This document shows positions 1 to 64,000 of a DNA stretch of 64,000 bases, in pieces. Location: assembly GCA_027625145.1 (NCBI GenBank), contig JAQBXK010000002.1, forward strand, positions 1 through 64,000. Direction: 5' to 3'. The notes beneath the pieces were generated by a model. It was not told the origin of the DNA and did not search any database. It worked only from the letters and a program-made list of their open reading frames with translations. The stretch comes from Pseudomonadota bacterium (GTDB lineage Bacteria > Pseudomonadota > Alphaproteobacteria > Puniceispirillales > Marisalimonadaceae). Numbering within the stretch: position 1 is the stretch's first letter; the number at the start of each line of letters is the position of its first letter. A program made the position numbers and the translations under genes.

Positions 1-538
1 GGCTATCAATTATATGAGTTTTGCCAAAAGCAATTTCTAAAATATCCTCGAATGTTAAATCAGGCCAAGTTGGTTCTGGGATTTCACCTTGGGCAACCAT
101 TACTTCATAACTACCTGTTGCCCTATTAGGGGAAAGTCTCACCCAGTTTTTTTCGGCCATTACTGCAATTTGGCGTTGACTTTGGTTCCAACTGTTCTCG
201 TTTCCATCTTCAGGCGCAGGAGGTACTGGCCATAAAAATACATTGCCCTGCCTATCTATTGAAAGTTTTAGGGTAACCAGTTTAAGGTCTTGCGCTACTG
301 CACTTCCAATATGCGGAGCTATCAAATAGAACCTTTCATCGCCTTCCAGCTTCAAAGTTGCACATTCCAGCCTAAAATTGTTATCGGTATGGACTCTGAC
401 ATATCTCTGCCTGCCAGGCTTATCTACGGGAACATGCATCAAGACCTTTTGCGCAACAGGTAATCCTGAATTGTTTGCAGAAATGCGGAACTTAGAAAAA
501 TCAGTTTTACCATTTTTCTTTTCATCATCGTTACTCAT
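1..538 (-). CDS. Mobile-element protein of unknown function, truncated by the window edge
   Basis: An open frame reads from an ATG at 538 through the left edge, so about 179 N-terminal residues are visible and the C terminus is missing. The start overlaps the alpA stop by four bases (ATGA), which indicates translational coupling. The protein is hydrophilic and has no signal peptide or membrane segment. Its beginning (MSNDDEKKNGKTDFSKFRIS) and internal VFLWPVPPAPEDG and WVRLSPN stretches resemble, from memory, a conserved hypothetical family carried by alphaproteobacterial prophages and integrative elements next to AlpA. No function can be assigned. The gene belongs to the same minus-strand element as the integrase. 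Confidence 0.75.
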   Translation of the reverse strand, partial: MSNDDEKKNGKTDFSKFRISANNSGLPVAQKVLMHVPVDKPGRQRYVRVHTDNNFRLECATLKLEGDERFYLIAPHIGSAVAQDLKLVTLKLSIDRQGNVFLWPVPPAPEDGNENSWNQSQRQIAVMAEKNWVRLSPNRATGSYEVMVAQGEIPEPTWPDLTFEDILEIAFGKTHIIDS

Positions 539-738
539 GACTGATCTCCTAGACATTTAGTTATCCAAGCATCAATAACAGCCTCTTGCCACCCGGCAGC
601 ACGTCCACCTGGTGTTAGCTTGTAAGGTTTGGGAAATTTACCTTGTGCAATCAAACCGTAAATTGTCGAAGGCTGAAATCCTACTTTTGAAGGAAGATCC
701 TTCATGCGTAATGTTCTTACAGTTTTAGTATCGTACAT
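535..738 (-). CDS. AlpA-family phage-type transcriptional regulator / excisionase-like protein
   Basis: This 67-residue protein has the AlpA/MerR-like winged-helix layout: a short N-terminal strand, then LPSKVGFQPSTIYGLIAQGK as the recognition helix-turn-helix, a FPKPYKL strand, and a GWQEAVIDAWI tail. AlpA proteins bind DNA; in cryptic prophages they activate integrase or excision genes and resemble excisionases. It lies between the integrase and the next element gene on the same strand and overlaps that gene by four bases. Its ribosome-binding site sits inside an inverted repeat (746-787), which suggests control of translation or an operator. The family call is confident; the role in excision is inference. 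Confidence 0.85.
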   Translation of the reverse strand: MYDTKTVRTLRMKDLPSKVGFQPSTIYGLIAQGKFPKPYKLTPGGRAAGWQEAVIDAWITKCLGDQS

Positions 739-745
739 AACTTAT

Positions 746-787
746 TAACTCCTTTAAAATTGATTTGTATTCGGTATAAAGGAGTTA
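746..787 (-). promoter_or_regulatory. Inverted repeat covering the alpA ribosome-binding site
   Basis: TAACTCCTTTA at 746-756 and TAAAGGAGTTA at 777-787 are perfect 11-bp inverted repeats separated by 20 bases. On the minus strand the promoter-distal arm contains the AAAGGAG ribosome-binding site of alpA, about ten bases before its ATG. In mRNA the two arms could pair and hide that site; at the DNA level the repeat could be an operator. Which one applies cannot be told from sequence alone. Confidence 0.6.
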
Positions 788-800
788 TTTTTGAAAGTGC

Positions 801-1277
801 TTAACTCTGCATTTTTTTTAACTGATCCATCCACCATCTCACGCTATGATGGCCTTCTTCTAGATAAGACATACCCATATCTTTAGCCAATTGGTGTGCC
901 TTTGTATGTGGAGTATTTAATTCTTTTTTTATCCAAAAACAAAAATTTGTTTTTAAAAATTTCTGATAACTTCTTAAATTTGATCTATAGATATCGTCTA
1001 ATAGAGGTACAATTAGTCTTGCTTCTTGCCGTGCTAGATTTCTGTGTGTTTGATCTTTACCAGACCTTTTCTTTTTTAAAGTTAAAAAGTTATATTTGAT
1101 TGTTTTTTGGGCTTTAACCAAAGGCAATAAACTTGCGATACCTTTTTTGTCATTAAGCAAATATGCGTGAGTTCCTAAGGCCAACAACCAATCATGAGAG
1201 GACGCAACTTTTCCTGTTTTTCTATTTATAAGCGTTAGTCTTTGGTAATGATTTTTCAATATATTTATTCCATTCAT
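801..1277 (-). CDS. Hypothetical protein of the integrated element
   Basis: This open frame of up to 158 residues follows the integrase on the same strand and overlaps its 3' end by 56 bases, so the true start may be an internal TTG near 1185 rather than the ATG at 1277. The product is basic, with many Lys, Arg and His residues. A KKKRSGKDQTHRNLARQEAR stretch near residue 70-90 and a GHHSVRWWMDQLKK C-terminal region stand out. There is no signal peptide or membrane segment. I do not recognise the family. Its position suggests a cargo or accessory gene of the element. Confidence 0.55.
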   Translation of the reverse strand: MNGINILKNHYQRLTLINRKTGKVASSHDWLLALGTHAYLLNDKKGIASLLPLVKAQKTIKYNFLTLKKKRSGKDQTHRNLARQEARLIVPLLDDIYRSNLRSYQKFLKTNFCFWIKKELNTPHTKAHQLAKDMGMSYLEEGHHSVRWWMDQLKKMQS

Positions 1278-2442
1278 TCATGAGTTCTCTTCGTCTTTCC
1301 AGTTGATCGCCTCGTCGATAAGCGGCTTCTACTTTATTTTTGATTGTATGAGAAAGAGCTAATTCAACTGTTTCATTTGAAAACTGATAAGCCTCTTCTG
1401 CAACCCAATCTGTGAATGTGCTTCTAAAACCATGAACTGTGTATGGGCCTATATTCATTTTCTTTAAAAGAACAAGCATAGCGCCATTACTTAAGCCCTT
1501 ACCTATTTTCCCACCTAGAAAGATAAAATCATCAGGTTTTCTATTAGACTTTAAATTATTTATAATTTGTTCTGCACGATTACAGAGCGGTACTCGATGC
1601 TCTTTCCCTGCTTTCATTCGGTATGACGGAATTGTCCAAACTCTGTTGCTAAGATCAATCTCCTGCCACTTTGCACCCCGTACTTCGCCTGTTCGTGTGG
1701 CAGTTAAAATCATAAACTCCAATGCTAGAACTGAGATTCCTTTTTGATCTCTTAGCTTTTTTATGAATAAATTTATCTCTTTATAAGGTAGTGCTGCATG
1801 GTGCTTTACACGCTTTATTTTATCAGTGTTAGCTAGAATTTTATCCAGATGACCACGTAAACGAGCAGGGTTCTCACCTTCAACATATTCCCGAGCACGC
1901 GCCCAATCCCATACAGTTTCAATACGCTGTCTAACTCGGCTAGCAGTTGTAGCCTTGGAAGTCCATATTGGTTCAATAGCTTTTAAAACGAGATCTGTAT
2001 TTAAATCAGAAAGAGATAAGCTCCCAAAAACAGGGTATGCATAAGTCTTGAGCGTGTTAGACCATTGCTGGGCATGCTTAACACTTTTCCATTCGGGCTT
2101 CTTACTAGCAATGCAACGTTCTGCAGCTTCTTCGAAAGTTATGAATCGAGCTTGTTTCAGAAGCCTTTCTCGTTTAATTCGTGTGCGCTCTTCTAGAGGG
2201 TCTAATTTTTTGAGTAATTGCTGACGGCATTCCAAAGCCATATTGCGTGCCATAGCTAGTGTCACAAGATTAAGCGACCCAAGGCCCATCTCACGTTGTT
2301 TGGCAGTGACAGGTGATTTATATCGAAATATCCAAGACTTTGTTCCACTTCTTGCAACTTGAAGATAAAGACCACTATCACAACGATGGTAGCCAATTTT
2401 AGTTTCAGTTTCTACGCTACGTGCTGATTTCAAAAAAGCCAT
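1222..2442 (-). CDS. P4-type tyrosine integrase (DUF4102 plus phage integrase domain)
   Basis: This 406-residue site-specific recombinase has the usual P4-integrase layout: an N-terminal DUF4102 arm-binding domain (about 1-90), a core-binding SAM-like domain (about 100-190) and a C-terminal catalytic domain. The visible catalytic residues are R250 (TATRTGE), H337 and R340 (VHGFRSTF), H365 (LALSHT) and the nucleophile Y375 (AAYRRGD); a Lys of the 277-280 region would complete the set. It appears intact and functional. It is the outermost gene of the element, beside the truncated flavoprotein gene, as expected for an integrase next to an attachment site. Such integrases often use tRNA 3' ends, but no tRNA is visible here. 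Confidence 0.95.
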   Translation of the reverse strand: MAFLKSARSVETETKIGYHRCDSGLYLQVARSGTKSWIFRYKSPVTAKQREMGLGSLNLVTLAMARNMALECRQQLLKKLDPLEERTRIKRERLLKQARFITFEEAAERCIASKKPEWKSVKHAQQWSNTLKTYAYPVFGSLSLSDLNTDLVLKAIEPIWTSKATTASRVRQRIETVWDWARAREYVEGENPARLRGHLDKILANTDKIKRVKHHAALPYKEINLFIKKLRDQKGISVLALEFMILTATRTGEVRGAKWQEIDLSNRVWTIPSYRMKAGKEHRVPLCNRAEQIINNLKSNRKPDDFIFLGGKIGKGLSNGAMLVLLKKMNIGPYTVHGFRSTFTDWVAEEAYQFSNETVELALSHTIKNKVEAAYRRGDQLERRRELMNEWNKYIEKSLPKTNAYK

Positions 2443-2455
2443 TATAATATATTCC

Positions 2456-2477
2456 TACCCACAACTATACCCACAAC
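2456..2477 (-). repeat. Tandem 10-bp direct repeat upstream of the integrase, likely integrase arm site
   Basis: TACCCACAAC occurs twice, at 2456-2465 and 2468-2477, a 12-base period. On the coding strand of the integrase it reads GTTGTGGGTA repeated just before the start codon. Paired direct repeats next to an integrase start are typical arm-type binding sites and may let the integrase repress its own gene. The repeat is seen directly; the role is inference. Confidence 0.55.
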
Positions 2478-2562
2478 AAAGTAGCAGATTACAGTAAGTA
2501 TGTACAGATCTATTAAGATACTTTTCCTTAAAAATCATTACTATAGCTATTTAAATAAGATG

Positions 2563-3435
2563 TTATCGTAATTCTTCAGATATCACTATGGGGGACTTAC
2601 CATCCGCACCACCATAATTTTCAATGAATTGCTCTCGATTGCCATTAAGCAGCCTTCCGCCAAGCTTATAACGAAATGGATCCCACATAATAGGATCCAT
2701 ACCAACTAGCCGAGGAGCAAGGTGACCTATAGGAAAAAATTGAACAAATTCCATGTCAATTAACTCAGCCCCTGCACGAAGAGCAAGAGCATAAGCATCT
2801 CCGCCCATGTTCAATGATGCAGAATTTCTTGAAAAAATTCTTGTAAGTCCACCAGCGGCTAATACTACAGCATTTGTATCTATGGTGATATATGAGCCAG
2901 TCTCAATATCCAACCCAATTGCACCTTTTACTATATTATTATCTACAATAATATCTATAATGTTAAGGCCGCTTGCACGTTTAATATTAGGTTGTTTAGC
3001 AACTTCTCCACGTAAGGTTCGAGATATAGCAGGGCCTGTATTAAGAAAATCAACATAACAACAACGTTTAACGCTGTGTCCTGGAGCCATAACCTGTGAC
3101 ATTCTATTATCTTTGCCAGCCCAATCAGTTTTCCAATCACTCATTTCAAGTATACGGTCTACTGCCTCTTCACAAAGAATTGAACTCAACTCTTCATTAC
3201 ACAGTCCTTGACCCGACTTAATAGTATCATCAAGGTGATGGGTCCAATGATCAGCTTCTTCATGGCCAATTGCTGCAGCTACAGTCATTTGTGCCATAAC
3301 TGTAGCGCCCCCTCTGCTAATTAAGCTTTTATCAGCTAAAAGAATATTCTTACCTGATTGAGCTGCCGCAATACTGGCATACATACCAGCTCCTCCAGCT
3401 CCAATGATAAGAACATCAGTTTTTAATAATTTCAT
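2563..3435 (-). pseudogene. FAD-binding fumarate reductase/succinate dehydrogenase-like flavoprotein, truncated at the C terminus
   Basis: The 290-residue product begins with a classic dinucleotide-binding site (VLIIGAGGAGMYASIAAAQ) and continues with SRGGATVMAQ, VLAAGGLTRI and LNMGGDAYALALRAGAELIDMEFVQFFP, all typical of the FAD-binding domain of fumarate reductase/aspartate oxidase-type flavoproteins. Family members usually have about 540-600 residues; this one stops after ISEELR, before the region that normally carries the substrate-binding His and Arg. The break lies about 120 bases from the integrase start, so insertion of the element is the simplest cause. The gene follows a DUF1330 gene on the same strand. 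The stub is probably inactive. Confidence 0.8.
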
Positions 3436-3528
3436 TAATTATTCCAATAATTTGCAGAAGAAAAATATTGTATTAAAAAACACCTAAACATAAAACTGAC
3501 TAATAGAATAAAAGGAATAAAATTTAAA

Positions 3529-3819
3529 TCACTTGCCTTCAAAAATTCTAATATCTCTGTCTGCACCTCCGTCTAATGCTTTTAGAGCAGCTTGGTAATC
3601 AGGACTATTAAAGGCAGCTATGGCTATCTCTAAACTTTCAAATTCAACTAAAACGGTTTGTTCTGAAACGCCATTTTCATGAGCTTCAACATTGTTAGTG
3701 CTAGCTAAAGTTCTTCCACCAGCTTTAGAAAGTGCTGGGCCAGCCAATTGTAAATAAGCTTTTCGCTTAAGTGGATCTGCGGGAGAACGATGAGCGCTTA
3801 GAAAATAACCTTTAGGCAT
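3529..3819 (-). CDS. DUF1330 family protein
   Basis: This is a 96-residue cytoplasmic protein of the DUF1330 family, small dimeric alpha/beta-barrel (ferredoxin-like) proteins of unknown catalytic role. The family pattern is visible: an N-terminal KGYFLSAHR strand, a middle GGRTLA segment, the TVLVEFESLEIAIAAFNSPDYQAAL stretch in which a strand leads into a helix, and a C-terminal DIRIFEG strand. A good AGGAGTTTCTT-type ribosome-binding site precedes the ATG at 3819. It lies upstream of the truncated flavoprotein gene in the same direction, so the two were probably one transcription unit before the element inserted. The family call is firm; the role is unknown. Confidence 0.88.
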   Translation of the reverse strand: MPKGYFLSAHRSPADPLKRKAYLQLAGPALSKAGGRTLASTNNVEAHENGVSEQTVLVEFESLEIAIAAFNSPDYQAALKALDGGADRDIRIFEGK

Positions 3820-3951
3820 AAGAAACTCCTACATAAATAATTAGAATATAAATAAAACCTACAATAAAAAAAATAAAAAAGAAATAATAGTTATAAATTA
3901 AAATTAGATTAATATAAAAAAATATGTTGAATCAAATCAAGGAAAGAATAA

Positions 3952-4374
3952 TTGGAAAATAAAAATATAGATAAATCAATGGAAAGAGCAAAAACTGGAG
4001 GAACATTTAAATTTTTAAAAACAAAATATTTAGGTTTAGAAAAAGATACATATAAGTATGAATTAACATTTTCAGATGAATGCCTTAATCCATTTAAGAC
4101 AGTTCAAGGTGGTATGATAGCAAGCGCCCTTGATGAAATAACATCAATTAGTGTTAACATTTTTACAAAAGATAAAATGCTACCAAACTCTACTGATATT
4201 CACGTTACATTTCATAGGCCAGTATTGCCAGGAAAAGTAATTGGAACAGCCAAAATTATTAAGTTAGGTAAAACAATTGTTTCAGTTGAAGGTAAGTTGT
4301 ATTCAGTTGAAGGAAAGCTTGCAGCTTCTGCTTTGCATACAGCAATTTTAACTGATACATCTATAATAAAGTAA
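3952..4374 (+). CDS. PaaI-type hotdog-fold thioesterase
   Basis: This 140-residue protein has a single hotdog fold. The helix-capping HGG-like motif appears as VQGGMIASALDEITSISV (about residues 53-70), with an Asp/Glu in the usual catalytic area, followed by the STDIHVTFHRPVLPGKVIG strand typical of PaaI/acyl-CoA thioesterase II-like enzymes, which hydrolyse acyl-CoA thioesters in the cytoplasm. The start is TTG at 3952 with AAGGAAAG upstream; ATG at 3979 is the alternative. A short repeat (VSVEGKLYSVEGKL) lies near the C terminus. The gene precedes a DNA-repair cluster and gives no clue to substrate. A second paralogue lies at 43776-44192. Confidence 0.85.
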   Translation: MENKNIDKSMERAKTGGTFKFLKTKYLGLEKDTYKYELTFSDECLNPFKTVQGGMIASALDEITSISVNIFTKDKMLPNSTDIHVTFHRPVLPGKVIGTAKIIKLGKTIVSVEGKLYSVEGKLAASALHTAILTDTSIIK

Positions 4375-4396
4375 TAATTATATAAAAATTAACTTA

Positions 4397-4549
4397 ATGA
4401 TAAAAAAACAAAACCTACCTTCTAAATTATGCTTGATTTGCAACAGACCTTTTGTTTGGAGAAAAAAGTGGCAAAAAACATGGGATGAAGTTTTATTTTG
4501 TAGCGAAAAATGTAGACGTAATAAAAAGAGGAAAACTATTGAAAAGTAA
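4397..4549 (+). CDS. DUF2256 zinc-ribbon-like small protein
   Basis: A 50-residue frame (ATG 4397, TAA 4547-4549) encodes a small basic protein with two cysteine pairs, CLIC and CSEKC, around the highly conserved RPFVWRKKW and TWDEVLFCSEKCR segments that define DUF2256. The cysteines suggest a structural zinc ribbon. In many bacteria DUF2256 genes sit directly in front of a cryptochrome/photolyase gene, as here. Its stop overlaps the start of the next gene, so translation of the DUF2256-DUF2805-photolyase trio is probably coupled. Function is unknown; a supporting role in photorepair is inference from context. Confidence 0.88.
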   Translation: MIKKQNLPSKLCLICNRPFVWRKKWQKTWDEVLFCSEKCRRNKKRKTIEK

Positions 4550-4745
4550 TCAAGATTTAATAGATGTAAATGCCATAATTGAAATGGCATGGTGTGATAA
4601 AACTAGCTTTGATACTATGAAAAAACAAACTGGTTTATTAGAAAAAGATGTAATAAAAATTATGAGATCTAATTTGAAACATTCAAGTTTTAAAGTTTGG
4701 CGAGAAAGGGTATATGGAAGAAAAGCAAAGCATGAAAAAAAATAA
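4539..4745 (+). CDS. DUF2805 / TIGR03643 family protein
   Basis: The conserved part reads [20 protein letters not shown], then [15 protein letters not shown] and [20 protein letters not shown], which matches the small TIGR03643/DUF2805 family, helical proteins of about 70-90 residues and unknown function often found next to photolyase genes. I place the start at TTG 4539, which follows an AAGAGGAAAA ribosome-binding site and overlaps the DUF2256 stop. A longer in-frame reading from 4452 would add residues that only shadow the DUF2256 gene. The predicted product has 68 residues. The stop overlaps the photolyase start. Confidence 0.82.
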
Positions 4746-6255
4746 AATCCAGGTTGTATGGTTTAAGCGTGATTTAAGAATAACAGATCATAAACCCTTG
4801 TTTGAAGCATCAAAAGACCCTTTGCCTTTATTGTCTATATACATTGTAGAGCCTAACTACTGGCAACAGCCATTTGCTTCAAAAAGGCATTGGAGCTTTG
4901 TTCATGACAGTTTAATTGAATTAAGAGAAGAATTACAAAAAATAGGACAAGACCTTATAATTAGGATTGGAAATGCTCAAGATATTTTCCATGAACTATC
5001 TAAAAATTATACTATACAAAAAATTCATGCACATGAAGAATGTGGAAATAATTGGACTTTTCAAAGAGATAAATTTGTTCAACATTGGTGTAAAGATCAT
5101 AATGTTAAGTTAAATGAATACCCAACTAATGGAGTAGTAAGGCGACTAAAAAACCGAGATGAATGGTCTAAAATTAGAAATAGTAGGATGAAAGAGCAAA
5201 TCATTCCAAGCCTTCAAAACTTGCAGCCTACTATTGGCATTGAAAATGGTTCTATTCCAGGAAAAGATGATTTAATTTTTCAAAATCCTTTTATAGGAAA
5301 AGTACAACAGGGTGGAAGATCTAAGGCTTTAGAAATAATAGATAGCTTTCTTAAAGTAAGAGGCAAAAATTATGTATATAATATATCTGCTCCAGGAAAA
5401 TCAGAATTATATTGTTCGCGTATTTCGCCGCATTTAACATGGGGAACAATTTCGGTAAAAGAACTTTTACAGTTTGTAAATATAAAAAAAAATAGTTTGA
5501 TAGAGCACGAAAAAAAAATATGGAAAAAAAATTTAACGGCTTTAAGTGCTCGTTTATCATGGAGATGTCATTTTATTCAAAAGTTAGAATCTCAGCCATC
5601 TATTGAATATAAGTGTATGCACTCTTTTTATGAAAATTTAAGGAAGGATTGTTTTAATATAGAACACTATACGGCTTGGAAAAATGGCTCAACAGGTTAC
5701 CCTTTTATAGATGCTTGTATGCGTAACTTAAATTATGAAGGTTGGATAACATTTAGAATGAGAGCAATGTTAGTAAGTTTTGCAAGTTATGATCTTTGGC
5801 TTGATTGGAGAAAAACAGGATATCATCTTGCTCAGGTTTTTACTGATTACGAACCAGGAATTCATTATAGTCAATTACAAATGCAGTCGGGAGTAACAGG
5901 GATTAATACTTTAAGAATATATAATCCAATAAAGCAATCACAAGATCACGATCCTAAAGGAATGTTTATACGTAAATGGGTTCCTGAACTCAAAAATATT
6001 CCAGATATGTGGATACATGAACCTTGGAAAATGACAGATTCAATACAAAAAAAAAGTGAATGTATAATCGGTCATGACTATCCCTTCCCAATTGTTAATC
6101 ATATTGTGGCTATTAAAGAGGCCAGATTTAAAATAGGAGAGGTTTATAAAAAAGCAGGGTTTCGTGAAAACTCAAAAATTGTTTTTAATAAGTTAGGAAG
6201 CAGAAAAAAAAGAAAAGGAGTTAACAAAACTGATCTTCAGTTAAAATTGTTATAG
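4732..6255 (+). CDS. Cryptochrome/deoxyribodipyrimidine photolyase family protein
   Basis: This flavoprotein of about 507 residues probably uses blue light to repair UV-induced pyrimidine dimers. The N-terminal photolyase domain starts with [15 protein letters not shown]. The C-terminal FAD-binding domain shows [63 protein letters not shown] and [23 protein letters not shown]. The usual WSAGTG-like segment is here [17 protein letters not shown] choose ATG 4732, which places the first strand at the normal distance; ATG 4714 would add six residues. It follows DUF2256 and DUF2805 with overlaps. Photolyase versus signalling cryptochrome cannot be decided from sequence, but repair is more likely. 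Confidence 0.92.
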
Positions 6256-6272
6256 TTTTAACAGTTAATTAA

Positions 6273-6929
6273 TTAACTTTTTTTTGTAATAAACGGCTTT
6301 AATCGATTAGGATAACAAGTCTTACAAATTTCACATACTGTGCCATCGCATCCCCATGCAGAACAAAATTCACGACCATAAAAAATAATTTGTAAATGTA
6401 ACTTATTCCATTTTTCAGATGGAAAAATTTTCTTTAAATCTTTTTCCGTTACCTTAACGTTTTTACCTTTAGTTAGCCCCCACCTTTGAGCCAATCTGTG
6501 TATATGAGTATCTACAGGAAAAGCAGGATGTCCAAAACATTGAGAAACAACCACGCCGGCAGTCTTATGGCCAACGCCTGGAAGTTTTTCAAGTTCATAC
6601 ATGTCATCAGGAACCTCTCCGTTAAATTTTTCAACAAGTATTTTAGAAAGATTAGAAATAGCCTTTGATTTTTGAGGGGCTAAACCACAAGGTCTAATAA
6701 TATTATAAATACTATCAATGTCGACTTTTTGCATTTCAAATGGATTATTAGCAATTGCAAATAACGAAGGAGTAACTTTATTTACTCGTTCGTCTGTGCA
6801 TTGAGCACTCAATAAGACAGCTACTAATAATTCAAAATTATTATTATTATTTAAAGGAACTGGTGTATTGGGATAAAGAGTTTCAAGTCGATTAATTATG
6901 AATTCTGCTCGTTCTTGTTTAAGCATCAT
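6273..6929 (-). CDS. nth: Endonuclease III (DNA glycosylase/AP lyase)
   Basis: This 218-residue base-excision-repair enzyme removes oxidised pyrimidines and cleaves the abasic site. The helix-hairpin-helix LEKLPGVGHKTAGVV carries the catalytic Lys, and FPVDTHIHRLAQRWGL carries the catalytic Asp. LLVAVLLSAQCTDERVNK matches the family N-terminal region. The C-terminal cysteines (CSAWGCDGTVCEICKTC) do not follow the E. coli C-x6-C-x2-C-x5-C cluster spacing, so an iron-sulfur cluster, if present, must be bound differently. The gene converges on the photolyase gene with 17 bases between them, placing two repair genes side by side. Confidence 0.93.
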   Translation of the reverse strand: MMLKQERAEFIINRLETLYPNTPVPLNNNNNFELLVAVLLSAQCTDERVNKVTPSLFAIANNPFEMQKVDIDSIYNIIRPCGLAPQKSKAISNLSKILVEKFNGEVPDDMYELEKLPGVGHKTAGVVVSQCFGHPAFPVDTHIHRLAQRWGLTKGKNVKVTEKDLKKIFPSEKWNKLHLQIIFYGREFCSAWGCDGTVCEICKTCYPNRLKPFITKKS

Positions 6930-7050
6930 AGTTACTCTAAAATTAAAAAATCAATTATATATTAATATATTCAAATTTTCAAAAAATTAAGTCTTTTGTT
7001 AATGTTATATTCAAGATAAAAAATAATTTTAAGATTGGTGGATATATTTA

Positions 7051-7734
7051 ATGGAAAAATTAAAAATGTTTAAGCAAGGCATTTTAGAAGAATTACCATT
7101 GCAATTAGGAGTTTTCCCTTTTGGTATAGTTTACGGAGTAATGGCTATTGAGGGTGGTTTAAATTTTCTTCAATCATTTCTTTTATCATCAATAATTTTT
7201 GGAGGGGCAAGTCAAATTGTTTTTATTCAACTAATATCTAGTTTCACTCCTGCAGGAATAATAATATCATCGGTTGGGGCAATTAACTCAAGGCATTTTT
7301 TATACGGCATGTCCATAATGCCTTATTTACGGGAGTTATCATTAACTTGGCGGGTTGTTTTGGCATATTTATTAACTGATGAAGCATATGCTATTTCAAT
7401 AAAAAAATTTACAAATGACCCTAATAATAGTTTTTTACATTATCATCTATTGGGTACTGGGATTACTTTGTTTATTACATGGCAGATATCAACCCTTACA
7501 GGCATCCTCTTAGGAAAACATTTGCCAGAATTTATAGATTTACAGTTTATAATTCCTCTAACATTTATCGCAATTGTAATGCCAATGATCTCATCAATTT
7601 CAATTTTAATGGCTGCGTTAAGTTCAGGATTTTCGGCATTAATTTTTAATAATTTAGATTTAAATTTATGGATTATACTATCGGCATTAATTGGTTTAAT
7701 TGTAGGAATAGCTACGTCAAGGTTTGATAAGTAA
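7051..7734 (+). CDS. azlC: AzlC family branched-chain amino acid exporter, large subunit
   Basis: This 227-residue inner-membrane protein has about seven hydrophobic segments. Family hallmarks are visible: LPLQLGVFPFGIVYGVMAIEGG at the N terminus, SSIIFGGASQIVFIQL, and INSRHFLYGMSIMPYLREL, followed by LAYLLTDEAYAIS. AzlC works with the small AzlD subunit to export branched-chain amino acids or related compounds, and the azlD gene follows directly with a TAATG stop-start overlap. The ATG at 7051 has a GGTGG-type site upstream. A second, diverged AzlCD pair is found at 59985-61071. The exported substrate is not shown by the sequence. Confidence 0.9.
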   Translation: MEKLKMFKQGILEELPLQLGVFPFGIVYGVMAIEGGLNFLQSFLLSSIIFGGASQIVFIQLISSFTPAGIIISSVGAINSRHFLYGMSIMPYLRELSLTWRVVLAYLLTDEAYAISIKKFTNDPNNSFLHYHLLGTGITLFITWQISTLTGILLGKHLPEFIDLQFIIPLTFIAIVMPMISSISILMAALSSGFSALIFNNLDLNLWIILSALIGLIVGIATSRFDK

Positions 7735-8048
7735 TGACAATGTGGATAATCATAATATTATGTGGTGCGATTACTTTTTTAATTAGATTTATTCCCTTAT
7801 CAGGGCTTCTTCCAAATGAACTTCCAACGTCGATTAATAAATCACTAAAGTATATTCCTATAGTAATTTTAATACCTATGATTATAAATAGTTTATCAAT
7901 AGTTGAAGGCACAGAAGTTTATTTGTTTAATAATTACAAACTTTACGCAGCTCTAATTGCTGTTATAGCGACTATTTTTTTTAAAAATGTATTTGCTACT
8001 ATTATGATAGGAATGTTCAGTTTTATTTTTATGTCTAACTTTTTGTAA
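7734..8048 (+). CDS. azlD: AzlD family branched-chain amino acid exporter, small subunit
   Basis: This 104-residue membrane protein has three or four hydrophobic helices. MWIIIILCGAITFLIRFIPL at the N terminus and LKYIPIVILIPMI in the middle fit AzlD, the small partner subunit of AzlC. The ATG shares the last base of the azlC stop codon (TAATG), so the two products are translationally coupled and probably made in similar amounts. The gene ends 29 bases before the MazG-like gene, which may belong to the same transcript. The call rests on size, topology and pairing with azlC. Confidence 0.87.
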   Translation: MTMWIIIILCGAITFLIRFIPLSGLLPNELPTSINKSLKYIPIVILIPMIINSLSIVEGTEVYLFNNYKLYAALIAVIATIFFKNVFATIMIGMFSFIFMSNFL

Positions 8049-8077
8049 ACATACTTTTCTAATGATGGGAGAATTTG

Positions 8078-8446
8078 ATGGAAAAAAATATTATAGCAAT
8101 TAATGAATGCGCAAAAGAATGTCATATGGCAGCCGTTAATGGCGGATGGTGGCATGATGATAATGGAGTAAAAAAAGATAGAAATGTAGGTGAATTATTG
8201 TGTTTAATTCATTCGGAAATTAGTGAGGCTATGGAGGGAGCTAGAAAAGACTTAATGGACACACATCTAAAACATAAGACTATGATGGAAGTAGAGCTGG
8301 CTGATGCTATGATAAGAATTTTTGATTTAGCAGAATCAAGAGGGTTTAATCTTGGTGAAACTATATATGAGAAACTTGCGTATAATAAAACTAGAGCCGA
8401 TCATAAAATAGAAAACAGATTAAAGAAGGGTGGTAAAAAGTTTTAA
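8078..8446 (+). CDS. MazG-like nucleotide pyrophosphohydrolase
   Basis: This all-helical protein of about 122 residues belongs to the MazG/dUTPase-like pyrophosphohydrolase superfamily, which hydrolyses nucleoside triphosphates to monophosphates and pyrophosphate and is used for pool sanitation. The metal-binding pattern is visible: LLCLIHSEISEAMEGARK (ExxE) and then MMEVELADAMIRIFDLAESRG (ExxD). The WWHDDNGVKKDRN stretch at the N terminus resembles phage-like and marine MazG relatives. The start is ATG 8078 behind a GGGAGAA site; a TTG one codon upstream is less likely. It may be co-transcribed with azlCD. Substrate preference is unknown. Confidence 0.85.
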   Translation: MEKNIIAINECAKECHMAAVNGGWWHDDNGVKKDRNVGELLCLIHSEISEAMEGARKDLMDTHLKHKTMMEVELADAMIRIFDLAESRGFNLGETIYEKLAYNKTRADHKIENRLKKGGKKF

Positions 8447-8507
8447 GTAAAATACGTTGCAATATATTTATGATAAACTATTTATATATAAGGTTATGGA
8501 GTAAAGT

Positions 8508-9023
8508 ATGAGAGAAGTTATTGAAAAAAATTTAGAAAAAGGTTTGTTTGCAAGCCGTTGGTTTATAGCTCCAATATATGTAATTCTTGCAATATCTCTA
8601 GGGATTGTGACTTTAAAAGTAATACAGGAATTCATACATGTAGTTCCCAATATGTTGTCGATGAGCGTTCAAGAGGTAATGCTATTCGTATTGCATGTTG
8701 TTGATTTGGCTTTGGTAGGAAACCTTGTTTTAATGATAATATTTGCAGGATATGAAAATTTTGTTTCTAAAATAAGCGCAGCAGAAGATAGTGAAGATAA
8801 ACCTAGTTGGATGGGTAAAGTAGATTTTAGTGATCTAAAATTAAAATTAATAGCTTCAATTGTTGCAATTTCTGGTATTAATTTATTAGAAAATTTTATG
8901 GATATTGAAAGAGTGTCTGATAGAGATATACAATGGATGATTATAGTTCACTTGGTGTTTATAATATCAGGAGTTTTATTGGCTGTTATGGATTTTATTG
9001 CTTCTAAAACTGCAAAACACTAG
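8508..9023 (+). CDS. YqhA/UPF0114 family inner-membrane protein
   Basis: This 171-residue protein has about four transmembrane segments and matches UPF0114 (YqhA) throughout: EKGLFASRWFIAPIYVILAISL at the N terminus, VLHVVDLALVGNLVLMIIFAGYENFVSK in the middle, then the soluble WMGKVDFSDLKLKLIASIVAISGI segment and a C-terminal helix pair. It is a conserved integral membrane protein of unknown function in proteobacteria. Length is normal. A GGAGTAAAGT site precedes the ATG. The flanking genes do not suggest a role. Confidence 0.92.
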   Translation: MREVIEKNLEKGLFASRWFIAPIYVILAISLGIVTLKVIQEFIHVVPNMLSMSVQEVMLFVLHVVDLALVGNLVLMIIFAGYENFVSKISAAEDSEDKPSWMGKVDFSDLKLKLIASIVAISGINLLENFMDIERVSDRDIQWMIIVHLVFIISGVLLAVMDFIASKTAKH

Positions 9024-9081
9024 CATATATATTTTATAATTATTAATTATACATAGAAAATAATAAAAATTCAAACTGAAT

Positions 9082-10053
9082 ATGGATGTTTTAATGCGTT
9101 TAAGTATGTCTAATACTATGTCTCTTGAAGAGCATGTTGAAAAAATAAATAAAGCTAGAGATAAAGTTCAGGCAGGGATATTTGAAATGGCTGAAAATAT
9201 TACTGAAGCAGTAAGACAATTGGGTGGAAAACAGGTGGAATTAGCCATCAGATTAGGAATGTCTAAAGGAACACTTTCCAAATGGATTTCTATTGGATCA
9301 AATACTATTATAATGACTATGAAGGAAGATGCTCCTTCCTCTTTTAATTCTCTTTATCAATTAAGCTCATTAGATAACCAATATTCTAAATATTATGGTG
9401 AAGAAGAAGGAAAAGAAAAATTTACCAATCTTTTTAAAAATAAAAAAATAACAAATTTTTCAGATAGAAATGACATAGCACGACTTATTAAAAGTCATAA
9501 AGAAATTATAAAAGAAGATGAAGTTAAAGAAATTAAACATTTGGTTTCTAATAATATAGAAAGCGAAAATAAAATAATTAAATCTGAAATTAGACTAAAG
9601 GTTTTAGTAAAATCGAACCTTTTCTTTAATACAATAATTGTAATTCCATCATTAGATCAAATTGAAATGTGGAAAAATTGTGAAGGCGATGAATTTATTA
9701 ATGAAGATTATCCAATTGGTAATCTTGAAAACTCAGATCAAAATATTTTTCAACAATGTTTAATTAAAATAAAAGCTAAAGATATAGAAGTGGGTTTAAA
9801 ATGCCTTAAAAGTTGGGGCTATGTATATAGTGATATATTAATGCCTAATCAGCCCAAAAAAGGCTTAGTGAGCAAATCTTTGGAATATTTAGTCCTCAAA
9901 GGAGAAAGGGGGGAACCTAACGAGGTTAGTTCATTTATTAAGTCTCATAGCACTTCTGATTTAATGGCTTATGCAGAGAAAATAGGTCAAAAACCATTTT
10001 TATTAGTAGGGGATGTAACCGTTCTAAAAGAATGGGTTTATTGCGTAGGTTAA
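9082..10053 (+). CDS. Helix-turn-helix protein with a degenerate MT-A70-like methyltransferase domain
   Basis: This is a 323-residue soluble protein. Residues about 40-75 form a helix-turn-helix (QVELAIRLGMSKGTLSKWIS), as in KorB/ParB-like or Cro-like DNA-binding proteins. Residues about 75-175 are charged and helical and probably act as a linker. Residues about 180-323 resemble MT-A70 adenine methyltransferases in order and spacing: NTIIVIPSLDQ where the DPPW catalytic strand would be, LKCLKSWGYVYSDIL about 60 residues later (compare the WGF motif), LEYLVLKGERGEPNE (compare ELLLxGxRGxP), and a SHSTSDLMAYAEKIG tail (compare HSRKPDE). The DPPW signature is absent, so methylation is unlikely. 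I infer a DNA-binding regulator built on a dead methyltransferase fold. Several in-frame ATGs make the start uncertain. Confidence 0.7.
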   Translation: MDVLMRLSMSNTMSLEEHVEKINKARDKVQAGIFEMAENITEAVRQLGGKQVELAIRLGMSKGTLSKWISIGSNTIIMTMKEDAPSSFNSLYQLSSLDNQYSKYYGEEEGKEKFTNLFKNKKITNFSDRNDIARLIKSHKEIIKEDEVKEIKHLVSNNIESENKIIKSEIRLKVLVKSNLFFNTIIVIPSLDQIEMWKNCEGDEFINEDYPIGNLENSDQNIFQQCLIKIKAKDIEVGLKCLKSWGYVYSDILMPNQPKKGLVSKSLEYLVLKGERGEPNEVSSFIKSHSTSDLMAYAEKIGQKPFLLVGDVTVLKEWVYCVG

Positions 10054-10057
10054 TTCA

Positions 10058-10085
10058 AAATAAGTTTCTCATGAGAAACTTATTT
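10058..10085. terminator. Bidirectional rho-independent terminator
   Basis: A 28-base perfect palindrome (AAATAAGTTTCTCA followed by its reverse complement) sits between two convergent genes and begins four bases after the upstream stop. A-rich sequence on the left and TTTTTC on the right give a U-tract in both directions, so it should end transcripts from both sides. Confidence 0.85.
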
Positions 10086-10125
10086 TTCTTAAGTTAAGAG
10101 TATTATTTTCGCTTTTATTATTACA

Positions 10126-10935
10126 TTATGAATTTAGATTAATATCATCTAGCCATTTTAAAATTATTTTGTTTGTTTTATCAGGCTCTTCAATTGTTAT
10201 ATAGTGTCCTGTGTTTTCAAACTTTTCGACATTAACTTTCTTGCTTAATGAGCAAATAAAATCAATATAAGGTATAGCCTCATTCTTTTTGATAGGGACT
10301 CTTCCCGTTTTACTATTTAAATTAGTGCTATGAAGAATTAGTATAGGGATATTTAAGTTTTTCAAATTATTATCAACACAATGACTATCGTACCATATAG
10401 CATTCCTTCTAAGTGGGAGAGAGTATTTTTCTGGTATATTTATAGCTCTTTGAATTATTCTTTTTTTATCATTTTCAAATTTTTTAGAAAAAAACATAGA
10501 AGAAAACATTTCTTCTAATACTGTAATATAACTGTTATTTAATATGGAAGTTTCAAATTCTTTAATTGTGTTTCCATATAAATCAATATCAGAAAATCTA
10601 CTTCCATCTATAAGAATTATACCTTTAGCATTATTTATTTTATTAGCGATATCAATGGCTATTCTAGTTCCCATGCTATGACCAATTAATATAACCTTTT
10701 CAAAATTATTTTTATTGAGAATAGATACGCAGTCATTAGATAGTTGTTCAATGCTCATCGGTCTTTCAAAATTATTTTTACCATCGTGACCTCTTAAAGT
10801 AGGCGAAATTACTGTGAATTGATTTTTAAAAAAATTAATCTGTGCGTCCCAGTCCTCTGATCCACTGCAAAATCCATGAATGAGAAAAAGACAATTTTTA
10901 CTATTACCTTCTTGTATATATTTAATTTCGTTCAT
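10126..10935 (-). CDS. Alpha/beta-hydrolase fold protein
   Basis: This 269-residue cytoplasmic hydrolase has the oxyanion-hole motif LFLIHGFCSGSEDWD (about 16-30), the nucleophile elbow VILIGHSMGTR with the catalytic Ser, an Asp-bearing strand region around PILILHSTN, and the catalytic His in ENTGHYITIEEPD near the C terminus. Substrates cannot be told from sequence; esterase, lactonase or C-C hydrolase are all possible. It stands alone, converging on the HTH/MT-A70-like gene and diverging from pseudoazurin. A second, unrelated alpha/beta-hydrolase lies at 62321-63160. Confidence 0.88.
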   Translation of the reverse strand: MNEIKYIQEGNSKNCLFLIHGFCSGSEDWDAQINFFKNQFTVISPTLRGHDGKNNFERPMSIEQLSNDCVSILNKNNFEKVILIGHSMGTRIAIDIANKINNAKGIILIDGSRFSDIDLYGNTIKEFETSILNNSYITVLEEMFSSMFFSKKFENDKKRIIQRAINIPEKYSLPLRRNAIWYDSHCVDNNLKNLNIPILILHSTNLNSKTGRVPIKKNEAIPYIDFICSLSKKVNVEKFENTGHYITIEEPDKTNKIILKWLDDINLNS

Positions 10936-11074
10936 TATTGAGCCTTTAACATTTTATATAACAATTATTAAGCTTACTGGTGCCATTAAAGCAAGATACT
11001 ATTGTTAACTATGACTGTTTATTTTTTATAAAGAAAAGCTATTATATTATAAATTAAACAATTGAGGTGTATCT

Positions 11075-11509
11075 ATGACTAGATCAAGATTTTATCTATT
11101 AATATCTATTTTATTAACATTATTTTTTTCAAACAATCTATTGGCAGCATCACATGAATTAGAAATGCTAAATAAACTTGGAAATGAAAAAATGTTATTT
11201 TCCAAGAAAATTATAAAAATTGATTTAAATGATGACGTGTCATGGAAGGCTGTTGATAAAGGACATAATGTTGAATTTATTGCTATGCCAGATGGTGCTT
11301 TAAAATATAAATCAAAGATTAGCAAAGATGCTTTTTATAAATTTTTAAAAGCTGGAATTTATTTATATCAATGCACCCCTCATAAAGCTATGGGTATGAT
11401 TGGGATTGTTATAGTTGGAAATGATACAAGTAATCTTGAAGTGGTTAAAAAAGCTAAAGTTTATGGGAAATCTAAAAAAATATTAAAATCTTTGCTCGCT
11501 GATTTGTAA
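11075..11509 (+). CDS. Pseudoazurin (blue copper protein)
   Basis: This 144-residue periplasmic type-1 copper protein starts with a signal peptide (hydrophobic LLISILLTLFFSNNLLAA, cleavage near residue 25). The copper ligands are all visible: H64 in KGHNVEF, and C100, H103 and M108 in YQCTPHKAMGMIG, exactly the C-x2-H-x4-M loop of pseudoazurins. Pseudoazurins carry electrons to periplasmic reductases or oxidases, classically nitrite reductase; no such enzyme is encoded here. A SCO1-type copper chaperone is encoded at 14764-15366, so copper metabolism is represented nearby. A GAGGTG-type ribosome-binding site precedes the ATG. Confidence 0.93.
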   Translation: MTRSRFYLLISILLTLFFSNNLLAASHELEMLNKLGNEKMLFSKKIIKIDLNDDVSWKAVDKGHNVEFIAMPDGALKYKSKISKDAFYKFLKAGIYLYQCTPHKAMGMIGIVIVGNDTSNLEVVKKAKVYGKSKKILKSLLADL

Positions 11510-11650
11510 TTTATGATTAATAAAATTAAGTTTTAAAATAAAAAAACAACACAAATTTTGACATTAATTTTTATATTGAGTATAAATTAAATCACTATTA
11601 TTTATTTAAAATAATTAGTAATAAATTTAAAATATCTATTAGGAGTAATT

Positions 11651-12073
11651 ATGACGAACTGTTTTCATTTAGCAATACCTGCTGGTAATATAAAAACAGC
11701 CCTTGGGTTTTATTGTGATATATTGGGTTGTAAAACAGGTAATCAAGAAGAAGGACATTGGATAGATATTAATTTTTGGGGAAATGAATTAACTCTTCAT
11801 GAAACAAAAACAAAACAAGTAAGAGAACGGCATGCTGTAGATATGGGGGATGTTTGTGTTCCTCATTTCGGAGTTCATCTCGAGCCTAATGACTTTGAAG
11901 AAGTAAAAAAACGAATTGAATCCAGTGATATAGATTATATGGATAATCCTTATAGAAGATTTAAGGGATCAAAATTTGAACAGGAAACTTTTTTTATAGA
12001 AGATCCAAATGGTAATGTTTTAGAAATAAAAACTATGTCTCATCCAGAAGTGTTGTTTGAAGTAGCTAGTTAA
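11651..12073 (+). CDS. VOC superfamily (glyoxalase/dioxygenase-like) protein
   Basis: This 140-residue protein has the paired beta-alpha-beta-beta-beta units of the vicinal oxygen chelate fold: CFHLAIPAGNIKTALGFYCDILGC in the first unit and VPHFGVHLEPNDFEEVKKRI with ETFFIEDPNGNVLEIKTM in the second. Candidate metal ligands are His of FHLAIP, His of HFGVHL and Glu of LEIKTM. Family members include glyoxalase I, extradiol dioxygenases and resistance proteins. The length and the FIEDPNGNVLEIK ending resemble small glyoxalase/bleomycin-resistance-type proteins of unknown substrate. AGGAG lies seven bases before the ATG. It converges on the carbonic anhydrase gene. Confidence 0.87.
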   Translation: MTNCFHLAIPAGNIKTALGFYCDILGCKTGNQEEGHWIDINFWGNELTLHETKTKQVRERHAVDMGDVCVPHFGVHLEPNDFEEVKKRIESSDIDYMDNPYRRFKGSKFEQETFFIEDPNGNVLEIKTMSHPEVLFEVAS

Positions 12074-12086
12074 AAATAAACTTTAT

Positions 12087-12743
12087 TTAAACTAACATAA
12101 ATTTATCTGATTGATTGTCATAATACATCAATTCACCTGAACCTATGTCATGCCATAAGCCATGCAAGCTAAGAGTTTCATTTTGTATGCATTGATTGAT
12201 AAAAGGAAATGTCATTAAATTTTCTATTGAAACTAGAACAGATTGTTTTTCCAATGATTTAATCTTATCCTTTTTATCTAAATTTGGAGGAATTTTTTTA
12301 AAGCTAGGTCTTAAAATTTCTAGCCATGATGCAACGAAGTTACTGTCTTTATACAAATCAGGCTCATTCCCAGAAAAGTACTCAAAACTAGAATTCACAC
12401 CTCCACATGTTGAATGACCTAAAACAATTATATGAGGTATTTTTAATGTTTTTACAGCATATTCAATAGCGGCGGATGTCCCATGATAATCTTGATCTAC
12501 TTTAAAAGGTGGGACAAGGTTAGCAATATTTCTATGTATAAAGAATTCACCAGCATCAGAGCCAAAAATAGATGTAACATGAACTCTACTGTCACAGCAT
12601 GATATTATCATAGCTCTTGGATGTTGCCCATCTTCAGCAAGTTTAAAATACCAGCTTTTATTATTTTCAAATGTGGTGGCTTTCCATCCATGATAGCGTT
12701 GCACAAGATAATCTGGCAAAGGTTTAAGAAAAGATAATGACAA
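12087..12743 (-). CDS. Beta-class carbonic anhydrase
   Basis: This 218-residue zinc enzyme interconverts CO2 and bicarbonate. The zinc ligands and catalytic dyad are in place: C49, D51 and R53 in SCCDSRVH, and H110 and C113 in LGHSTCGG. The FIHRNIANLVPP and TSAAIEYAVKTLKIPHIIVLGH segments are diagnostic of the family. There is no signal peptide, so it acts in the cytoplasm and probably supplies bicarbonate to carboxylases. A gamma-class-like protein is encoded at 39125-39655. Confidence 0.95.
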   Translation of the reverse strand: MSLSFLKPLPDYLVQRYHGWKATTFENNKSWYFKLAEDGQHPRAMIISCCDSRVHVTSIFGSDAGEFFIHRNIANLVPPFKVDQDYHGTSAAIEYAVKTLKIPHIIVLGHSTCGGVNSSFEYFSGNEPDLYKDSNFVASWLEILRPSFKKIPPNLDKKDKIKSLEKQSVLVSIENLMTFPFINQCIQNETLSLHGLWHDIGSGELMYYDNQSDKFMLV

Positions 12744-12859
12744 GGCTAATCTCCATTTATATTAAAAAATTTTTAACATAAAAAAAATGGTATAAATACA
12801 ATATCTATTATAATATTTTAGCATAATTTAGCTGTATTTAAAAAAAAAGATATAAATTT

Positions 12860-13642
12860 ATGAACATTTTAAAAAATATAATTAGATACCCAATTAAAGG
12901 ATTGTCCGGGGAATATTTGAATGAAATTTTTTTAAAAAAAGATGCTGTCATTCCAGGTGATAGAGAGTTTGCCTTAGCAAGGCATGATGTTGAGTATAAT
13001 TATAAAGAACCAGTGTATCTTAGAAAAATAAATTTTTTAGCTTTAGTTAAAGATGAGAAATTAGCAAAACTACAAACCAAGTTTAATCCTAAAACTATGC
13101 ATTTACTAATAGCACTTGATAAGGAGATTTTAATAGATAATTTTCTTAGTGATAGTAAAAGCATTAATGAAATAGAAATCTTTTTTCAAGAATATTTAAA
13201 TTTACCAATCAATGAAAAACCCAATTTAGTACAGGGGTTTGAAGTAGAAAAAAACAATTGGTTAACACATTCTTTTTCTGACATTCCAGATAAAGCTATT
13301 TCAATTATCAATATGGCAACGGTAATTGACTTGGAAGCAAAAACTAAGAAAAAAATAGATGCTATAAGATTTAGAGGTAACTTCATAATAGAAGGAGGAT
13401 CTGCTTGGGAAGAGTTTAATTGGATTGGTAAAAAGGTTAAAATTGGAAATTCAATTTTAGAAATTTTTAAAAAAACTCAAAGATGTGCAGCTACTACTGT
13501 AAATCCAGATACTGGTATAAGAGATATAAACGTTCCGAAAGAAATTAGTTCCCATTATGGTCATGTTGATTTAGGTGTTTATGCTAAAGTAATTAAAAGT
13601 GGATCAGTTTCTCTTTTGGATAAAATATCAATTGTTAGTTAA
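12860..13642 (+). CDS. MOSC domain-containing protein
   Basis: This 260-residue protein starts with an IIRYPIKGLSGEYLNEIFLKKDAVIPGDREFALAR segment, the beta-barrel N-terminal domain of MOSC proteins, followed by a C-terminal MOSC domain with IRFRGNFIIEGGSAWEEFNWIGKKVKIG, the conserved Cys in TQRCAATTVNPDTGIRD, and HVDLGVYAKV. MOSC proteins handle sulfur or the molybdenum cofactor, as in molybdenum-cofactor sulfurase C-terminal domains and the N-hydroxylated-base reductases YcbX and YiiM. The ModA-like gene two loci downstream fits a link to molybdenum. The exact reaction is unknown. The start at ATG 12860 lacks a clear ribosome-binding site. Confidence 0.88.
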   Translation: MNILKNIIRYPIKGLSGEYLNEIFLKKDAVIPGDREFALARHDVEYNYKEPVYLRKINFLALVKDEKLAKLQTKFNPKTMHLLIALDKEILIDNFLSDSKSINEIEIFFQEYLNLPINEKPNLVQGFEVEKNNWLTHSFSDIPDKAISIINMATVIDLEAKTKKKIDAIRFRGNFIIEGGSAWEEFNWIGKKVKIGNSILEIFKKTQRCAATTVNPDTGIRDINVPKEISSHYGHVDLGVYAKVIKSGSVSLLDKISIVS

Positions 13643-13662
13643 TTTTTAAATTAATTAATTGT

Positions 13663-13947
13663 ATGGATGAATATCATATTGTTGGAAAAAAATTGTTTTT
13701 AGAAAAAAATGAAGATAATCCATTTAAAAAAATGAACTTTATTAAGTTTTGGTTTGTGTCTTTTTTATTTTTTCTTACTTTTCCTATATCACTACTACTA
13801 TGCTATGTTTTTATAGGACATAAGCTTACAAAGCAGCTGATAGTTGCCTTAATAAATGATTTTCTTCAAACTGTATTTATAATTATTATCTTGTTATCAA
13901 TAATCATATACATTGCTATACATTATTTAAGTATATATTTTGGCTAA
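13663..13947 (+). CDS. Small membrane protein of unknown function
   Basis: This 94-residue protein has a charged N-terminal stretch of about 27 residues, then two long hydrophobic helices (about residues 28-50, FWFVSFLFFLTFPISLLLCY, and about 68-90, TVFIIIILLSIIIYIAIHYL). It lies 20 bases after the MOSC gene and 17 bases before the ModA-like gene on the same strand, so it is probably part of that transcript. No conserved motif is recognisable. It could be a membrane partner of either neighbour, but nothing in the sequence proves this. Confidence 0.65.
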   Translation: MDEYHIVGKKLFLEKNEDNPFKKMNFIKFWFVSFLFFLTFPISLLLCYVFIGHKLTKQLIVALINDFLQTVFIIIILLSIIIYIAIHYLSIYFG

Positions 13948-13964
13948 AATTAATAGATAAAACA

Positions 13965-14753
13965 TTGTATAAAAATAACGAAATAAAAAAAGCATCATAT
14001 ATTTTAATAATAAAAGTAATGTTTTTATTATTAATTTCATATAATAAAAATTTATTAGCAGAGAATTTATATGTTGGCGTAGCATCAAATTTTTTAGAGC
14101 CAATAAATATAATTAAAGAAGATTTTAAAAAAGAAACGGGCCATAATCTTATAATAATAAATGGCTCTAGTGGAAGCCTATATTCCCAAATTATGAATGG
14201 AGGTCCTATTGATATCTTTCTTTCTGCAGAGCAAAACCTTCCGAAAAAATTAGAAAAAAATAAGAAAAGTGTAATAGGAACACGTTTTACCTATGCTAGA
14301 GGTGAGTTAAAGTTATGGTCTTTAAATAAAGTGTTATTTGATAAACAATTTCCAGAAATATTAAATTCTCATTTAGTAAAATATATTGGCATAGGGAATC
14401 CTTTATTTGTTCCATATGGTTATGCATCTAAAGAAGTTTTAGAAAAGTTAGACGTTTATACAAAAATATCAGATAAACTGATATTAGGAAAAAATATAAA
14501 TCAAGTTTTTTTAATGGGTTACTCTCGAAATTTAGATTTAGCATTCGTGGCTAAATCTAATATTATTAGTAATAAAAATAATAAAAAAGGTAAAATATGG
14601 AATATCCCTCAAAATCTATATTCTCCCATTAATCAAGATGTGATTATGCTTTTATCAGGGAAGAAAAAGAGTGGAGCCTTTAAATTCCTTGAATTTCTTG
14701 TTTCAGATAATATTAAAAAGAAAATCAGAGATTTTGGATATATTGTTGAATAA
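13965..14753 (+). CDS. modA: ModA-like molybdate/oxyanion ABC transporter substrate-binding protein
   Basis: This periplasmic binding protein of up to 262 residues has a signal peptide (VMFLLLISYNKNLLAE) and the ModA signature: NLYVGVASNFLEPINIIKEDFKKETGHN, INGSSGSLYSQIMNGGPIDIFLSAEQNLPKKL and IGIGNPLFVPYGYASKEVLEKL. ModA captures molybdate or tungstate for the ModBC importer. No modB or modC follows: the next gene is on the opposite strand, so this is an orphan receptor. A TTG at 13965 and an ATG at 14019 are both possible starts; the latter gives a more compact signal peptide. Its place after a MOSC gene supports molybdenum metabolism. Confidence 0.85.
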   Translation: MYKNNEIKKASYILIIKVMFLLLISYNKNLLAENLYVGVASNFLEPINIIKEDFKKETGHNLIIINGSSGSLYSQIMNGGPIDIFLSAEQNLPKKLEKNKKSVIGTRFTYARGELKLWSLNKVLFDKQFPEILNSHLVKYIGIGNPLFVPYGYASKEVLEKLDVYTKISDKLILGKNINQVFLMGYSRNLDLAFVAKSNIISNKNNKKGKIWNIPQNLYSPINQDVIMLLSGKKKSGAFKFLEFLVSDNIKKKIRDFGYIVE

Positions 14754-14763
14754 TAATTCAATA

Positions 14764-15366
14764 TTAATAGCTACTTAATTTTATAATTTTTTGAATTATA
14801 GATTGTTCATTTTCACCCCAAGCAATTGTTCCTCTATAATTACCATTTTTATCAACCATAAAGACAGTAGCTGTATGATTTAAAGTATATTCATCTTTAT
14901 CAGTTGAAATTTTTTCATAAAAAACTCCCCAATTTTTAGATAATTTTTTAATATCTTTAATAGAGCCAGTTATAGCTATTATATTTTTGCTGAAATAATT
15001 GATATATTCTTTTAAATGATATTGAGTATCTCGTTCAGGGTCTAAAGTAATAAAAACAATATTAGTTTGGATAATTTTATTGTTTAAATCTTGAAGAATT
15101 TTATCCAGGGTGGTTATGGTTGTTGGACAAACTTCTGGACAATGAGTGAACCCAAAAAAGATCAGCGAGGGTTGGTTTTTAAAGCTTTGGGAAGTAACAG
15201 GTCCTCCATTATGATCTATTAAATTAAGTGAATTAATTATGTCCGTAATTTTCTTGGGAGCATTTTGGCGAGCTAAATATTCCGATAAAAAAAAGGTTGA
15301 AAGTAACAAAGCTAGAAATGATACAATAATAGCAAATAATAAAATTCTTTTTTTAGTTTTTTTCAT
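14764..15366 (-). CDS. SCO1/SenC family copper chaperone
   Basis: This 200-residue membrane-anchored thioredoxin-fold protein begins with one N-terminal transmembrane helix (ILLFAIIVSFLALLLSTFF). The copper-binding C76 and C80 are in FTHCPEVCPTT and the ligand H164 is in YTLNHTATVFMVD; FITLDPERDTQYHLKEYI is also diagnostic. SCO proteins deliver copper to the CuA site of cytochrome c oxidase or act as thiol-disulfide reductases in the periplasm. No oxidase genes lie nearby. A small membrane peptide may be encoded upstream at 15446-15583 on the same strand. Confidence 0.94.
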   Translation of the reverse strand: MKKTKKRILLFAIIVSFLALLLSTFFLSEYLARQNAPKKITDIINSLNLIDHNGGPVTSQSFKNQPSLIFFGFTHCPEVCPTTITTLDKILQDLNNKIIQTNIVFITLDPERDTQYHLKEYINYFSKNIIAITGSIKDIKKLSKNWGVFYEKISTDKDEYTLNHTATVFMVDKNGNYRGTIAWGENEQSIIQKIIKLSSY

Positions 15367-15445
15367 CTTATGATTTTCTAGTTATTTAATGTTTCAACTT
15401 ATTATATTATAACTATTTTAGGCAATTAACTTCTGTAATAAATTA

Positions 15446-15583
15446 TTATTTAATAAAAGAAACACAAAATGATAAAAAGCTATCAAGAAAGGCATATTGC
15501 ATTGCCATTAAAGGAAGAAGCCATGCAATAATTAAGAAAGCAAATATCCAAAAAGTTATTAGTAATATGGAGCCTTTTTTCAT
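15446..15583 (-). CDS. Possible small membrane peptide (45 residues) upstream of SCO1
   Basis: A short frame from ATG at 15583 to TAA at 15446-15448 encodes a 45-residue peptide that starts MKKGSILLITFWIFAFLIIA and is hydrophobic almost throughout, with one or two possible membrane helices and an LLPLMAMQYAFLD middle. It lies 79 bases upstream of the SCO1 gene in the same direction. The ribosome-binding site is weak. AT-rich sequence produces such frames by chance, so the call is tentative. Conservation upstream of SCO1 in relatives would support it. Confidence 0.35.
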   Translation of the reverse strand: MKKGSILLITFWIFAFLIIAWLLPLMAMQYAFLDSFLSFCVSFIK

Positions 15584-15694
15584 CAAATAATTCACTAAAT
15601 ATTTTTTTAACAATATGATAAGTTGTTTTTATAAATTATAAATACATTTATTTATTATATAAATATTTGTCTAAGATTAAATTAAGGAAAGCTA

Positions 15695-16054
15695 ATGAAA
15701 TTTTTTTATTTTTTTATATTTTGTTTTTTCTATTCATTTAATTCTTTTGCTATTGAATATTCTTGTATTGATAAAAAATATAAACGTTTATCAAAAATCA
15801 ATGTTGAAGATAAATTTATTAAATATCAAGATGAAAAAGGTAAATCATCAGAATATCAAGTAGTTGAAGACACAGATTCTGTTTTAATGGGGATAGCCAA
15901 AGGTTCAAAAGATGGAAATCCAATTCTCAATTATATTTTGATTATAAAAAATGATGCCTTAGCATATAATTCTACTTTAAGGTCAATTAAAGTTAGTTAT
16001 AATGAAATATACTCTGAAGATATTATTTTAAAATGCATAGGAAAAATAAATTAA
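15695..16054 (+). CDS. Secreted or periplasmic hypothetical protein
   Basis: This 119-residue protein begins with a signal peptide (MKFFYFFIFCFFYSFNSFA, cleavage near residue 19-20). The mature part is small and hydrophilic with two cysteines (YSCIDKKYK near its start and ILKCIGKIN at the end) that could form a disulfide joining both termini. Alternating hydrophobic residues suggest beta-structure. A good ribosome-binding site (AAGGAAAG) precedes the ATG. I do not recognise a family. It stands alone between the SCO1 region and the bactofilin operon. Confidence 0.7.
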   Translation: MKFFYFFIFCFFYSFNSFAIEYSCIDKKYKRLSKINVEDKFIKYQDEKGKSSEYQVVEDTDSVLMGIAKGSKDGNPILNYILIIKNDALAYNSTLRSIKVSYNEIYSEDIILKCIGKIN

Positions 16055-16137
16055 TTTTATGAATTATTAAAGTTAAATATTCTTGATTTTTTATGTTAAA
16101 TAGAACAAAATCTAAAAAACTAGTTGGAATTAGTTAA

Positions 16138-16491
16138 TTGAAAAATGTAATTAAGATTAAAGAAGATTCACAATTTAAAGGTGTGTATTCTGGTTCAAAT
16201 GATATGGATCTTTATGGGCATTTTGATGGAGTATTACAAATAAATACTCTTTATGTTAAATCAACAGGGGTATTTACTGGTAAGGTATCTGCTCAAACCG
16301 TGATTGTTGAAGGGGAGGTTTCTGCCGATATAGAAACCGAAAATCTTAATTTAAAAGCCACAGGTGTTATTGATGGGGATGTTGTCTATCGTAACCTATT
16401 AATTGAATCCGGTGGAGTAATTAAATCATCTAATGTTCACAATGTATCAAAGCCTAAGATAATTTATAAGAAACTAAATAGTACGAGTTAA
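16138..16491 (+). CDS. Bactofilin (polymer-forming cytoskeletal protein)
   Basis: This 117-residue protein has the repetitive right-handed beta-helix pattern of bactofilins: FKGVYSGSNDMDLYGHFDGVLQ, then INTLYVKSTGVFTGKVSAQTVIVEGEVSADIETENLNLKATGVIDGDV, in which glycine turns recur about every 17 residues. Bactofilins polymerise without nucleotides and position cell-wall enzymes or polar structures. The start is TTG at 16138, since no in-frame ATG precedes the conserved part. It is followed after four bases by a CsaA-like gene and then a DapA-family gene, probably one transcript, though no functional link is obvious. Confidence 0.88.
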   Translation: MKNVIKIKEDSQFKGVYSGSNDMDLYGHFDGVLQINTLYVKSTGVFTGKVSAQTVIVEGEVSADIETENLNLKATGVIDGDVVYRNLLIESGGVIKSSNVHNVSKPKIIYKKLNSTS

Positions 16492-16495
16492 TTCT

Positions 16496-16843
16496 ATGAA
16501 TAGTCTTAAAAAAGAAGATGCAAATATTCAAGATTTTACAAAATTAAATATTGTTTTAGGAACTATATTAACCGCATCTTTCAATGAAAAAGCAAAAATA
16601 CCAGCTTATATTCTGACAATAGATTTTGGTATAAAGGTTGGTATTAAAAATACATCTGCTCAAATTACTAATTATTCTTTAGATGAATTAATAGGAAAAC
16701 AAGTTGTAGGTATTTGCAATTTACCTTCAAAAAACGTTGCAGGATTTGTTTCTGAAGTCCTTGTGCTTGGAGCAATGTCAGGTAAAAAAATAAACTTATT
16801 ACAAGCTGATGAAATTTTAGAAAATGGAACTGTTATTGGATAA
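16496..16843 (+). CDS. CsaA-like tRNA-binding domain protein
   Basis: This 115-residue protein is a single EMAP-II/Trbp111-type OB-fold domain. Visible family features are FTKLNIVLGTILTASFNEKAKIPAYILTIDFG, GIKNTSAQITNYSLDELIGKQVVGICNLPSKNVAGFVSEVLVLGA and a C-terminal LLQADE segment. CsaA forms homodimers that bind tRNA and has chaperone-like activity; length matches the family (about 110 residues). It lies four bases after the bactofilin gene and overlaps the next gene by 20 bases, implying coupled translation. Confidence 0.87.
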   Translation: MNSLKKEDANIQDFTKLNIVLGTILTASFNEKAKIPAYILTIDFGIKVGIKNTSAQITNYSLDELIGKQVVGICNLPSKNVAGFVSEVLVLGAMSGKKINLLQADEILENGTVIG

Positions 16844-17756
16844 AAATAAAAAAATTGTGTCTGGCTTAAGGGGGATTATACCAAGTTTACATACACCTTT
16901 TTTAGAAGATAATAGTCTTGATTTAAATAGTCTTAGAAAACTTGTTGATCATACAATTGAAACTGGTTGCTCAGGTATGCTTGTGGGAGCCGTTGCGGGG
17001 GAAACATCTAGTTTGTCAATTGATGAAAAGCAAGAAGTTATGAATTGTTGTGTTAATCATAATAATAATAGAATACCTCTAATTGTTGGTTGTAGCGCTG
17101 ATAATCAAAAAGATAGAGTTGCTTTGTCACAATCAGCCAAAGAAGCCGGAGCTGATTGGATATTATGTCAAGCACCGAGTAATCTTAAAGGTAATGACTT
17201 ATTAAATTGTTTTAATGAAATTGCTGATGCAGGACCAGACAATTTAATGATTCAAGATTTATCCTGGTTTGATAATGGCATGGATGATGATGATATATTA
17301 CTTTTATTTAATAATATAAAAAATTTTAAGGGATTTAAAATCGAAGTTTTAAATTCTGGCCTAAAATATTCTAGAATTTTAAAATCCACAAATAATCAAT
17401 TACATATGAGTGGCGGCTGGGCAATTATGGGAATGATGGAGGCTTTAAATAGAGGCGTTCATGCTTTCATTCCTTCAACTCTAGAAGTTTTATACAATAA
17501 AATATATCAATTATTTATTCATGATAATTCAGAACAGGCCAGAGATTTATTTTCTAAAATATTGCCTGTTTTATCTTTTACGCATCAGCATATAGATATT
17601 GCTATAAAATTTTCAAAAATGTTACGTGTAAAAGAAGGAATATTTGAAACAGATTTTTGTAGATATCCTATAAAAGATTTTGATAAGTATCAACTTGAAG
17701 AAACAAATTTACATATAGAGAAGATCTTAAATTTACAAAACAAATATAACCAATAA
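16824..17756 (+). CDS. Dihydrodipicolinate synthase (DapA) superfamily lyase/aldolase
   Basis: This 310-residue TIM-barrel enzyme has IIPSLHTPFLEDNSLDLNSLRKLVDHTIETGCSGMLVGAVAGE at its N terminus and a likely Schiff-base Lys in FKGFKIEVLN. True DapA has a Tyr in a TPYYNKP-like strand; here the equivalent reads ILCQAPSNLKG and lacks it, so lysine biosynthesis is unlikely. Members with such changes act on other keto acids, as aldolases or dehydratases of sugar acids or hydroxyproline-derived compounds. The start overlaps the CsaA-like gene by 20 bases. Substrate unknown. Confidence 0.82.
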   Translation: MELLLDKNKKIVSGLRGIIPSLHTPFLEDNSLDLNSLRKLVDHTIETGCSGMLVGAVAGETSSLSIDEKQEVMNCCVNHNNNRIPLIVGCSADNQKDRVALSQSAKEAGADWILCQAPSNLKGNDLLNCFNEIADAGPDNLMIQDLSWFDNGMDDDDILLLFNNIKNFKGFKIEVLNSGLKYSRILKSTNNQLHMSGGWAIMGMMEALNRGVHAFIPSTLEVLYNKIYQLFIHDNSEQARDLFSKILPVLSFTHQHIDIAIKFSKMLRVKEGIFETDFCRYPIKDFDKYQLEETNLHIEKILNLQNKYNQ

Positions 17757-18009
17757 AATTTAGCAATCATAATATATTAAGTTTTCAATATATAAGTTAT
17801 TTTTTACATTTTTATAAAATTATATTTTTATATTATAAAAAATATGCACGATGCCTTGTGCGAGAGTTTTATCTATAAATTTTAATAATTAAGGGATAAT
17901 TTTAAAGGACGCTTTATGTTATAAAAATTAAAAACTAAACTTTTTATTAATAGGTCGTAATTTATATTGAAAGTAATTGATTAAAATATTCCTCCCCCTT
18001 ATATTTATT
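17757..18009 (+). other. AT-rich intergenic stretch, possible small RNA gene
   Basis: No protein-coding frame of note is visible. The stretch contains a GCAC/GTGC mini-hairpin near 17847-17863, a purine-rich AAGGGATAATTTTAAAGGACG segment near 17890, and CCTCCCCCTT at 17991-18000, complementary to Shine-Dalgarno sequences, just before the terminator at 18010. That arrangement resembles a trans-acting small RNA, but it could equally be a long 3' UTR. Confidence 0.3.
17977..18005 (+). promoter_or_regulatory. Candidate sigma-70 promoter
   Basis: TTGATT at 17977-17982 and TATATT at 18000-18005 are separated by exactly 17 bases. Transcription would begin near 18012, inside the hairpin that precedes the EamA gene. 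In AT-rich DNA such matches also occur by chance. Confidence 0.3.
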
Positions 18010-18037
18010 AGAGGCCTTTTGGCCTCTATTTTTTTAT
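18010..18037 (+). terminator. Rho-independent terminator
   Basis: AGAGGCC, a TTTT loop, and GGCCTCT form a GC-rich seven-base-pair stem followed by a run of seven T residues. It lies 253 bases after the DapA-family stop and 22 bases before the EamA start, so it probably ends the bactofilin-CsaA-DapA transcript or a small RNA. Confidence 0.8.
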
Positions 18038-18059
18038 CTTTTTTCTAGAGTTTTTATTT

Positions 18060-18941
18060 ATGCAAAACAATGTCCTTTTAGGAATTGGCTTAATGGTTGT
18101 GACAACTTTTATGTTTTCTGCCATGGACGGAGTTTCGAGATATCTTGCTGAAAATAATAATGTTTTTACGTTAGTTACTATGCGTTATTTATTCATATTT
18201 TGTGTAATGTTAGTAACCTGTATCTTTGTTAAAGATAGTTATAGAAAAATTATATACACGAAGCAGCCATACTTACAGTTAACTAGAGGTTTAATTTTAT
18301 CTTTAAATAACTGCTTAGTAGTTTATACTTTTACTTTATTAGGATTAGTAGAGACACATGCTATTATAGCTTGTTATCCTCTTATTGTTGCGGGTTTGTC
18401 TGTTCCTTTTTTAGGAGAAAAATTTGGATGGCGTAGATGGGTAGCTATTTTTATAGGATTTATAGGTGTAATCATCATTTTAAGGCCTAATACAAATATT
18501 ATATCCGAAGGATCAATTTTTGCGTTAATTGGTGCTATAATGTTTGCCGTTTATTTAATTTTAACTCGTTATGCTTCTAGACAAGATTCAGCAATTACCA
18601 GTTTTTTTTGGACTGGGGTTGGCGGGTTAATTACAATGAGTATCATTAGTTGCTTTATCTGGGAAAGTATCCCTCAGAAAGACTTTCTCTGGCTTCTTAT
18701 AATGTGTTGCCTCAGTGGAACCTCTCATTTCTTAATGATGAAAACTCTTCAAGTTGCAGAAGCCTCTGTGATCCAACCTTTTTCTTATTTACAATTAGTT
18801 TTTGGATCAATAATTGGAGTAACGATATTTTCTGAAAGTATAGATCAAATGATTGTTATAGGTGTAATTATAGTTATAGGATCGGGGTTATTTACTGCTT
18901 GGCGAGAGCACAAACAAAATCGAATAAAGGCCATCAAATAA
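18060..18941 (+). CDS. EamA/DMT superfamily transporter
   Basis: This 293-residue protein has about ten transmembrane helices in two EamA repeats. The N-terminal repeat includes GIGLMVVTTFMFSAMDGVSRYLAE and the ALIACYPLI-like VETHAIIACYPLIVAGLSVPFLGEKFGWRRW block; the second has FALIGAIMFAVYLILTRYAS and ASVIQPFSYLQLVFGSIIG. Members of this family export metabolites such as amino acids or nucleotides from the cytoplasm. Length is typical. It precedes a zinc alcohol dehydrogenase gene by 60 bases on the same strand. The transported compound cannot be inferred. Confidence 0.92.
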   Translation: MQNNVLLGIGLMVVTTFMFSAMDGVSRYLAENNNVFTLVTMRYLFIFCVMLVTCIFVKDSYRKIIYTKQPYLQLTRGLILSLNNCLVVYTFTLLGLVETHAIIACYPLIVAGLSVPFLGEKFGWRRWVAIFIGFIGVIIILRPNTNIISEGSIFALIGAIMFAVYLILTRYASRQDSAITSFFWTGVGGLITMSIISCFIWESIPQKDFLWLLIMCCLSGTSHFLMMKTLQVAEASVIQPFSYLQLVFGSIIGVTIFSESIDQMIVIGVIIVIGSGLFTAWREHKQNRIKAIK

Positions 18942-19000
18942 ACTGATTTGACAGAAGCTTCAAAAAATAAGCTAATTATCTTTAAAAAAGGGTTTTAATA

Positions 19001-20140
19001 ATGAAGAATGATTTTCAGGGTATAACTTCAAAAAAATTTCCAATTCCTAAAGCAATGAAGGCTTGGGTTTTAGGAGACCCTGATCAGTTGTCATTAGTAG
19101 AAAAGCCTATTCAGATGCCTGGAAAAGCAGAAGTATTATTAAGAATTGATGCTGTTGCAATATGTGCTACTGATTTAGATGTAATTAGTCATGGTCCACC
19201 TGCAATGATAGAAGGTGGATTGCCTTTTAATAAAAACTTTACACCAGGTCATGAATATATGGGTACTGTTGTAGCTCTAGGACCATCTGTGGATGAGTTT
19301 GAAATTGGTGATAGGGTAACCGTAGAAATTCATTCTGGGTGTGGTCAGTGCAAAAGATGTCGAATGGGAATGTATACTTCCTGTCATAATTACGGACTTA
19401 ATTATGGAAATGTTAACAAAGGTCATAGAGCAAATGGGTTTACAACCGATGGCGGATTTAAACAATACGCAGTTAATAATATAAATACACTTATAAAAGT
19501 TTCTGATAAAATGTCGGACGAAGAGGCTACTTTGGTAGTTACGGCTGGAACTACTATGTATGGGCTAACAGAATTAGGCGGGTTAATTGCTGGAGAAAGC
19601 TTAGTCGTCATTGGCCCTGGTCCTATAGGATTATTAGGCGTTGCTGTTGCAAAAGCTTTAGGAGCAGGTCCTGTAATTCTTGTTGGAACCAGAGATAGCA
19701 GACTTGAAATTGGTAAAAAACTTGGTGCTGATTATATTTTAAATATTAATAATGAAAAGGATATTGTTCAGTCCGTTAAATCAATAGCTGGAGATAAAGG
19801 TGTGGATTATGTAGTTGAATGCGCCGGCACTGAACAAGCATTGAATGATGCAATAATGATGACAAATAGAGGTGGTAAAATTTGTTTGGCGGCATTCCCT
19901 CATGAACCAGTAAAAATAAATATTCCACATATGGTGATTAATAATATCTATATGTATGGCATTCGAGGTGAAGGTAGAAGTGCTACTCATAGGGCAATGG
20001 CTTTTATGAATGAAGGTAGGTTTGATGCTAAAATAGTTCATACACATACCTTTAATATGAATGAACTTCCTACAGCGTTAAAATACGCTAGAGAAAGAAT
20101 AGACGGAGCAATTAAGGTAGTGATAAAGCCATGGAGTTAA
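19001..20140 (+). CDS. Zinc-dependent alcohol/polyol dehydrogenase (MDR family)
   Basis: This 379-residue medium-chain dehydrogenase has catalytic-zinc residues in ICATDLDVISHG and PGHEYMGTVVALG, the four structural-zinc cysteines in HSGCGQCKRCRMGMYTSC, and the NAD(P)-binding VIGPGPIGLLGVAVAKALGAG. It resembles threonine/sorbitol dehydrogenase-like oxidoreductases that oxidise secondary alcohols. A GGHEYMG-like zinc environment and an N-terminal extension of about 15 residues are normal variation. The upstream EamA gene could be co-transcribed. The substrate is unknown. Confidence 0.9.
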   Translation: MKNDFQGITSKKFPIPKAMKAWVLGDPDQLSLVEKPIQMPGKAEVLLRIDAVAICATDLDVISHGPPAMIEGGLPFNKNFTPGHEYMGTVVALGPSVDEFEIGDRVTVEIHSGCGQCKRCRMGMYTSCHNYGLNYGNVNKGHRANGFTTDGGFKQYAVNNINTLIKVSDKMSDEEATLVVTAGTTMYGLTELGGLIAGESLVVIGPGPIGLLGVAVAKALGAGPVILVGTRDSRLEIGKKLGADYILNINNEKDIVQSVKSIAGDKGVDYVVECAGTEQALNDAIMMTNRGGKICLAAFPHEPVKINIPHMVINNIYMYGIRGEGRSATHRAMAFMNEGRFDAKIVHTHTFNMNELPTALKYARERIDGAIKVVIKPWS

Positions 20141-20313
20141 TTATAAAATTATAAGACCTTAAAGCGCACCAAAACTATCCTTAAAAATATATTTATGGCA
20201 CAGCCCAAGATTAATAGTTTTGAAGGACAATAGTTCGCAGAAAAATTTCTTTATTAATGCAACCGGCGAAAATCATTTCAACTAAGAATTACTTCTAAAT
20301 TGTAGATCTGCAT

Positions 20314-21291
20314 TTAAGGTAGCAAGATAGTGGAACCGGACGTCTTGCCTGCTTCCAGATCAAGATGGGCCTGAACCACATCTAACAATGCATATCGCTG
20401 CCCTATTTTTGTTTTGACAGCACCACTGGCAATCATTTTAAACAAGCGGGCAGCAGATGATTCTAAATCAACGCGCGCAGCACAATAATTGGCCAAAGTC
20501 GGCCGGGTAAAATAAAGCGATCCTTTGTGTTGTAGCATGGCCGCATCAATCGGTGGCACGGAACCAGAAGTCGTACCAAAGGAAATAAAATATCCGCGAG
20601 GAGATAAGCACTCGATGGACTGTTCGAATGTGTCTTTACCAACAGAATCATAAACCACTGGCACCCCAGCGCCCCCAGTCAATTCTTTAACCCGAGCGAC
20701 AACATTTTCGCTTTTACGATCAATCACTTCTGCATAGCCATGTCCTTTTGCAAGAGCGCATTTTTCTGGTCCACCAGCAACGCCAATCATTCTTGCACCA
20801 ATTGCTTTACCCCATTGCCCAGCAATCAAACCAACGCCGCCCGCAGCCGCATGAAACAAGACCGTTTGTCCGGCTTCAATCTGGAAAGCACGCTCAAGTA
20901 AATACTCAACAGTTGTTCCTTTCAGAAAAATAGCCGCCGCTTGCTCGTTTTCAACACCCTCAGGAATAAGCACAACCCTAGAAGCCATTACATTGCGCAA
21001 ATTTGCGTATGATCCCGGAGGGCCGCCAGAATAAACAACTCGGTCTCCTTCATTCAAAAAATCAACGCCAGGGCCAATGGATTCAATTATGCCGCATGCT
21101 TCGAGCCCTATCCCACTGGGCAGATCCATTGGGTAATAGCCTGACCGCTGATAAATATCCATATAGTTCACGCCAATGGCAGATTGACGAATGAGAACCT
21201 CTCCTTCTTTGGGAGCTGTAATATCTAATTCTGATACTTTCATAACAGAAGGCGCACCCTGGTCTTCAATGGTCACAGAAATTGATTTCAT
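20314..21291 (-). CDS. Quinone oxidoreductase (NADPH:quinone reductase, QOR type)
   Basis: This zinc-free medium-chain dehydrogenase of 325 residues, the normal QOR length, has IGVNYMDIYQRSGYYPMDLPSGIGLEACG, the NADPH-binding HAAAGGVGLIAGQWGKAIGARMIG and a YDSVGKDTFEQSIECLSPRGYFISFG strand-turn region. QORs reduce quinones or other electrophiles with NADPH. I start it at ATG 21291 behind an AGAGGGC site; a longer reading to 21369 would add 26 unlikely residues. The gene is much richer in G+C than most of the window and marks the left edge of a compositionally distinct segment. Confidence 0.9.
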   Translation of the reverse strand: MKSISVTIEDQGAPSVMKVSELDITAPKEGEVLIRQSAIGVNYMDIYQRSGYYPMDLPSGIGLEACGIIESIGPGVDFLNEGDRVVYSGGPPGSYANLRNVMASRVVLIPEGVENEQAAAIFLKGTTVEYLLERAFQIEAGQTVLFHAAAGGVGLIAGQWGKAIGARMIGVAGGPEKCALAKGHGYAEVIDRKSENVVARVKELTGGAGVPVVYDSVGKDTFEQSIECLSPRGYFISFGTTSGSVPPIDAAMLQHKGSLYFTRPTLANYCAARVDLESSAARLFKMIASGAVKTKIGQRYALLDVVQAHLDLEAGKTSGSTILLP

Positions 21292-21710
21292 ATAAGTGCC
21301 CTCTATTAAGGTTTGATTATTTAAAAATATAACAGCAGGAAAATGAACAAGGCAAGAATCTATTATCATAATTTAGAAAAAAACAATTTTTTCTCTTAAA
21401 TAATTAAATAAAAAAGGATTAATATTTTATCGAAAAGTTAGAAAATGTACAAAGCATGAGTGTTAGGTGATCAGGGCAAAAAGTATCTTAAAGAGAATCC
21501 GATTCCATTTCCAGAACGTACATAAACCCTTGAATGGATTAAAACGACTTTTCTTGCTTAAAAAAAGTAGCCACGGAATAAGCAGAATATAAGTATACAG
21601 GAATAGTCAGTCTCAGTAAGCAGGATTCAATAAGTTGACCTATAAAAAAAAAGCTCGTACGCTAAAAAAACCTTTTATATAATCAAATGAAATAAATTGG
21701 GGGATTTATT
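21292..21710 (+). other. Intergenic region between divergent quinone reductase and TRAP genes
   Basis: About 420 bases hold no convincing gene. A TATAAT at 21678-21683 lies 27 bases before the TRAP dctP ATG, with no good -35 element at the usual distance, and a GGGGGA ribosome-binding site precedes the ATG. The leftward promoter of the quinone reductase must also lie here but no clear hexamers stand out. Confidence 0.4.
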
Positions 21711-22799
21711 ATGTTGAGAGTAAAGAATTTAAAATCTACGGCCATCGCTGCTGGATTAATTTTAGCTGGAACTGTTGGGTTTATATCCAGTTCTTTGGCT
21801 AAAGAAATCACCATTCGAATTGCATCGGGGCATCCGCCTACCGTTGTTTATGCAGGCTTGATGAAAAACTATTTTCAGCCTGAAGTTATAAAGGCCGTAA
21901 AAGAAAAAACCGGACACACAATTAAATTTATCGAAGGATATAGTGGATCTATCGTTAAAGTGTTTGATACCTTTGAAGGTGTTCAGAACGGTGTTGTCGA
22001 CATTGGTGGATTCTGCTTCTGCTTCGAAGCATCTAAGTTGCCAATGCATGCATTCCAAATTATGTTGCCATTCGGCACTATGGACCCTGTGCAAAGTGTA
22101 GCCATTGCTAACTCCGTTTATAAGCAGTTTCCAAGCCTTGAAAAAAGTTTCGAAAAATATAACCAAACATTGCTCGCTCGGGTTGGCGACGGTGGATATA
22201 ACCTTGGCACCAATTTTCCATGGAAAGATCTTTCTGATCTTAAGGGGCACAAAATTCTTGGTGCCGGCCTTAACTTAAATTGGATGAAGCAAGCAGGCAT
22301 TGGTATTATACCTGTTACTGATGGATTACCTGGTTGGTATGAGAAAATCAAGACTGGCCTTGCTGAGGGTGGAATTATGTTCCCAAGCGCTTGGGGTAAA
22401 ACTTTTGGTCTTTGGGAAGTAGGTGAATATTATACTGAAATAGGATTTGGTTCTATAACATGGCATGCTCTAACAGTTAACAATCGTTTCTGGGCAAAAT
22501 TACCTCCTGAAGTTCGTCCTGTCATCCAAGAAGTTGCAGCACGGTTTGAGCTTAAAACCGGTTCTGCAAACAAAGTAGGTTACAAAAAAGATATGGCTTG
22601 GTTGCGCTCAAACATTAATGTTAGAGACTTACCTGAATCTTTACGCCTTCAATGGGCACAAGGACTTAAAGATTGGCCACAGAAGCACGCTAATGAGCTT
22701 GAGAAAAAAGGTTATCCAGCCAAAGCTATTCTTAACGCAACTTTAGATGCTGCTGAAAAAGTTGGATACAAATGGCCTGTTCGTTACGTGGTAAAATAA
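21711..22799 (+). CDS. TRAP transporter substrate-binding protein (DctP type), first system
   Basis: This 362-residue periplasmic receptor has a signal peptide (LKSTAIAAGLILAGTVGFISSSLA, cleavage near residue 30) and a DctP fold: ITIRIASGHPPTVVY, DTFEGVQNGVVDIGGFCFCFEASK, DLKGHKILGAGLNLNWMKQ and AEGGIMFPSAWGKTFGLWEVGEYYTE. It captures an organic acid and passes it to the DctQM membrane subunits encoded downstream. Two adjacent cysteine-containing residues (GFCFCFE) in the first domain are unusual. A stable hairpin follows the gene. The ligand is not identifiable. Confidence 0.92.
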   Translation: MLRVKNLKSTAIAAGLILAGTVGFISSSLAKEITIRIASGHPPTVVYAGLMKNYFQPEVIKAVKEKTGHTIKFIEGYSGSIVKVFDTFEGVQNGVVDIGGFCFCFEASKLPMHAFQIMLPFGTMDPVQSVAIANSVYKQFPSLEKSFEKYNQTLLARVGDGGYNLGTNFPWKDLSDLKGHKILGAGLNLNWMKQAGIGIIPVTDGLPGWYEKIKTGLAEGGIMFPSAWGKTFGLWEVGEYYTEIGFGSITWHALTVNNRFWAKLPPEVRPVIQEVAARFELKTGSANKVGYKKDMAWLRSNINVRDLPESLRLQWAQGLKDWPQKHANELEKKGYPAKAILNATLDAAEKVGYKWPVRYVVK

Positions 22800-22848
22800 T
22801 CGACTTGAGCGATTAGCATCCGCCAGCCGCTCACTTTATATATTAATG

Positions 22849-22884
22849 GTCAACCGAAAGAAATTAAGATTTCTTTTGGTTGAC
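22849..22884 (+). promoter_or_regulatory. Stem-loop between TRAP receptor and membrane-subunit genes
   Basis: A 16-base-pair stem with one G-U pair (GTCAACCGAAAGAAAT, loop TAAG, then its near-complement) lies 50 bases after the receptor stop. There is no T-run, so it is less likely a full terminator than a 3'-end stabiliser or attenuator that keeps receptor mRNA abundant relative to dctQM. A similar hairpin occurs in the second TRAP operon at 54114-54143. Confidence 0.7.
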
Positions 22885-22938
22885 AACTTAATCGGCTATT
22901 TACATTTATCAGTTTAACTAAACTGTAGGAGAGTTATT

Positions 22939-23445
22939 TTGTCGCTCATTAGATTAATTGATCGTATGTCCAAATTTATGATGGTTTTTGCGGCAACTTG
23001 GGCTTTTGGATTAGCGTTTCTCATTCTTGCTAATATCATAGGGCGTTCTGTTTTTGATTCACCTGTTTATGGAACTGCAGAAATAGTTTCCACTTCAATT
23101 GTAATTATTGTTTTTTTGCAAGTTGGTTACGCCATTCGAAGCCGATCCATGCTACGAGCAGATTTTCTGATAATCCATTTGCCAGAATCGGTTCAGCGTA
23201 TTTTTTTGGCAATTGGTTACTTGCTTGGTGCTGCATTTTTTTTGATGATCATTACCGGGGGATGGGAAGAAAGTGTTCTTTCATATATTGAGGATGAATT
23301 TGAAGGTGAAGGTGCTTTGCGTGTTCCTTCGTGGCCGGCACGATGGACTGTATTGATTGGAAGCGCGTTGGCCTTAATCAATTATATTGTTTTAGCTTAT
23401 ATTGACCTTTTTAAACCTAAATCATTAGATTTAGAAATAGAATGA
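22939..23445 (+). CDS. TRAP transporter small permease (DctQ type), first system
   Basis: This 168-residue membrane protein has four hydrophobic helices. Family features are WAFGLAFLILANIIGRSVFDSPVYGTAEIVSTSIVIIVFLQVGYAIRSRSMLRADFL in the first half and VLIGSALALINYIVLAYIDLFKP at the end. DctQ supports the large permease. The start is TTG at 22939 with TAGGAGAG seven bases upstream. It lies between dctP and dctM on the same strand and shares their raised G+C content. Confidence 0.9.
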   Translation: MSLIRLIDRMSKFMMVFAATWAFGLAFLILANIIGRSVFDSPVYGTAEIVSTSIVIIVFLQVGYAIRSRSMLRADFLIIHLPESVQRIFLAIGYLLGAAFFLMIITGGWEESVLSYIEDEFEGEGALRVPSWPARWTVLIGSALALINYIVLAYIDLFKPKSLDLEIE

Positions 23446-23490
23446 TGAAATATCTATCTTTAACAAGTAGTAACGAACTGGATTAATATC

Positions 23491-24855
23491 GTGTTTGAAG
23501 TTAATATCGCTGTCATGCTCGTTGTTTGTCTCATCGTTTTGGTTGCGATGGGCGTACATATAGCCATCTCTTTAGGAATGACAAGTGCACTGGGTATTTT
23601 TTTTACAACAGGTGCCGACAGTTATGCATTTGAAACAGTTCAGCGGATGTTGGCCGCGACAGCTTATGAAGCCATCCGCGCGTATGTCTTTGCGGTTATT
23701 CCATTATTTATGTTGATGGGCGAATTTATTGGGAAATCAGGAGTTGTTACTGACGTTTACCGTGGCATTAACAAGTTATTGCACCGTATTCCTGGCCGAT
23801 TAGCTCTGGCAACAATTATTGGCAATGCATTATTCTCATTTGTAACTGGTGTTAGCATTGCTTCCGCAGCCGCATTTTCACGCATTGCATATCCAGAGAT
23901 GAAGCGCTTTGGTTATCATAAAGGCTTTGCCCTTGGATCAATAGCTGGATCTAGTTGTTTAGGAATGTTAATTCCACCTAGTGTTTTAATGATTGTTTGG
24001 GGTATTTTGACAGAGCAGTCCATTGGCCGAATTTTTGCTGCGGGGGTTTTTCCGGGTGCTTTATTAATGTCGTTATTTCTTATCTATGTTATTTTCATGG
24101 CGCTTTGGAAGCCTGAGATTGTAGGTGAAGGTAAGTATTCAGAAATGGAAATTGATAAGCAATTAAATAGGGATAAAGAGGATGAAGTTTCTATACCCCA
24201 GTTCCTTATAAGTCTGGCTGGTATATTTCTTGTTATTTTTGCCGTTCTTGGTGGAATTGTAACTGGGTTCTTTACGCCGACAGAAGGTGCTGGTGCTGGT
24301 GCTATTATTGGGCTGGCTCTTGGTATCATTAAAGGAATGCGATTTCGTGATGTTATCGATGCGATTTTATCTGTCGGGCGTACATCAGCACCAATTCTTT
24401 TGTTGCTTGTAACAGCGGCTCTTTATTCACGAACTTTAGCTATGACAGGTATGGCAAATGCGATTGAAGGAGTGTTCCTAAATTCAGGAATGGAGCCTTG
24501 GATGATCATCAGCGTTATGGTGTTGATTTGGTTTTTGCTAGGCATGATCATAGATTCAATTTCAATTATGCTTTTGACGGCAGCTATTTTTGCACCGATT
24601 GCAATAAAAATTGGATATGATCCCATTGCTTTTGCTATAATTGCAATCATTGCTATCGAAGCAGGATTGCTCACTCCACCATTTGGTTTGCTTGTTTATA
24701 CAGTAAAAGCTGCAATTGGCGGGGAGAGTGAAAACGTGCCAGTTATGTCAATTTTCAAAAGTTCTACCCCTTATTGGATGATAATGCTTGTTTGCATGGT
24801 GGCCATTGTTGTTTTTCCAGAAATAGCAACATTTCTTCCCAACGCTTTATTCTAG
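23491..24855 (+). CDS. TRAP transporter large permease (DctM type), first system
   Basis: This 454-residue protein has about twelve transmembrane helices and the DctM signatures GVHIAISLGMTSALGIFF, VTGVSIASAAAFSRIAYPEMKRFGYHKGFALGSIAGSSCLGMLIPPSVLMIVWGILTEQSIGRIF, GFFTPTEGAGAGAIIGLALG and EAGLLTPPFGLLVYTVKAA. It forms the sodium-driven translocation channel with DctQ. The start is GTG at 23491. Length is slightly above the usual 425-440 because of a charged cytoplasmic loop around residue 215-230. The TRAP operon ends here. Confidence 0.95.
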   Translation: MFEVNIAVMLVVCLIVLVAMGVHIAISLGMTSALGIFFTTGADSYAFETVQRMLAATAYEAIRAYVFAVIPLFMLMGEFIGKSGVVTDVYRGINKLLHRIPGRLALATIIGNALFSFVTGVSIASAAAFSRIAYPEMKRFGYHKGFALGSIAGSSCLGMLIPPSVLMIVWGILTEQSIGRIFAAGVFPGALLMSLFLIYVIFMALWKPEIVGEGKYSEMEIDKQLNRDKEDEVSIPQFLISLAGIFLVIFAVLGGIVTGFFTPTEGAGAGAIIGLALGIIKGMRFRDVIDAILSVGRTSAPILLLLVTAALYSRTLAMTGMANAIEGVFLNSGMEPWMIISVMVLIWFLLGMIIDSISIMLLTAAIFAPIAIKIGYDPIAFAIIAIIAIEAGLLTPPFGLLVYTVKAAIGGESENVPVMSIFKSSTPYWMIMLVCMVAIVVFPEIATFLPNALF

Positions 24856-25092
24856 CAAGCCAAACTGCCGTATACAATTAAACTCATTTAAACGATAATA
24901 TCCAGAAGAACAATTTTAATGTTTCTTAATTATAAAAATATTTAAACTTGATTCAGATTATTTTAAAGGGGCAGGAAAAAATATTTACAACTTTAATAAC
25001 AATAAAATTTCAGAATAAATTATTAAGGGAGGCAATTCTCACGTCTTAAAAAGTAAAAGCACTTATATGTCTGAGGATGATGGTTTGTTACC

Positions 25093-25293
25093 TTGACCAA
25101 TACACAAGTGGAAATAGACCATATTTTTAAAAATAAAGAATTTGTAGTAAAAGAAAGAAGCGCTTGGACTGATCAATTTTGGCAAGATATTAAAGAAATG
25201 GTTGGAACAGTTTCAAGAGTCACGTGTGATTGTGAAGTAGAATATTCGCCTAAGCTGAATCTTAATGATTTCAGAAAAGTAGAAAGCAGATAA
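25093..25293 (+). CDS. Hypothetical small protein
   Basis: A 66-residue frame starts at TTG 25093, since no ATG is available after the upstream in-frame stop at 25078. The product is hydrophilic and contains one close cysteine pair (VTCDCEVEY) and a WTDQFWQDIKEMVG helix. It lies 237 bases after dctM at the edge of the G+C-rich segment and just before a palindrome cluster. The family is unknown, and a decayed gene fragment is possible. A strong AAGGGAGG stands at 25025-25032 without a start codon at the right distance. Confidence 0.45.
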   Translation: MTNTQVEIDHIFKNKEFVVKERSAWTDQFWQDIKEMVGTVSRVTCDCEVEYSPKLNLNDFRKVESR

Positions 25294-25316
25294 TTTTAAA
25301 ATATGAATATTTGGTA

Positions 25317-25334
25317 TGTTATTTGCAAATAACA
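25317..25334. repeat. 18-bp perfect palindrome
   Basis: TGTTATTTGCAAATAACA reads the same on both strands. It lies between two convergent genes, 24 bases after a stop codon and 5 bases before a second inverted repeat. It could be an operator-like dimer site or the stem of a short hairpin with no loop-closing T-run. Confidence 0.6.
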
Positions 25335-25338
25335 CGTA

Positions 25339-25407
25339 ATGGGAATGATTATTTGCGGATCTCCACGATTTAAATAACCTAATAGTTAATCAAATCATCA
25401 TTCCCAT
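25339..25407. repeat. 17-bp inverted repeat with 35-base spacer
   Basis: ATGGGAATGATTATTTG at 25339-25355 and CAAATCATCATTCCCAT at 25391-25407 pair along 17 positions with a single G-T mismatch. The spacer contains GGATCTCCACGATTTAAAT. It may form a long RNA hairpin that helps end convergent transcripts, or be a small non-autonomous repeat. No T-run follows. Confidence 0.65.
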
Positions 25408-25461
25408 ATTCATATAATACTACGACAATAATTATCGTATTTTTAGTTAAAATTAATAATA

Positions 25462-26001
25462 TTAAATTATAACTTTTCCTATATATGGCAAATGTCTATT
25501 GTCTTGAGCAAAATCTATTCCGTAACCAACAACAAATTCATCAGGAATATCAAATCCTATCCATTTAGAGTTAATGGGTGTTTCACGTCTAGAATATTTA
25601 TTCAACAAACAACAAACTTCTAAGCTATTTGGTTTACGATTTTTTAGAAGTTTAATAACCTGGTTAAGTGTATGACCAGTATCAATGATGTCTTCAACTA
25701 ATAAAACATCTACATTTTTAATATCAGTATTAAGATCTGTTAAAATTCTTACATTATTTGATGATTGCATAGCATTTCCATAACTAGAAACTGTCATAAA
25801 ATCAATTTCAACTGGTATTTTAAATTCTCGAACTAGATCCGCAATAAATATAAAGGAACCTCTTAATAATCCCACTACTAATAGTTTAGATGTGTTTTTA
25901 TAAAAGTTATTAATTTCTTTTCCTAATTCAGAAATACGAGTTTTAATTTCTTTTTCAGAAATTAATGTGTCAATTTTATACTGGGGTGAGATTGTGTTCA
26001 T
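25462..26001 (-). CDS. hpt: Hypoxanthine (guanine) phosphoribosyltransferase
   Basis: This 179-residue cytoplasmic salvage enzyme joins PRPP to hypoxanthine or guanine. The PRPP-binding motif VDVLLVEDIIDTGHTL carries the two acidic residues and the glycine loop. VVGLLRGSFIFIADLVREF, IDFMTVSSYGN and the C-terminal WIGFDIPDEFVVGYGIDFAQDNRHLPYIG are diagnostic for Hpt. Length is normal. It stands alone, converging on the small frame at 25093 and diverging from the DUF4149 gene. Confidence 0.95.
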   Translation of the reverse strand: MNTISPQYKIDTLISEKEIKTRISELGKEINNFYKNTSKLLVVGLLRGSFIFIADLVREFKIPVEIDFMTVSSYGNAMQSSNNVRILTDLNTDIKNVDVLLVEDIIDTGHTLNQVIKLLKNRKPNSLEVCCLLNKYSRRETPINSKWIGFDIPDEFVVGYGIDFAQDNRHLPYIGKVII

Positions 26002-26123
26002 GTGATATTATCTTATGTATTATTTAAAAAATGTGAATCTACATACTTTATAATCACTATTTATAGTAAAATACATAATATTTATTTATATATAGTATAT
26101 TCAAAGCCTAAAAGGAGAAGAAA

Positions 26124-26510
26124 TTGTTAATTTTGATTACCTCAGGAATTTTAAGCTTTATGATATTTTTTCCTACGGTTGTAGCTACCTCAGTTTTTAA
26201 GGTATTAGATGAAGTTCAATCATCAAAGTTTTTAAGAATATTTTTTCCTAAATATTATTTTTTTGGATCAACTCTGAGTGGCTTGGGGATAGGTGCTTCA
26301 ATTATAGATAACAATGTATTAGCTCTATCCGTTTTTATTTTCTTGATAACAACTTTTCTGTTTTCAAGACAAATTTTAACTCCAATTATAAATAAAGTTA
26401 AAGATGAACAAAACGAAGAGAAGTTTAAAAAACTTCATAGATTTTCAGTTATCATAAATTTTATTCAAATGATTTTTTGTATTGGCCTTTTAGTAAATTT
26501 ATTAAGATAA
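26124..26510 (+). CDS. DUF4149 (TMEM205-like) membrane protein
   Basis: This 128-residue protein has four hydrophobic helices. The MIFFPTVVATSVFKVLDEVQSSKFLRIFFPKYYFFGSTLSGLG segment, the ILTPIINKVKDEQNEEKFKKLHRFSVIINFIQM segment with its conserved LHR-S-N pattern, and overall size match DUF4149 proteins, integral membrane proteins of unknown function. The start is TTG 26124 behind AAAAGGAGAAG. It precedes pobA by 18 bases on the same strand, so it is probably co-transcribed with the 4-hydroxybenzoate genes, although a functional link is not established. Confidence 0.82.
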   Translation: MLILITSGILSFMIFFPTVVATSVFKVLDEVQSSKFLRIFFPKYYFFGSTLSGLGIGASIIDNNVLALSVFIFLITTFLFSRQILTPIINKVKDEQNEEKFKKLHRFSVIINFIQMIFCIGLLVNLLR

Positions 26511-26528
26511 AAATTATAGGAAATTTAG

Positions 26529-27698
26529 ATGAACACTAGAGTTGTTATAATAGGAGGAGGACCTTCAGGACTTTTACTATCTAAATTACTTTTATCAGAA
26601 GGTATAGATAATATAGTACTTGAAAAACAATCAAAGCAACATGTGATTGGTAGAGTAAGGGCGGGAGTTTTAGAAAATGGTACTATTGAAATGCTTAGAT
26701 TAGCAGGTGTTTCAGAAAGATTGGATAAAGAAGGGTTTATGCATGATGGTGTTTTTTTATCATTTAAAAACCATGGATTTAGAATTGATCTTAAAAAACT
26801 AACCAATAAAAATGTTACTGTCTATGGTCAAACTGAGGTAACAAAAGATTTGTATGATGCAATAGAAAAATCTAATGGTATTATTTTTAATAATGCAAAA
26901 GAAGTTATCCCCCACGAAATTAATAGTAAAAATCCATTTGTGACATTTAAATACAATGGATTAGAAAAAAAAATAAGCTGTAATTTTGTTGTAGGTTGTG
27001 ATGGTTACCATGGAATTAGTAGAAAGATAATACCTAAAGAAGTAATAACTACTTATGAAAGAGTTTATCCATTTGGTTGGCTAGGTATTTTATCAGAAAC
27101 ACCTCCTGTTAGCGAAGAATTAATATATGCTAATCATGGTAATGGTTTTGCTTTAGCATCAATGCGTAATAAAAATTTAAGTAGGTATTACATTCAAACC
27201 AATTTAAAAGATGATATTGAAAACTGGACCGATAAAAAATTTTGGGAGGAGCTTAAAAAAAGATTACCATCTGATGCTGCTGATAGAATTATTACAGGCC
27301 CGTCAATTGAAAAGTCTATTGCTCCACTTAGGTCCTTTGTATGTGAACCAATGAATTGGAAAAACTTGTATCTTGTTGGAGACGCAGCTCATATTGTGCC
27401 TCCTACTGGTGCAAAAGGATTAAATTTAGCTGTTTCAGATGTTTTTTACTTATATAATGCAATGAAAGAATTTTACTTATCAGGAAATAAAGGCAGTTTG
27501 AATACATATTCTCAAAAGGCGCTATCAAGAGTTTGGAAGGCGACTAGGTTTAGTTGGTGGATGACGACTACATTTCATAAATTTCCTGAGCAATCATCTT
27601 TTGATCAACATATTCAAGATTCAGAACTTGAATATTTAGAAAATTCTATTGCATCACAAACCGTTTTAGCAGAAAATTATGTAGGTCTCCCTTTTTAG
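26529..27698 (+). CDS. pobA: 4-hydroxybenzoate 3-monooxygenase
   Basis: This 389-residue FAD enzyme hydroxylates 4-hydroxybenzoate to protocatechuate using NAD(P)H and O2. It has the FAD site VVIIGGGPSGLLLSKLLLSE, RVRAGVLENGTIEML, the FVVGCDGYHGISR segment, and LYLVGDAAHIVPPTGAKGLNLAVSDV, all conserved in PobA; length equals the known enzyme (about 390). The next two genes encode protocatechuate 3,4-dioxygenase, which uses its product. It is preceded by a DUF4149 gene. No PobR-type regulator is present beside it. Confidence 0.95.
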   Translation: MNTRVVIIGGGPSGLLLSKLLLSEGIDNIVLEKQSKQHVIGRVRAGVLENGTIEMLRLAGVSERLDKEGFMHDGVFLSFKNHGFRIDLKKLTNKNVTVYGQTEVTKDLYDAIEKSNGIIFNNAKEVIPHEINSKNPFVTFKYNGLEKKISCNFVVGCDGYHGISRKIIPKEVITTYERVYPFGWLGILSETPPVSEELIYANHGNGFALASMRNKNLSRYYIQTNLKDDIENWTDKKFWEELKKRLPSDAADRIITGPSIEKSIAPLRSFVCEPMNWKNLYLVGDAAHIVPPTGAKGLNLAVSDVFYLYNAMKEFYLSGNKGSLNTYSQKALSRVWKATRFSWWMTTTFHKFPEQSSFDQHIQDSELEYLENSIASQTVLAENYVGLPF

Positions 27699-27726
27699 AT
27701 AACCTTTTTCAAGGAAACTTAAGTAT

Positions 27727-28446
27727 ATGAAATCTTTAATCAGAAGAAACTTTGATAAGCAACCAATAGCTAATTATCCTGATTATAAATCAAGTTCGCT
27801 TAGGGCTCCTAAAAATAAAAAAATATATATACCTTCATCTATTTCAGAAATCTCTGGTCCTAAATTTAATAAAAATATAATAGGAAAGCTAGATAATGAT
27901 TTAACTTTAAATTATTCTCATAATAATAAAGTTCCAATTGGACAGAAAATAATTGTCCACGGAAAGATTGTTGATCAATATTATAAACCTATAGAAGGTG
28001 CTCTAATAGAAATATGGCAGGCGAATGCTTCGGGAAAATATCTGCATCCTAATGATCAAAATGATGTGCCTATAGACCCTAATTTTTGTGGATCTGGAAG
28101 ATATATAACGTCATCCAATGGCTACTATGAATTTAGAACAATTCAACCAGGAGCTTATCCTTATCCTAATAGAGGAATTGAATGGCGACCAATGCATATT
28201 CATTTTTCAATTTTTGGAAAAAGCTTTGGCCAAAGACTTATAACTCAAATGTATTTTCAAGGAGATCCATTAATAAAATTATGTCCTATGATAAATTCTA
28301 TTCCAAATAAAAAAGCAAAAAAAAGTTTAATAGGATCTTTAGATTTATCTCTATCAGAAACAGATAAGTTATTAGCTTATAAGTTTGATATAATTCTTAG
28401 AGGTTATAACCAAACTTTTTTTGAGAATAGAAAAGAAGGTTTGTAA
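27727..28446 (+). CDS. pcaH: Protocatechuate 3,4-dioxygenase, beta subunit
   Basis: This 239-residue subunit carries the non-haem Fe(III) site of intradiol ring cleavage and matches the known PcaH length. IVDQYYKPIEGALIEIWQANASGKYLHPND shows the family fold. Tyr residues in AYPYPNRGIEWRPMHIHFS together with the two His of MHIHFS supply iron ligands. The enzyme converts protocatechuate and O2 to 3-carboxy-cis,cis-muconate. The pcaG start lies one base after its stop. The ATG at 27727 has AAGGAAAC upstream. Confidence 0.95.
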   Translation: MKSLIRRNFDKQPIANYPDYKSSSLRAPKNKKIYIPSSISEISGPKFNKNIIGKLDNDLTLNYSHNNKVPIGQKIIVHGKIVDQYYKPIEGALIEIWQANASGKYLHPNDQNDVPIDPNFCGSGRYITSSNGYYEFRTIQPGAYPYPNRGIEWRPMHIHFSIFGKSFGQRLITQMYFQGDPLIKLCPMINSIPNKKAKKSLIGSLDLSLSETDKLLAYKFDIILRGYNQTFFENRKEGL

Positions 28447-28447
28447 C

Positions 28448-29026
28448 ATGAAACATTCTGATAATTTTTTTGATGAAACTCCATTTCAGACAGCGGGTCC
28501 TTTTCTACATATTGGTTGTAGTCCAAATTTAATAGGAATTAATAATATTTTTAAAAATGACCTTGGAGTTTTCCCATTTGAAAAAGAAAAACATTCTAAT
28601 ATTATATCAATATCAGGATCAGTTTTTGATGGTAATAGTGAAGCATTAAATGATGTTATGATAGAAACTTGGCAATGTAACGATAAAGGTGAGTATCTAG
28701 ACGGTCAAGGTTTTGCTAGATTTGTACCTAATGAGGAAACTAAAAAATTTACATTAAAAACTATTAAACCTGGAGCAGTTATAGGGTTAGATGGAAAATT
28801 TCAAAGTCCTCATATATTAATGTCTATATCTTCTCGTGGCATTAATATGAATTTAAATACAAGAATTTACTTTGAAGATGATGATTTAAGTAATGACACT
28901 ACTTTATCAATCATTAATCAAAAAGATAAAATTAATACTTTAATTGCAAAAAAAATAGATAAATTTAATTATATTTTTGATGTTTATCTTCAGGGAAATA
29001 AAGAGACCGTTTTTTTAGACATATAA
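28448..29026 (+). CDS. pcaG: Protocatechuate 3,4-dioxygenase, alpha subunit
   Basis: This 192-residue non-catalytic partner of PcaH shows ETPFQTAGPFLHIGCSPN, the SISGSVFDGNSEALNDVMIETWQCNDKGEYLDG core and TIKPGAVIGLDGKFQSPHILMSISSRGINMNLNTRIYF, which match alpha subunits and contribute to the substrate pocket. I start it at ATG 28448, immediately after the pcaH stop; an upstream reading inside pcaH would add nine residues. No pcaB, pcaC or pcaD follows, but a PcaB-like protein is encoded at 44212-45558. Confidence 0.93.
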   Translation: MKHSDNFFDETPFQTAGPFLHIGCSPNLIGINNIFKNDLGVFPFEKEKHSNIISISGSVFDGNSEALNDVMIETWQCNDKGEYLDGQGFARFVPNEETKKFTLKTIKPGAVIGLDGKFQSPHILMSISSRGINMNLNTRIYFEDDDLSNDTTLSIINQKDKINTLIAKKIDKFNYIFDVYLQGNKETVFLDI

Positions 29027-29054
29027 TTTTTAATATTAAAAAAAGGAAAAAAAG

Positions 29055-29231
29055 ATGGGCAGATCTAATTTTATGATACGTCATTATAAAAATTATAAAG
29101 AACAATTAGAAACTGATAATAAAGATAATCAGATGTTTAAGTCAACAAAATTATGGGCTTATTGTTTGTTCTATGGCTATTTATTATTTTGGGGATATAT
29201 CTTTTGGATGGAGCCTTTGACAGTTTCATAA
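29055..29231 (+). CDS. Small single-pass membrane protein
   Basis: A 58-residue frame (ATG 29055, TAA 29229-29231) follows pcaG by 28 bases, with a clear AAAAAGGAAAA ribosome-binding site. The first 30 residues are basic and hydrophilic (MGRSNFMIRHYKNYKEQLET at the start), and residues about 33-52 form one aromatic-rich membrane helix ending in GYIFWMEPLTVS. The family is unknown. The good ribosome-binding site and tight spacing to pcaHG argue that it is translated. Confidence 0.6.
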   Translation: MGRSNFMIRHYKNYKEQLETDNKDNQMFKSTKLWAYCLFYGYLLFWGYIFWMEPLTVS

Positions 29232-29267
29232 TAAACATTTAATCTTTTTTAATGGATAATATTAAAT

Positions 29268-29744
29268 ATGTTAGATAATAAAACTTCAGTTATATGGGAG
29301 CCGGGTGAGCTTATTTACGAAGCTGGAAGTTTGTCTAAAGAGGCTTATTTAATTATGGAGGGATATGTTAATATTGAAACTAAAGATGGCTTAAAGCTTA
29401 ACAGGTTAGGTATGGGAGAGGTATTTGGAGAAACATCAATATTACTTGATATGCCTAGAACTGTCACTGCTAAAGCTTGTTCTCAAAAAGTAGTAGCAAA
29501 AAAAATACCTAAATCGTATTTTACAAAAATGAAAAGTTCAGATTTAATTATGAATGCTATTATTAGAAAAACACAAATACGTCTAATGGACTCAAATCAA
29601 CAAAGTAATAATTTAGCTAATCAAATGTCTCAATTACTAGATCAGATTAATTCTAAAACGCCGCCTAAAACAAATGAATTAGCAAAAAGAATTAAAAAAA
29701 TTAGAGATAATATTAATGAAATTCAATTGTCTTCTCAAAATTAA
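29268..29744 (+). CDS. Cyclic nucleotide-binding domain protein without a DNA-binding domain
   Basis: Residues about 5-105 form one cNMP-binding beta-barrel: VIWEPGELIYEAGSLSKEAYLIMEGYVNIETKDGLKLNRLGMGEVFGETSILLDMPRTVTAKACSQ, in which GEVFGETSILLDMPRTVTA is the phosphate-binding cassette with its Glu and Arg. The remaining 50 residues are helical and charged and may form a coiled coil; there is no helix-turn-helix, so this is not a Crp-type regulator. It follows the pca genes on the same strand. Partner and ligand are unknown. Confidence 0.85.
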   Translation: MLDNKTSVIWEPGELIYEAGSLSKEAYLIMEGYVNIETKDGLKLNRLGMGEVFGETSILLDMPRTVTAKACSQKVVAKKIPKSYFTKMKSSDLIMNAIIRKTQIRLMDSNQQSNNLANQMSQLLDQINSKTPPKTNELAKRIKKIRDNINEIQLSSQN

Positions 29745-29748
29745 TATC

Positions 29749-31365
29749 TTAACTTAAATTAAATCCTAAATAATCATTATTTTTTACATCATTGCAAATG
29801 TCATTATATTTAGGCAGACCTCCTGCATAAGGCATAAAAACTTGAGGTTTACCCGGTATATTGGCACCTAAATACCATGAGTGTTTAACCTTAGGTAACA
29901 AAGTTTTATTTGCAACTTTATTAACTTCCTGTCCCCATTCTTCAGATACTTTATTATTTGTTTCTATTAGAGAATAACCTTTCTTATTCATATGAGAAAT
30001 GCAATCTCTAATCCATTCTACGTGTTGTTCTATTGCCATAGGCATATTTGTAAGAACAGAGGGGCTTCCAGGTCCTGTTATGGTAAATAAATTTGGAAAT
30101 CCTGCAATCTGAAGGCCCAGATATGTCTTTGGACCTTCTTTCCAATAATCACTTAGTTTTAGATTATTTTTTCCAGTAATATTCAAATTTAACAATGGTC
30201 CTGTCATTGCATCATAACCTGTTGCAAAAACTATTATGTCTAAATCAAAATGATCTTGATTAGTTTGAATACCTTTTGCATCTATATGTTCTATAGGAGT
30301 AGCACGTAAATCAACTAGATTGATATTGTCTCTATTAAATGCTTCAAAATAATAACTATCAATTGGGGGTCGTTTGCCAGCATATGGATGATCAATATCT
30401 GACAAAATATCTGCAAATTTTTTATTCAAAACAGTTTTGCGAATTTTTTGTTTTATAAATTCTGCAGCAGTGTTATTTGCATCTAAATTTGTTACAAGAT
30501 CTTGAAATGTAGCACGAAATTGTAATCCACCTTTTTCCCAAGCTTTTTCATAAATCTCATTTCTCTCATCTTCATTAACGTCAGATACTAATCTTTCTGA
30601 TATATCAAAAGGATGACCATTAGGTGTTCTTTTTAAAAATTCTCTATAATTTTTAAAATCAGCTTTTACATGTTCTTTAAAATCATCTTTTAAAGGTTGG
30701 TTTCTTGCTGGGACACTATAATTCGCAGTTCTTTGAAATACAGTTAAATGTTTTGCATTAGCGGCAATTACAGGAACAGCTTGTATGCCAGTAGAGCCAG
30801 TTCCAATTTGTCCAACTTTTTTATTAGTGAAAGAAACATCATCTTTAGGCCAGTTTCCTGTATGATAATATGTACCTTCAAAGGTATCTAATCCTTTGAT
30901 ATTAGGAATATTAGCGTTTGACAAACATCCGACTGCTGAAATTAAGTACTTAGCTTTAAATTTATTTCCATTTTCAGTTATTAGACTCCAATTATTTTCA
31001 TTTTCATTAAAAGTAGAGCTAGTAACTTTATTGTTAAACAGAATATCTTTTTTAAGGTCAAATTTTTTGGCTACAAAATTAATATATTCTCTAATTTCAG
31101 CATGACCAGGGTATCGTTCTGTCCATGACCATTCTTTTAATAACTCATCAGAAAAATAATATGAGTAAGCATGACTCTCTGTATCACAACGTGCTCCTGG
31201 ATACCTATTCCAATACCAAGTGCCACCAACATCATCGCCAGTTTCAATTACTAAACAATTAAGGCCAAGTTGATCTCTGAGGCATATTAATTGATATAGC
31301 CCAGCGAATCCTGCTCCTATTATAATAGCGTCATATGTATTATTATTTGAAATATCATTAATCAT
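29749..31365 (-). CDS. Baeyer-Villiger-type flavin monooxygenase
   Basis: This 538-residue FAD/NADPH enzyme has two Rossmann motifs, IIGAGFAGLYQL near the N terminus and QIGTGSTGIQAV near 175. Between them lies the Baeyer-Villiger fingerprint F-x-G-x3-H-x3-W-P, seen as FEGTYYHTGNWP. GGTWYWNRYPGARCDTESHAYSY is also typical of cyclohexanone/phenylacetone monooxygenases. It would insert oxygen next to a ketone to form an ester or lactone. The C terminus (VFMPYAGGLPKYNDICNDV) is complete. It converges on the cNMP gene with a four-base gap. The ketone substrate is unknown. Confidence 0.93.
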   Translation of the reverse strand: MINDISNNNTYDAIIIGAGFAGLYQLICLRDQLGLNCLVIETGDDVGGTWYWNRYPGARCDTESHAYSYYFSDELLKEWSWTERYPGHAEIREYINFVAKKFDLKKDILFNNKVTSSTFNENENNWSLITENGNKFKAKYLISAVGCLSNANIPNIKGLDTFEGTYYHTGNWPKDDVSFTNKKVGQIGTGSTGIQAVPVIAANAKHLTVFQRTANYSVPARNQPLKDDFKEHVKADFKNYREFLKRTPNGHPFDISERLVSDVNEDERNEIYEKAWEKGGLQFRATFQDLVTNLDANNTAAEFIKQKIRKTVLNKKFADILSDIDHPYAGKRPPIDSYYFEAFNRDNINLVDLRATPIEHIDAKGIQTNQDHFDLDIIVFATGYDAMTGPLLNLNITGKNNLKLSDYWKEGPKTYLGLQIAGFPNLFTITGPGSPSVLTNMPMAIEQHVEWIRDCISHMNKKGYSLIETNNKVSEEWGQEVNKVANKTLLPKVKHSWYLGANIPGKPQVFMPYAGGLPKYNDICNDVKNNDYLGFNLS

Positions 31366-31501
31366 ATTATTTGCCTCAATTAATTATTTAATATGTTAAA
31401 TGAAAACAATATAAATCGTCAAGATACTTATAAAAAAATATATATAAATATTTATATCTATATTAATAATATTTGTATTTTAAGTTTAAAAGGATTTTAT
31501 A

Positions 31502-32515
31502 ATGGACCCAGTTACTCAAGGAGCATTTGGAGCAATTTTTGCTCAAACTGTTTCTAAAAGAAAAAAGTATCTAGCTGGTGCTTTATTAGGTTGTTTAGCA
31601 GGACTGTCAGCTGATTTAGATATCCTAATAAGATCTAGTTCAGATCCTTTGTTACGTCTTGAGTTTCATAGACAATTTACTCATTCTTTAATATTTATTC
31701 CATTTGGAGCATTAATAGTAGCTCTTTGTACACGATTTATATTTAAAAAATATTTAGATTGGAAAGACACTTTAATTATGTGTTTTTTTGGTTATGCAAC
31801 TCATGGGTTATTGGATTCATGTACTAGTTATGGAACACAGTTATTTTGGCCTTTTTCTAATCAAAGAATTGCCTGGAATAATGTCTCTATTATTGATCCA
31901 TTATTAACTATTCCAATTATTGTTTTTATTATTTTAACAATCTTGAAAAGAAAAAAATGGATTGCCCTTATTGGTGTAAGTTATATTTTTTTATACTTGG
32001 GTTTCGGTTTGTTTCAAAATTATAGAGCTGAAGAAGCTGGTAGATTTTTAGCTAAAGAACGAGGGCATGATAGTGATAATTTAACGGTTAAGCCAAGTTT
32101 TGGAAATTTAATCTTATGGAAAGTTATATACGAAAACAATGATTTTTATTATGTAGATGCAGTTAGATTATTATCTGATAAAGAATACTGTATCGGCACA
32201 AAAATAAAAAAACTTAATGTTTTATCTGACTTTCCTAACCTTAATAAAAACAGTCAACAATATACAGATATAAATAGATTTAATTGGTTTTCTCAAGGTT
32301 ATCTTGGAGTAGGGAGCAATAAAAATATTATTACTGATGTTAGATATTCTGCAGTACCAAATGAAGTTAATGGATTATGGGGAATAGAAATAGATTTATT
32401 AAAAAATAATAGTGAACATGTTGATTGGGTTGTGAACAGAAGAAATTTTGGTGCACAATGGGATAAGTTTACAGGTTTACTTTTAGGTGAAAACTGTAGA
32501 AAAATAATTAATTAA
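31502..32515 (+). CDS. YdjM/DUF457 family membrane-bound metal-dependent hydrolase
   Basis: This 337-residue protein begins MDPVTQGAFGAIFAQTVSK, as DUF457/YdjM proteins do, and has the conserved SADLDILIRSSSDPLLRLEFHRQFTHSLIF metal-binding segment and CFFGYATHGLLDSCTSYGTQLFWPF. Four membrane helices occupy the first half; the C-terminal 180 residues are soluble and probably extracytoplasmic. Family members are predicted hydrolases of unknown substrate. The stop overlaps that of the convergent MmgE/PrpD gene by eight bases (TTAATTAA). Confidence 0.88.
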   Translation: MDPVTQGAFGAIFAQTVSKRKKYLAGALLGCLAGLSADLDILIRSSSDPLLRLEFHRQFTHSLIFIPFGALIVALCTRFIFKKYLDWKDTLIMCFFGYATHGLLDSCTSYGTQLFWPFSNQRIAWNNVSIIDPLLTIPIIVFIILTILKRKKWIALIGVSYIFLYLGFGLFQNYRAEEAGRFLAKERGHDSDNLTVKPSFGNLILWKVIYENNDFYYVDAVRLLSDKEYCIGTKIKKLNVLSDFPNLNKNSQQYTDINRFNWFSQGYLGVGSNKNIITDVRYSAVPNEVNGLWGIEIDLLKNNSEHVDWVVNRRNFGAQWDKFTGLLLGENCRKIIN

Positions 32516-33890
32516 ATTTAATTTTATCTATCAACTTCAAGTTATCAAAATCAAAGATGTTATTAATAAAGTGCTTTAGTTCATTTATTTCATTTAACTG
32601 AATATTTCCAAACTTTAGATTAGCTTCAAATTTACGTTCAACTTCATCTTTAAATAAGGGCGCTTTTCTACCACCTCGTAAACAATTTTGAGATGCTGAA
32701 TATTGTTTTCCATCTTTGGTAAAAATTTTAATATCGCCTGTATAGTTTTTTGGATATTCATCATTAGGGTTTATTTCATATGATATTTTTGAAGCTAAGT
32801 GCTTAACTTTTTGATCATTTAGTCGTTCGTTTGTAAATTGCTTAAGTCCTGCTTGGCCATCAATTAAACCTACAGATATGCAATATGGAACAGAAAACTT
32901 TGCCCCATAAGGAGAAGAAGGATTTTGTTTTTCTGAAAGTGGTTCCCATAATCTATGGACTGTCCCTTCTCCAACTTGAGCCACTATTCTATCTATTTGA
33001 CCAAGGTCACTAATTTCTTTTTTTAGTTTTATTGCGCAATCAATAAAGGGTTGTGCCATAGTTCCACATGCATAAGGTTTAATTGCTAGATTTTCACACT
33101 CCCATCTAGTGCCTAGTTCATTTATAACGAATGAAAAATCAGGTTTTATATTAGTTTTAGCAAAAGTATTAAAAACGCCATGAGTTCCTTCGAAAACAGT
33201 TCTTGGTCCAATAAATCCCGACTTTCCAATATTTGCAGATTGCCAGCCGCAACCAGCTGCCCATCCTGGATGAAGGCGCTTTGTTGAAGTCCCTTCAGCT
33301 AAATATTCTATAATACCAGAAGCCATACTTCCAACGATTCCAAGAGCAGAAGTTATTTGTTCTTTCTTGGATCCTAAACTAGTTGAAATACCTATAGATG
33401 CTCCAAATGCTCCAAATATTGCAGTTGGATGAAAGCCTTGTCTATGAACTGCCGTTGGAGCAACAAGAGCAAGTCTACAAATAAGTTCAGAGCCTATTGC
33501 CAAGCCTTTAAGAAATTCTTTTCCGGATAGATTTTTTGCTTCAGTAACTGCAAGCATTGCTGGAACCATTACTGCTCCTACATGAACAGGAGTGCCTTCA
33601 AATGTATCATCAAAATCTTCTCCATGAACAGCTGTCCCATTTATAATTGCAGCGTTAAATGCATTAACTTTTCGATTATGACCAATTAAGCTACAATTCC
33701 CGCTTTCATTTAATGCATCTAATAAGCTTTTTATATAATCTTCATTTCTTGCTGAGACCATTAATCCAATTGAGTCCATACAAATTATATTAAGTTTTTC
33801 AATTACGTCATTGGGAATATCTTCGTATTTTAACGAATGTGCCCAATTAGAAAAAACTTCAGCAATACTTACTTTCTCATTATTTATCAT
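32508..33890 (-). CDS. MmgE/PrpD family protein, copy 1
   Basis: This 460-residue protein of the 2-methylcitrate dehydratase/cis-aconitate decarboxylase superfamily has the family motif GTAVHGEDFDDTFEGTPVHVG and the helical-domain pattern RQGFHPTAIFGAFGASIG, then TKRLHPGWAAGCGWQSA and KPYACGTMAQPFIDCAIKL. PrpD removes water from 2-methylcitrate; relatives decarboxylate cis-aconitate to itaconate or act on other acids. It lies 16 bases after tctA in the same direction, so its substrate is probably the acid imported by that transporter. Confidence 0.88.
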   Translation of the reverse strand: MINNEKVSIAEVFSNWAHSLKYEDIPNDVIEKLNIICMDSIGLMVSARNEDYIKSLLDALNESGNCSLIGHNRKVNAFNAAIINGTAVHGEDFDDTFEGTPVHVGAVMVPAMLAVTEAKNLSGKEFLKGLAIGSELICRLALVAPTAVHRQGFHPTAIFGAFGASIGISTSLGSKKEQITSALGIVGSMASGIIEYLAEGTSTKRLHPGWAAGCGWQSANIGKSGFIGPRTVFEGTHGVFNTFAKTNIKPDFSFVINELGTRWECENLAIKPYACGTMAQPFIDCAIKLKKEISDLGQIDRIVAQVGEGTVHRLWEPLSEKQNPSSPYGAKFSVPYCISVGLIDGQAGLKQFTNERLNDQKVKHLASKISYEINPNDEYPKNYTGDIKIFTKDGKQYSASQNCLRGGRKAPLFKDEVERKFEANLKFGNIQLNEINELKHFINNIFDFDNLKLIDKIKFN

Positions 33891-33906
33891 TTTAACTCTA
33901 TATAGT

Positions 33907-35379
33907 TTATTTTTTAAAAAATAGTTTGGACCAAAAAGGAGAAGATAAACTGAAAAAAGTTAAAACAAAGAATAAGATAACTATTGGGCTTTCAAAAAAA
34001 GATAGAAAATTATTATCATAAATTATCATAGATTGTGAAAAACTTTCCTCTACTAATTTTCCTAAAATTAAACCCATAACTAATGGAGCTGCGCCAAAAC
34101 CATGTCTGTCCATAAAGTATCCTAGCAATCCTGCTGCAAGCATAATCCATACATCAAACATAGAAGAACTAAAAGAATATGATCCTATCAAGGAAAAAAC
34201 AAACACAGCAGGCCATAATAGTTTTCTAGGTATAAATGCTATTAAAGAAAAAAACTTTGCTCCTACTAATCCAATAAAAAGAAAGCCAAAATTAGCAATT
34301 AACATTGCTCCAAAAATTGCATAAACAAATTCAGGAGTTTCGCTAATAAGGTATGGCCCGGGTCTGAATCCATGCATAATTAAAGCTGCCAAAATAAGAG
34401 CCGTCGATCCACTTCCAGGTATTCCTAGAGCCAACGTAGGTACCATTGCTCCTCCCGCTGCAGCATTGTTAGCGGCTTCTGGGCCAACAATTCCCTCAGG
34501 AGAGCCTTTGCCAAATAGTTCTTTATTTTTTGACCATCTTCTAGCTTCATTATAACCCATAATAGCTGCAACTGTGGATCCTTCAGCTGGAAGAATCCCA
34601 ATAAAAGTCCCAATGCCTGACGATCTTAAGATTGTATATTTTAATTTTTTTAATTCTTTCCAAGTTGGTAACTTCAATGCTTTTGCGTGGATCCTTTCAA
34701 CTACGTTATTTAGTTTTTCGGATTGTTTAAATAGCTCACTTACTGCAAATAAACCTATTAAAACTGGAACAAAACTAATTCCTTCTTCTAGTTCACCTAT
34801 ATTAAAGGTAAATCTCTCGACACCAGTAGTTAAGTGAATACCAATTGTACCTAACAAAACTCCTGTTAATCCAGATATTAGATTTCTAATTGAAGAGATA
34901 CCGCTCATAGATGCAAGCATTGAAAGAGCAAAAATAGCAAGACCAAAATATTCTGCAGGACCAAACTCTAAAGCTACTGAAGCTAAAAGTGGGGCTGCAA
35001 AAATAAATACAATTAAACTAAAAATACCACCTAATACACTAGCAACAGCAGCCAATCCTAAAGCCCTTCCTGGCTCACCATTTTTTGCCATTGGATAACC
35101 ATCAAGAGCAGTAGCAACTGCAGGAGGTGCGCCGGGAGCATTTATCAAAATCGCAGTTATAGATCCCCCAAAGGTTCCTGCACAATATAAAGCAGCCATC
35201 ATTGATATGGCTGCTACTGGTTCTAAAGAAATTGTAAAAGGTATAAGTAATGCTATAGCCATAGGAGAACTTAGGCCTGGTAATGCTCCAACTAGAACAC
35301 CTATTAGTACTCCTCCAAGAATGAGTATTATGTTTTCAAACTCTAATAGTAACCCAAGTCCTTTAACTACATCTTCCAA
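33907..35379 (-). CDS. tctA: Tripartite tricarboxylate transporter, large permease TctA
   Basis: This 490-residue membrane protein has about twelve helices and the TctA signatures GVLVGALPGLSSPMAIALLIPFTISLEPVAAISMMAALYCAGTFGGSITAILINAPGAPPAVATALDGYPMAKNGEPGRALGLAA and GIGTFIGILPAEGSTVAAIMGYNEARRWSK, LALGIPGSGSTALILAALIMHG. It forms the channel of the TctABC uptake system. The start is TTG at 35379 with AGGAGTTT upstream. tctB lies 12 bases away, tctC next, all on the minus strand. Confidence 0.95.
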   Translation of the reverse strand: MEDVVKGLGLLLEFENIILILGGVLIGVLVGALPGLSSPMAIALLIPFTISLEPVAAISMMAALYCAGTFGGSITAILINAPGAPPAVATALDGYPMAKNGEPGRALGLAAVASVLGGIFSLIVFIFAAPLLASVALEFGPAEYFGLAIFALSMLASMSGISSIRNLISGLTGVLLGTIGIHLTTGVERFTFNIGELEEGISFVPVLIGLFAVSELFKQSEKLNNVVERIHAKALKLPTWKELKKLKYTILRSSGIGTFIGILPAEGSTVAAIMGYNEARRWSKNKELFGKGSPEGIVGPEAANNAAAGGAMVPTLALGIPGSGSTALILAALIMHGFRPGPYLISETPEFVYAIFGAMLIANFGFLFIGLVGAKFFSLIAFIPRKLLWPAVFVFSLIGSYSFSSSMFDVWIMLAAGLLGYFMDRHGFGAAPLVMGLILGKLVEESFSQSMIIYDNNFLSFFESPIVILFFVLTFFSLSSPFWSKLFFKK

Positions 35380-35391
35380 AGTAAACTCCTA

Positions 35392-35910
35392 TTAATTCAA
35401 TATATATTCTAATAGACCTGGTTCAAAATACACACCTAGAACAAAGTTAAATAGAAAAACAACAGATAGTGGAAAAAAAATTATATATAAAATTAGTACT
35501 TTGGCTCTATATTCTTTCCAATAAATTGGGAGAGCTGCACAAATAGCTATCATTGTTAAAATAGCACCAAGTATTTCAGAAAATGCAACTATTACTGTAA
35601 GTAATAACATTGTAAATAAAGTAGTATTAGGAATACTTTTTTTTCTATTACTATCTATATCTTTTTTATTTTTTTTTAATAAAAGATGTTCAAAAGGAAG
35701 AACCAATACCATTCCCAAAATAACTATTAATAAAATTTGAGGAAACATTTCGGCAGGGATATTATTTGCAAAAAGATCAGAAGCTTTTTCAAAATTTTTT
35801 GTTTCAAACCACAACACAGATATTATGATTATTAACACAATAGTAATGATTAAGTCAGTCTTATTAATAAGTGCACCCAAATTAATGGGTGCAGATTTAT
35901 TTTTGTCCAT
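35392..35910 (-). CDS. tctB: Tripartite tricarboxylate transporter, small permease TctB
   Basis: This 172-residue membrane protein has four predicted helices, starting LIITIVLIIIISVLWFETKNFEKASDLFANNIPAEMFPQILLIVILGMVLVLPFEHLLL, then a lysine-rich cytoplasmic loop and two further helices. Size, topology and position between tctC and tctA identify TctB, the poorly conserved small subunit. The sequence alone would be less decisive than the context. Confidence 0.88.
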   Translation of the reverse strand: MDKNKSAPINLGALINKTDLIITIVLIIIISVLWFETKNFEKASDLFANNIPAEMFPQILLIVILGMVLVLPFEHLLLKKNKKDIDSNRKKSIPNTTLFTMLLLTVIVAFSEILGAILTMIAICAALPIYWKEYRAKVLILYIIFFPLSVVFLFNFVLGVYFEPGLLEYILN

Positions 35911-35940
35911 ATTCTTGATAACCTTTATCGTAATTTTAAA

Positions 35941-36933
35941 TTACTTAGATAAACCAAGATCATTCAAAGCTTGTGCAGCAATTTTATACTCTTCTTTGAG
36001 ATGCTTGTCCCATACCTCATAACCAGCAACACTTGTTTCTACAGTTAATCCGGCAGAGCTAAGATAGTTTGAAAAGACGTCGTGTTTCATTGCTTTAACC
36101 ATAGCTTTAGAAATTTTTTCAATAATAGGTTTAGGAGTTGAAGCTAAAACTGCATATCCACGTGTGGTTGAGCATTTTGCTTTTATTCCAAGTTCATAAG
36201 TTGACGGAATATTTGGATAATCTTTTAGTCTATTTTCTGCCATAACTGCCAAAGCTTTAAATGTACCATCAGCTATTTGATTTGTAGCTTCACTAACATT
36301 TGGAAGAGTAGCGTCAATTTTGCCAGCCATTAAAGCTTGAACCATTTGCGCTCCAGAACCGAAAGGTACGACTTTATATTTAATTCCTGCTTCTTTTGCA
36401 AACTGAGCTAAGCCAATATGTTCAGTTCCCCCAATTTGAGCAACTCCCCAATTAAGAGCTCCTTTTTTTGATGCAGATATGATGTCTGCTAAGGTTTTAT
36501 ATTTGCTTTTTGAAGATACTGTAATAAATGTTGGGTCATCCATTGCTCTAGCTACACCAATTATATCATCAATCTTCATTTTTGATTTTCCTCTAGCCAT
36601 TGTATAGAGGTGTGATTGTGTTAAAGCCATAATTGTATGGCCATCAGCAGGCTTTGACAAAACATAAGCCTGAGCTTTTGCTCCAGATCCACCTTGTTTA
36701 GATACTATAGCTATATCAGTATTTAAATTTCTACGGGTTCTTATTGACATCATCCTAGCAGTTACATCAGTTCCTCCACCATATTTTGAGTGGATAACCA
36801 CCTCAATATTTTTACTAGGATATTCATCGGCATTAGCTAATGAAAATAGTCCAAAGGTGCTTATACCAGTTAAGGTTAAAAGGCTTAAACTTGTCTTTAT
36901 TATATTTCTTCTAAATAAATTTCCTTGTATCAC
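35941..36933 (-). CDS. tctC: Tripartite tricarboxylate transporter substrate-binding protein TctC
   Basis: This extracytoplasmic receptor of about 330 residues has a signal peptide with a twin-arginine-like FRRNIIKTSLSLLTLTGIS and a cleavage site near NADEYPSKN. The Bug/TctC fold shows IEVVIHSKYGGGTDVTARMM, SKQGGSGAKAQAYVLSKPADGHTIMALTQSH and GSGAQMVQALMAGKIDATLPNVSEA. I prefer the GTG at 36933, because GGGGAGAG stands five bases before it; an ATG at 36948 is possible. It delivers a carboxylate to TctAB. The substrate is unknown; the flanking MmgE/PrpD gene suggests a citrate-like acid. Confidence 0.92.
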   Translation of the reverse strand: MIQGNLFRRNIIKTSLSLLTLTGISTFGLFSLANADEYPSKNIEVVIHSKYGGGTDVTARMMSIRTRRNLNTDIAIVSKQGGSGAKAQAYVLSKPADGHTIMALTQSHLYTMARGKSKMKIDDIIGVARAMDDPTFITVSSKSKYKTLADIISASKKGALNWGVAQIGGTEHIGLAQFAKEAGIKYKVVPFGSGAQMVQALMAGKIDATLPNVSEATNQIADGTFKALAVMAENRLKDYPNIPSTYELGIKAKCSTTRGYAVLASTPKPIIEKISKAMVKAMKHDVFSNYLSSAGLTVETSVAGYEVWDKHLKEEYKIAAQALNDLGLSK

Positions 36934-37043
36934 TATAACTCTCCCCATTTAATTAAATTTTAACTTCACTTTGTATTTGATAAATTATTAATGCAACTAA
37001 TATTTTATAAAATTAGTGAATGTATTAAATATTCTATATATAG

Positions 37044-37898
37044 CTATATAGTAATTTTAATATCTCCTTTTAATTGGGTTCTATGCATTATCCTTCTGGT
37101 GCCAGGGTCAAAAGAATCTCTTTTGTGTAATACATTTAAATTCTTCCACATTAATAAATCCCCTACTTTCCATTTTTGTGTCCACGTAAACTTTGCTTGA
37201 GTTGCATGTTGCCAAACTTCATCAAGTAATTTTTCACTTTCTCTGACTTCCATTCCTATTATATAGGCGTGAGGCCTTCTTCCAAGAAAGAGCATTTGTT
37301 TATTAGTTTGCGGATCTCTTATAACTAATGGATGTCTTGCCCCAGGAGTTTGTGAAGGATTATTAGTTTCATTATATCCTTTTCTTAACATTCCAGCACT
37401 ATTATGAGCTGAGTCGTGTATTAGTGTTTTATCTTTTATTTTATTTTTCAATATTTCAGGCAATTCTATATATGCATAAGTCATATTTGCAAAATGAGTG
37501 TTACCTTGATTTTCAGGAACTTCAAGTGCATATAAAATGCCTGCTTTAGGAGGAAGTTCATTATATGTCATATCGGCATGCCATACAGCTTCTCCATCTC
37601 CTAAATTTCCGATTGGAATTCCAGTATTATTTTTTACATTTGAAATAACATTTATTTCAGGAAAATCTGGTAAGAAAGTTATTCCATATGGATTTGGCCC
37701 GGGAGGATCAAGCTCGCCAAAATTTTTACTGAAATTTATAAGATCATTATCATCTAGTTTTTGATTTTTGAATACAAGAACTAATCTTTCGTCCCATGAA
37801 TGATTAATGAATTTTATTTGCGTTTCAGTTAATGACTTTTTTAAATCAATACCTTCTATTTCTCCCCCTAGGGAATTGGAGCTATTAATTAAATTCAT
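37044..37898 (-). CDS. TauD/TfdA family 2-oxoglutarate-dependent dioxygenase
   Basis: This 284-residue non-haem Fe(II) enzyme carries the iron-binding HxD of AVWHADMTYNELPPKAGILYALEVPE, the distal His in VLHKRDSFDPGTRRIMHRTQ and the 2-oxoglutarate-binding Arg that follows. Family members hydroxylate sulfonates, aryloxy acids, trimethyl compounds and many other small acids, often releasing aldehydes. The gene lies 13 bases after the enolase-superfamily gene and 95 bases before tctC on the minus strand, so it probably processes the same imported compound. The exact substrate is unknown. Confidence 0.9.
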   Translation of the reverse strand: MNLINSSNSLGGEIEGIDLKKSLTETQIKFINHSWDERLVLVFKNQKLDDNDLINFSKNFGELDPPGPNPYGITFLPDFPEINVISNVKNNTGIPIGNLGDGEAVWHADMTYNELPPKAGILYALEVPENQGNTHFANMTYAYIELPEILKNKIKDKTLIHDSAHNSAGMLRKGYNETNNPSQTPGARHPLVIRDPQTNKQMLFLGRRPHAYIIGMEVRESEKLLDEVWQHATQAKFTWTQKWKVGDLLMWKNLNVLHKRDSFDPGTRRIMHRTQLKGDIKITI

Positions 37899-37910
37899 AT
37901 ATTGATCTCC

Positions 37911-39011
37911 TTAAATTGTATTTTCAATTACTTCATTAAATATAGTGTATTTTTTAAGTTTATCTTTATCTATTTTAGGAACCCAGTTTTCTTCAATAAT
38001 TAGAAATCCTTTTTCGAATTTTAGAGGGTTTTTTAAAATTCTTGCTTCTGGTTTTACTTTTAAAAAACCATTGTATTCTCCGGCATTGTCAATTAAATTA
38101 TTCGCTATCTTTGCTTCCATCCAACAGTTAATTTCTGATCCCAGTCCATCACCTAATACAATTTTTAGCCCTAGACTATGAGCATATTTGATAGAATCAT
38201 ATAAGTTTTGGATAGAATTAAATCTTTTTAATTTTAATTTACATAGGCCAACACCAGGTATTTGAGAAGCTCTTTTTATATCTTTTAAGTCACATATTGG
38301 CTCATCTAACATAATTGGAACTTTAGAAATTTTAGCTACGGCTGCATTAGCTTCCCAGTCCTCTGCATTGCAAGGTTGTTCAAAAAGTTCAATATAATTG
38401 GGTTCTAGTTCTTTAACAAAGTTACACCCATCAATCTTAGTATATCCTCTATTTGCATCTATTCTTAACGTTGCGCGTCCATTTAAATGCGTTTGAATAC
38501 TATTAATTTTTTTAAGGTCTGCGTTTATATCTTTACCTACTTTAACTTTTATTGTGTTAAAGCCATTGTCAATAAGTTGGTCAAGTTCATCTTTTATCTC
38601 AAACTCTTCTTCAGCGTTAAAGGCCGTTAATAACTTTAATTTAATTGCTCCTTTATTCTCTAAGATTTTGTTACTTTCCATCATTTCAATAGATGTGATC
38701 ATAGCGCTTGCAGCAACTTTACTAAAATGAGAAAGAGACGAGATAATTTTTTTTGCTTCATTAAGAGGTTTTCTTATAATTAATTTGGCAAGTATTCTTG
38801 CAAACGTCCAACCACCATCGCGGGTTTCGTTACTTGAACCAGGGGAAATATGTTGTTCTCCCCAACCTTCTTTTCCATTACTATCAATCATGCAAACAAT
38901 AATAGGTTCAAAAGAATGAAAAGTATTATATGACAATTTATAAGGTTTAATTAAGGGAATATCTAGTCTATACAAATGAACACTTATTATATAGTTTTCT
39001 TTAATTTTCAT
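37911..39011 (-). CDS. Enolase superfamily (mandelate racemase/muconate lactonizing) enzyme
   Basis: This 366-residue protein has the MLE-subgroup catalytic layout: Lys pair in TIKVKVGKD, metal ligands in TLRIDANRGY (Asp), YIELFEQPC (Glu) and PIMLDEPICD (Asp/Glu), and a Lys in CKLKLKRF. Such enzymes abstract a proton next to a carboxylate and catalyse racemisation, cycloisomerisation, epimerisation or dehydration. It is the first gene of the minus-strand set leading to TauD, TctCBA and MmgE/PrpD. Substrate specificity is not readable from sequence. Confidence 0.9.
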   Translation of the reverse strand: MKIKENYIISVHLYRLDIPLIKPYKLSYNTFHSFEPIIVCMIDSNGKEGWGEQHISPGSSNETRDGGWTFARILAKLIIRKPLNEAKKIISSLSHFSKVAASAMITSIEMMESNKILENKGAIKLKLLTAFNAEEEFEIKDELDQLIDNGFNTIKVKVGKDINADLKKINSIQTHLNGRATLRIDANRGYTKIDGCNFVKELEPNYIELFEQPCNAEDWEANAAVAKISKVPIMLDEPICDLKDIKRASQIPGVGLCKLKLKRFNSIQNLYDSIKYAHSLGLKIVLGDGLGSEINCWMEAKIANNLIDNAGEYNGFLKVKPEARILKNPLKFEKGFLIIEENWVPKIDKDKLKKYTIFNEVIENTI

Positions 39012-39124
39012 TTTGTTTCCTTGATATATATCAACAAAGTATATGGCATAAATTAAAAAATTAACTATATATTATAAAATAATTTTAATTTTTTAATATA
39101 TTTACGAATTAGGAGAATGTAAAA

Positions 39125-39655
39125 ATGACAGTTTATAGCATAGGCGATAAGACGCCAACCTTACCAGAAGAAGGTAATTACTGGATAGCGCCTGGAGCTC
39201 ATGTAATGGGACAAGTAGTGCTAGGAAATAATGTTGGGGTATGGTTTGGATCTGTTTTAAGAGGCGACAATGATGTGATAGCAATAGGTGATGAAACTAA
39301 TATTCAAGAAAACACCATTATTCATGCTGACCCAGGTTGTCCCGTTACAATTGGCAATAACTGTACCATTGGTCATAACGCTATAATTCATGGCTGTACT
39401 ATAGGAAATAATACTCTTATTGGTATGGGAGCAACTATATTAAACAATGCAAAAATTGGAAATAATTGTTTGGTTGGAGCCGGAGCCTTAGTTACTGAAA
39501 ACAAAGAGTTTCCTGACGGTTCTTTAATAGTTGGCTCTCCTGCTAAAGCAGTAAAAGAATTAGACGAGAAAACTATTGCTAATTTAACAAGATCTTCTAA
39601 GCATTATGTAGAAAATTTTAAGAAGTTTTCAAAAGAGCTGAAAGAAATTAAATAA
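39125..39655 (+). CDS. Gamma-class carbonic anhydrase-like protein (YrdA type)
   Basis: This 176-residue left-handed beta-helix protein has hexapeptide repeats (GNNVGVWFGSVLRGDNDVIAIGDETNIQENTIIHAD, then GNNCTIGHNAIIHGCTIGNNTLIGMGATILNNAKIGNNCLVGAGALV). The three His ligands of the gamma-carbonic-anhydrase zinc/iron site fall in IIHAD, IGHNA and IIHGC. Many YrdA relatives show little anhydrase activity, so the function is uncertain. The stop overlaps that of the convergent CaiB gene by eight bases. Confidence 0.92.
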   Translation: MTVYSIGDKTPTLPEEGNYWIAPGAHVMGQVVLGNNVGVWFGSVLRGDNDVIAIGDETNIQENTIIHADPGCPVTIGNNCTIGHNAIIHGCTIGNNTLIGMGATILNNAKIGNNCLVGAGALVTENKEFPDGSLIVGSPAKAVKELDEKTIANLTRSSKHYVENFKKFSKELKEIK

Positions 39656-40859
39656 TTTTCTTATTTTTAAAGCTATGAATTTCATCTTCTGAGTAACCAA
39701 CACTTTTTAGAATTTCTTCATTGTGCTCTCCTAGTTTTGGAGCTGTTTTTATAACGGAAGGTGTTTCAGAAAACTTCCACGGAGTGCCATGAATTTTTAA
39801 GGTTTTGTCAATTTCAGGATAATACTTTTCTGATACATAATTATTATCAACAATATTAGGTTCGTTTGATGCCTCTAACATAGTATTTACATGTGTTGAG
39901 ATAATATCTGCTTCTCTTAAAATATTTATCCAATGTTCTCTTGTGTTTTTTGCAAAAAGGGTAGCAAGAGTTGAAAGAATTTCATTTTTTTTATCTTCAG
40001 AATCAAATGCCATTCCTAAATCATTAAGATTTTTTTCTTTCATAGTTTCATAAAAACCTAAAGCTTCTAAAGCAGGTTTCCAGTCTTTATGGTCTACCTG
40101 CATAGCTAAAGGCTTGTTTTCAATATCATTAAAACAAGCGGCAATACCTGGTTTTTCTCTTGTTCCGTTAATTCTGGCACCTGTTATTGGTGGTTTATTT
40201 TTCCACATTGCTGTTGTCATGGTCCAGCCCATTAGCCTAAAGGCACTACCTACAAGAGAAGTTTCAACTTTCTGTCCTACGCCTGTGGTCCGAGCGTGAA
40301 TTAGTGCAGCAAGAACGCCTCCAAATGTTAAAATTGCACATGTTTCATCTGCAACGGAAGCTACGCCCGTACGTAAATTTTGCCCAGGTATTGAAAATGC
40401 TTCTGTTACTCCAGCCAAGGCTTGCCCAACTGCATCAGTACCAGGCAAATCTGCATCAGGACCATCTGGTCCATAAGCTGAAACAGATCCATATACTATT
40501 GCAGGATTTATTTTTTTTAATTCTTCATATCCAAAACCTAATTTTTTTGCGACCCTTGGTCTAAAGTTTTGACCAAATATTTCTGCTTCTTTTATCAATC
40601 TGTGTAAAATAGATTTTCCTTCATCTGATTTTAAATTCAAAGTTAGACTTTTTACGCCTCTATTATTAGTTTCAAAAAAAGAACTAAATGATCCTATGAT
40701 TTCACCTGCATATCGGCTATTGTCACCTCCACTAGGTGGTTCAATTTTAATTACTTGTGCTCCAAGATCAGCCATAAACATGTAAGGAACAGTTCCAGCT
40801 TGAGCCGTTGAACAGGTTACAACTTTTATACCAGATAACGGTCCATTATTATTTTTCAT
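39648..40859 (-). CDS. CaiB/BaiF family CoA-transferase, copy 1
   Basis: This 403-residue class III CoA-transferase has GIKVVTCSTAQAGTVPYMFMADLGAQVIKIEPPSGGDNSRY at the N terminus, the LTLNLKSDEGKSIL strand, IVYGSVSAYGPDGPDADLPGTDAVGQALAG with the likely catalytic Asp (GTDAVGQ), and a C-terminal GEHNEEILKSVGYSEDEI. Such enzymes move CoA between carboxylic acids. It lies 36 bases after an enoyl-CoA hydratase gene in the same direction, which suggests a shared short beta-oxidation-type route. Donor and acceptor acids are unknown. Confidence 0.92.
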   Translation of the reverse strand: MKNNNGPLSGIKVVTCSTAQAGTVPYMFMADLGAQVIKIEPPSGGDNSRYAGEIIGSFSSFFETNNRGVKSLTLNLKSDEGKSILHRLIKEAEIFGQNFRPRVAKKLGFGYEELKKINPAIVYGSVSAYGPDGPDADLPGTDAVGQALAGVTEAFSIPGQNLRTGVASVADETCAILTFGGVLAALIHARTTGVGQKVETSLVGSAFRLMGWTMTTAMWKNKPPITGARINGTREKPGIAACFNDIENKPLAMQVDHKDWKPALEALGFYETMKEKNLNDLGMAFDSEDKKNEILSTLATLFAKNTREHWINILREADIISTHVNTMLEASNEPNIVDNNYVSEKYYPEIDKTLKIHGTPWKFSETPSVIKTAPKLGEHNEEILKSVGYSEDEIHSFKNKKII

Positions 40860-40895
40860 TTTGAAATCCTTTTAAATATAAAAAAATTATAAAAA

Positions 40896-41699
40896 TTATT
40901 TTAACTTAGGCATATTATATCTATCTTCTGTATTAACCCAGCCCTTGAAATTGGGCGTTCTTTTTTCTGCAAAAGCGCGTCTACTTTCCATCCTATCCTC
41001 GGTATCACCGTGGAGATGAAGTTTCTCTGCCAGGTCACTAATATTTGGACTAATTTTAGGAGCCATATGTTTCATCATGTACAATGTATTTACTCTAGCA
41101 GCAGGAGGAAGTGTTAATAAATGTTCCGCCATTGAATTAGCCTCACTCATTAAATCTTTAGCTTCAACAAGGCGATTGATAAACCCAACTTGATGCATTC
41201 TTTCTGCACTTATTCTATATCCAAAAGCCATTTCTGTAGCGATAGGATGTGGAAGGTTTCCATAATGGCCATGATTATAACCTCCAAGAAGCCAACGTTT
41301 TGCTTCTGACATTTCAAATATTGCTTCTTTGACAGCTATTCTTAGATCTGTTCTTTCAACCAACATAAATCCACCGCCCATGGCAAAACCATTTACGGCG
41401 GCTATAACTGGTTTTTGCAGAATCCCAGTTTGAAAGGGGTCAATTAAATTTTCTTCAACAAATTCTTTTGGTGAGCCTGGAATGCCTCTATCAAGTGATT
41501 CCTTCATATCTTCGCCAGCACAAAACCCTCTACCAGTACCTGTAAGGATAGCCACCTCAAGATCTTTGTCTTCATGAAAACGATTAAATGCATCTGCCAT
41601 GCCGTCTCGTATAACGGCACTCAAGGCATTCAATCTTTCAGGGCGGTTCAATCGTATAGTTATAATTTGCCCATTAATTTCAGTTTCAACAAAACTCAT
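40896..41699 (-). CDS. Enoyl-CoA hydratase/isomerase family protein
   Basis: This 267-residue crotonase-fold protein shows ITIRLNRPERLNALSAVIRDGM, the oxyanion-hole segments ILTGTGRGFCAGEDMKESL and AAVNGFAMGGGFMLVERTDLRIA, and FEMSEAKRWLLGGYN in which one catalytic Glu is expected. It hydrates or isomerises an enoyl-CoA. The C-terminal RRAFAEKRTPNFKGW trimerisation motif is present. It is the first gene of a pair with the downstream CaiB/BaiF transferase. Confidence 0.92.
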   Translation of the reverse strand: MSFVETEINGQIITIRLNRPERLNALSAVIRDGMADAFNRFHEDKDLEVAILTGTGRGFCAGEDMKESLDRGIPGSPKEFVEENLIDPFQTGILQKPVIAAVNGFAMGGGFMLVERTDLRIAVKEAIFEMSEAKRWLLGGYNHGHYGNLPHPIATEMAFGYRISAERMHQVGFINRLVEAKDLMSEANSMAEHLLTLPPAARVNTLYMMKHMAPKISPNISDLAEKLHLHGDTEDRMESRRAFAEKRTPNFKGWVNTEDRYNMPKLK

Positions 41700-41832
41700 T
41701 TTTTAACTCCCAGATAAAAATTTAACTTGTTATCTAATATTATATACTAATAACTGTTGCAAGTCATAGAGATTAAATCATAATTATAATAAAGTCATTA
41801 TGAGTTTTTGATGTATTTAAAGGATATAAGGT

Positions 41833-42942
41833 ATGAAAACTAAAGCCGCTGTTGCCATAGAAGCTGGCAAGCCACTTGAAATTATGGATGTTGATCTTGA
41901 AGGCCCTCGTTCAGGAGAGGTTTTAGTAGAAATAAAGGCAACCGGTATCTGTCATACTGATCAGTTTACTTTATCTGGAGATGATCCGGAAGGAATGTTT
42001 CCTGCCATTTTGGGTCATGAAGGAGCAGGAATAGTTAGAGAAATTGGTAAGGGGGTCACTTCTCTTAAAGAAGGAGATCATGTGATACCTTTATATACTC
42101 CTGAATGCAGAGAATGTGAATATTGTTTGCATCCTAAGACAAATTTATGTCAAGCAATAAGGACTACTCAAGGTCAAGGGTTGATGCCAGACGGAACTAG
42201 TAGATTTTCTATAAATGGCAAACCTATTCTACATTATATGGGAACTTCAACTTTTTCTAATTATACGGTTGTTCCAGAGATTGCCTTAGCAAAGGTTAAT
42301 AAATCAGCTCCATTTGATAAAATTTGCTATATTGGATGCGGTGTAACAACTGGAATTGGAGCTGTAATAAACACTGCAAAAGCTCAAGCAGGTTGTAAAG
42401 CAGTAGTTTTTGGTCTTGGAGGAATAGGCCTTAATGTTATTCAAGGTTTAAGAATGATCGGTGCCAATATGATTGTTGGCGTTGACATGAATGATGCAAA
42501 AGAAGCTTGGGGCAAAAAATTTGGAATGACGGATTTTGTTAACCCAAGTCAAGTTAAGGGTGATTTAGTTAATCATCTTGTTGAACTTACTGGAGGAGGG
42601 GCCGATTACTCATTTGAGTGTATTGGTAATGTAAATGTTATGCGTCAAGCTCTTGAATGTACTCATAAAGGTTGGGGAGAAAGTATAATTATTGGTGTCG
42701 CTGGAGCAGGGCAAGAAATTACAACCAGGCCTTTTCAATTAGTAACTGGAAGAAGTTGGAAGGGAACTGCTTTTGGTGGAGCTCGGGGAAGAACTGATGT
42801 TCCTAAAATAGTAGAATGGTATCTTCAAGGAAAAATTGAAATCGATCCATTGATTACGCACACTTTAGAATTAGAAAATATTAACAAGGGTTTTGATTTA
42901 ATGCACTCAGGTGAGTCGATTAGATCTGTTGTTGTTTTTTAA
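41833..42942 (+). CDS. frmA: S-(hydroxymethyl)glutathione dehydrogenase (class III alcohol dehydrogenase)
   Basis: This 369-residue NAD-dependent zinc enzyme oxidises the glutathione adduct of formaldehyde. Family hallmarks are [33 protein letters not shown] with the catalytic-zinc Cys and His, the structural-zinc run [46 protein letters not shown] and [23 protein letters not shown]. Length equals the known enzyme. fghA overlaps its stop by one base. The pair removes formaldehyde, for example from demethylation of methylated compounds. Confidence 0.97.
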
Positions 42943-43766
42943 TGAAAAAAATATCAGAATCATATTCTTTTGGTGGGAAGCAATATATCTATTCTCATAA
43001 GTCATTAGTAAATAATTGTGAGATGACCTTTAGCGTTTTTATGCCTCCAAATTATAAAAATGCTCCTGTTTTATGGTACTTGTCAGGTTTAACATGCAGT
43101 CATGTAAATGTTTTAGAAAAAGGAGAATATAGAAGAAAAGCAGCTGAACTTGGTATAGTTATAATTTGTCCAGATACAAGCCCAAGAGGAGAAGATGTAC
43201 CTGATGAAAAGGACAATTGGCAATTTGGATCAGGCGCTGGATTTTATATAGATGCAACTGAGATTCCTTATAGTAAGAATTATAATATGTATAGCTATGT
43301 AACAATAGAACTGCCAAAACTGATAGAGGCTAATTTTGATTTTGATATGTCTAGGCAAAGTATATTTGGTCATTCTATGGGAGGACATGGCGCATTGATA
43401 ATGGCTTTAAGAAATCCAAAAAAATATAAAAGTTGTTCTGCCTTTGCTCCAATTGTTGAACCTTCTTCAGCTGGTTGGTCTAGTGAAGCGTTTAAAAAAT
43501 ATATAGGATTAAATAAAGAAAATTGGAGTATGTATGACAGCGTTGCCTTAGTTAAAAGCGGGCATATTTTTCCTGAGATTTTAATTGATCAAGGTGAAGC
43601 AGATAGCTTTCTTGATGAAGGATTAAGGCCTTGGCTATTAACTGAAGCGTGTAAAAATACTTCAATTAATTTAGAATTAAGAATGCAACCAAACTATGAT
43701 CATTCCTATTTTTTTATTTCAACTTTTATGAATGATCATTTGATGTGGCATAAAGATAGAATTTAA
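42942..43766 (+). CDS. fghA: S-formylglutathione hydrolase
   Basis: This 274-residue esterase hydrolyses S-formylglutathione to formate and glutathione. It has the nucleophile elbow SIFGHSMGGHGALIMALRNP, FMPPNYKNAPVLWYLSGLTCSH, ICPDTSPRGEDVPDEKDNWQFGSGAGFYIDATEIPYSKNYNMYSYV, the Asp in IDQGEADSFLDEGLRP and the His in QPNYDHSYFFISTFMNDHLMWH. Its ATG overlaps the last base of frmA, which shows an operon. No formate dehydrogenase is present in the window. Confidence 0.96.
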   Translation: MKKISESYSFGGKQYIYSHKSLVNNCEMTFSVFMPPNYKNAPVLWYLSGLTCSHVNVLEKGEYRRKAAELGIVIICPDTSPRGEDVPDEKDNWQFGSGAGFYIDATEIPYSKNYNMYSYVTIELPKLIEANFDFDMSRQSIFGHSMGGHGALIMALRNPKKYKSCSAFAPIVEPSSAGWSSEAFKKYIGLNKENWSMYDSVALVKSGHIFPEILIDQGEADSFLDEGLRPWLLTEACKNTSINLELRMQPNYDHSYFFISTFMNDHLMWHKDRI

Positions 43767-43775
43767 ATTTATAAT

Positions 43776-44192
43776 TTAGTCTTTTGGTATAGCGTAAGTT
43801 AAAGAAGCGTGAGCAACTGGGTTCTTATTTCCTTTTGAATATATTAATACGTCTCCAACACTCAAAGTTTTTCCAATTTTTAAAACTCTTGTTTCACTAA
43901 TCAAATTTTCTTCACTAGGTTTTCTTAAAAAATTAATAGAACAGTTAGTCGTAACTGTTAGGCTTTTAGGTCCTATCAAACTTAGCGTTGCTAGGTAAAA
44001 GCTAACATCAGCAAGTAGAAACATTGTTGGCCCTGATACAGAGCCTCCTGGCCTTAAGTGTTCGTTAGTAATATTCATTAGCATAGAAATTGAACCGGCA
44101 TCTAAAGTTAAAATTTCAAAACTTTGACTAACTTGTGGAAATTCTTTTTTTAAAAATTGCTCAATTTCTATTTTAGACATTAATAGTTTCAT
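43776..44192 (-). CDS. PaaI-like hotdog thioesterase, second copy
   Basis: This 138-residue single hotdog-domain protein shows NEHLRPGGSVSGPTMFLLADVSFYLATLSLIGPKSLTVTTNCSINFLRKP, in which the Asp of LLADVSF lies where the PaaI catalytic acid is found, and a final KNPVAHASLTYAIP strand. It would hydrolyse acyl-CoA thioesters. An AGGAAAAA site precedes ATG 44192. It lies 20 bases downstream of the PcaB-like gene on the same strand and therefore probably belongs to the minus-strand catabolic set ending here. Confidence 0.85.
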   Translation of the reverse strand: MKLLMSKIEIEQFLKKEFPQVSQSFEILTLDAGSISMLMNITNEHLRPGGSVSGPTMFLLADVSFYLATLSLIGPKSLTVTTNCSINFLRKPSEENLISETRVLKIGKTLSVGDVLIYSKGNKNPVAHASLTYAIPKD

Positions 44193-44211
44193 TAGTTTTT
44201 CCTGTATAAAA

Positions 44212-45558
44212 TTATCTGTTATCCAGAAGCCTTTGAGCCATTGCAGGAGCTGCGCCTAAGTAGTTAGCAGGATCAACTATTTTAACTAATTGAGATTTAT
44301 TAAAAATATTTGAAATGGAAGCTTGGGATAGCAACACATCTATAAATGGAGTTTTGTTTTTTAAAGAATCTCTACAACATTCATAGACTATATCATGGGC
44401 TATCTGTCTTCCAATATGAGGAGCTAAAGACATCATAACAGATTCTGCAACTATTAAGCCATTAGTTTTATTCATATTGTCTTTCATATTTTCTACAGAT
44501 ATTTCTAAACCCTCTAGAAGGTATTTTGAAGAACTTAAACAAGCAGAAGAAATAATAAAAGCATTTGGTAAAGTATACCATTCAACATGCCATTGCCCTG
44601 TTGCTCTTTCATGATCAAGAACCATTGCGTCTAACATTGATGAATGATGCTCTCGTAATAGTTTTGAACAAGCTAACATCACTTCTGACGATATAGGGTT
44701 TCTTTTTTGAGGCATTGTAGATGACGCTCCTCTTCCATGAAGAAAAGGTTCTGCTACTTCTTGAATTTCAGTTTGCATCATTAACATAACGTCGTATGCA
44801 ATTTTGCCTAAAGATGCTCCCACTAAAGCCAACCAACCTGTAACTTCACAAAAATTATCTCTTATTGAATGCCAACTTACATCTGGTACGTTTAGATTTA
44901 ATTCCTTTGCAAGGTTAGCTTGTGTTTGCAAGCCGTCAGTTTCTCCAAGAGATGCAAGAGTTCCCGCCGCCCCAAAAAATGAAACGTTAAACACACGCGT
45001 TTTAATTTCTTCCAATCGTTTTATATGTCTATCTATACTTGATAACCAAGTAGCAGCTTTATATCCAAATGGAATGGGTAATGCATGTTGTAAGTGAGTT
45101 CTTCCAGCCATTGGTGTATTTATATGTTGTTTAACTATTTTAGATAAAGCAACTGCTACTGCATTCAAGTCTTTTGATAATAAGGTTATACCTTTTCTAA
45201 TTTGTAATACATCCGCTGTATCCATTATATCTTGGGTAGTAGCTCCCCAATGACAATACTGACCATATCCATCATCAACTGATAAACTTAGTTGTTCAAC
45301 TAGAGGTAGAATAGGATAGCCAACTATCTCTGTTCTGGTTTTTAATGTATCCCAGTTAATCCATGTTAAATTTGCAGCAGCAGTTATTTTTTCACCCGCT
45401 TCTTTTGGAATAATTCCTAACTTAGATTGAGACCTTGCAAGAGCAGCTTCAACATCTAAATAAAGTTGAACGGTTGTTTCATCAGAAAAAACATCTCGCA
45501 TTTCTTTTGTTCCAAACATTTCTCCCCAAATTTTCGAATTAGTAACCAAAGATGGCAT
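44212..45558 (-). CDS. Fumarase/aspartase superfamily lyase, 3-carboxymuconate cycloisomerase-like
   Basis: This 448-residue all-helical lyase has the superfamily signature GRGASSTMPQKRNPISSEVMLACSK, plus HWGATTQDIMDTADVLQIR and GRTHLQHALPIPFGYKAATWLSSIDR with the catalytic His. These segments, and length, match PcaB-type 3-carboxy-cis,cis-muconate cycloisomerases and close adenylosuccinate-lyase relatives. It could process the product of the pcaHG dioxygenase encoded at 27727-29026, but enzymes of this branch also act on other substituted succinates. It is followed by a thioesterase and preceded by an enoyl-CoA hydratase gene. Confidence 0.85.
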   Translation of the reverse strand: MPSLVTNSKIWGEMFGTKEMRDVFSDETTVQLYLDVEAALARSQSKLGIIPKEAGEKITAAANLTWINWDTLKTRTEIVGYPILPLVEQLSLSVDDGYGQYCHWGATTQDIMDTADVLQIRKGITLLSKDLNAVAVALSKIVKQHINTPMAGRTHLQHALPIPFGYKAATWLSSIDRHIKRLEEIKTRVFNVSFFGAAGTLASLGETDGLQTQANLAKELNLNVPDVSWHSIRDNFCEVTGWLALVGASLGKIAYDVMLMMQTEIQEVAEPFLHGRGASSTMPQKRNPISSEVMLACSKLLREHHSSMLDAMVLDHERATGQWHVEWYTLPNAFIISSACLSSSKYLLEGLEISVENMKDNMNKTNGLIVAESVMMSLAPHIGRQIAHDIVYECCRDSLKNKTPFIDVLLSQASISNIFNKSQLVKIVDPANYLGAAPAMAQRLLDNR

Positions 45559-45576
45559 AGTATTATTCCTTTAAAA

Positions 45577-46368
45577 TTATTTTTTGTACCAGTATGCTGT
45601 TCTTTTTTCTAGAAAGCTAGTTAACCCTTCAGTAGCTTCTTCACTCATTCTTTTTTGTGAGTGTTCTATTACTAATTCATTAAATTTATCATCACTTAAA
45701 ATTAAACCACTCTCAATGAGAGCTCTTTTTTTTGTTATTTCAAGCGCTTTAGGAGCGCAAAGCAATAAATTTTCTATGATAGGCTTAACTGTAATGTCTA
45801 GATTTCCTGTTTTACAAACTTGATGAACAAGGCCTATATTTTTAGCCTCTTCTGCATCAAATCTTTCACAAGTTAAAGCATATCTTCTAACATTTCTAAC
45901 TCCAATTGAAGCATTGAGATGAGGAATAATAATTCCTGCCATTACACCCCATTTTGCTTCTGTAATAGAAAATATTGCATCTTCGCTGGCAATAACTATA
46001 TCAGTGGCAGCAGCCATGCCAGTACCTCCTCCAAAGCATCCACCATGAATTAGAGCAATAGTTGGTTTTGGAAATTCAGTTAGTCCTTTAATTGCTGAGG
46101 CGGTATTTCTTGAGACTTCTATGTTTTGTTCTTCATTTAATTTTCCAATTTCTTTAAGCCATTCTAAATCAGCTCCACCTTGAAAATGTTTTCCAGAGCC
46201 TCTTATTATAACAACTCTAACATCTTGATTGTTATAGAGAGATGTAAAGCTTTTTATTAATTCAGAAATCATTTCTCCATTATAAGCGTTGTTTCTTTCA
46301 GGTCGATTTAATGTAACTTCTGCAACGCCTCTTTCATCAATATTTGTTAATACAATTCCATCTTTCAT
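45577..46368 (-). CDS. Enoyl-CoA hydratase/isomerase family protein, second copy
   Basis: This 263-residue crotonase-fold protein shows AEVTLNRPERNNAYNGEMISELI, RVVIIRGSGKHFQGGADLEWLKEI and ALIHGGCFGGGTGMAAATDIVIASEDAIFSITEAKWGVMAGII, the last containing a Glu in the usual catalytic position. The C terminus ends GLTSFLEKRTAYW. It could be a methylglutaconyl-CoA hydratase or a general short-chain hydratase. It lies 18 bases upstream of the PcaB-like gene on the same strand. The substrate is unknown. Confidence 0.9.
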   Translation of the reverse strand: MKDGIVLTNIDERGVAEVTLNRPERNNAYNGEMISELIKSFTSLYNNQDVRVVIIRGSGKHFQGGADLEWLKEIGKLNEEQNIEVSRNTASAIKGLTEFPKPTIALIHGGCFGGGTGMAAATDIVIASEDAIFSITEAKWGVMAGIIIPHLNASIGVRNVRRYALTCERFDAEEAKNIGLVHQVCKTGNLDITVKPIIENLLLCAPKALEITKKRALIESGLILSDDKFNELVIEHSQKRMSEEATEGLTSFLEKRTAYWYKK

Positions 46369-46409
46369 ATTATTGTCCTTTCGTGTTGGAGTTTAATTAT
46401 ATTAATTTG

Positions 46410-46748
46410 TTATATATCTAATGCTGTTATAGAAGATTGATTAATAGCGAATGACCGCAAGCGAACTTTAACTTTAAAATTTTTTTTGATAATTTCACCT
46501 ATATTATCTAAACAATTTTTTCTTTTAAATTCATTTCTATAATTAGTTTCTCTAAATTTTAATTCACAATAGATTTTATAATCTGATGTAATAATTCGGC
46601 TGTTTACCCAGATTATTTGGCATTTATCTTCTTCGGCGTCTAATATTTTTATAATTATTTTTTTTAATGCCTCTTCTATTTTTTTAAAATCTAATTCTTC
46701 AATTATATTATTTAAACTTTGATCAGTATGTATAATCAGAGAGGGCAT
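46410..46748 (-). CDS. Tautomerase superfamily protein (5-carboxymethyl-2-hydroxymuconate isomerase-like)
   Basis: From the ATG at 46748 the product is 112 residues and starts MPSLIIHTDQSL, which leaves Pro at position 1 after Met removal, the catalytic base of the tautomerase superfamily. A longer reading from 46760 would bury that Pro; GGAATTTG lies at the right distance for 46748. Length and the CQIIWVNSRIITSDYKIYCELKFRE region fit CHMI-like isomerases better than small 4-oxalocrotonate tautomerases. It heads the minus-strand set and diverges from the mesaconyl-C4-CoA hydratase-like gene. Substrate unknown. Confidence 0.7.
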   Translation of the reverse strand: MPSLIIHTDQSLNNIIEELDFKKIEEALKKIIIKILDAEEDKCQIIWVNSRIITSDYKIYCELKFRETNYRNEFKRKNCLDNIGEIIKKNFKVKVRLRSFAINQSSITALDI

Positions 46749-46865
46749 AACAAATTCCATTTATTTTAATATTATATTTCATATATTTGATTAATTATTG
46801 TATTTTATATATTTAAATTTTATGTATGTAATTAACTTGTTTATAAAATTTTAGGGGTTCAGTAA

Positions 46866-47723
46866 ATGACTAATGAAGAATTGGATATAAATCATTTAAA
46901 TAAATGGCTTGGTAATACAGAAATTGTTACAGATTATTTAACCCCAGTTGTTGAACAGCGTTATAGAGCTACATTAAATATAGATCCAGGAAATCCTGTA
47001 GACGGGGAATCTGCTACATCTGGTATACATTGGATGCTTGCATGGAATTTAAAGAAGAATGACGAGCTTGGAGTTGATTCTCATCCTGCAAGAGGAGATT
47101 TTCTGCCACCTGTCCCTCTTCCTAGGAGGATGTGGGCTGGTAGCCAAATTAAAGTGCATAATCCTTTGAGAGTTGGTGATAAGGTAGTTAAGAAATCAAA
47201 GGTTGCTGATATAAAATTAAAAACAGGTAGAACGGGACAATTATGTTTTGTTACAGCTGAATATGAATTTTTAGTTGAAGACGAAGTAAGATTGCATGAG
47301 CTACATAATATAGTTTATAGAGATGTTAGTAAAGCAGGAGGAGGTTCAGGCGTTTCTGATATTATTCCTGACGATGCAGATTTTACAGAAACAATTTTTA
47401 TGCATCCGACTATATTATTTAGATATTCTGCTATTGGTTTTGTCGGCCATAGAATTCATTATGATTATCCATATACTAAAAATGAAGAAAATTACCCCGA
47501 TTTAATAGTTCACGGCCCTTTACAAGCAACGTTTTTATTAAGAGCGGCAGAAAAGCTTAAAGGAAAATCTGTATTGTCATTTAACCATAAGGTAATGGCA
47601 CCTGTTTTTGCTAATAGTGAATATATTATTGGAGCAAAAGAAAATCCAGACGGAAGTGTTTCTTGTTGGGGAGCGGTTAAAGGTTCTGGAGTGACAATGC
47701 AAGCTGAAGCTTATTTTGATTAG
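46866..47723 (+). CDS. FAS1-like / MaoC dehydratase, mesaconyl-C4-CoA hydratase-like
   Basis: This 285-residue double-hotdog protein shows GIHWMLAWNLKKNDELGVDSHPARGDFLPPVPLPRRMWAGSQI, DADFTETIFMHPTILFRYSAIGFVGHRIHYDYPYTKNEENYPDLIVHGPLQATFLLRAAEK and a FNHKVMAPVFANSEYIIGAK strand. The FRYSA-x-N/GHRIHYD pattern is the hydratase active-site region. This family includes 3-methylfumaryl (mesaconyl-C4)-CoA hydratase of the 3-hydroxypropionate cycle, which makes (S)-citramalyl-CoA. The citramalyl-CoA lyase-like and CaiB genes downstream support that activity. Its stop lies 19 bases before the MmgE/PrpD start. Confidence 0.87.
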   Translation: MTNEELDINHLNKWLGNTEIVTDYLTPVVEQRYRATLNIDPGNPVDGESATSGIHWMLAWNLKKNDELGVDSHPARGDFLPPVPLPRRMWAGSQIKVHNPLRVGDKVVKKSKVADIKLKTGRTGQLCFVTAEYEFLVEDEVRLHELHNIVYRDVSKAGGGSGVSDIIPDDADFTETIFMHPTILFRYSAIGFVGHRIHYDYPYTKNEENYPDLIVHGPLQATFLLRAAEKLKGKSVLSFNHKVMAPVFANSEYIIGAKENPDGSVSCWGAVKGSGVTMQAEAYFD

Positions 47724-47742
47724 AGATAATAAGGAGGAAGAA

Positions 47743-49065
47743 ATGGTTTCGATAACACAATTATTTGGAAGTTATGGCGCTAATTGTAAATTAGAGAGTT
47801 TTAATGATGAAATGAAATTTTTTGCAAAAATGTCAATATTGGATTGGTGTGGGGTTGCTTATGCTGGGAAGAAAGAACCTGTATCAAAAATTGTTTCACA
47901 AATGGTTATGGAAGAGTCAGGGATAAATCAGGCAAGAATTATTACTACTGGTCATAAAGTTTCTTCAAGAGGGGCTGCATTAGCAAATGGAGCGACTGGC
48001 CACGCATTAGATTATGATGACACTCACTTTCTTTTTGTAGGTCACCCAACTTCAAGTGCTTTGCCGGCTGCGTTAGCATTGGGGGAAGAATTAGGTTCAT
48101 CAATAGAAGATATCCTTCTGGCGTATATGACTGGCGTTGAAATTTCTACAAGAATAGGACATATATTGGGATATTCACATTATAATGCTGGCTTCCATCA
48201 GACTGCAACTAGTGGTTCTTTTGGTTCAACTATTGTTGCATCTAAATTACTTAATTTAAATGAATCGCAGACCATCAATGCTCTTGGCTTAGTATCAACT
48301 AGAGCTTCCGGAATTAAGTCACAATTTGGAACAATGGGTAAGCCATTTCATGCTGGAATGGCAGCGTCTAATGGGATTGAAGCGGCTAAATTATCAAAAC
48401 TTGGCTTTGTATCTCGTGATGATGGCATTGAGTGTGAGCAAGGTTTTTTTCAAACACATGGGTGGAATAAAGAAATTCCTCCAAGAGCAATTGAAAAATT
48501 AGGAACAGAATTTTTATTTCCTGAAATAAAATATAAATTTCATGCGTGTTGTCATGGTTTACACTCATTTTTGGAGGCTCTAGATGAGCTAAAGAAAGTT
48601 AATAATTTTAATCCTGAGACAATAAAGGAAATTCAAATAGAAACTAACCCAACGTGGTTAAAGGTATGTAATATTGAAAAGCCGAAAACAGGATTAGAAT
48701 CTAAGTTTTCCTATAAATTGACTGCAGCTATGTCAATATATGGCAATGATACTTCTGATCTAGATAGTTATAATGACGAGATATGCTTTGAAGATAAAAT
48801 GGTGTCTTTGAGAGATAAAGTAAATATCATTCCTAACGATAAATTAACGGATACTCAGTCGGTAATTTCAATTAATGATGGATCACAAGTTATAAAAAAT
48901 ACTCATGATTTGTCTAATAAAATAGAGAAAAATATTTTAGAAAATAAAATTATCAATAAGTCAGTATCTTTATTGTCAAAATCTAAATCAGAACTAATTT
49001 CAAATATGTTGAATGAACCTAAAGCTCATAATGTTAGTTCACTGGTTGATTGTTTGGTAAGTTAA
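47743..49065 (+). CDS. MmgE/PrpD family protein, copy 2
   Basis: This 440-residue protein has GATGHALDYDDTHFLFVGHPTSSALPAALALGEELG, the most conserved MmgE/PrpD motif, then NAGFHQTATSGSFGSTIVASKL, GTMGKPFHAGMAASNGIEAAKL and YKFHACCHGLHSFLEAL. It may be a dehydratase, an isomerase or, as for cis-aconitate decarboxylase, a decarboxylase. I start it at ATG 47743 behind AAGGAGGAAG. The stop overlaps the next gene (TAATG), which shows tight coupling with a CaiB transferase. Confidence 0.88.
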   Translation: MVSITQLFGSYGANCKLESFNDEMKFFAKMSILDWCGVAYAGKKEPVSKIVSQMVMEESGINQARIITTGHKVSSRGAALANGATGHALDYDDTHFLFVGHPTSSALPAALALGEELGSSIEDILLAYMTGVEISTRIGHILGYSHYNAGFHQTATSGSFGSTIVASKLLNLNESQTINALGLVSTRASGIKSQFGTMGKPFHAGMAASNGIEAAKLSKLGFVSRDDGIECEQGFFQTHGWNKEIPPRAIEKLGTEFLFPEIKYKFHACCHGLHSFLEALDELKKVNNFNPETIKEIQIETNPTWLKVCNIEKPKTGLESKFSYKLTAAMSIYGNDTSDLDSYNDEICFEDKMVSLRDKVNIIPNDKLTDTQSVISINDGSQVIKNTHDLSNKIEKNILENKIINKSVSLLSKSKSELISNMLNEPKAHNVSSLVDCLVS

Positions 49066-50219
49066 TGGAAAAACAAGATTCCAGTACTGATTTAGCTGGG
49101 TTATTAGTTGTTACTATTGAACAAGCTGTTGCTGCTCCTTATGTTTCATGCCGTTTAGCGGATGCTGGTGCGCGTGTGATAAAAGTAGAAAGACCAGAAG
49201 GTGATTTTGCAAGAAGTTATGATAGTAATGTACTTGGTAATAGCGCTTATTTTGTTTGGTTAAATAGGGGCAAAGAATCTATAGCGTTAAATTTAAAAGA
49301 CGATAAAGATTTTTTAATATTAAAAAATCTAATCTCTAAAGCAGATGTCTTGATTCAAAATTTAGCTCCTGGGGCGTTTGATAGATTAGGTGTGAGTTTA
49401 AAAAATTTAAGGGCTAAGCATCCATCCCTTATCACATGCTCTATTTCTGGATTTGGTGAAGAGGGACCTTATAAAAATCAAAAAGCATATGACATGCTAA
49501 TTCAAGCAGAGACAGGATTAATTGATCTTACAGGCTTGCCGGATACGGAAAACTTTGATGGACGTGCAAAAGTTGGCGCTTCAGTTTGTGACATTTCTGC
49601 AGGTATGACAGCTTACCAAGCTATTCTTCAGGCTTTAATTAAAAGAGGAATTACTGGCAAAGGAAGACATATTTCTGTTTCAATGTTCAATGCACTAGCA
49701 GATTGGTTAAACCCTTTTTACCTAGGGTATGTCTACAGTAATAAAATACCTAAAAGAAGTGGTATAAAGCATCCAATTATTGTTCCTTACGGCGCTTATA
49801 AGTGTAAAGATAATCTTACGTTATTAATTGCAATACAGAATGATCGAGAATGGATAAAGTTCTGTAAATTAGTTTTAGATCGTGAAAATTTATCTGTAGA
49901 CCCTAGATTTGATACGAACTCTAATAGAGTGAAGAATAGAGATTTGATTGAAAAAGTAATAGAAGATATTTTTATAGAATATGATAGAAATATTATTATT
50001 GAAAAGTTAGAAAATGCAGGCATTGCATACGGAAGAATTTCTGATATGGAGCAATTAAAAAATCATCCTCAAAATAATTATTTGGAAGTGAATACAAAAA
50101 ATGGACCTGTAAGAATGCTTGGGCCTGGTGCAATTCATGATAACTTTATTCCTAAAGTAAATAACTCACCTGAGTTAGATGAACACGGAGCAAAAATAAG
50201 AGCAGAATTTAATTTATAA
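49065..50219 (+). CDS. CaiB/BaiF family CoA-transferase, copy 2
   Basis: This 384-residue class III CoA-transferase shows LLVVTIEQAVAAPYVSCRLADAGARVIKVERPEGDFARSYDS, YFVWLNRGKESIALNL, ITCSISGFGEEGPYKNQKAYDMLIQAETGLIDLTG with the catalytic Asp in YDMLIQ, and a C-terminal GEH-like LDEHGAKIRAEF. In the 3-hydroxypropionate cycle an enzyme of this family moves CoA within mesaconate (C1 to C4), and here the hydratase and lyase partners are neighbours. The ATG shares a base with the upstream stop. Confidence 0.9.
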   Translation: MEKQDSSTDLAGLLVVTIEQAVAAPYVSCRLADAGARVIKVERPEGDFARSYDSNVLGNSAYFVWLNRGKESIALNLKDDKDFLILKNLISKADVLIQNLAPGAFDRLGVSLKNLRAKHPSLITCSISGFGEEGPYKNQKAYDMLIQAETGLIDLTGLPDTENFDGRAKVGASVCDISAGMTAYQAILQALIKRGITGKGRHISVSMFNALADWLNPFYLGYVYSNKIPKRSGIKHPIIVPYGAYKCKDNLTLLIAIQNDREWIKFCKLVLDRENLSVDPRFDTNSNRVKNRDLIEKVIEDIFIEYDRNIIIEKLENAGIAYGRISDMEQLKNHPQNNYLEVNTKNGPVRMLGPGAIHDNFIPKVNNSPELDEHGAKIRAEFNL

Positions 50220-50246
50220 TAATTTTAGAAAAAACAGGAGATTACG

Positions 50247-51059
50247 TTGAGAAGTATTTTATTTTTACCTACTGATAAGATTGAGAGACTGCCTAAAGCC
50301 CTAGGTTCAGGAGCTGATAAAGTTATATTTGATCTTGAGGATGGCCTTGCAGGTGATAAAAAAAATATAGGAAGATCTAATTTTGCTGATTTAGCAAAAA
50401 GAAATTACGATGGACATTCTGATAAATTTTTACTTAGGATTAACGCCTTAGATACGGAAGAATATAAAGAAGATATTAAGATGTTGAAATCTTTACCTTC
50501 TCTTCCATTTTCTATAGCTATCCCAAAAATAGAATCACCAGATGAATGTAGAACATTCTTAAATGACATTGGAAAAAAGGTTTTGATTTTACCTCAAGTT
50601 GAAACTCCAAGAGGAATAGCTAATGTTGAAACTTGGGAATGTTCAGATATAGAGTTTTCTGGAATTGGATTTGGCTCTGCAGATTATTGCGCATCAACTG
50701 GTGGAGATATGGGTAAAGATAGTTTAGCTTATGGACGAGGCAAAATTATAAATGCCGCAGCGCTTTATAATACACTTGCTTTAGACGGAGTTTGGTTAGA
50801 TTTTAAAGATGCTGATGGTTGTAGAGCAGAAACGGAATATGTAAAATCAATGGGTTTCAAAGGTAGATTTGCTATACATCCTGATCAAATAGATCCAATT
50901 CATGATGCTTTTAATCCTTCAAAAGAAGAGTTAGAGTGGGCTAAAGGTGTTTTAGAAGAAGCAAAGACAGCAGGAACAGGTGCCTTTAAATTTCAGGGGA
51001 GAATGGTTGATGCTCCTGTGTTGTCAGTAGCGAGGTTAATTATATCTAGGGAGGGTTAA
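50247..51059 (+). CDS. HpcH/HpaI family CoA-ester lyase, citramalyl/malyl-CoA lyase-like
   Basis: This 270-residue TIM-barrel lyase begins RSILFLPTDKIERLPKALGSGADKVIFDLEDGLA, then ILPQVETPRGIANVETW with a metal-ligand Glu, FGSADYCASTGGDMG with the Asp, and GFKGRFAIHPDQIDPIHDAFNPSKEE. This is the citrate lyase beta-subunit/CitE-like group that cleaves acyl-CoA esters such as citramalyl-CoA to pyruvate and acetyl-CoA, or malyl-CoA to glyoxylate and acetyl-CoA. The start is TTG at 50247 behind ACAGGAG. The next gene begins directly after its stop. Confidence 0.9.
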   Translation: MRSILFLPTDKIERLPKALGSGADKVIFDLEDGLAGDKKNIGRSNFADLAKRNYDGHSDKFLLRINALDTEEYKEDIKMLKSLPSLPFSIAIPKIESPDECRTFLNDIGKKVLILPQVETPRGIANVETWECSDIEFSGIGFGSADYCASTGGDMGKDSLAYGRGKIINAAALYNTLALDGVWLDFKDADGCRAETEYVKSMGFKGRFAIHPDQIDPIHDAFNPSKEELEWAKGVLEEAKTAGTGAFKFQGRMVDAPVLSVARLIISREG

Positions 51060-51605
51060 ATGGATGAACATACGTATGGAATTAGAAAAATAGGGCCACA
51101 AAGATACAGAGAAGATCCAGGTAGAGATTTTGAAGACTTTCAAGTTGGTGATGTTTATGAACACTGGCCAGGTAGAACTGTCACAGAGGCTGATAACATT
51201 TGGTTCACTAACCTTACTATGAATACGCATCCTATACATTTTGATGCCAACTATGCGTCTAAATCTGAATTTGGAAAATATCTCGTTAACTCAGCTTTTA
51301 CACTGGCGTTAGTTACTGGAATGTGTGTAAGCGGAACTAGCCAGAAAGCTATTGCAAACTTGGGTTGGGAAGAAATTAAAATTCCAGCACCTGTGTTTGT
51401 CGGAGATACTTTGTATTCTGAGTCGGAGGTTTTGGATAAAAGAGAATCTAAATCTAGACCAAATCAAGGTATAATCAGAATAAGGCACATTGGTAAAAAC
51501 CAAGATAATATAATTGTAATGAATATGGTTAGATCATTCCTTGTTGCTAAAAGAGGACATAGCATTGTTGATGATATTATTAATGAAACAGTTAAAAAGA
51601 GGTAA
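51060..51605 (+). CDS. MaoC-like dehydratase, possible mesaconyl-CoA hydratase
   Basis: This 181-residue single hotdog protein shows FEDFQVGDVYEHWPGRTVTEADNIWFTNLTMNTHPIHFDANYASKSEFGKYLVNSAFTLALVTGM, with the Asn/His pair of the R-hydratase active site (MNTHPIHFD), and AIANLGWEEIKIPAPVFVGDTLYSESEVLDKRES. It is the type of MaoC domain found in mesaconyl-CoA and related 2-enoyl-CoA hydratases. The ATG follows the lyase stop without a gap, and the CaiB gene starts six bases after its stop. Confidence 0.88.
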   Translation: MDEHTYGIRKIGPQRYREDPGRDFEDFQVGDVYEHWPGRTVTEADNIWFTNLTMNTHPIHFDANYASKSEFGKYLVNSAFTLALVTGMCVSGTSQKAIANLGWEEIKIPAPVFVGDTLYSESEVLDKRESKSRPNQGIIRIRHIGKNQDNIIVMNMVRSFLVAKRGHSIVDDIINETVKKR

Positions 51606-51611
51606 ATATAC

Positions 51612-52817
51612 ATGGATTTGCCACTAAGTGGATTAAAGATTCTATCCTTTGAACAGTATGGAGCGGGTCCTTTTGGCACTCAATATCTAGCAGATATGGG
51701 GGCTGAAGTTATTAAAGTAGAGCCTGCTGGCACAAGTGGAGATTATTTAAGAGATATAGGCCCATATTTCATTGATGGTGAAAATAGAAACACTGCTTCT
51801 AGTATTTTTTTTCAAGCTTTAAATAGAAATAAAAAAAGCATTACATTGGATGTATTGTCAGATGAAGGAAAAAAAATTTTAGAAAAACTGGTCAAATCAT
51901 CTGATGCTGTCTGTAATAACCTTAGGGGAGACGTTCCTGAAAAGCTTGGTATTACATATGACCAATTAAAAGTTTATAATGAAGCTATTGTATGTGCGCA
52001 TTGTTCCGCTTACGGAAGAGAAGGCCCTAGAAAAAATTGGCCTGGCTATGATTATTTAATGCAAGCTGAAGCTGGTTATTTTTCTTTAACCGGAGATCCT
52101 AATGGTCCACCAGCAAGGTTTGGTCTTTCTGTTGTTGATTACATGTCAGGGCTTACAATGTCATTTGGTCTAGTTAGTGCTGTTTTATCTGCAAAACTTA
52201 AAGGTTTAGGAAGAGATGTTGATGTCAATTTGTTTGATACTGCTATGTTTAATCAAAGTTATATGGCTGCATGGGCTTTGAATACAGATTTTAAGAGTGA
52301 ACGTTTAGAGAGGTCAGCTCACCCGATTTTAGTGCCGTGTCAATTATATAAAACAAAAGATGGTTGGATTTATTTAATGTGTAATAAAGAAGATTTTTGG
52401 CCTGTTTTATGTGATCATATAGGCCGAAAAGATTTAGCTAAAGATCCAAGGTTTAATAATTTTAAAAACAGACAAGATCATAGAGATATTCTTACAAAAA
52501 TTCTAGATGAAGAATTAATGAAAAAAAATACAAAAGAATGGCTAAAAGATTTTGGAGGAGTCGTTCCGGCAGCACCTATTTTAAATTTAAAGGAATCATT
52601 AGAAAACCCATTTTTAAAAGGTAGAAGAAATATTCAAACTTTAAAAACTAAGCATGGTGTTGATATTAGCTTATTAAAAACTCCTGTTCATCTAAAAGAA
52701 GATAATCAAGATGACTTTACTGCCCCAGAACTTGGAGATCACACAGATGAAGTGTTATCTAAGGTAGGATTTTCGGATGAAGAAATAAGCAAACTTAGAT
52801 CGCTAGGTGTTATATAG
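51612..52817 (+). CDS. CaiB/BaiF family CoA-transferase, copy 3
   Basis: This 401-residue class III CoA-transferase shows GLKILSFEQYGAGPFGTQYLADMGAEVIKVEPAGTSGDYLRDIGPYF, FFQALNRNKKSITLDVLSDEGKKIL, AYGREGPRKNWPGYDYLMQAEAGYFSLTGDP with the catalytic Asp (YDYLMQ) and a C-terminal LGDHTDEVLSKVGFSDEEI. It could activate the incoming dicarboxylate using succinyl-CoA or another CoA donor. It ends the plus-strand set before the TRAP operon. No partner donor-acid is obvious. Confidence 0.9.
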   Translation: MDLPLSGLKILSFEQYGAGPFGTQYLADMGAEVIKVEPAGTSGDYLRDIGPYFIDGENRNTASSIFFQALNRNKKSITLDVLSDEGKKILEKLVKSSDAVCNNLRGDVPEKLGITYDQLKVYNEAIVCAHCSAYGREGPRKNWPGYDYLMQAEAGYFSLTGDPNGPPARFGLSVVDYMSGLTMSFGLVSAVLSAKLKGLGRDVDVNLFDTAMFNQSYMAAWALNTDFKSERLERSAHPILVPCQLYKTKDGWIYLMCNKEDFWPVLCDHIGRKDLAKDPRFNNFKNRQDHRDILTKILDEELMKKNTKEWLKDFGGVVPAAPILNLKESLENPFLKGRRNIQTLKTKHGVDISLLKTPVHLKEDNQDDFTAPELGDHTDEVLSKVGFSDEEISKLRSLGVI

Positions 52818-52966
52818 TTTTCTGAGCTTTAGTAACGACTTATTTTATCAAAGCTCAATATTACATAACATATTAACTAAATATTTCTAAATTTTATAAA
52901 TTAAAGGTTTACCAATTGAATGGATATCTATAAATTCAGGTTCTATAAATATTCGGAGGAAATTTT

Positions 52967-54100
52967 ATGAAATTAACTAAAACAACACTATTAGGAGCAG
53001 TTGGTGCTCTTTCAATTATGGCTACAGCAGCAACTAGTTTTGCTGTTGAACCAGTTACAATACGTTGGGCATCAGATCATTCTGGTCCGCCACATCCTGC
53101 AGCTATTGCTGAAGCATATTTTGCTGACGTGGTAGAAGCTAAAATACCTGGAAGTAAAGTTCAGGTTTATTGGGCAAAATCTTTGTATACAGTGCCAGGT
53201 GCAATGGAAGCATTGTCAGATGGAAACCTAGAAATGATGACAGGCCAGTTTGGAAAAGGTGCCTCTGTTGATCCTTATGTTCAGGTTTTAGTTGGTGCTG
53301 GAAAACTTACAACACCTGGTGCAGTCAATGGATTAGATTCAACTAAGACATATGGCATCATTAAAAAAAGATTTAATGATATGCATGATATTACAGTATT
53401 TGGTTCTGGCCATTTAAGTATGTATATGGGAGCTGGAGGTGTTAAAAAGAGAATGATAACCCCTGGTGATTTTAAAGGTTTAAAAGTTAGAAGTATGGGG
53501 CCTGCAGAAAACGCATTATTAGGCGGTTTAGGAGCTAACCCTACTACTATGGCTTTTGGAGACGTTCCTTCTGCTCTTCAGACTGGCGTTTTAGATGGTC
53601 TTCTAACTAGTTTAGGTGGTTTTAATGCTACTAAAGAGCAAGCACCTTACTTTTCAGTTGCTGGAGTTAATGGTATCGTGGGAGACTATTATTTTATTGC
53701 GGGAAGTAATAAGTGGTGGAGTAAGCTTAAAAAAGATCAACAGGATGCCTTACAAGATATTATTGTAAATGATTTTATCCCTTATCAAAAAGCTATAAAT
53801 TTCTGTAATGACAAGCTAATGCTAGATAAGTATCAAGTTACTGATAAAACAAAGCCTGGTATTTATGTTATGACAACAGCTGAAGCTGATGCATTAAACG
53901 TAGCTGAAGATGGAGCAACTAATAAATGGATCAAAACTAAAGTTGATGATGCTGGTGATAAGTTAGTAGATCAGTTCGTATCTGAAGCAAAAGCTCTTGT
54001 AAAAGCTAATCCTTTGGGATCAAGTTCTTTAGAAAAAACTGATTGTTCAGCTTTCGCTAAGGATTTTAGTAAGTATAAAAAAGCTAAAAAGCGTCTTTAG
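52967..54100 (+). CDS. TRAP transporter substrate-binding protein (DctP type), second system
   Basis: This 377-residue periplasmic receptor has a signal peptide (LGAVGALSIMATAATSFA, cleavage near residue 27) and the DctP fold: PVTIRWASDHSGPPHPAAIAEAYFADVVEAKIPGSKVQVYWAKSLYTVPGAMEALSDGNLEMMTGQFG, ITPGDFKGLKVRSMGPAENALLGGLGANPTTMAFGDVPSALQTGVLDGLLTS. A GGAGGAAATTTT site precedes the ATG. It follows the CoA-transferase genes and precedes dctQ and dctM, so it probably imports the acid degraded by this cluster. Confidence 0.94.
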   Translation: MKLTKTTLLGAVGALSIMATAATSFAVEPVTIRWASDHSGPPHPAAIAEAYFADVVEAKIPGSKVQVYWAKSLYTVPGAMEALSDGNLEMMTGQFGKGASVDPYVQVLVGAGKLTTPGAVNGLDSTKTYGIIKKRFNDMHDITVFGSGHLSMYMGAGGVKKRMITPGDFKGLKVRSMGPAENALLGGLGANPTTMAFGDVPSALQTGVLDGLLTSLGGFNATKEQAPYFSVAGVNGIVGDYYFIAGSNKWWSKLKKDQQDALQDIIVNDFIPYQKAINFCNDKLMLDKYQVTDKTKPGIYVMTTAEADALNVAEDGATNKWIKTKVDDAGDKLVDQFVSEAKALVKANPLGSSSLEKTDCSAFAKDFSKYKKAKKRL

Positions 54101-54113
54101 TATATAAAAATAC

Positions 54114-54143
54114 ATAGAGATCCATTATTTAATGGATCTCTAT
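54114..54143 (+). promoter_or_regulatory. Stem-loop between TRAP receptor and membrane-subunit genes
   Basis: ATAGAGATCCATT, loop ATTT, and AATGGATCTCTAT form a perfect 13-base-pair stem 13 bases after the dctP stop. There is no T-run. As in the first TRAP operon, it probably protects the receptor message or partly ends transcription, so that the receptor is made in excess of DctQM. Confidence 0.72.
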
Positions 54144-54162
54144 ATTATCTTAGGATAAAATT

Positions 54163-54714
54163 ATGAATACCTTTCTTGATTTCTCAGAAAAATTAAAATC
54201 TCTTATTGACTCTATTTTTTCAAAAATGGCGGCTATTATTCTTATTAGTACCTTGTTATTTGCACTTACTGAAATAACTAGAAGGTATATTTTTAGCGTT
54301 GTTTTTCAATGGGGTCAGGACGCTGTTATTTACGCAATGGTGTCAAGTATTGCTTTATATATAGGCGTAACTCAAATTAAACGCGGACACTTAGTTATGA
54401 GTGCAGCATTAGAGGTTTTAAACGCCTATAAATATTATAGAACAATAGGAATATTAAAAATATTTGTTTCAATATCAACTTTTTTGTTTTGTGGATCACT
54501 TGCTGTTACAGGTTGGCCAACAGTTCTCAAATCTCTATTAAGAGAGACTAAAACTGAAAGTTTAACTTTTGACCTTTGGATGTTTCAATTCATACTAATG
54601 TTGGGATTAGGTATAATGGCTACAGTTGCATTTTTGCAAACAATTGAAGACATGATTCATTATATTCAAGGTAAACATTTAGATGGAAAATTAGAATTAG
54701 TATCTGATGTTTAA
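54163..54714 (+). CDS. TRAP transporter small permease (DctQ type), second system
   Basis: This 183-residue membrane protein has four hydrophobic helices. The MAAIILISTLLFALTEITRRYIFSVVFQWGQDAVIYAMVSSIALYIGVTQIKRGHLVMS segment follows the DctQ pattern (R-x3-F, W-x2-D/E-x3, RGHL). Its ATG lies 19 bases after the hairpin that follows dctP, and dctM follows after 33 bases. The subunit supports DctM and contributes to receptor docking. Confidence 0.9.
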   Translation: MNTFLDFSEKLKSLIDSIFSKMAAIILISTLLFALTEITRRYIFSVVFQWGQDAVIYAMVSSIALYIGVTQIKRGHLVMSAALEVLNAYKYYRTIGILKIFVSISTFLFCGSLAVTGWPTVLKSLLRETKTESLTFDLWMFQFILMLGLGIMATVAFLQTIEDMIHYIQGKHLDGKLELVSDV

Positions 54715-54747
54715 TTGTAATTTTATAAAATTTATTTGGAGAAAAAT

Positions 54748-56031
54748 GTGTTTGCTTTAGGCGGGTCTTTATTTACTTTACTTTTTATTGGTGTGCCAAT
54801 TGGGATCGCTTTGGCGGGCGCTACGGCTTTAATAGTTATGTTTGACCCTTTTTTAACTTACCCTACTTTATTTAAAGCTTTTTTTACTTTTCTTACTAAA
54901 TATACTTTAATTGCTATTCCTTTTTTCATATATGCAGGCTTTTTGATGGAAAAATTTGGATTAGTTGGAGGTTTATTTAAGTTTGCAGACTCATTAGTGG
55001 GATGGGTTCCTGGAGGTTTTGCATATGCAACTTTAATAGCTGCAGTTATGTTTGGAGCTATTTCAGGATCATCTACTGCAATGGCCGCTGCAATGAGTGT
55101 TATAGCTTATCCAGAATTAGTAAAAAGAGGCTACCCAAAATGGATGGCAGCAGGAGTTATTGCTTCTGCTGGTGGAATTGCATTATTAATACCACCAAGT
55201 ATTACATTAATTTTATTTGGAGTTATCACAGAAGAATCAATTGTTTCTTTATTTTTTGCTGGAGTTGTTCCAGGTATAATGTTGGCAATTAGTGATGCTG
55301 TTATTATAGTAGGAGTTTCTTTTATAATCAAATTACCTAGAGGAACTTTTGAGCTAAAGAAAGTTGGTGAAACTTTTATAGAAGCATTGCCAGCTTTATT
55401 TATGCCAGTGATTGTACTTGGTGGTTTATATGGGGGTGTTTTTACACCTACAGAGGCAGGGGCAGTTGCTGCAGGTTATGCATTGATTTATGGATTAATT
55501 TTTAAGCGTAAGCTTTTCTTAAAAGAGCTGATGCCTACAACAATAAGAACAATGAATTTAACTGCATTAGTTTTTTTCCTTTTAGGATGTGTAGGAGTTT
55601 TTCAATTTTTCTTAGCTAACAAAGGTTGGCCAATGGAGATTGCTGATTGGGTTGGAACTTTAGGTCTATCTCAGATGGGTTTTCTTTTTGTATTAATGGG
55701 TTCATTATTATTCTTATCCATGTTTTTAACCGGTGTAGCAATTTTGGTTCTTACGGTTCCTATTTACTTTCCGGTTGCCTTATCCTTAGGGGTTGATCCT
55801 ATTCATCTAGGTATATTAACAGCATTAGCTATTGAAATAGGAAGTGTAATACCACCTGTTGGATTAAATTTATTTGCTGTTAGTGGTGTGACAGGATTAC
55901 CTGTGACAACAGTTATCAAAGGCTCATTTCCATTTTGTATATCAGATACAGTGGTATTAATTATTGTTTTATTATTTCCAGCATTAGCTCTTTGGTTGCC
56001 GGATGTTTTGATAGTTTCTCATTTTAAATAA
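54748..56031 (+). CDS. TRAP transporter large permease (DctM type), second system
   Basis: This protein of about 427 residues has twelve predicted helices and the DctM signatures FIGVPIGIALAGATALIVMF, FGAISGSSTAMAAAMSVIAYPELVKRGYPKWMAAGVIASAGGIALLIPPSITLILFGVITEESIVSLFFAGVVPG, GGLYGGVFTPTEAGAVAAGYALIYG and IGSVIPPVGLNLFAVSGVTG. I place the start at GTG 54748, because TTTGGAG lies immediately upstream and the TTG at 54736 is itself part of that site. The stop overlaps the convergent amidase stop by eight bases. Confidence 0.94.
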   Translation: MFALGGSLFTLLFIGVPIGIALAGATALIVMFDPFLTYPTLFKAFFTFLTKYTLIAIPFFIYAGFLMEKFGLVGGLFKFADSLVGWVPGGFAYATLIAAVMFGAISGSSTAMAAAMSVIAYPELVKRGYPKWMAAGVIASAGGIALLIPPSITLILFGVITEESIVSLFFAGVVPGIMLAISDAVIIVGVSFIIKLPRGTFELKKVGETFIEALPALFMPVIVLGGLYGGVFTPTEAGAVAAGYALIYGLIFKRKLFLKELMPTTIRTMNLTALVFFLLGCVGVFQFFLANKGWPMEIADWVGTLGLSQMGFLFVLMGSLLFLSMFLTGVAILVLTVPIYFPVALSLGVDPIHLGILTALAIEIGSVIPPVGLNLFAVSGVTGLPVTTVIKGSFPFCISDTVVLIIVLLFPALALWLPDVLIVSHFK

Positions 56032-57304
56032 ATAAAGAATGAAACTGTTTAGAGTAACTTAATAATTGATTATCATTACCAACTTTGGTAACGAGTTGGC
56101 AACCGATAGGTAAACCATTTTTTCCTTTAAACAAAGGTAGAGTTAAGCAAGGATTGCCAATTAAGGACCATGCTGTGTTAAAAATGGCAGAGCCAGTATA
56201 ATCCAAGCCTTTAAGAGCTTCTCCAGGTGCACTAGGTGTAATAATTAAATCAAAATCATCAAAAATTAAATCCATTTTATTTTTTAAGATATTTAATTCT
56301 TTTAGAGCTTTTCGATATAAATCATTAGTTACATTATACCCATCATTTAAACGACCATTTCTTAAAATTTCACTTAATTGATCATAATGATTAAATCGTT
56401 CAAATGAGATAGATCTTTTAAATTCATAACCACTAATATCGATGTGTAATTTATTTGAAGCATTAATTATATCGTCTAAATTTAATTCTATGATATTAAT
56501 TTTATCAGATTGAAAATTATTGAATAAGTCTTCTAAATTATTTTTTGTTTCATCGTCTGTATCTTCCCAATTTGGAGTTCTTACAAATCCAATCTTGATG
56601 GTTTTTAGATCAATATTTTTAAGTATTATATTTTTTTCTTCAAGTAAAATTGATCTAAATAATGAAATATCTTCAACTGATCTAGACATAATTCCTAAAG
56701 TATCTATTGAAGGTGAATTAGGAAGTATTCCAGATTTATCAAAATCTCCATATGTAGGTTTGTAACCAATTACACCGCAATAAGCTGCTGGTCTAATCAC
56801 AGAGCCAGTAGTTTGAGTGCCAAGACAAATTGGAACCATCTTATCTGCAACTGCAGCTGCTGATCCAGAACTTGAACCTCCTGGAGTATATTCTATATTA
56901 TTAGGGTTTGCAGTAGGACCAGGTGCTCTATGACCTAATTCGGTAGTAACCGTTTTTCCTAAAGTTATACAACCATAATTTTTAGCAATAGCAATTGATC
57001 CTGCATCACGAATTGGAATATTTTGATTATAAAATTTAGTCCCAAGACCAGAAGGTAAGTTAGCTACATCAATAATATCCTTAACACCAAAAGGTATACC
57101 TACTTTATCCTTAGATTTTAATTCATCATACTCTTTTGCTTTGTTAAGTGCGTTATCCTCATCAAGATATGCCCACGCTTTGACTTGGGGCTCTTTTTCT
57201 TTAATTCTTTTAAGGCAACTTAAAACCCATTCATGAATGGATAGGGTTTTATTTTGTATTTGTTTAATACCATCTGATGCGGATAATTCATAAGGTTCTG
57301 TCAT
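56024..57304 (-). CDS. Amidase signature family hydrolase
   Basis: This 426-residue amidase has the Ser-cis-Ser-Lys triad: Lys in GIPFGVKDIIDVANLPSG, the Ser of YTPGGSSSGSAAAVADKMVPICLGTQTTGSVIRPAAYCGVIGYKPTYG, which also contains the cis-Ser (TTGSV), and the typical CLTLPLFKGKNGLPIGCQLV C-terminal segment. It hydrolyses an amide to acid and ammonia; it is shorter than GatA (about 480) and no gatB or gatC is nearby, so a catabolic amidase is more likely. It is transcribed toward dctM. Confidence 0.9.
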   Translation of the reverse strand: MTEPYELSASDGIKQIQNKTLSIHEWVLSCLKRIKEKEPQVKAWAYLDEDNALNKAKEYDELKSKDKVGIPFGVKDIIDVANLPSGLGTKFYNQNIPIRDAGSIAIAKNYGCITLGKTVTTELGHRAPGPTANPNNIEYTPGGSSSGSAAAVADKMVPICLGTQTTGSVIRPAAYCGVIGYKPTYGDFDKSGILPNSPSIDTLGIMSRSVEDISLFRSILLEEKNIILKNIDLKTIKIGFVRTPNWEDTDDETKNNLEDLFNNFQSDKINIIELNLDDIINASNKLHIDISGYEFKRSISFERFNHYDQLSEILRNGRLNDGYNVTNDLYRKALKELNILKNKMDLIFDDFDLIITPSAPGEALKGLDYTGSAIFNTAWSLIGNPCLTLPLFKGKNGLPIGCQLVTKVGNDNQLLSYSKQFHSLFI

Positions 57305-57414
57305 TGTTTTATCTTATTAAGTTTAAAGAGTTTAATAATAGAATATATTTTTTTGTTTTGCATAATTAATTTTTAGTTTAGGATTTTTAGACTAAGTAAT
57401 AGTGGGGAATGATT

Positions 57415-58797
57415 ATGGTAAAAATTACTGAAAAATTTGCTGAATTTTGCGAAGAAATTGAATTCAAAAAACTACCAGCTGATGTTGTTAAAAGAACTAA
57501 ATTATTAATTTTAGATACTGTAGGAATTATTATAAGAGCAAGACATGATTCAGAATCTACCCCTAGTCTGCTTACAGCCATAGAAAAATTAGAGTTAGAT
57601 AATGGAAGTTGTAATGTATTCTCTGATAGTAAAAGCTATACGCCTGGTGCTGCGGCATTGCTCAATGGGAGTTTAGCTCATTCATTAGATTTTGATGATA
57701 CGCATGCTGAAGCTTCCCTTCATTCTAGCGCACCAATTCTTTCTGCAGCTATAGCTGCAGCTCAAATGCAAAAATCGTCAGGACAAGATTTGATAACTGC
57801 ATGTGTTTTAGGTTATGAAATTCAGATAAGATTAGGTTTAGCTGGAGGATCCTCTGCACATTATAAAAGAGGATTTCATCCAACAGCAACATGTGGAATA
57901 TTTGGAGCCGCCGCCGCCGCCGGTTATTTGATTGGTTTGAATAAAGAACAATTTATATCTGCCTTTGGAATAGCGCTTAGTCAATCAGCGGGCTCAATGC
58001 AATTTCTTGCCGATGGAGCTTGGACAAAACGTTCTCATGTAGGACAAGCTGCTCAAAACGGTTTGAATTGTGCAATTATGGCTGGCGAAGGTTTTAAAGG
58101 TCCAGCTGATGCCTTTGATGGTAAATGGGGGTATTTACATTCTTATGCATCTGGTGGTGATATAACTAAAGCTTTAGAAGGTTTAGGAACAAAATATGAA
58201 ACCCTAAACTTAGGTGTTAAACCTTATCCATCATGTAGATATAGCCATGCAGCAATTGACGGTTTAATAGAATTTAGAAATGAACTAAATTTTTCATTAG
58301 ATAATTTAAATGAAGTTGAAATAGGACTTTCTGAAACGGCTCTAAATATTATTGGGTACCCTGAGGAAGATAAAAAAAATCCAAAAAGTATTGTAGATGG
58401 ACAGTTTTCTATGCCTTTTTGTGCAGCTGTTGCACTAAAAGGTGGAGATTTAACTTGGGATGATTATAAGACACATCTAAGTGATAGTGACACTCTTTCA
58501 TTATGTAGAAGCATAAAAGTTAATCCTGATGAAGATGCTGAAAATTGCTGTCCTGAGTACATGAGTGCCAAAGTTAAAATAGTAGTTGATGGGGTGCAAC
58601 ATGAAAAATTTATTAAAATACCAAAAGGTGAACCAGAAAATTTTATGAGTGATAATGAATTCAAATCAAAATTTATAAGTTTAACAGAGCCTTATTTGTC
58701 ATCCAAAAGGATTGATCAGTTAACAGATTTAATGATGAGAATGGAAAATGTTAATACAGTTAATTCTATTTTTGAATTAAGTCAGGTTGATATTTAA
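57415..58797 (+). CDS. MmgE/PrpD family protein, copy 3
   Basis: This protein of about 460 residues shows LLNGSLAHSLDFDDTHAEASLHSSAPILSAAIAAAQMQKSSG, the core MmgE/PrpD motif, then YKRGFHPTATCGIFGAAAAAGYLIGLNKEQFISAFGIALSQSAGSMQFLADGAWTKRSHVGQAAQNGLNCAI and LGVKPYPSCRYSHAAIDG. A GCCGCCGCCGCCGCC-like run encodes an Ala stretch. I prefer ATG 57415, seven bases after GGGGA; ATG 57409 is possible. An acyl-CoA dehydrogenase follows after 21 bases. The acid it acts on is unknown. Confidence 0.88.
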   Translation: MVKITEKFAEFCEEIEFKKLPADVVKRTKLLILDTVGIIIRARHDSESTPSLLTAIEKLELDNGSCNVFSDSKSYTPGAAALLNGSLAHSLDFDDTHAEASLHSSAPILSAAIAAAQMQKSSGQDLITACVLGYEIQIRLGLAGGSSAHYKRGFHPTATCGIFGAAAAAGYLIGLNKEQFISAFGIALSQSAGSMQFLADGAWTKRSHVGQAAQNGLNCAIMAGEGFKGPADAFDGKWGYLHSYASGGDITKALEGLGTKYETLNLGVKPYPSCRYSHAAIDGLIEFRNELNFSLDNLNEVEIGLSETALNIIGYPEEDKKNPKSIVDGQFSMPFCAAVALKGGDLTWDDYKTHLSDSDTLSLCRSIKVNPDEDAENCCPEYMSAKVKIVVDGVQHEKFIKIPKGEPENFMSDNEFKSKFISLTEPYLSSKRIDQLTDLMMRMENVNTVNSIFELSQVDI

Positions 58798-58818
58798 AGT
58801 ATTATAAAGGAGATCCTT

Positions 58819-59988
58819 ATGAATGAACAAAGCATAATAGACGTAGAAAAATCATCAAATGAAGAAGAACGTTTGATACTTGAAGCAGTAGACAGATTTC
58901 TTGAAAGAGATGTAAGGCCATTTGTTAGAGAATTTGAATCAGAAGACAAATATCCTAAATTAATTGCTGATAAAATGGCTGAGTTAGGTTTGTTCGGAGC
59001 AACAATTTCTCCTGAATATGGCGGTTTAGGTATGTCGGCTGTTACTTATTCTAAAATTGTAGAAAATGTGTCAGCTGTGTGGATGTCTGTATCAGGAATA
59101 TTTAATTCACATTTAATAATGTGTGCAGCTGTAGAGAGATTTGGCACTAAAGAAATGAAAGAGTATTATCTGCCTAAATTTGCTTCTGGGGAGATAAGAG
59201 GCGGAATAGCGCTTACTGAACCAGATTGCGGTACAGACCTTCAAGCGATAACAACAAAAGCAGTTAAAGATAAAGGTAGTTATATTATTAATGGAAATAA
59301 AACATGGATAACAAACTCCGTTCAAGGAACGATTCTGGCTGTTTTAGTCAAAACTGATACTAATATTAAACCTGCTCATAAAGGAATGAGTTTAATTCTT
59401 GTTGAAAAGAAAGATGGATTTATTGCAAGAAAGTTAAAAAAACTTGGTTATAAAGGAATTGATACTGGAGAAGTTCAGTTTGATAACGTAAAAGTAATTT
59501 CTTCAAATCTTATAGGTGAGATTGAAGGTCAAGGGCTAAAACAAATTTTAGCTGGTTTAGAGTTAGGTAGAATTAATGTTGCGGCAAGAGGTGTAGGTCT
59601 CTCTAGGGCAGCATTAGATGATTCGATAGCTTATGCAAAAACAAGAAAAACTTTTGGCAAACCTATTGGGGAACATCAATCTATTCAAATAAAATTAGCT
59701 GAAATGGCTACCAGATTAGAGGCGTCTCGACTGCTAACTGAGCAAGCTGCTATAGCATATGATTCTGGAAAAAGATCAGATTTGCAAGCTGGAATGGCTA
59801 AATTATTTGCAACAGAAACGGCATTATTTAATTCAACAGAAGCAATGCGTATTCATGGAGGGTTTGGATATTCTCCAGAATATAATATAGAGCGATATTA
59901 TAGAGATGCACCTTTATTAGTTATAGGTGAAGGTACGAATGAATTACAAAAATTAATTATTGCTAAACAATTAATGATAGATAACTAA
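58819..59988 (+). CDS. Acyl-CoA dehydrogenase family protein
   Basis: This 389-residue FAD enzyme shows LGLFGATISPEYGGLGMSAVTYSKIVE, ALTEPDCGTDLQAITTKAVKDKGSYIINGNKTWITNS, RKTFGKPIGEHQSIQIKLAEMATRLEASRLLTEQAA and MRIHGGFGYSPEYNIERYYRDAPLLVIGEGTNELQKLIIA. The Glu of IGEGTNE is the expected catalytic base of short-chain/glutaryl-type dehydrogenases. It introduces a 2,3 double bond in an acyl-CoA. With the CoA-transferases and hydratases upstream it could oxidise methylsuccinyl-CoA or a similar ester. The stop overlaps the convergent AzlD stop by four bases. Confidence 0.93.
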   Translation: MNEQSIIDVEKSSNEEERLILEAVDRFLERDVRPFVREFESEDKYPKLIADKMAELGLFGATISPEYGGLGMSAVTYSKIVENVSAVWMSVSGIFNSHLIMCAAVERFGTKEMKEYYLPKFASGEIRGGIALTEPDCGTDLQAITTKAVKDKGSYIINGNKTWITNSVQGTILAVLVKTDTNIKPAHKGMSLILVEKKDGFIARKLKKLGYKGIDTGEVQFDNVKVISSNLIGEIEGQGLKQILAGLELGRINVAARGVGLSRAALDDSIAYAKTRKTFGKPIGEHQSIQIKLAEMATRLEASRLLTEQAAIAYDSGKRSDLQAGMAKLFATETALFNSTEAMRIHGGFGYSPEYNIERYYRDAPLLVIGEGTNELQKLIIAKQLMIDN

Positions 59989-60341
59989 AAGTAAAAATCA
60001 TAGAATATTAGGGTTCCAAAAGTTATAATTCCAATTATCAAGCCGAGTATCGGTTTTTTAGGAAAACATAAGAATACAACCACGCCTATAATGAATGCTA
60101 ACAATCTATCAAATAACTCTGTTGAAGAAAGTGCTCCAGTAGGAAAAAAAATAATCCTTAACATTAGACCAGTTGTCATTGCGTATGCAACGGCATTAAT
60201 CCATTTAGAAAACTGACTATCATTTTTAATTTTACTTGATAAAAGAACACCAAAAAATCTCCAAAGAAAAATTCCTAAGGCTGCTGCAAGAAGAAGTATC
60301 CAGGGCATTAAATCAGTGGTTGTTATAAATTTTTCAATCAT
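59985..60341 (-). CDS. AzlD family exporter small subunit, second pair
   Basis: This 118-residue membrane protein has four helices (PWILLLAAALGIFLWRFFGVLLSSK at the start and KKPILGLIIGIITFGTLIFY at the end), fitting AzlD. It follows the AzlC-like gene with one base between stop and start. Sequence identity with the first AzlD (7734-8048) is low by eye, so the two exporters probably carry different compounds. Confidence 0.78.
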   Translation of the reverse strand: MIEKFITTTDLMPWILLLAAALGIFLWRFFGVLLSSKIKNDSQFSKWINAVAYAMTTGLMLRIIFFPTGALSSTELFDRLLAFIIGVVVFLCFPKKPILGLIIGIITFGTLIFYDFYF

Positions 60342-60342
60342 T

Positions 60343-61071
60343 TTATTTATTTCTTGTTTGAATTTTATGGGCTAATAAACCAATCGTTGCCCCTATAAAA
60401 CCAGAGATTATAATGCTCCAATCTCCTATATATGGAAAAAGAATTGGTCCTAAAATGCCTCCACTAACTACTGCAACCCTGTAAAATATATCAGTTGCCT
60501 TTAGCATCAAAATTGTTATGTATAAAGGCATTACAAATACAGGAATAGCAATCAAGTGTGTTGGAAGAATATCAAAAAGTTTAAAACCAATATAAGTTCC
60601 TAGAAAACAAATAGAGATCAATCCAACACTCAAACCTTTAAAGAATGGAAAAATTTCATTAGATTTTAACTCTTTGTTAACCCTAATTAATTCAGCCCAT
60701 CCTGTAGGACTTATAAAATGAGCCCAAAACAGTTTTTGTAATAATGAAATTTTAAAATTTTCTAAATTAAGAAGTTTAATGCCAGATAAAACAAGAAAAA
60801 ACTGTCTTACATTAGCAAATAAAACAGTTGTAAACATTAATAATATAGGAGTTCCTGCAGTATAAAGGGATACAAATATCACCATTCCAGGCATGCTCCA
60901 AAGAACTAAAAGTGATGCCATGCAAAGATATATATTTAAGCCAGCTTCGGCTGCATATACGCCAAAACCAAGCATTGCAGTGCTCATGCCAATGCCAGGG
61001 AAGCTAAATCCTGTTAAAAGTCCATATGAATAGTTATTAGATTTTAAAAATAATTTTATTTTAGGAAGCAT
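60343..61071 (-). CDS. AzlC family exporter large subunit, second pair
   Basis: This 242-residue membrane protein has seven or eight helices. TGFSFPGIGMSTAMLGFGVYAAEAGL and FTTVLFANVRQFFLVLSGIKLL correspond to AzlC segments, although the usual FGGASQ and NxRH signatures are changed (MPGMVIFVSLYTAG and NVRQFF). It pairs with the AzlD-like gene directly downstream. It lies between a RidA gene and the acyl-CoA dehydrogenase. The substrate is unknown; a carboxylate or amino acid is likely. Confidence 0.8.
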   Translation of the reverse strand: MLPKIKLFLKSNNYSYGLLTGFSFPGIGMSTAMLGFGVYAAEAGLNIYLCMASLLVLWSMPGMVIFVSLYTAGTPILLMFTTVLFANVRQFFLVLSGIKLLNLENFKISLLQKLFWAHFISPTGWAELIRVNKELKSNEIFPFFKGLSVGLISICFLGTYIGFKLFDILPTHLIAIPVFVMPLYITILMLKATDIFYRVAVVSGGILGPILFPYIGDWSIIISGFIGATIGLLAHKIQTRNK

Positions 61072-61093
61072 TTTATTCAGGTTTTTCTTTTTT

Positions 61094-61480
61094 TTAATTC
61101 TTAGCTATTAAGTCTATTTCAACGGAAGCTCCTTTTGCTAAGCCAGTAACTCCAATACATGTCCTAGCAGGAAGCTTGTCAATATCAAAGTAACTTTTAT
61201 ATACTTCATTCATTTGATCAAAATCTTGAAAATTAACTAAATAAACTCTTACAAATGTAACTTTTTCAAATGAAGATCCTGATTCTTTTAAAACTGTTTT
61301 TAAATTTTTCATTACTTGATGAGTTTGTTCTTTTATATCAGGGCTTACGAGAACATCAGGATTTTCATGCAATGTAGGCATTTGGCCAGTGACAAAAAGA
61401 AAGTCTCCAGCTTTTACAGCATGACTGAATGGTCCTACTCTTTTAGGTCCGTTTTCAAATACTAAATGTTCAATATCCAA
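61094..61480 (-). CDS. RidA/YjgF/UK114 family enamine/imine deaminase
   Basis: This 128-residue protein shows VGPFSHAVKAGDFLFVTGQMP at the N terminus, VTFVRVYLVNFQDFDQMNEVYKSYF in the middle and the signature LPARTCIGVTGLAKGASVEIDLIA, with the Arg that binds the carboxylate of 2-aminoacrylate and the Glu of VEIDLIA. RidA proteins hydrolyse reactive enamines. The gene is followed by the AzlC/D-like pair in the same direction, suggesting amino-acid metabolism. Ends and length are normal for the family. Confidence 0.93.
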   Translation of the reverse strand: MDIEHLVFENGPKRVGPFSHAVKAGDFLFVTGQMPTLHENPDVLVSPDIKEQTHQVMKNLKTVLKESGSSFEKVTFVRVYLVNFQDFDQMNEVYKSYFDIDKLPARTCIGVTGLAKGASVEIDLIAKN

Positions 61481-61558
61481 TTAATTACTCCATATTTTTA
61501 TTATTTGTTGTAAAATTATATAATTTTCTTAAAGTTACATTCTAAGGGAGGATTTTCA

Positions 61559-62320
61559 ATGAGATTTAAAAATAAAACAGTATTTATTACAGGTGCGGCC
61601 GGTGGTATAGGACGTCAAACGGGAATAAATTTTGCAAAAGAAGGAGCACATGTAGCCCTTTCAGATTTAGATCTAGACATGGCTTCAAGAGTGGCCGACG
61701 AAATTAATTCTTCTGGAGGTGACGCTAAAGCTTATAAACTTGACGTAACGAACCAATCAGAAACTGTTAAGGTTATGCAAGATGCTTTTGAAACCTTTGG
61801 AAGTTTAGATGTAGCTTTTTGTAATGCAGGGATAAGAGAAATTACGCCTGCTATTGATATAACAATTGAAGATTGGAGAAAAATAATAGATATAAATGTT
61901 ACTGGAGTGTTTATAACTGCTCAAACTTTTGCACGTCATTGTGTAAAGCAAAAAACTTCTGGTAATATAGTTATTACAGCATCTACTTTGGGTATAAGCG
62001 CAGGAAATTCTAGATGTGCCTATACAACTTCAAAACATGCAACAGTTGGAATGACAAAACAATTAGCGATGGATTTAGCTCAATATAACCTTAGAGTTAA
62101 TGCTGTTGGTCCAGGTGTAATTAGAACGCCATTAACAGAAAGATATTTTCAAGATGAAGAAACATCTACAAAAATAAAAAATCTTCATGCTATGAAGCGT
62201 TGGGGAGAGCCTTCTGAAATATCTAATGCTGTCATGTTTTTAGCTAGTGATGAGGCAAGTTTTTGTACTGGTACAACGTTGATTGTTGATGGCGGATGGA
62301 CTGCTGGAAAAGAATTTTAA
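61559..62320 (+). CDS. Short-chain dehydrogenase/reductase (classical SDR)
   Basis: This 253-residue Rossmann-fold oxidoreductase has the cofactor motif VFITGAAGGIGRQTG, the CNAGI segment, the active-site Ser region IVITASTLGIS and the YTTSK catalytic Tyr-Lys, then RVNAVGPGVIRTPLTERYFQDEE and GTTLIVDGGWTAG. SDLDLDMASRV after the second strand has the acidic residue typical of NAD preference. It oxidises an alcohol or reduces a ketone. AGGGAGGATTT precedes the ATG. It converges on the hydrolase gene with no spacer. Confidence 0.95.
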   Translation: MRFKNKTVFITGAAGGIGRQTGINFAKEGAHVALSDLDLDMASRVADEINSSGGDAKAYKLDVTNQSETVKVMQDAFETFGSLDVAFCNAGIREITPAIDITIEDWRKIIDINVTGVFITAQTFARHCVKQKTSGNIVITASTLGISAGNSRCAYTTSKHATVGMTKQLAMDLAQYNLRVNAVGPGVIRTPLTERYFQDEETSTKIKNLHAMKRWGEPSEISNAVMFLASDEASFCTGTTLIVDGGWTAGKEF

Positions 62321-63160
62321 TTAAATTATTTTATTTAAAACAGGATATAAATATTTTAAAAATTCTTTTGGGTTTTCACTCATAGGAAAGTGACCAACAT
62401 TTTTCATTTTTACCATATCTACACCAATAGTATCAGCTAATATTTTTGTCTCTTCTGGAGTTGCTGAATAGTCATACTCTCCAGTTAATAGATATATAGG
62501 GCATTTTGAATTATCTATTTGTTTAACTTTATCTCCAATGTTTCCATCAAATTTATAAAAAAATAAATCACCTTTAAATATACCAGGACCTCCTTGCATA
62601 TAATGCCACATAGTTTCAAAACGTTCTTCTTCGGGACTTGTTGGTGCCATAAGTCCATAAGCAATAGCTCCACAAATTTCGCCTCCGTGAACATCTTGTC
62701 TGTGTAACCAATCTATATCGTAATAGGGGTCCAAGTGACCTGCACTTTGCAAGCCTATTAATGCTCTAAATTTTTCTTTGTGATCACTGGCAAGATGTAA
62801 AATAACTCTACCTCCAATAGAGCAACCCATTACAACTGGCTTTATTAATTCCAGTCCATCAATAAAGCCTAATATTTGAGAAACATATGATTTAGTTGAT
62901 AATTGATAATGGCCAACTTTAGACCCTTGAGGTGGAGATGATTTGCCATGCCAAGGCATATCATAAACAATAACTCTAAAATTTTTGAGAATTTTTTCAT
63001 CATTTAATAATGCTCTATATTGTCTTCCATCAGACCCTGCAGTATGGAGACATACTAGAGGAATGCCTTCACCGGCTTCTTCCCAATAAATTCTATGATT
63101 AACCCCATCAATATTAAAATTACCATAACGTCCTGTTATGGGTTCCATTTTTATTTTCAT
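62321..63160 (-). CDS. Alpha/beta-hydrolase fold protein
   Basis: This 279-residue protein shows VCLHTAGSDGRQYRALLNDE, the nucleophile elbow VVMGCSIGGRVIL (G-x-S-x-G), the Asp in LTGEYDYSATPEETKIL and the His in NVGHFPMSENPKEF. It resembles 3-oxoadipate enol-lactonase and C-C bond hydrolases in size, though substrate cannot be assigned. An 18-residue PLIGLQSAGHLDPYYD-like lid covers the middle. It follows the SCP2-like gene on the same strand with overlapping stop and start (one base). Confidence 0.88.
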   Translation of the reverse strand: MKIKMEPITGRYGNFNIDGVNHRIYWEEAGEGIPLVCLHTAGSDGRQYRALLNDEKILKNFRVIVYDMPWHGKSSPPQGSKVGHYQLSTKSYVSQILGFIDGLELIKPVVMGCSIGGRVILHLASDHKEKFRALIGLQSAGHLDPYYDIDWLHRQDVHGGEICGAIAYGLMAPTSPEEERFETMWHYMQGGPGIFKGDLFFYKFDGNIGDKVKQIDNSKCPIYLLTGEYDYSATPEETKILADTIGVDMVKMKNVGHFPMSENPKEFLKYLYPVLNKII

Positions 63161-63525
63161 TAAAATTTCTCCGAAGGTCGTAACGAAGCTAACAAAAGTT
63201 TAAAATATAATAAATGAGACATAAGTGGGTGAAGATTTCCATCAATTTGTAGAACTTTTCGTCTTAGTAAAGCTATCAAGTCATGAGATCCAGGAATCGG
63301 AATTACTTTTAAAAATTTATTCCATTCATCCTTTGAAGCGGTTAGTTTAAATTCATAATTTGGCATTACAAATGGTCCAATTTTTACTTCTGCGACAAGA
63401 CCTTGAACAATTTTTATTATATATTCATGATCCATAGTGCTTATCATAAATACAGTGTTAAGGTTTTTGGCCATAATTTGAAGAGAATTTCTAGATTCAC
63501 TATTTTCAGTTAATTTATTAAACAT
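63160..63525 (-). CDS. SCP2-like/hypothetical acyl-binding protein
   Basis: This 121-residue protein shows VFMISTMDHEYIIKIVQGLVAEVKIGPFVMPNYEFKLTASKDEWNKFLKVIPIPGSHDLIALLRRKVLQIDGNLHPLMSHLLYFKLLL. The strand-rich layout, the FKLTASKDEWNKFL helix start and the hydrophobic C terminus resemble sterol-carrier-protein-2-type lipid-binding proteins, with moderate confidence. It is coupled to the alpha/beta-hydrolase gene by overlap of one base. It may present an acyl compound to that hydrolase; this is inference. Confidence 0.6.
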   Translation of the reverse strand: MFNKLTENSESRNSLQIMAKNLNTVFMISTMDHEYIIKIVQGLVAEVKIGPFVMPNYEFKLTASKDEWNKFLKVIPIPGSHDLIALLRRKVLQIDGNLHPLMSHLLYFKLLLASLRPSEKF

Positions 63526-63845
63526 AAATTTCTCATATAAAATTTTATAAATAAGTTTTACATATTTTTTTGATAGATCAAGATATTATTAATTATTAAT
63601 TAGTTTTTAAATTAATAAAATTGATATTGAAACATCCATATCATAATTAGTATTGGAGTAATCAAGGTTTTATGTAAATATATGATTGAAAATATTTCTT
63701 AGATTATTCACAATTAAAAACAGAAAATTACTTATAAAGTTAATGTTATAAAAAATTATTAAATAGTATTAATTTATCAATATATGAAAAGCTTTCTAAT
63801 ATTAAATATATTTGATATGTTAACTATAATATATTGGAGGATTTT
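63526..63845. other. AT-rich intergenic region between divergent genes
   Basis: About 320 bases hold no convincing gene, terminator or strong palindrome. It must contain promoters for the leftward SCP2-like gene and the rightward thiamine-diphosphate enzyme. A TATAATATATTGGAGG stretch near 63825-63840 supplies a possible -10 element and the ribosome-binding site of the latter. Confidence 0.4.
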
Positions 63846-64000
63846 ATGAATGGTGCTGAAAGTTTAGTTAGAACCTTATTAAAGGGTAATGTGAATGTTT
63901 GTTTCACTAATCCAGGAACTTCAGAAATGCATTTTGTTGCGGCATTGGATACAAACCACGATATGAGAAGTATTCTGTGTTTGTTTGAAGGTGGAGCAAC
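63846..64000 (+). CDS. Acetolactate synthase-like thiamine-diphosphate enzyme, cut by the window edge
   Basis: An open frame from ATG 63846 runs off the right edge. The 51 visible residues, starting [20 protein letters not shown] and including [31 protein letters not shown], match the N-terminal thiamine-diphosphate-binding domain of acetolactate synthase-like proteins; the final Glu of LFEGGA is the cofactor-activating Glu. The NPGTSEMHF spelling is typical of the catabolic or unassigned ilvB-like branch rather than of biosynthetic IlvB. TTGGAGGATTTT precedes the ATG. Confidence 0.85.

Follow-up and report, generated by a model that had tools for sequence, protein, structure and literature searches.

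The gene at 9082..10053 on the forward strand of the window, by which we mean the whole 64,000-nucleotide stretch of DNA analysed here, encodes a protein in which a helical DNA-binding domain of the KorB/Noc/ParB type is followed by an MT-A70-like domain that is predicted to be inactive. We consider the chances about even that this is a site-specific DNA-binding pseudoenzyme which originally served cytosine-hypermodifying enzymes as a partner or regulator and was later retained on the chromosome in a regulatory role. The reading frame is intact (ATG to TAA, 323 amino acids), and both its position and the peptides quoted from it in the first-pass annotation are present as claimed. Translation may in fact begin at M5 (nt 9094), because most homologues align from residue 5. 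The gene is present as a single copy in the window genome. Its conserved upstream neighbour on the same strand (8075..8446), mentioned here for context, has no Pfam or NCBIfam match and is, as we assume from its sequence, MazG-like. Single-sequence searches with the protein itself yielded only weak helix-turn-helix (HTH) matches.

Residues 172-323 (9595..10050, forward strand) are assigned to the MT-A70 family as a Rossmann domain on the basis of an AlphaFold2 (AF2) model, a fold search and profile comparison. The model was built from 13 sequences (mean pLDDT 80, pTM 0.48). Its best 50 Foldseek matches in the PDB were without exception MTA1-type or METTL3-METTL14 complexes (best E 5e-6), and every one of the best 50 VIA-align matches was an MT-A70 family chain, with residues 164-323 superimposing on METTL3 370-549 (Z 12.5, rmsd 3.2, 140 residues aligned). 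The Pfam family PF05063 was not matched by the window protein even at E <= 10, nor by any of six family members scanned (E limits 10, 10 and 0.05), so the link to MT-A70 needs profiles or structure to become visible. When a C-terminal profile of the family (12 sequences, residue 165 onward) was compared by hhalign with a profile of 26 alphaproteobacterial MT-A70 proteins, the score was 58.1 and the probability 94.8% (26 of 30 fetched matches were used; L091, L098, L103 and L104 contained no whole ORF, and L077 was omitted). One hundred column-shuffled profiles reached at most 19.3, the reversed profile 12.2, the N-terminal half of the protein 11.1, and a profile of C5-cytosine methyltransferases (C5-MTases) 16.2 at a probability of 0.2%. 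Judged by profile and predicted structure, the match to MT-A70 exceeds chance. The segments follow each other in MT-A70 order, i.e., DPPW, the strand before WGF, WGF, G-x-RG, HS-x-KP and the final W, with WGYVYS, EYLVLKGERGEPNE and SHSTSDLMAYAEKIG at the positions of WGF, G-x-RG and HS-x-KP, respectively. The proposal that residues 180-323 follow MT-A70 enzymes is thus in agreement with both the fold comparison and the profile score, while the 'HS' that had been quoted along with it is peculiar to the window copy (one of 28 chromosomal rows). A family HMM also recovered two true MT-A70 proteins from a small ORF set (E 5e-4 and 2e-3); these match Pfam at 2e-33 and 4e-33, and both reside in phage loci bearing CmoA.

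In the profile alignment, the position equivalent to DPPW is occupied by IPSL (I188-P189-S190-L191, 9643..9654, forward strand), just as the first-pass annotation had stated that the motif is replaced. A search for homologues that retain DPPW, which the annotation had suggested, found the motif in none of the 34 aligned family members. Throughout the 28 chromosomal rows, the position of its Asp holds I, V, F or S and P189 is invariant; three viral rows (L113-L115) retain a lone Asp at the first motif position, within DLKK or DLQK. Equivalents of HS-x-KP, LFAR and GNE are absent from the family alignment, the LFAR-like segment reading LLVGD or LFIGE. In METTL3, S-adenosylmethionine (SAM) is contacted by D395, R536, H538, N539, D377, I378, F534, N549 and Q550 (PMC10932547). 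The equivalent of D395 is lost in the chromosomal members, and the family chain stops at the position aligned with METTL3 549, before the last cofactor contact. Because the D395 site is gone, the LFAR-like segment is changed and the chain ends at 549, loss of catalysis in this family is a firm prediction from alignment and model, and SAM binding is likely to have been lost as well. Fold, profile comparison and missing DPPW together lend support to the suggested architecture of an HTH joined to a catalytically dead MT-A70-like domain.

Two ways of reading the C-terminal domain differently can be weighed directly against these data. Coincidental convergence on a Rossmann-like domain, instead of homology with MT-A70, would fit the missing direct Pfam match in the six members scanned and the identity of only about 15% in the alignments. 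It is nevertheless very improbable, since the best 50 VIA-align matches come from the MT-A70 family throughout, the profile score is three times that of the best shuffle and the C5-MTase control profile stays at its negligible probability. An active enzyme that methylates DNA or RNA via residues other than DPPW might call upon the first-position Asp of L113-L115 and the invariant P189. We find this hardly credible given the I, V, F or S at the Asp position of all chromosomal rows, the absence of the three further motif equivalents and a chain that ends short of the last cofactor contact.

The N-terminal domain (residues 11-158, 9112..9555, forward strand), which includes HTH helices at about residues 51-72, was modelled separately by AF2 from 19 sequences with a pLDDT of 90.5. 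Residues 28-148 matched KorB in VIA-align with Z 9.5 (8qa9_A, 106 residues) and 9.1, Noc with 8.1 and also ParB chains; this concerns a small helical domain in a predicted model, where Z values below about 13 can mislead. Among the best 50 matches, the top 17 belong to the ParB superfamily, and the next is Fis with 6.0. Foldseek likewise placed Noc and KorB first, at E values of 0.2-0.4 (best 0.23). A passing remark in the first-pass annotation that the protein could be KorB-like and derived from a plasmid or phage gains support from the KorB match. The ParB CTPase domain (PF02195) was not matched, the chain beginning with the HTH domain, and HTH_ParB (PF17762) was not matched above its cut-off, the best score being 18.0 bits against 22.6 in a single homologue (L027). 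Several other candidates were discounted: the NCBIfam matches to EppA (4.4e-5; 23 bits, cut-off 60) and MntR (1.5e-3) as weak, PDB entry 2h09 (MntR, 0.002) as covering the HTH only, phrog_4779 and phrog_4715 as weak matches, and four Asticcacaulis ParB matches from a plasmid tblastn (E 0.6-0.8) as restricted to the HTH part. Residues 12-80 (9115-9321) also match the PADLOC candidate defence family PDC-M64C with an E value of 4.5e-5, a match confined to the HTH part that may be real.

Homologues are rare, being found in 30 of 58 genomes of the family and in 31 of 136 genomes of the SAR116 order, many of which are incomplete; the genus includes one further genome, in which none was matched. Class-wide, two of 385 genomes matched, both from the SAR116 order, and phylum-wide two of 398, namely the window genome and an HTH-only match in a 233-aa protein. 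Full-length homologues outside the order were not found in the samples searched, and the named relatives of the protein are mostly SAR116 cluster genomes. Of two scans of genome contigs, the first returned no homologue and the second 30. A tblastn search of phages with the window protein gave nothing, nor did pattern scans of viral contigs with this protein, query A1 or two divergent homologues. With L131 as query, plasmids gave no match and phages only two weak ones in a tail-fibre gene (E 0.06), which we judged to be chance.

At the chromosomal loci the surroundings are strongly conserved. A gene that we take to be MazG-like lies upstream of the homologue at all 29, and a presumably AtuA-like gene lies downstream at 28, the remaining locus running off its contig. 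The window locus keeps the MazG-like neighbour with a UPF0114 gene interposed, and the AtuA-like neighbour is missing. Across 27 orthologues (L023, which has an internal stop, L027 and the fragment L030 were omitted), median dN/dS was 0.17 for the HTH domain (313 pairs) and 0.20 for the MT-A70-like domain (279 pairs), indicating that both domains are maintained by purifying selection; the linker between them (residues 145-171) gave 0.69 (277 pairs). In L023 (G042:C4:157435-158364), as also in L064, an in-frame TAA splits the orthologue, which reflects either a sequencing error or recent loss. In a tree of 20 rows (15 chromosomal and five from the cytosine-modification modules described below, with L114 omitted as a near-copy), the 15 chromosomal rows form one clade (100/99), which L074 adjoins (98/93); the tree has long branches, lacks an outgroup and is unrooted.

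Six divergent relatives reside on apparently mobile DNA, each directly before a C5-MTase gene whose ORF it overlaps by 16-44 nt in all six cases (longest frames, as called), and in five of them a CmoA-like gene precedes the homologue. The same gene arrangement is found in the phage pathway to 5-carboxymethylcytosine (5cxmC), made up of CmoA, CmoX and CmoY and described for Synechococcus phage S-B43, in which R350 of CmoX holds the carboxymethyl group of Cx-SAM (PMC12783734). In L031, a complete 2.75-Mb genome from another family of the order, and in L074, a SAR116 single-cell genome that also has a chromosomal copy, the homologue sits between the CmoA-like and the C5-MTase gene. The CmoA matches of these two (103-104 bits against a cut-off of 193) fall short, as is expected because the relatives are divergent. 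The C5-MTase of L074 carries an N-terminal Asn-synthase-like segment (weak, Pfam E 0.007), and a resolvase gene lies upstream. A 200-aa ORF downstream of the C5-MTase in L031 (L031:4984-5586, G077), devoid of Pfam and NCBIfam matches, may belong to the module.

When the CmoA and C5-MTase neighbours served as queries against viral contigs, 21 loci emerged, and four of these (L113, L114, L115 and L131) contain the homologue; a later scan with query A2 led back to these four and to no further contig. Among the phage loci, two (L122, L127) encode true MT-A70 proteins with DPPW and one (L130) encodes a ParB_N protein. L113-L115 share the order resolvase, CmoA, homologue and AsnSynthase-C5-MTase fusion (the resolvase profile match was checked for L115), and L113 runs on into the type I restriction genes HsdM, HsdS and HsdR, so these contigs may represent mobile islands rather than viruses. 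The stretches L113:1082-8828 and L115:425-7071, with resolvase, CmoA-like gene, homologue and CmoY-CmoX fusion, are island-like, and a host-side instead of a phage use of cytosine carboxymethylation is possible from their gene content; in L115, two unassigned ORFs lie downstream of the fusion. L131 has no CmoA on its 4.5-kb contig and encodes a C5-MTase fused to a Tet_JBP-like domain (L131:1528-3603; E 8e-8, 32.1 bits against a cut-off of 34.9). With CmoX of phage S-B05 as a ruler, in which F25, E47, F48, D69, C98 and R350 fall on the expected letters, the R350 position holds Arg in L031, L074, L113 and L115 and Asn in L131. The enzyme type therefore follows its context, Arg being CmoA-linked and Asn TET-linked, and the homologue accompanies both.

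Relatives of the protein occur inside operons of the CmoA/CmoX(/CmoY) type in which the Cx-SAM arginine is retained, whereas the window gene has no such neighbours: cmoA and cmoX are adjacent to the homologue in L031, L074 and L113-L115 and not in the window. CmoX was not matched in the window genome at E <= 1e-20 and was matched in six of the 136 order genomes, two of which carry the module. Its rarity in the order, and the missing match in the window genome in particular, imply that the chromosomal protein works without CmoX and that a partner role cannot apply there. The first-pass annotation had proposed that the protein recognises or blocks adenine methylation sites, and nothing was found in favour of this. 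No PF05063 match exceeded the cut-off in the 136 order genomes, among them the window genome (about 96% complete), so there is no obvious METTL3-like partner, and the relatives in operons pair with C5-cytosine methyltransferases instead. The comparison with METTL14 that had been drawn holds for the degenerate MT-A70 fold and not for the active MT-A70 partner. METTL14 and MTA9 do share this fold with degenerate catalytic and cofactor residues, MTA9 lacking the catalytic motif of MTA1 and almost all of its SAM residues (PMC9174199), but the window protein is bacterial and HTH-fused, and its module relatives pair with cytosine enzymes. MT-A70 methyltransferases proper (PF05063) have fold and segment order in common with the window family, which differs in lacking DPPW and a Pfam match and in having an N-terminal HTH. 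With KorB, Noc and ParB the protein shares the predicted fold of residues 28-148 and a candidate palindrome with parS-like GTTTC arms, but it has no ParB_N CTPase, and the pseudo-MT-A70 domain takes the place of the C-terminal dimerisation domain. Archaeal fusions of a ParB CTPase with MT-A70 are listed in PMC12704722 and differ from the CTPase-less form described here. Titles and abstract openings in the open-access literature on bacterial MT-A70 with HTH or ParB, inactive MT-A70, SAR116 MT-A70 and 5cxmC with restriction-modification contained no report of this architecture, and a term search of PMC12783734 found neither SAR116 nor helix-turn-helix named.

Immediately downstream of the gene lies a perfect 30-bp palindrome (10057..10086, no strand assigned), whose 14-bp palindromic core TTTCTCATGAGAAA (10065-10078) starts 12 bases after the stop codon. 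It is a candidate binding site and could also be a terminator hairpin, with a calculated energy of -11.3 kcal/mol compared with -1.1 for the L070-type copy. The same core follows the gene in L070 and L072, whose proteins are about 49-52% identical; it occurs with 1-3 changes after the gene in L059, L049 and L052; most other orthologues are not followed by it. L113-L115 carry TTTCTTATAAGAAA immediately upstream of cmoA, and L131 carries GTTTCACACGGGAAAC before the homologue. The window genome contains three exact copies of TTTCTCATGAGAAA (none for a reversed-pattern control), and exact copies (1-3 sites per genome) occur in 22 of the 136 order genomes, 21 of which belong to genera g1 and g3. 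One copy recurs 7-87 bp beyond tRNA-Gln in flanks that cannot be aligned; these loci were mostly selected for exact TTTCTCATGAGAAA, and other g3 spacers carry 1-4 mismatches. Examples with diverged flanks are G005, G007, G009, G020, G027 and G038, among others in g1 and g3. Several of the tRNA-Gln copies have no adjacent T-run. Besides tRNA-Gln, sites also lie near a YaaA-like gene and at the gene for the protein. The arms of the core (GTTTC/GAAAC) resemble parS, and in at least 13 genomes TTTCTCATGAGAAA and a canonical parS pair lie on one contig, 9.6-11.9 kb apart (about 10.7 kb). Two g2 genomes in which no copy of the gene was detected have homologous spacers at a similar distance from parS, and these do not contain TTTCTCATGAGAAA. 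Across the order, the site is present in 16 of 31 genomes with the gene and in 6 of 105 without; within g1 and g3 there is no association (16 of 30 with and 5 of 12 without, p 0.73), so the order-level co-occurrence reflects clades. Binding of the protein to TTTCTCATGAGAAA is a tentative proposal from sequence, which we place somewhat below even.

The protein may be purely a transcriptional repressor, its HTH acting on few operators (its own gene, the tRNA-Gln region) and merely controlling cytosine-modification operons, while the pseudo-MT-A70 domain only dimerises or senses a ligand. The palindrome directly upstream of cmoA in L113-L115, those after the gene in the window, L070 and L072, and the mere 1-3 exact sites in genomes having any all speak for this serious if rather unlikely alternative; against it, the module gene follows CmoA and overlaps the C5-MTase gene that comes next, which is commoner among subunits than among controllers. 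We regard as improbable a Noc-like protein of the centromere region or nucleoid, which would join ParB as a second DNA binder of this type and act near the origin, at a parS-like site. The match of the HTH fold to Noc and ParB, the parS-like arms and the recurrent proximity to the parS pair would suit such a protein, but a CTPase domain for clamp sliding is missing, the site lies beside tRNA-Gln with others at the gene and near the YaaA-like gene, and the distance to parS may be due to synteny alone, as it is similar in the two g2 spacers that lack the site.

The DNA-binding pseudoenzyme to which we give even chances would work as follows. The KorB/ParB-type HTH, lacking the ParB CTPase domain, would read a palindromic site. 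The MT-A70-fold domain, from which the catalytic motif and the counterparts of most residues that bind the cofactor have disappeared, is probably no enzyme but, like METTL14 and MTA9, a surface for dimerisation or partner docking. Where it is mobile, the protein would be a translationally coupled partner or regulator of a C5-MTase that builds hypermodified bases, either 5-carboxymethylcytosine together with CmoA or a TET-processed base, and in SAR116 it would have been retained without the C5-MTase as a chromosomal regulator. A more specific version, which we consider unlikely, is that ParB-type HTH and dead MT-A70 domain form a targeting or sensing subunit of cytosine-hypermodifying enzymes (carboxymethylation, C5-MTase-TET) that SAR116 has domesticated, with its own parS-like palindrome TTTCTCATGAGAAA at the gene and in the centromere region.

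Eukaryotic complexes are the source of the inactive MT-A70 subunits with which we have compared the protein. If a bacterial counterpart fused to an HTH does accompany cytosine-hypermodifying enzymes, the fold would have been reused as a DNA-bound scaffold across base chemistries. ParBc proteins without known function have been reported near CmoX, and the family provides a concrete candidate for such unexplained DNA-binding accessory proteins (PMC12783734). It also offers a testable candidate binding site in an ocean lineage, SAR116, that is described as ubiquitous in surface waters (PMC12262181).

Follow-up and report, generated by a model that had tools for sequence, protein, structure and literature searches.

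Gene content and conservation of the locus

The window, a stretch of 64,000 nucleotides, belongs to a MAG of 96% completeness whose host is a SAR116-cluster alphaproteobacterium. Scanning it with Pfam-type profiles, we found every gene named in the original prediction in its predicted place (Table 1). The run of catabolic genes on the plus strand was confirmed except for the opening 350 bp of the interval, which hold a minus-strand ORF, and the near-zero or overlapping spacing that had been described holds for the first six genes, which overlap slightly or lie at most 27 bp apart. The amidase gene is convergent with dctM on the opposite strand, indicating that PrpD2 and the acyl-CoA dehydrogenase (ACAD) form a separate transcription unit. 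Promoter-like matches at the locus were no more frequent than in shuffled sequence, and AlphaFold models from family-only alignments (mean pLDDT 59 for DctP and 61 for PrpD1) were too poor for fold searches.

Table 1. Features of the locus, in window coordinates
Feature	Position	Strand	Basis or remark
Divergent 116-aa ORF	46410-46760	-	no Pfam match; first 350 bp of the interval
Ich-type (FAS1_DH/MaoC) hydratase	46866..47723	+	PF13452
PrpD1, MmgE/PrpD	47716..49065, likely ATG 47743	+	PF03972/PF19305
CaiB1, class III CoA-transferase	49050..50219, likely ATG 49065	+	Ict clade
CitE/RipC/CLYBL-type CoA-ester lyase (HpcH/HpaI)	50247..51059, TTG start	+	PF03328
RipB-type MaoC hydratase	51060..51605	+	NCBIfam RipB_Ich match
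CaiB2, class III CoA-transferase	51612..52817	+	PF02515
DctP, TRAP solute receptor	52967..54100	+	PF03480
13-pair hairpin in dctP-dctQ gap, possible attenuator	54114..54143	+	terminator-like scan, consensus match only
DctQ, TRAP small permease	54163..54714	+	PF04290
DctM, TRAP large permease	54736..56031, likely ATG 54748	+	PF06808; TIGR00786 above cutoff
Amidase-signature hydrolase	56024..57304	-	PF01425
PrpD2, MmgE/PrpD	57409..58797	+	43% to Shinella PrpD
Acyl-CoA dehydrogenase (ACAD)	58819..59988	+	clade tied to RipB operons

Searching other genomes for this gene order, as had been proposed, we found order and orientation kept in ~45 SAR116 species genomes of four genera, single-cell genomes among them, and this recurrence places the arrangement far beyond chance. 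The only regular change in the block is the absence of CaiB1 from two of the four genera, both of which still carry Ich and PrpD1. The amidase is kept at the same place across SAR116, and the two PrpD, two CaiB and two dehydrogenase clades are all retained together. An Mcd orthologue was found in 36 of 46 relatives; in the source genome it lies unlinked to the block (G000:C45:80355-81491) and is 65% identical to P. aeruginosa Mcd. A second Ich/Ict-like pair is also present elsewhere in this genome.

The two enzyme sets and their shared lyase

The block had been read as one enzyme set; we found instead two interleaved sets. In the first, comprising Ich, CaiB1 and PrpD1, the PDB relatives of Ich are itaconyl-CoA hydratase entries only (top match 8khg, E=1.7e-50), and the protein, 35% identical to P. 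aeruginosa Ich and 43% to Shinella Ich, is a predicted itaconyl-CoA/mesaconyl-C4-CoA hydratase. CaiB1 (42% identical to P. aeruginosa Ict and 57% to Shinella Ict) keeps the catalytic Asp; the tree nests it among the itaconate CoA-transferases (Ict) at 100/100, and it is predicted to act as an Ict-clade itaconate/methylsuccinate CoA-transferase.

The second set consists of the RipB-type MaoC, CaiB2, PrpD2 and the ACAD, and occurs as an operon of its own in many Alphaproteobacteria and also in Betaproteobacteria such as Variovorax. Its hydratase matches NCBIfam RipB_Ich over the full length at 228 bits (cutoff 340), is 55% identical to RipB of a Paraburkholderia ripC-ripB-ripA operon and is a predicted mesaconyl-C4-CoA/itaconyl-CoA hydratase; itaconyl-CoA hydratases are the nearest relatives of both window hydratases. 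CaiB2 groups at 99/97 with the CaiB proteins of RipB-ACAD operons (43-55% identity to clade members outside SAR116), and the ACAD falls in a clade (97/98) separate from that of Mcd, with 57-70% identity to ACADs of RipB operons outside SAR116 and 31% to P. aeruginosa Mcd; both proteins lie outside the characterised clades. The catalytic Glu of the window ACAD is at the MCAD-type place, unlike that of Mcd, which is at the IVD-type place, hinting at another regio-isomer or substrate for the window enzyme.

The lyase scores best with NCBIfam RipC_Ccl (163 bits; cutoff 375) and is 34% identical to P. aeruginosa Ccl. In the tree it grouped with RipC and human CLYBL (95/97), P. aeruginosa Ccl falling just outside, and it keeps the Mg-ligand Glu and Asp as well as the RIN Arg. 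We predict that it is an (S)-citramalyl-CoA lyase. Given that it is the only CitE-type lyase of the whole genome, both enzyme sets must converge there.

To assign the MmgE/PrpD proteins, we compared the isomerase residues H88, E/D91, H102, Y148, H152, K202 and K266 (numbering of the P. aeruginosa methylsuccinate isomerase, MsI). PrpD1 and PrpD2 carry every one of them (H,D,H,Y,H,K,K; D at 91), including the two-base tyrosine. Members of both clades adjoin genuine Mcd, which is the published co-localisation criterion: those of PrpD1 in Palleronia locus L116 and in L204 and L206, those of PrpD2 in Shinella and Sphingobium. Both proteins are therefore probably 2-substituted-succinate isomerases, of methylsuccinate type in the case of PrpD1. 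Orthology with P. aeruginosa MsI is ruled out by identities of 25% (PrpD1) and 28% (PrpD2). The Shinella PrpD beside Mcd was considered as a reference MsI and dropped, the true P. aeruginosa protein (L117) being only 34% identical to it.

The DctP receptor is 22% identical to P. aeruginosa IctP and, because of this identity, was rejected as an IctP orthologue or relative. We likewise rejected the idea that the amidase is an orthologous component of the pathway: those found close to RipB operons elsewhere, including that of Azospirillum operon L119 (29%), are 23-29% identical to it, so that their recurrence is only suggestive.

Proposed pathway and competing readings

Reading substrates and reactions from the observed gene content, clade placement, catalytic residues and synteny, we consider it fairly probable that the locus breaks down branched C5-dicarboxylates in SAR116 by a two-set mosaic sharing one lyase. 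As a class, the likely substrates are itaconate and both methylsuccinate enantiomers, and probably mesaconate and citramalate. The TRAP transporter would bring the acid into the cell, the MmgE/PrpD enzymes would interconvert enantiomers of a 2-substituted succinate, and the CaiB transferases would move CoA from succinyl-CoA onto the acid. Methylsuccinyl-CoA would be oxidised to mesaconyl-CoA by the window ACAD, the unlinked Mcd orthologue or both; Ich and the RipB-type MaoC would hydrate itaconyl-CoA or mesaconyl-C4-CoA, and the resulting (S)-citramalyl-CoA would be split by the one lyase into pyruvate and acetyl-CoA. The original prediction had such an acid taken up, joined to CoA, dehydrogenated, hydrated and split, and asked for trees as a check. 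The placements of CaiB1 (Ict clade), the hydratases and the lyase (with RipC/CLYBL) support this; CaiB2, the ACAD and the TRAP receptor belong to none of the characterised branches.

Several observations count against this C5-dicarboxylate reading, namely the sub-cutoff RipB and RipC scores, the low PrpD identities, the clades of CaiB2 and ACAD, the place of the ACAD Glu, the non-IctP receptor and the incompleteness of the MAG.

A bolder proposal, which we put forward tentatively, is that one SAR116 locus encodes two parallel routes for 2-substituted succinates. Each route would have an MmgE/PrpD racemase to itself, one promiscuous lyase would complete both, and the RipB-PrpD-ACAD-CaiB2 route would be a pathway not yet described, serving another acid or another CoA regio-isomer.

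Rather doubtful is the possibility that the second set (PrpD2, CaiB2, ACAD and RipB) serves another 2-substituted succinate, e.g. ethyl, hydroxyalkyl or amide-derived, with each PrpD tuned to its own substituent and the shared lyase yielding acetyl-CoA and the matching 2-oxoacid. The doubled PrpD, CaiB and dehydrogenase clades kept across SAR116 are hard to square with pure redundancy, a canonical Mcd is also encoded elsewhere in the genome, amidases recur near RipB operons, and in other bacteria the RipB operons carry a PrpD of a third type, PrpD3, without the Tyr. However, itaconate enzymes are the closest relatives of RipB and of the lyase, PrpD2-clade members pair with genuine Mcd as described above, and CaiB1 is absent where Ich and PrpD1 are kept, suggesting that CaiB2 covers the same substrates.

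It is unlikely that C1-CoA esters are the substrates of the second set. CaiB2 would then form methylsuccinyl-C1-CoA, the ACAD mesaconyl-C1-CoA and RipB beta-methylmalyl-CoA, which the lyase would cleave, in the manner of the ethylmalonyl-CoA pathway, to glyoxylate and propionyl-CoA. The MCAD-type Glu of the ACAD fits this scheme, given that the IVD-type Glu of Mcd, judging from known ACADs, suits the beta-branched C4 ester, as does a methylmalonyl-CoA-mutase-like gene pair adjoining the Pseudosulfitobacter operon, a match to the methylmalonyl-CoA-mutase subfamily only, which does not settle the substrate. Against it, relatives of RipB and RipC use C4 esters, the lyase common to both sets clusters with those for citramalyl-CoA, and none of 20 matches to crotonyl-CoA carboxylase/reductase (Ccr) in the genome exceeded the TIGR01751 cut-off, indicating that the genome has no ethylmalonyl-CoA pathway.

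It is very improbable that a PrpD is a cis-aconitate decarboxylase (CAD) that turns imported aconitate into intracellular itaconate for the rest of the locus to consume. CADs are themselves MmgE/PrpD members and turn up lower among the PDB matches, but B. subtilis IRG1 and IDS epimerase rank above them, PrpD1 and PrpD2 both have the two-base Tyr that has been reported for epimerases and isomerases, and the Mcd found paired with their clade members would be superfluous for supplying itaconate. The CAD role, raised for the MmgE/PrpD family in the original prediction, found no support, residues and context favouring 2-substituted-succinate isomerases. The function of B. subtilis 'IRG1' is itself unsettled (PMC12290011).

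Least probable of all is that the locus detoxifies itaconate rather than serving nutrition: itaconate acts against other bacteria through isocitrate lyase, yet the genome search gave no full-length isocitrate lyase, only one 96-position partial match, and a TRAP importer of its own, together with a dehydrogenase, speaks for use of the acid as a nutrient.

Significance and relation to known systems

SAR116 is widespread in the surface ocean. That so many of its species genomes carry the locus suggests that marine dissolved organic matter may regularly contain branched C5-dicarboxylates. In the literature collection searched, no paper joined SAR116 and itaconate, nor itaconate degradation and marine bacteria. 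Known sources of such acids are fungi, macrophages and gut bacteria, and two itaconate gene types have been called products of convergent evolution (PMC12290011); the SAR116 locus unites both. It also points to a widespread uncharacterised RipB-PrpD-ACAD-CaiB operon with MmgE/PrpD proteins.

The closest relative of the SAR116 block is the itaconate/methylsuccinate cluster PA0878-0886 of P. aeruginosa, whose enzyme activities are published and in which the MmgE/PrpD protein interconverts (S)- and (R)-methylsuccinate (PMC12290011, PMC9875883). The laboratory strain P. putida KT2440 has no such pathway (PMC9875883). The original prediction knew no described pathway with this combination; MmgE/PrpD, ACAD and TRAP together with Ict/Ich/Ccl have in fact been described (PMC12290011, PMC9875883, PMC12599236) and are not new, while the two-set make-up stands as unusual. 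The P. aeruginosa/C. necator cluster (ich, mcd, msi, ict, ccl, ictPQM) has its enzyme classes and TRAP type in common with the window and is alike in the Ict-clade CaiB1, the Ich homologue, the PrpD isomerase residues and an Mcd in the genome. It differs in that the ACAD of the window is distinct from Mcd, PrpD1 and PrpD2 come from other clades, the lyase is no close relative of Ccl and the receptor is unrelated to IctP; the window adds RipB, CaiB2, a second PrpD and the amidase, and its block has no PA0880-like VOC protein.

In the Yersinia-type ripABC itaconate cluster a RipB-type hydratase adjoins a RipC-like lyase, as in the window, whose proteins score below the NCBIfam equivalog cut-offs; the class I CoA-transferase RipA has no counterpart in the block, which has the class III CaiB2 instead. 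The second set, whole or mostly, makes up RipB-PrpD-ACAD-CaiB-lyase operons in Pseudosulfitobacter (L114), Azospirillum (L119) and other Alphaproteobacteria (L093, L100, L103, L109), the five enzyme classes recurring with TRAP in L114 and with TRAP and an amidase in L119. Unlike the window, these operons lack Ich; L114 and L119 have other PrpD and TRAP receptor types, and the CaiB of L114 is Ict-like. The ethylmalonyl-CoA pathway, acting on methylsuccinyl-C1-CoA, uses similar chemistry (dehydrogenation, hydration and a CoA-ester lyase), whereas the window enzymes are of other subfamilies and the genome has no Ccr above cut-off. What is unusual in the SAR116 block is its make-up: a P. aeruginosa-type set (Ich, CaiB1, PrpD1) interleaved with a RipB-type set, both meeting at one lyase.

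Gene content and conservation of the locus

All genes of the original prediction, which proposed branched C5-dicarboxylate degradation, were recovered by mechanical ORF calling with Pfam/NCBIfam scans. That pathway is broadly right, all functions being predictions from sequence, and the locus is a mosaic variant of the known itaconate/methylsuccinate cluster.

Table. Coordinates of the locus, its surroundings and related loci
Feature	Sequence	Coordinates	Remark
TRAP transporter (DctP, DctM)	window	21711-24855	additional to that of the locus
PrpD3, TctA/B/C tripartite tricarboxylate transporter, TauD dioxygenase, enolase-superfamily (MR_MLE) protein	window	32508-39011	possible second carboxylate cluster
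Left arm: CaiB3, two enoyl-CoA hydratases, PcaB/ADSL-like lyase, hotdog thioesterase, S-(hydroxymethyl)glutathione dehydrogenase, esterase	window	39648-46368	conserved with locus in SAR116
116-aa ORF	window	46410-46760	divergent; without Pfam match
Ich-type MaoC, MmgE/PrpD, CaiB, HpcH/HpaI lyase, RipB-type MaoC, CaiB	window	46866-52817	tightly packed
TRAP transporter, complete	window	52967-56031	after six-gene run
Hairpin, dctP-dctQ gap	window	54114-54143	both strands
Amidase	window	56024-57304	minus strand, convergent
PrpD2-ACAD	window	57409-59988	beyond amidase, separate from it
Ich/Ict-like pair (L210)	G000:C16	9947-11943	opposite strands
Mcd orthologue	C45	80355-81491	unlinked
Cobalamin-dependent acyl-CoA mutase pair, MeaB	plasmid pSMR1-4 (L114)	15297-18403	adjoin RipB-PrpD-ACAD operon

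The window (32% G+C) is part of contig C14 of a draft genome of 2.27 Mb, 96% complete. Relatives of the lyase locus that carry a name belong to SAR116-cluster genomes; FRAM18_bin016, itself a relative of SCGC AAA536-G10, is the closest of them (99%). A search for the same gene order, as originally suggested, found it unchanged in ~45 SAR116 genomes, the sole missing gene being CaiB1 in two genera, and the left arm (CaiB3, ECH, ADSL-like lyase, ECH), which is divergent, is kept wherever the contig extends that far. Chance or assembly error is excluded as the source of the arrangement, and the mosaic locus is conserved across a widespread marine group. The PcaB/ADSL-like lyase scored 466 bits against a cut-off of 595 for 3-carboxymuconate cycloisomerase. 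The dctP-dctQ hairpin is strong (13-15 pairs) and possibly an attenuator holding receptor level above permease.

Two interleaved enzyme sets

The gene combination, originally not recognised as a described pathway, is already known from P. aeruginosa PA0878-0886. The products of that cluster are Ich, the acyl-CoA dehydrogenase Mcd, which is a (RS)-methylsuccinyl-C4-CoA dehydrogenase, a VOC protein, an (S)-(R)-methylsuccinate isomerase (MsI) of the MmgE/PrpD family, Ict, Ccl and a TRAP transporter (PMC12290011; genetics, PMC9875883; transporter, PMC12599236). Our sequences of this cluster came from L117, the P. aeruginosa plasmid p2014S05-249-1 (847 kb, typed conjugative), which carries the complete cluster. 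Comparison with L117 and other references, together with maximum-likelihood trees, separated set A (Ich, CaiB1, PrpD1) from set B (RipB-type MaoC, CaiB2, ACAD, PrpD2). Ich is 35% identical to P. aeruginosa Ich and matched only itaconyl-CoA hydratase entries in the PDB (8khg, 8huc), and CaiB1 fell within the clade of the CoA-transferase Ict (support 100/100). The RipB-type MaoC is 55% identical to RipB of a Paraburkholderia ripC-ripB-ripA operon, CaiB2 forms its own clade separate from Ict (99/97), and the ACAD shows 57-70% identity to RipB-adjacent ACADs elsewhere versus 31% to P. aeruginosa Mcd. Among 289 Alphaproteobacteria searched with both hydratases as queries, no second genome with Ich and the close RipB type within 10 kb was seen; the closest spacing was ~19 kb (G346).

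The published isomerase residues (H88, E91, H102, Y148, H152, K202, K266) map exactly onto L117, and PrpD1 and PrpD2 keep all seven positions with D instead of E at 91. The Tyr, reported for two-base isomerases (PMC12290011), is absent from PrpD3 and from the PrpDs of plasmid loci L114 and L119. PrpD1-clade members adjoin genuine Mcd in Palleronia (L116), as do PrpD1-like proteins in L204 and L206 and PrpD2-clade members in Shinella (L055) and Sphingobium (L120); co-localisation with Mcd is the criterion by which the isomerase annotation was extended (PMC12290011). Since identity to the characterised isomerase is only 25-28%, we did not assign PrpD1 and PrpD2 as MsI orthologues. The role of cis-aconitate decarboxylase, originally suggested for the MmgE/PrpD proteins, is unlikely.

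A probable shared lyase and the probable role of the locus

The lyase falls into one group with human CLYBL and RipC (support 95/97), P. aeruginosa Ccl branching immediately outside, and retains the Mg-ligand Glu and Asp, the RIN-motif Arg and the C-terminal Asp. No other CitE-type lyase was found in the genome, so both sets most likely converge on one predicted product, citramalyl-CoA. Three further HpcH/HpaI proteins match the Pfam family yet were missed by similarity to the locus lyase. A true Mcd orthologue on another contig (65% to P. aeruginosa Mcd) is present in 36 of the 46 genomes searched; set A together with this Mcd would make the published methylsuccinate pathway complete. A second Ich/Ict-like pair in the same genome, on contig C16 (54% to Ich, 64% to CaiB1), has no recognised lyase in its vicinity.

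Mcd carries Glu at the isovaleryl-CoA dehydrogenase place and lacks the usual C-terminal Glu, and the ACAD shows the reverse. Because these catalytic places are opposite, the two may, by analogy with known ACADs, differ in the regio-isomer or acid on which they act. Two genera that have Ich and PrpD1 lack CaiB1, and therefore CaiB2 may cover their substrate there, which counts against strictly separate roles. Isocitrate lyase is the usual target of itaconate; no full-length copy was found in this 96% complete metagenome-assembled genome, nor any crotonyl-CoA carboxylase/reductase over the cut-off. As judged from gene content, the locus would fit carbon-source use rather than defence, and the dedicated importer is consistent with this.

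Comparison with free-standing set B operons

Set B, whole or mostly, stands alone in diverse Alphaproteobacteria and on named plasmids. The Azospirillum plasmid (L119) holds lyase, RipB, PrpD, ACAD, CaiB, amidase and TRAP genes together, and the Pseudosulfitobacter plasmid (L114) TRAP, CaiB, RipB, PrpD, ACAD and lyase. Unlike set B of the window, the L114 operon has an Ict-like CaiB and a different PrpD, indicating that RipB-type operons mix parts.
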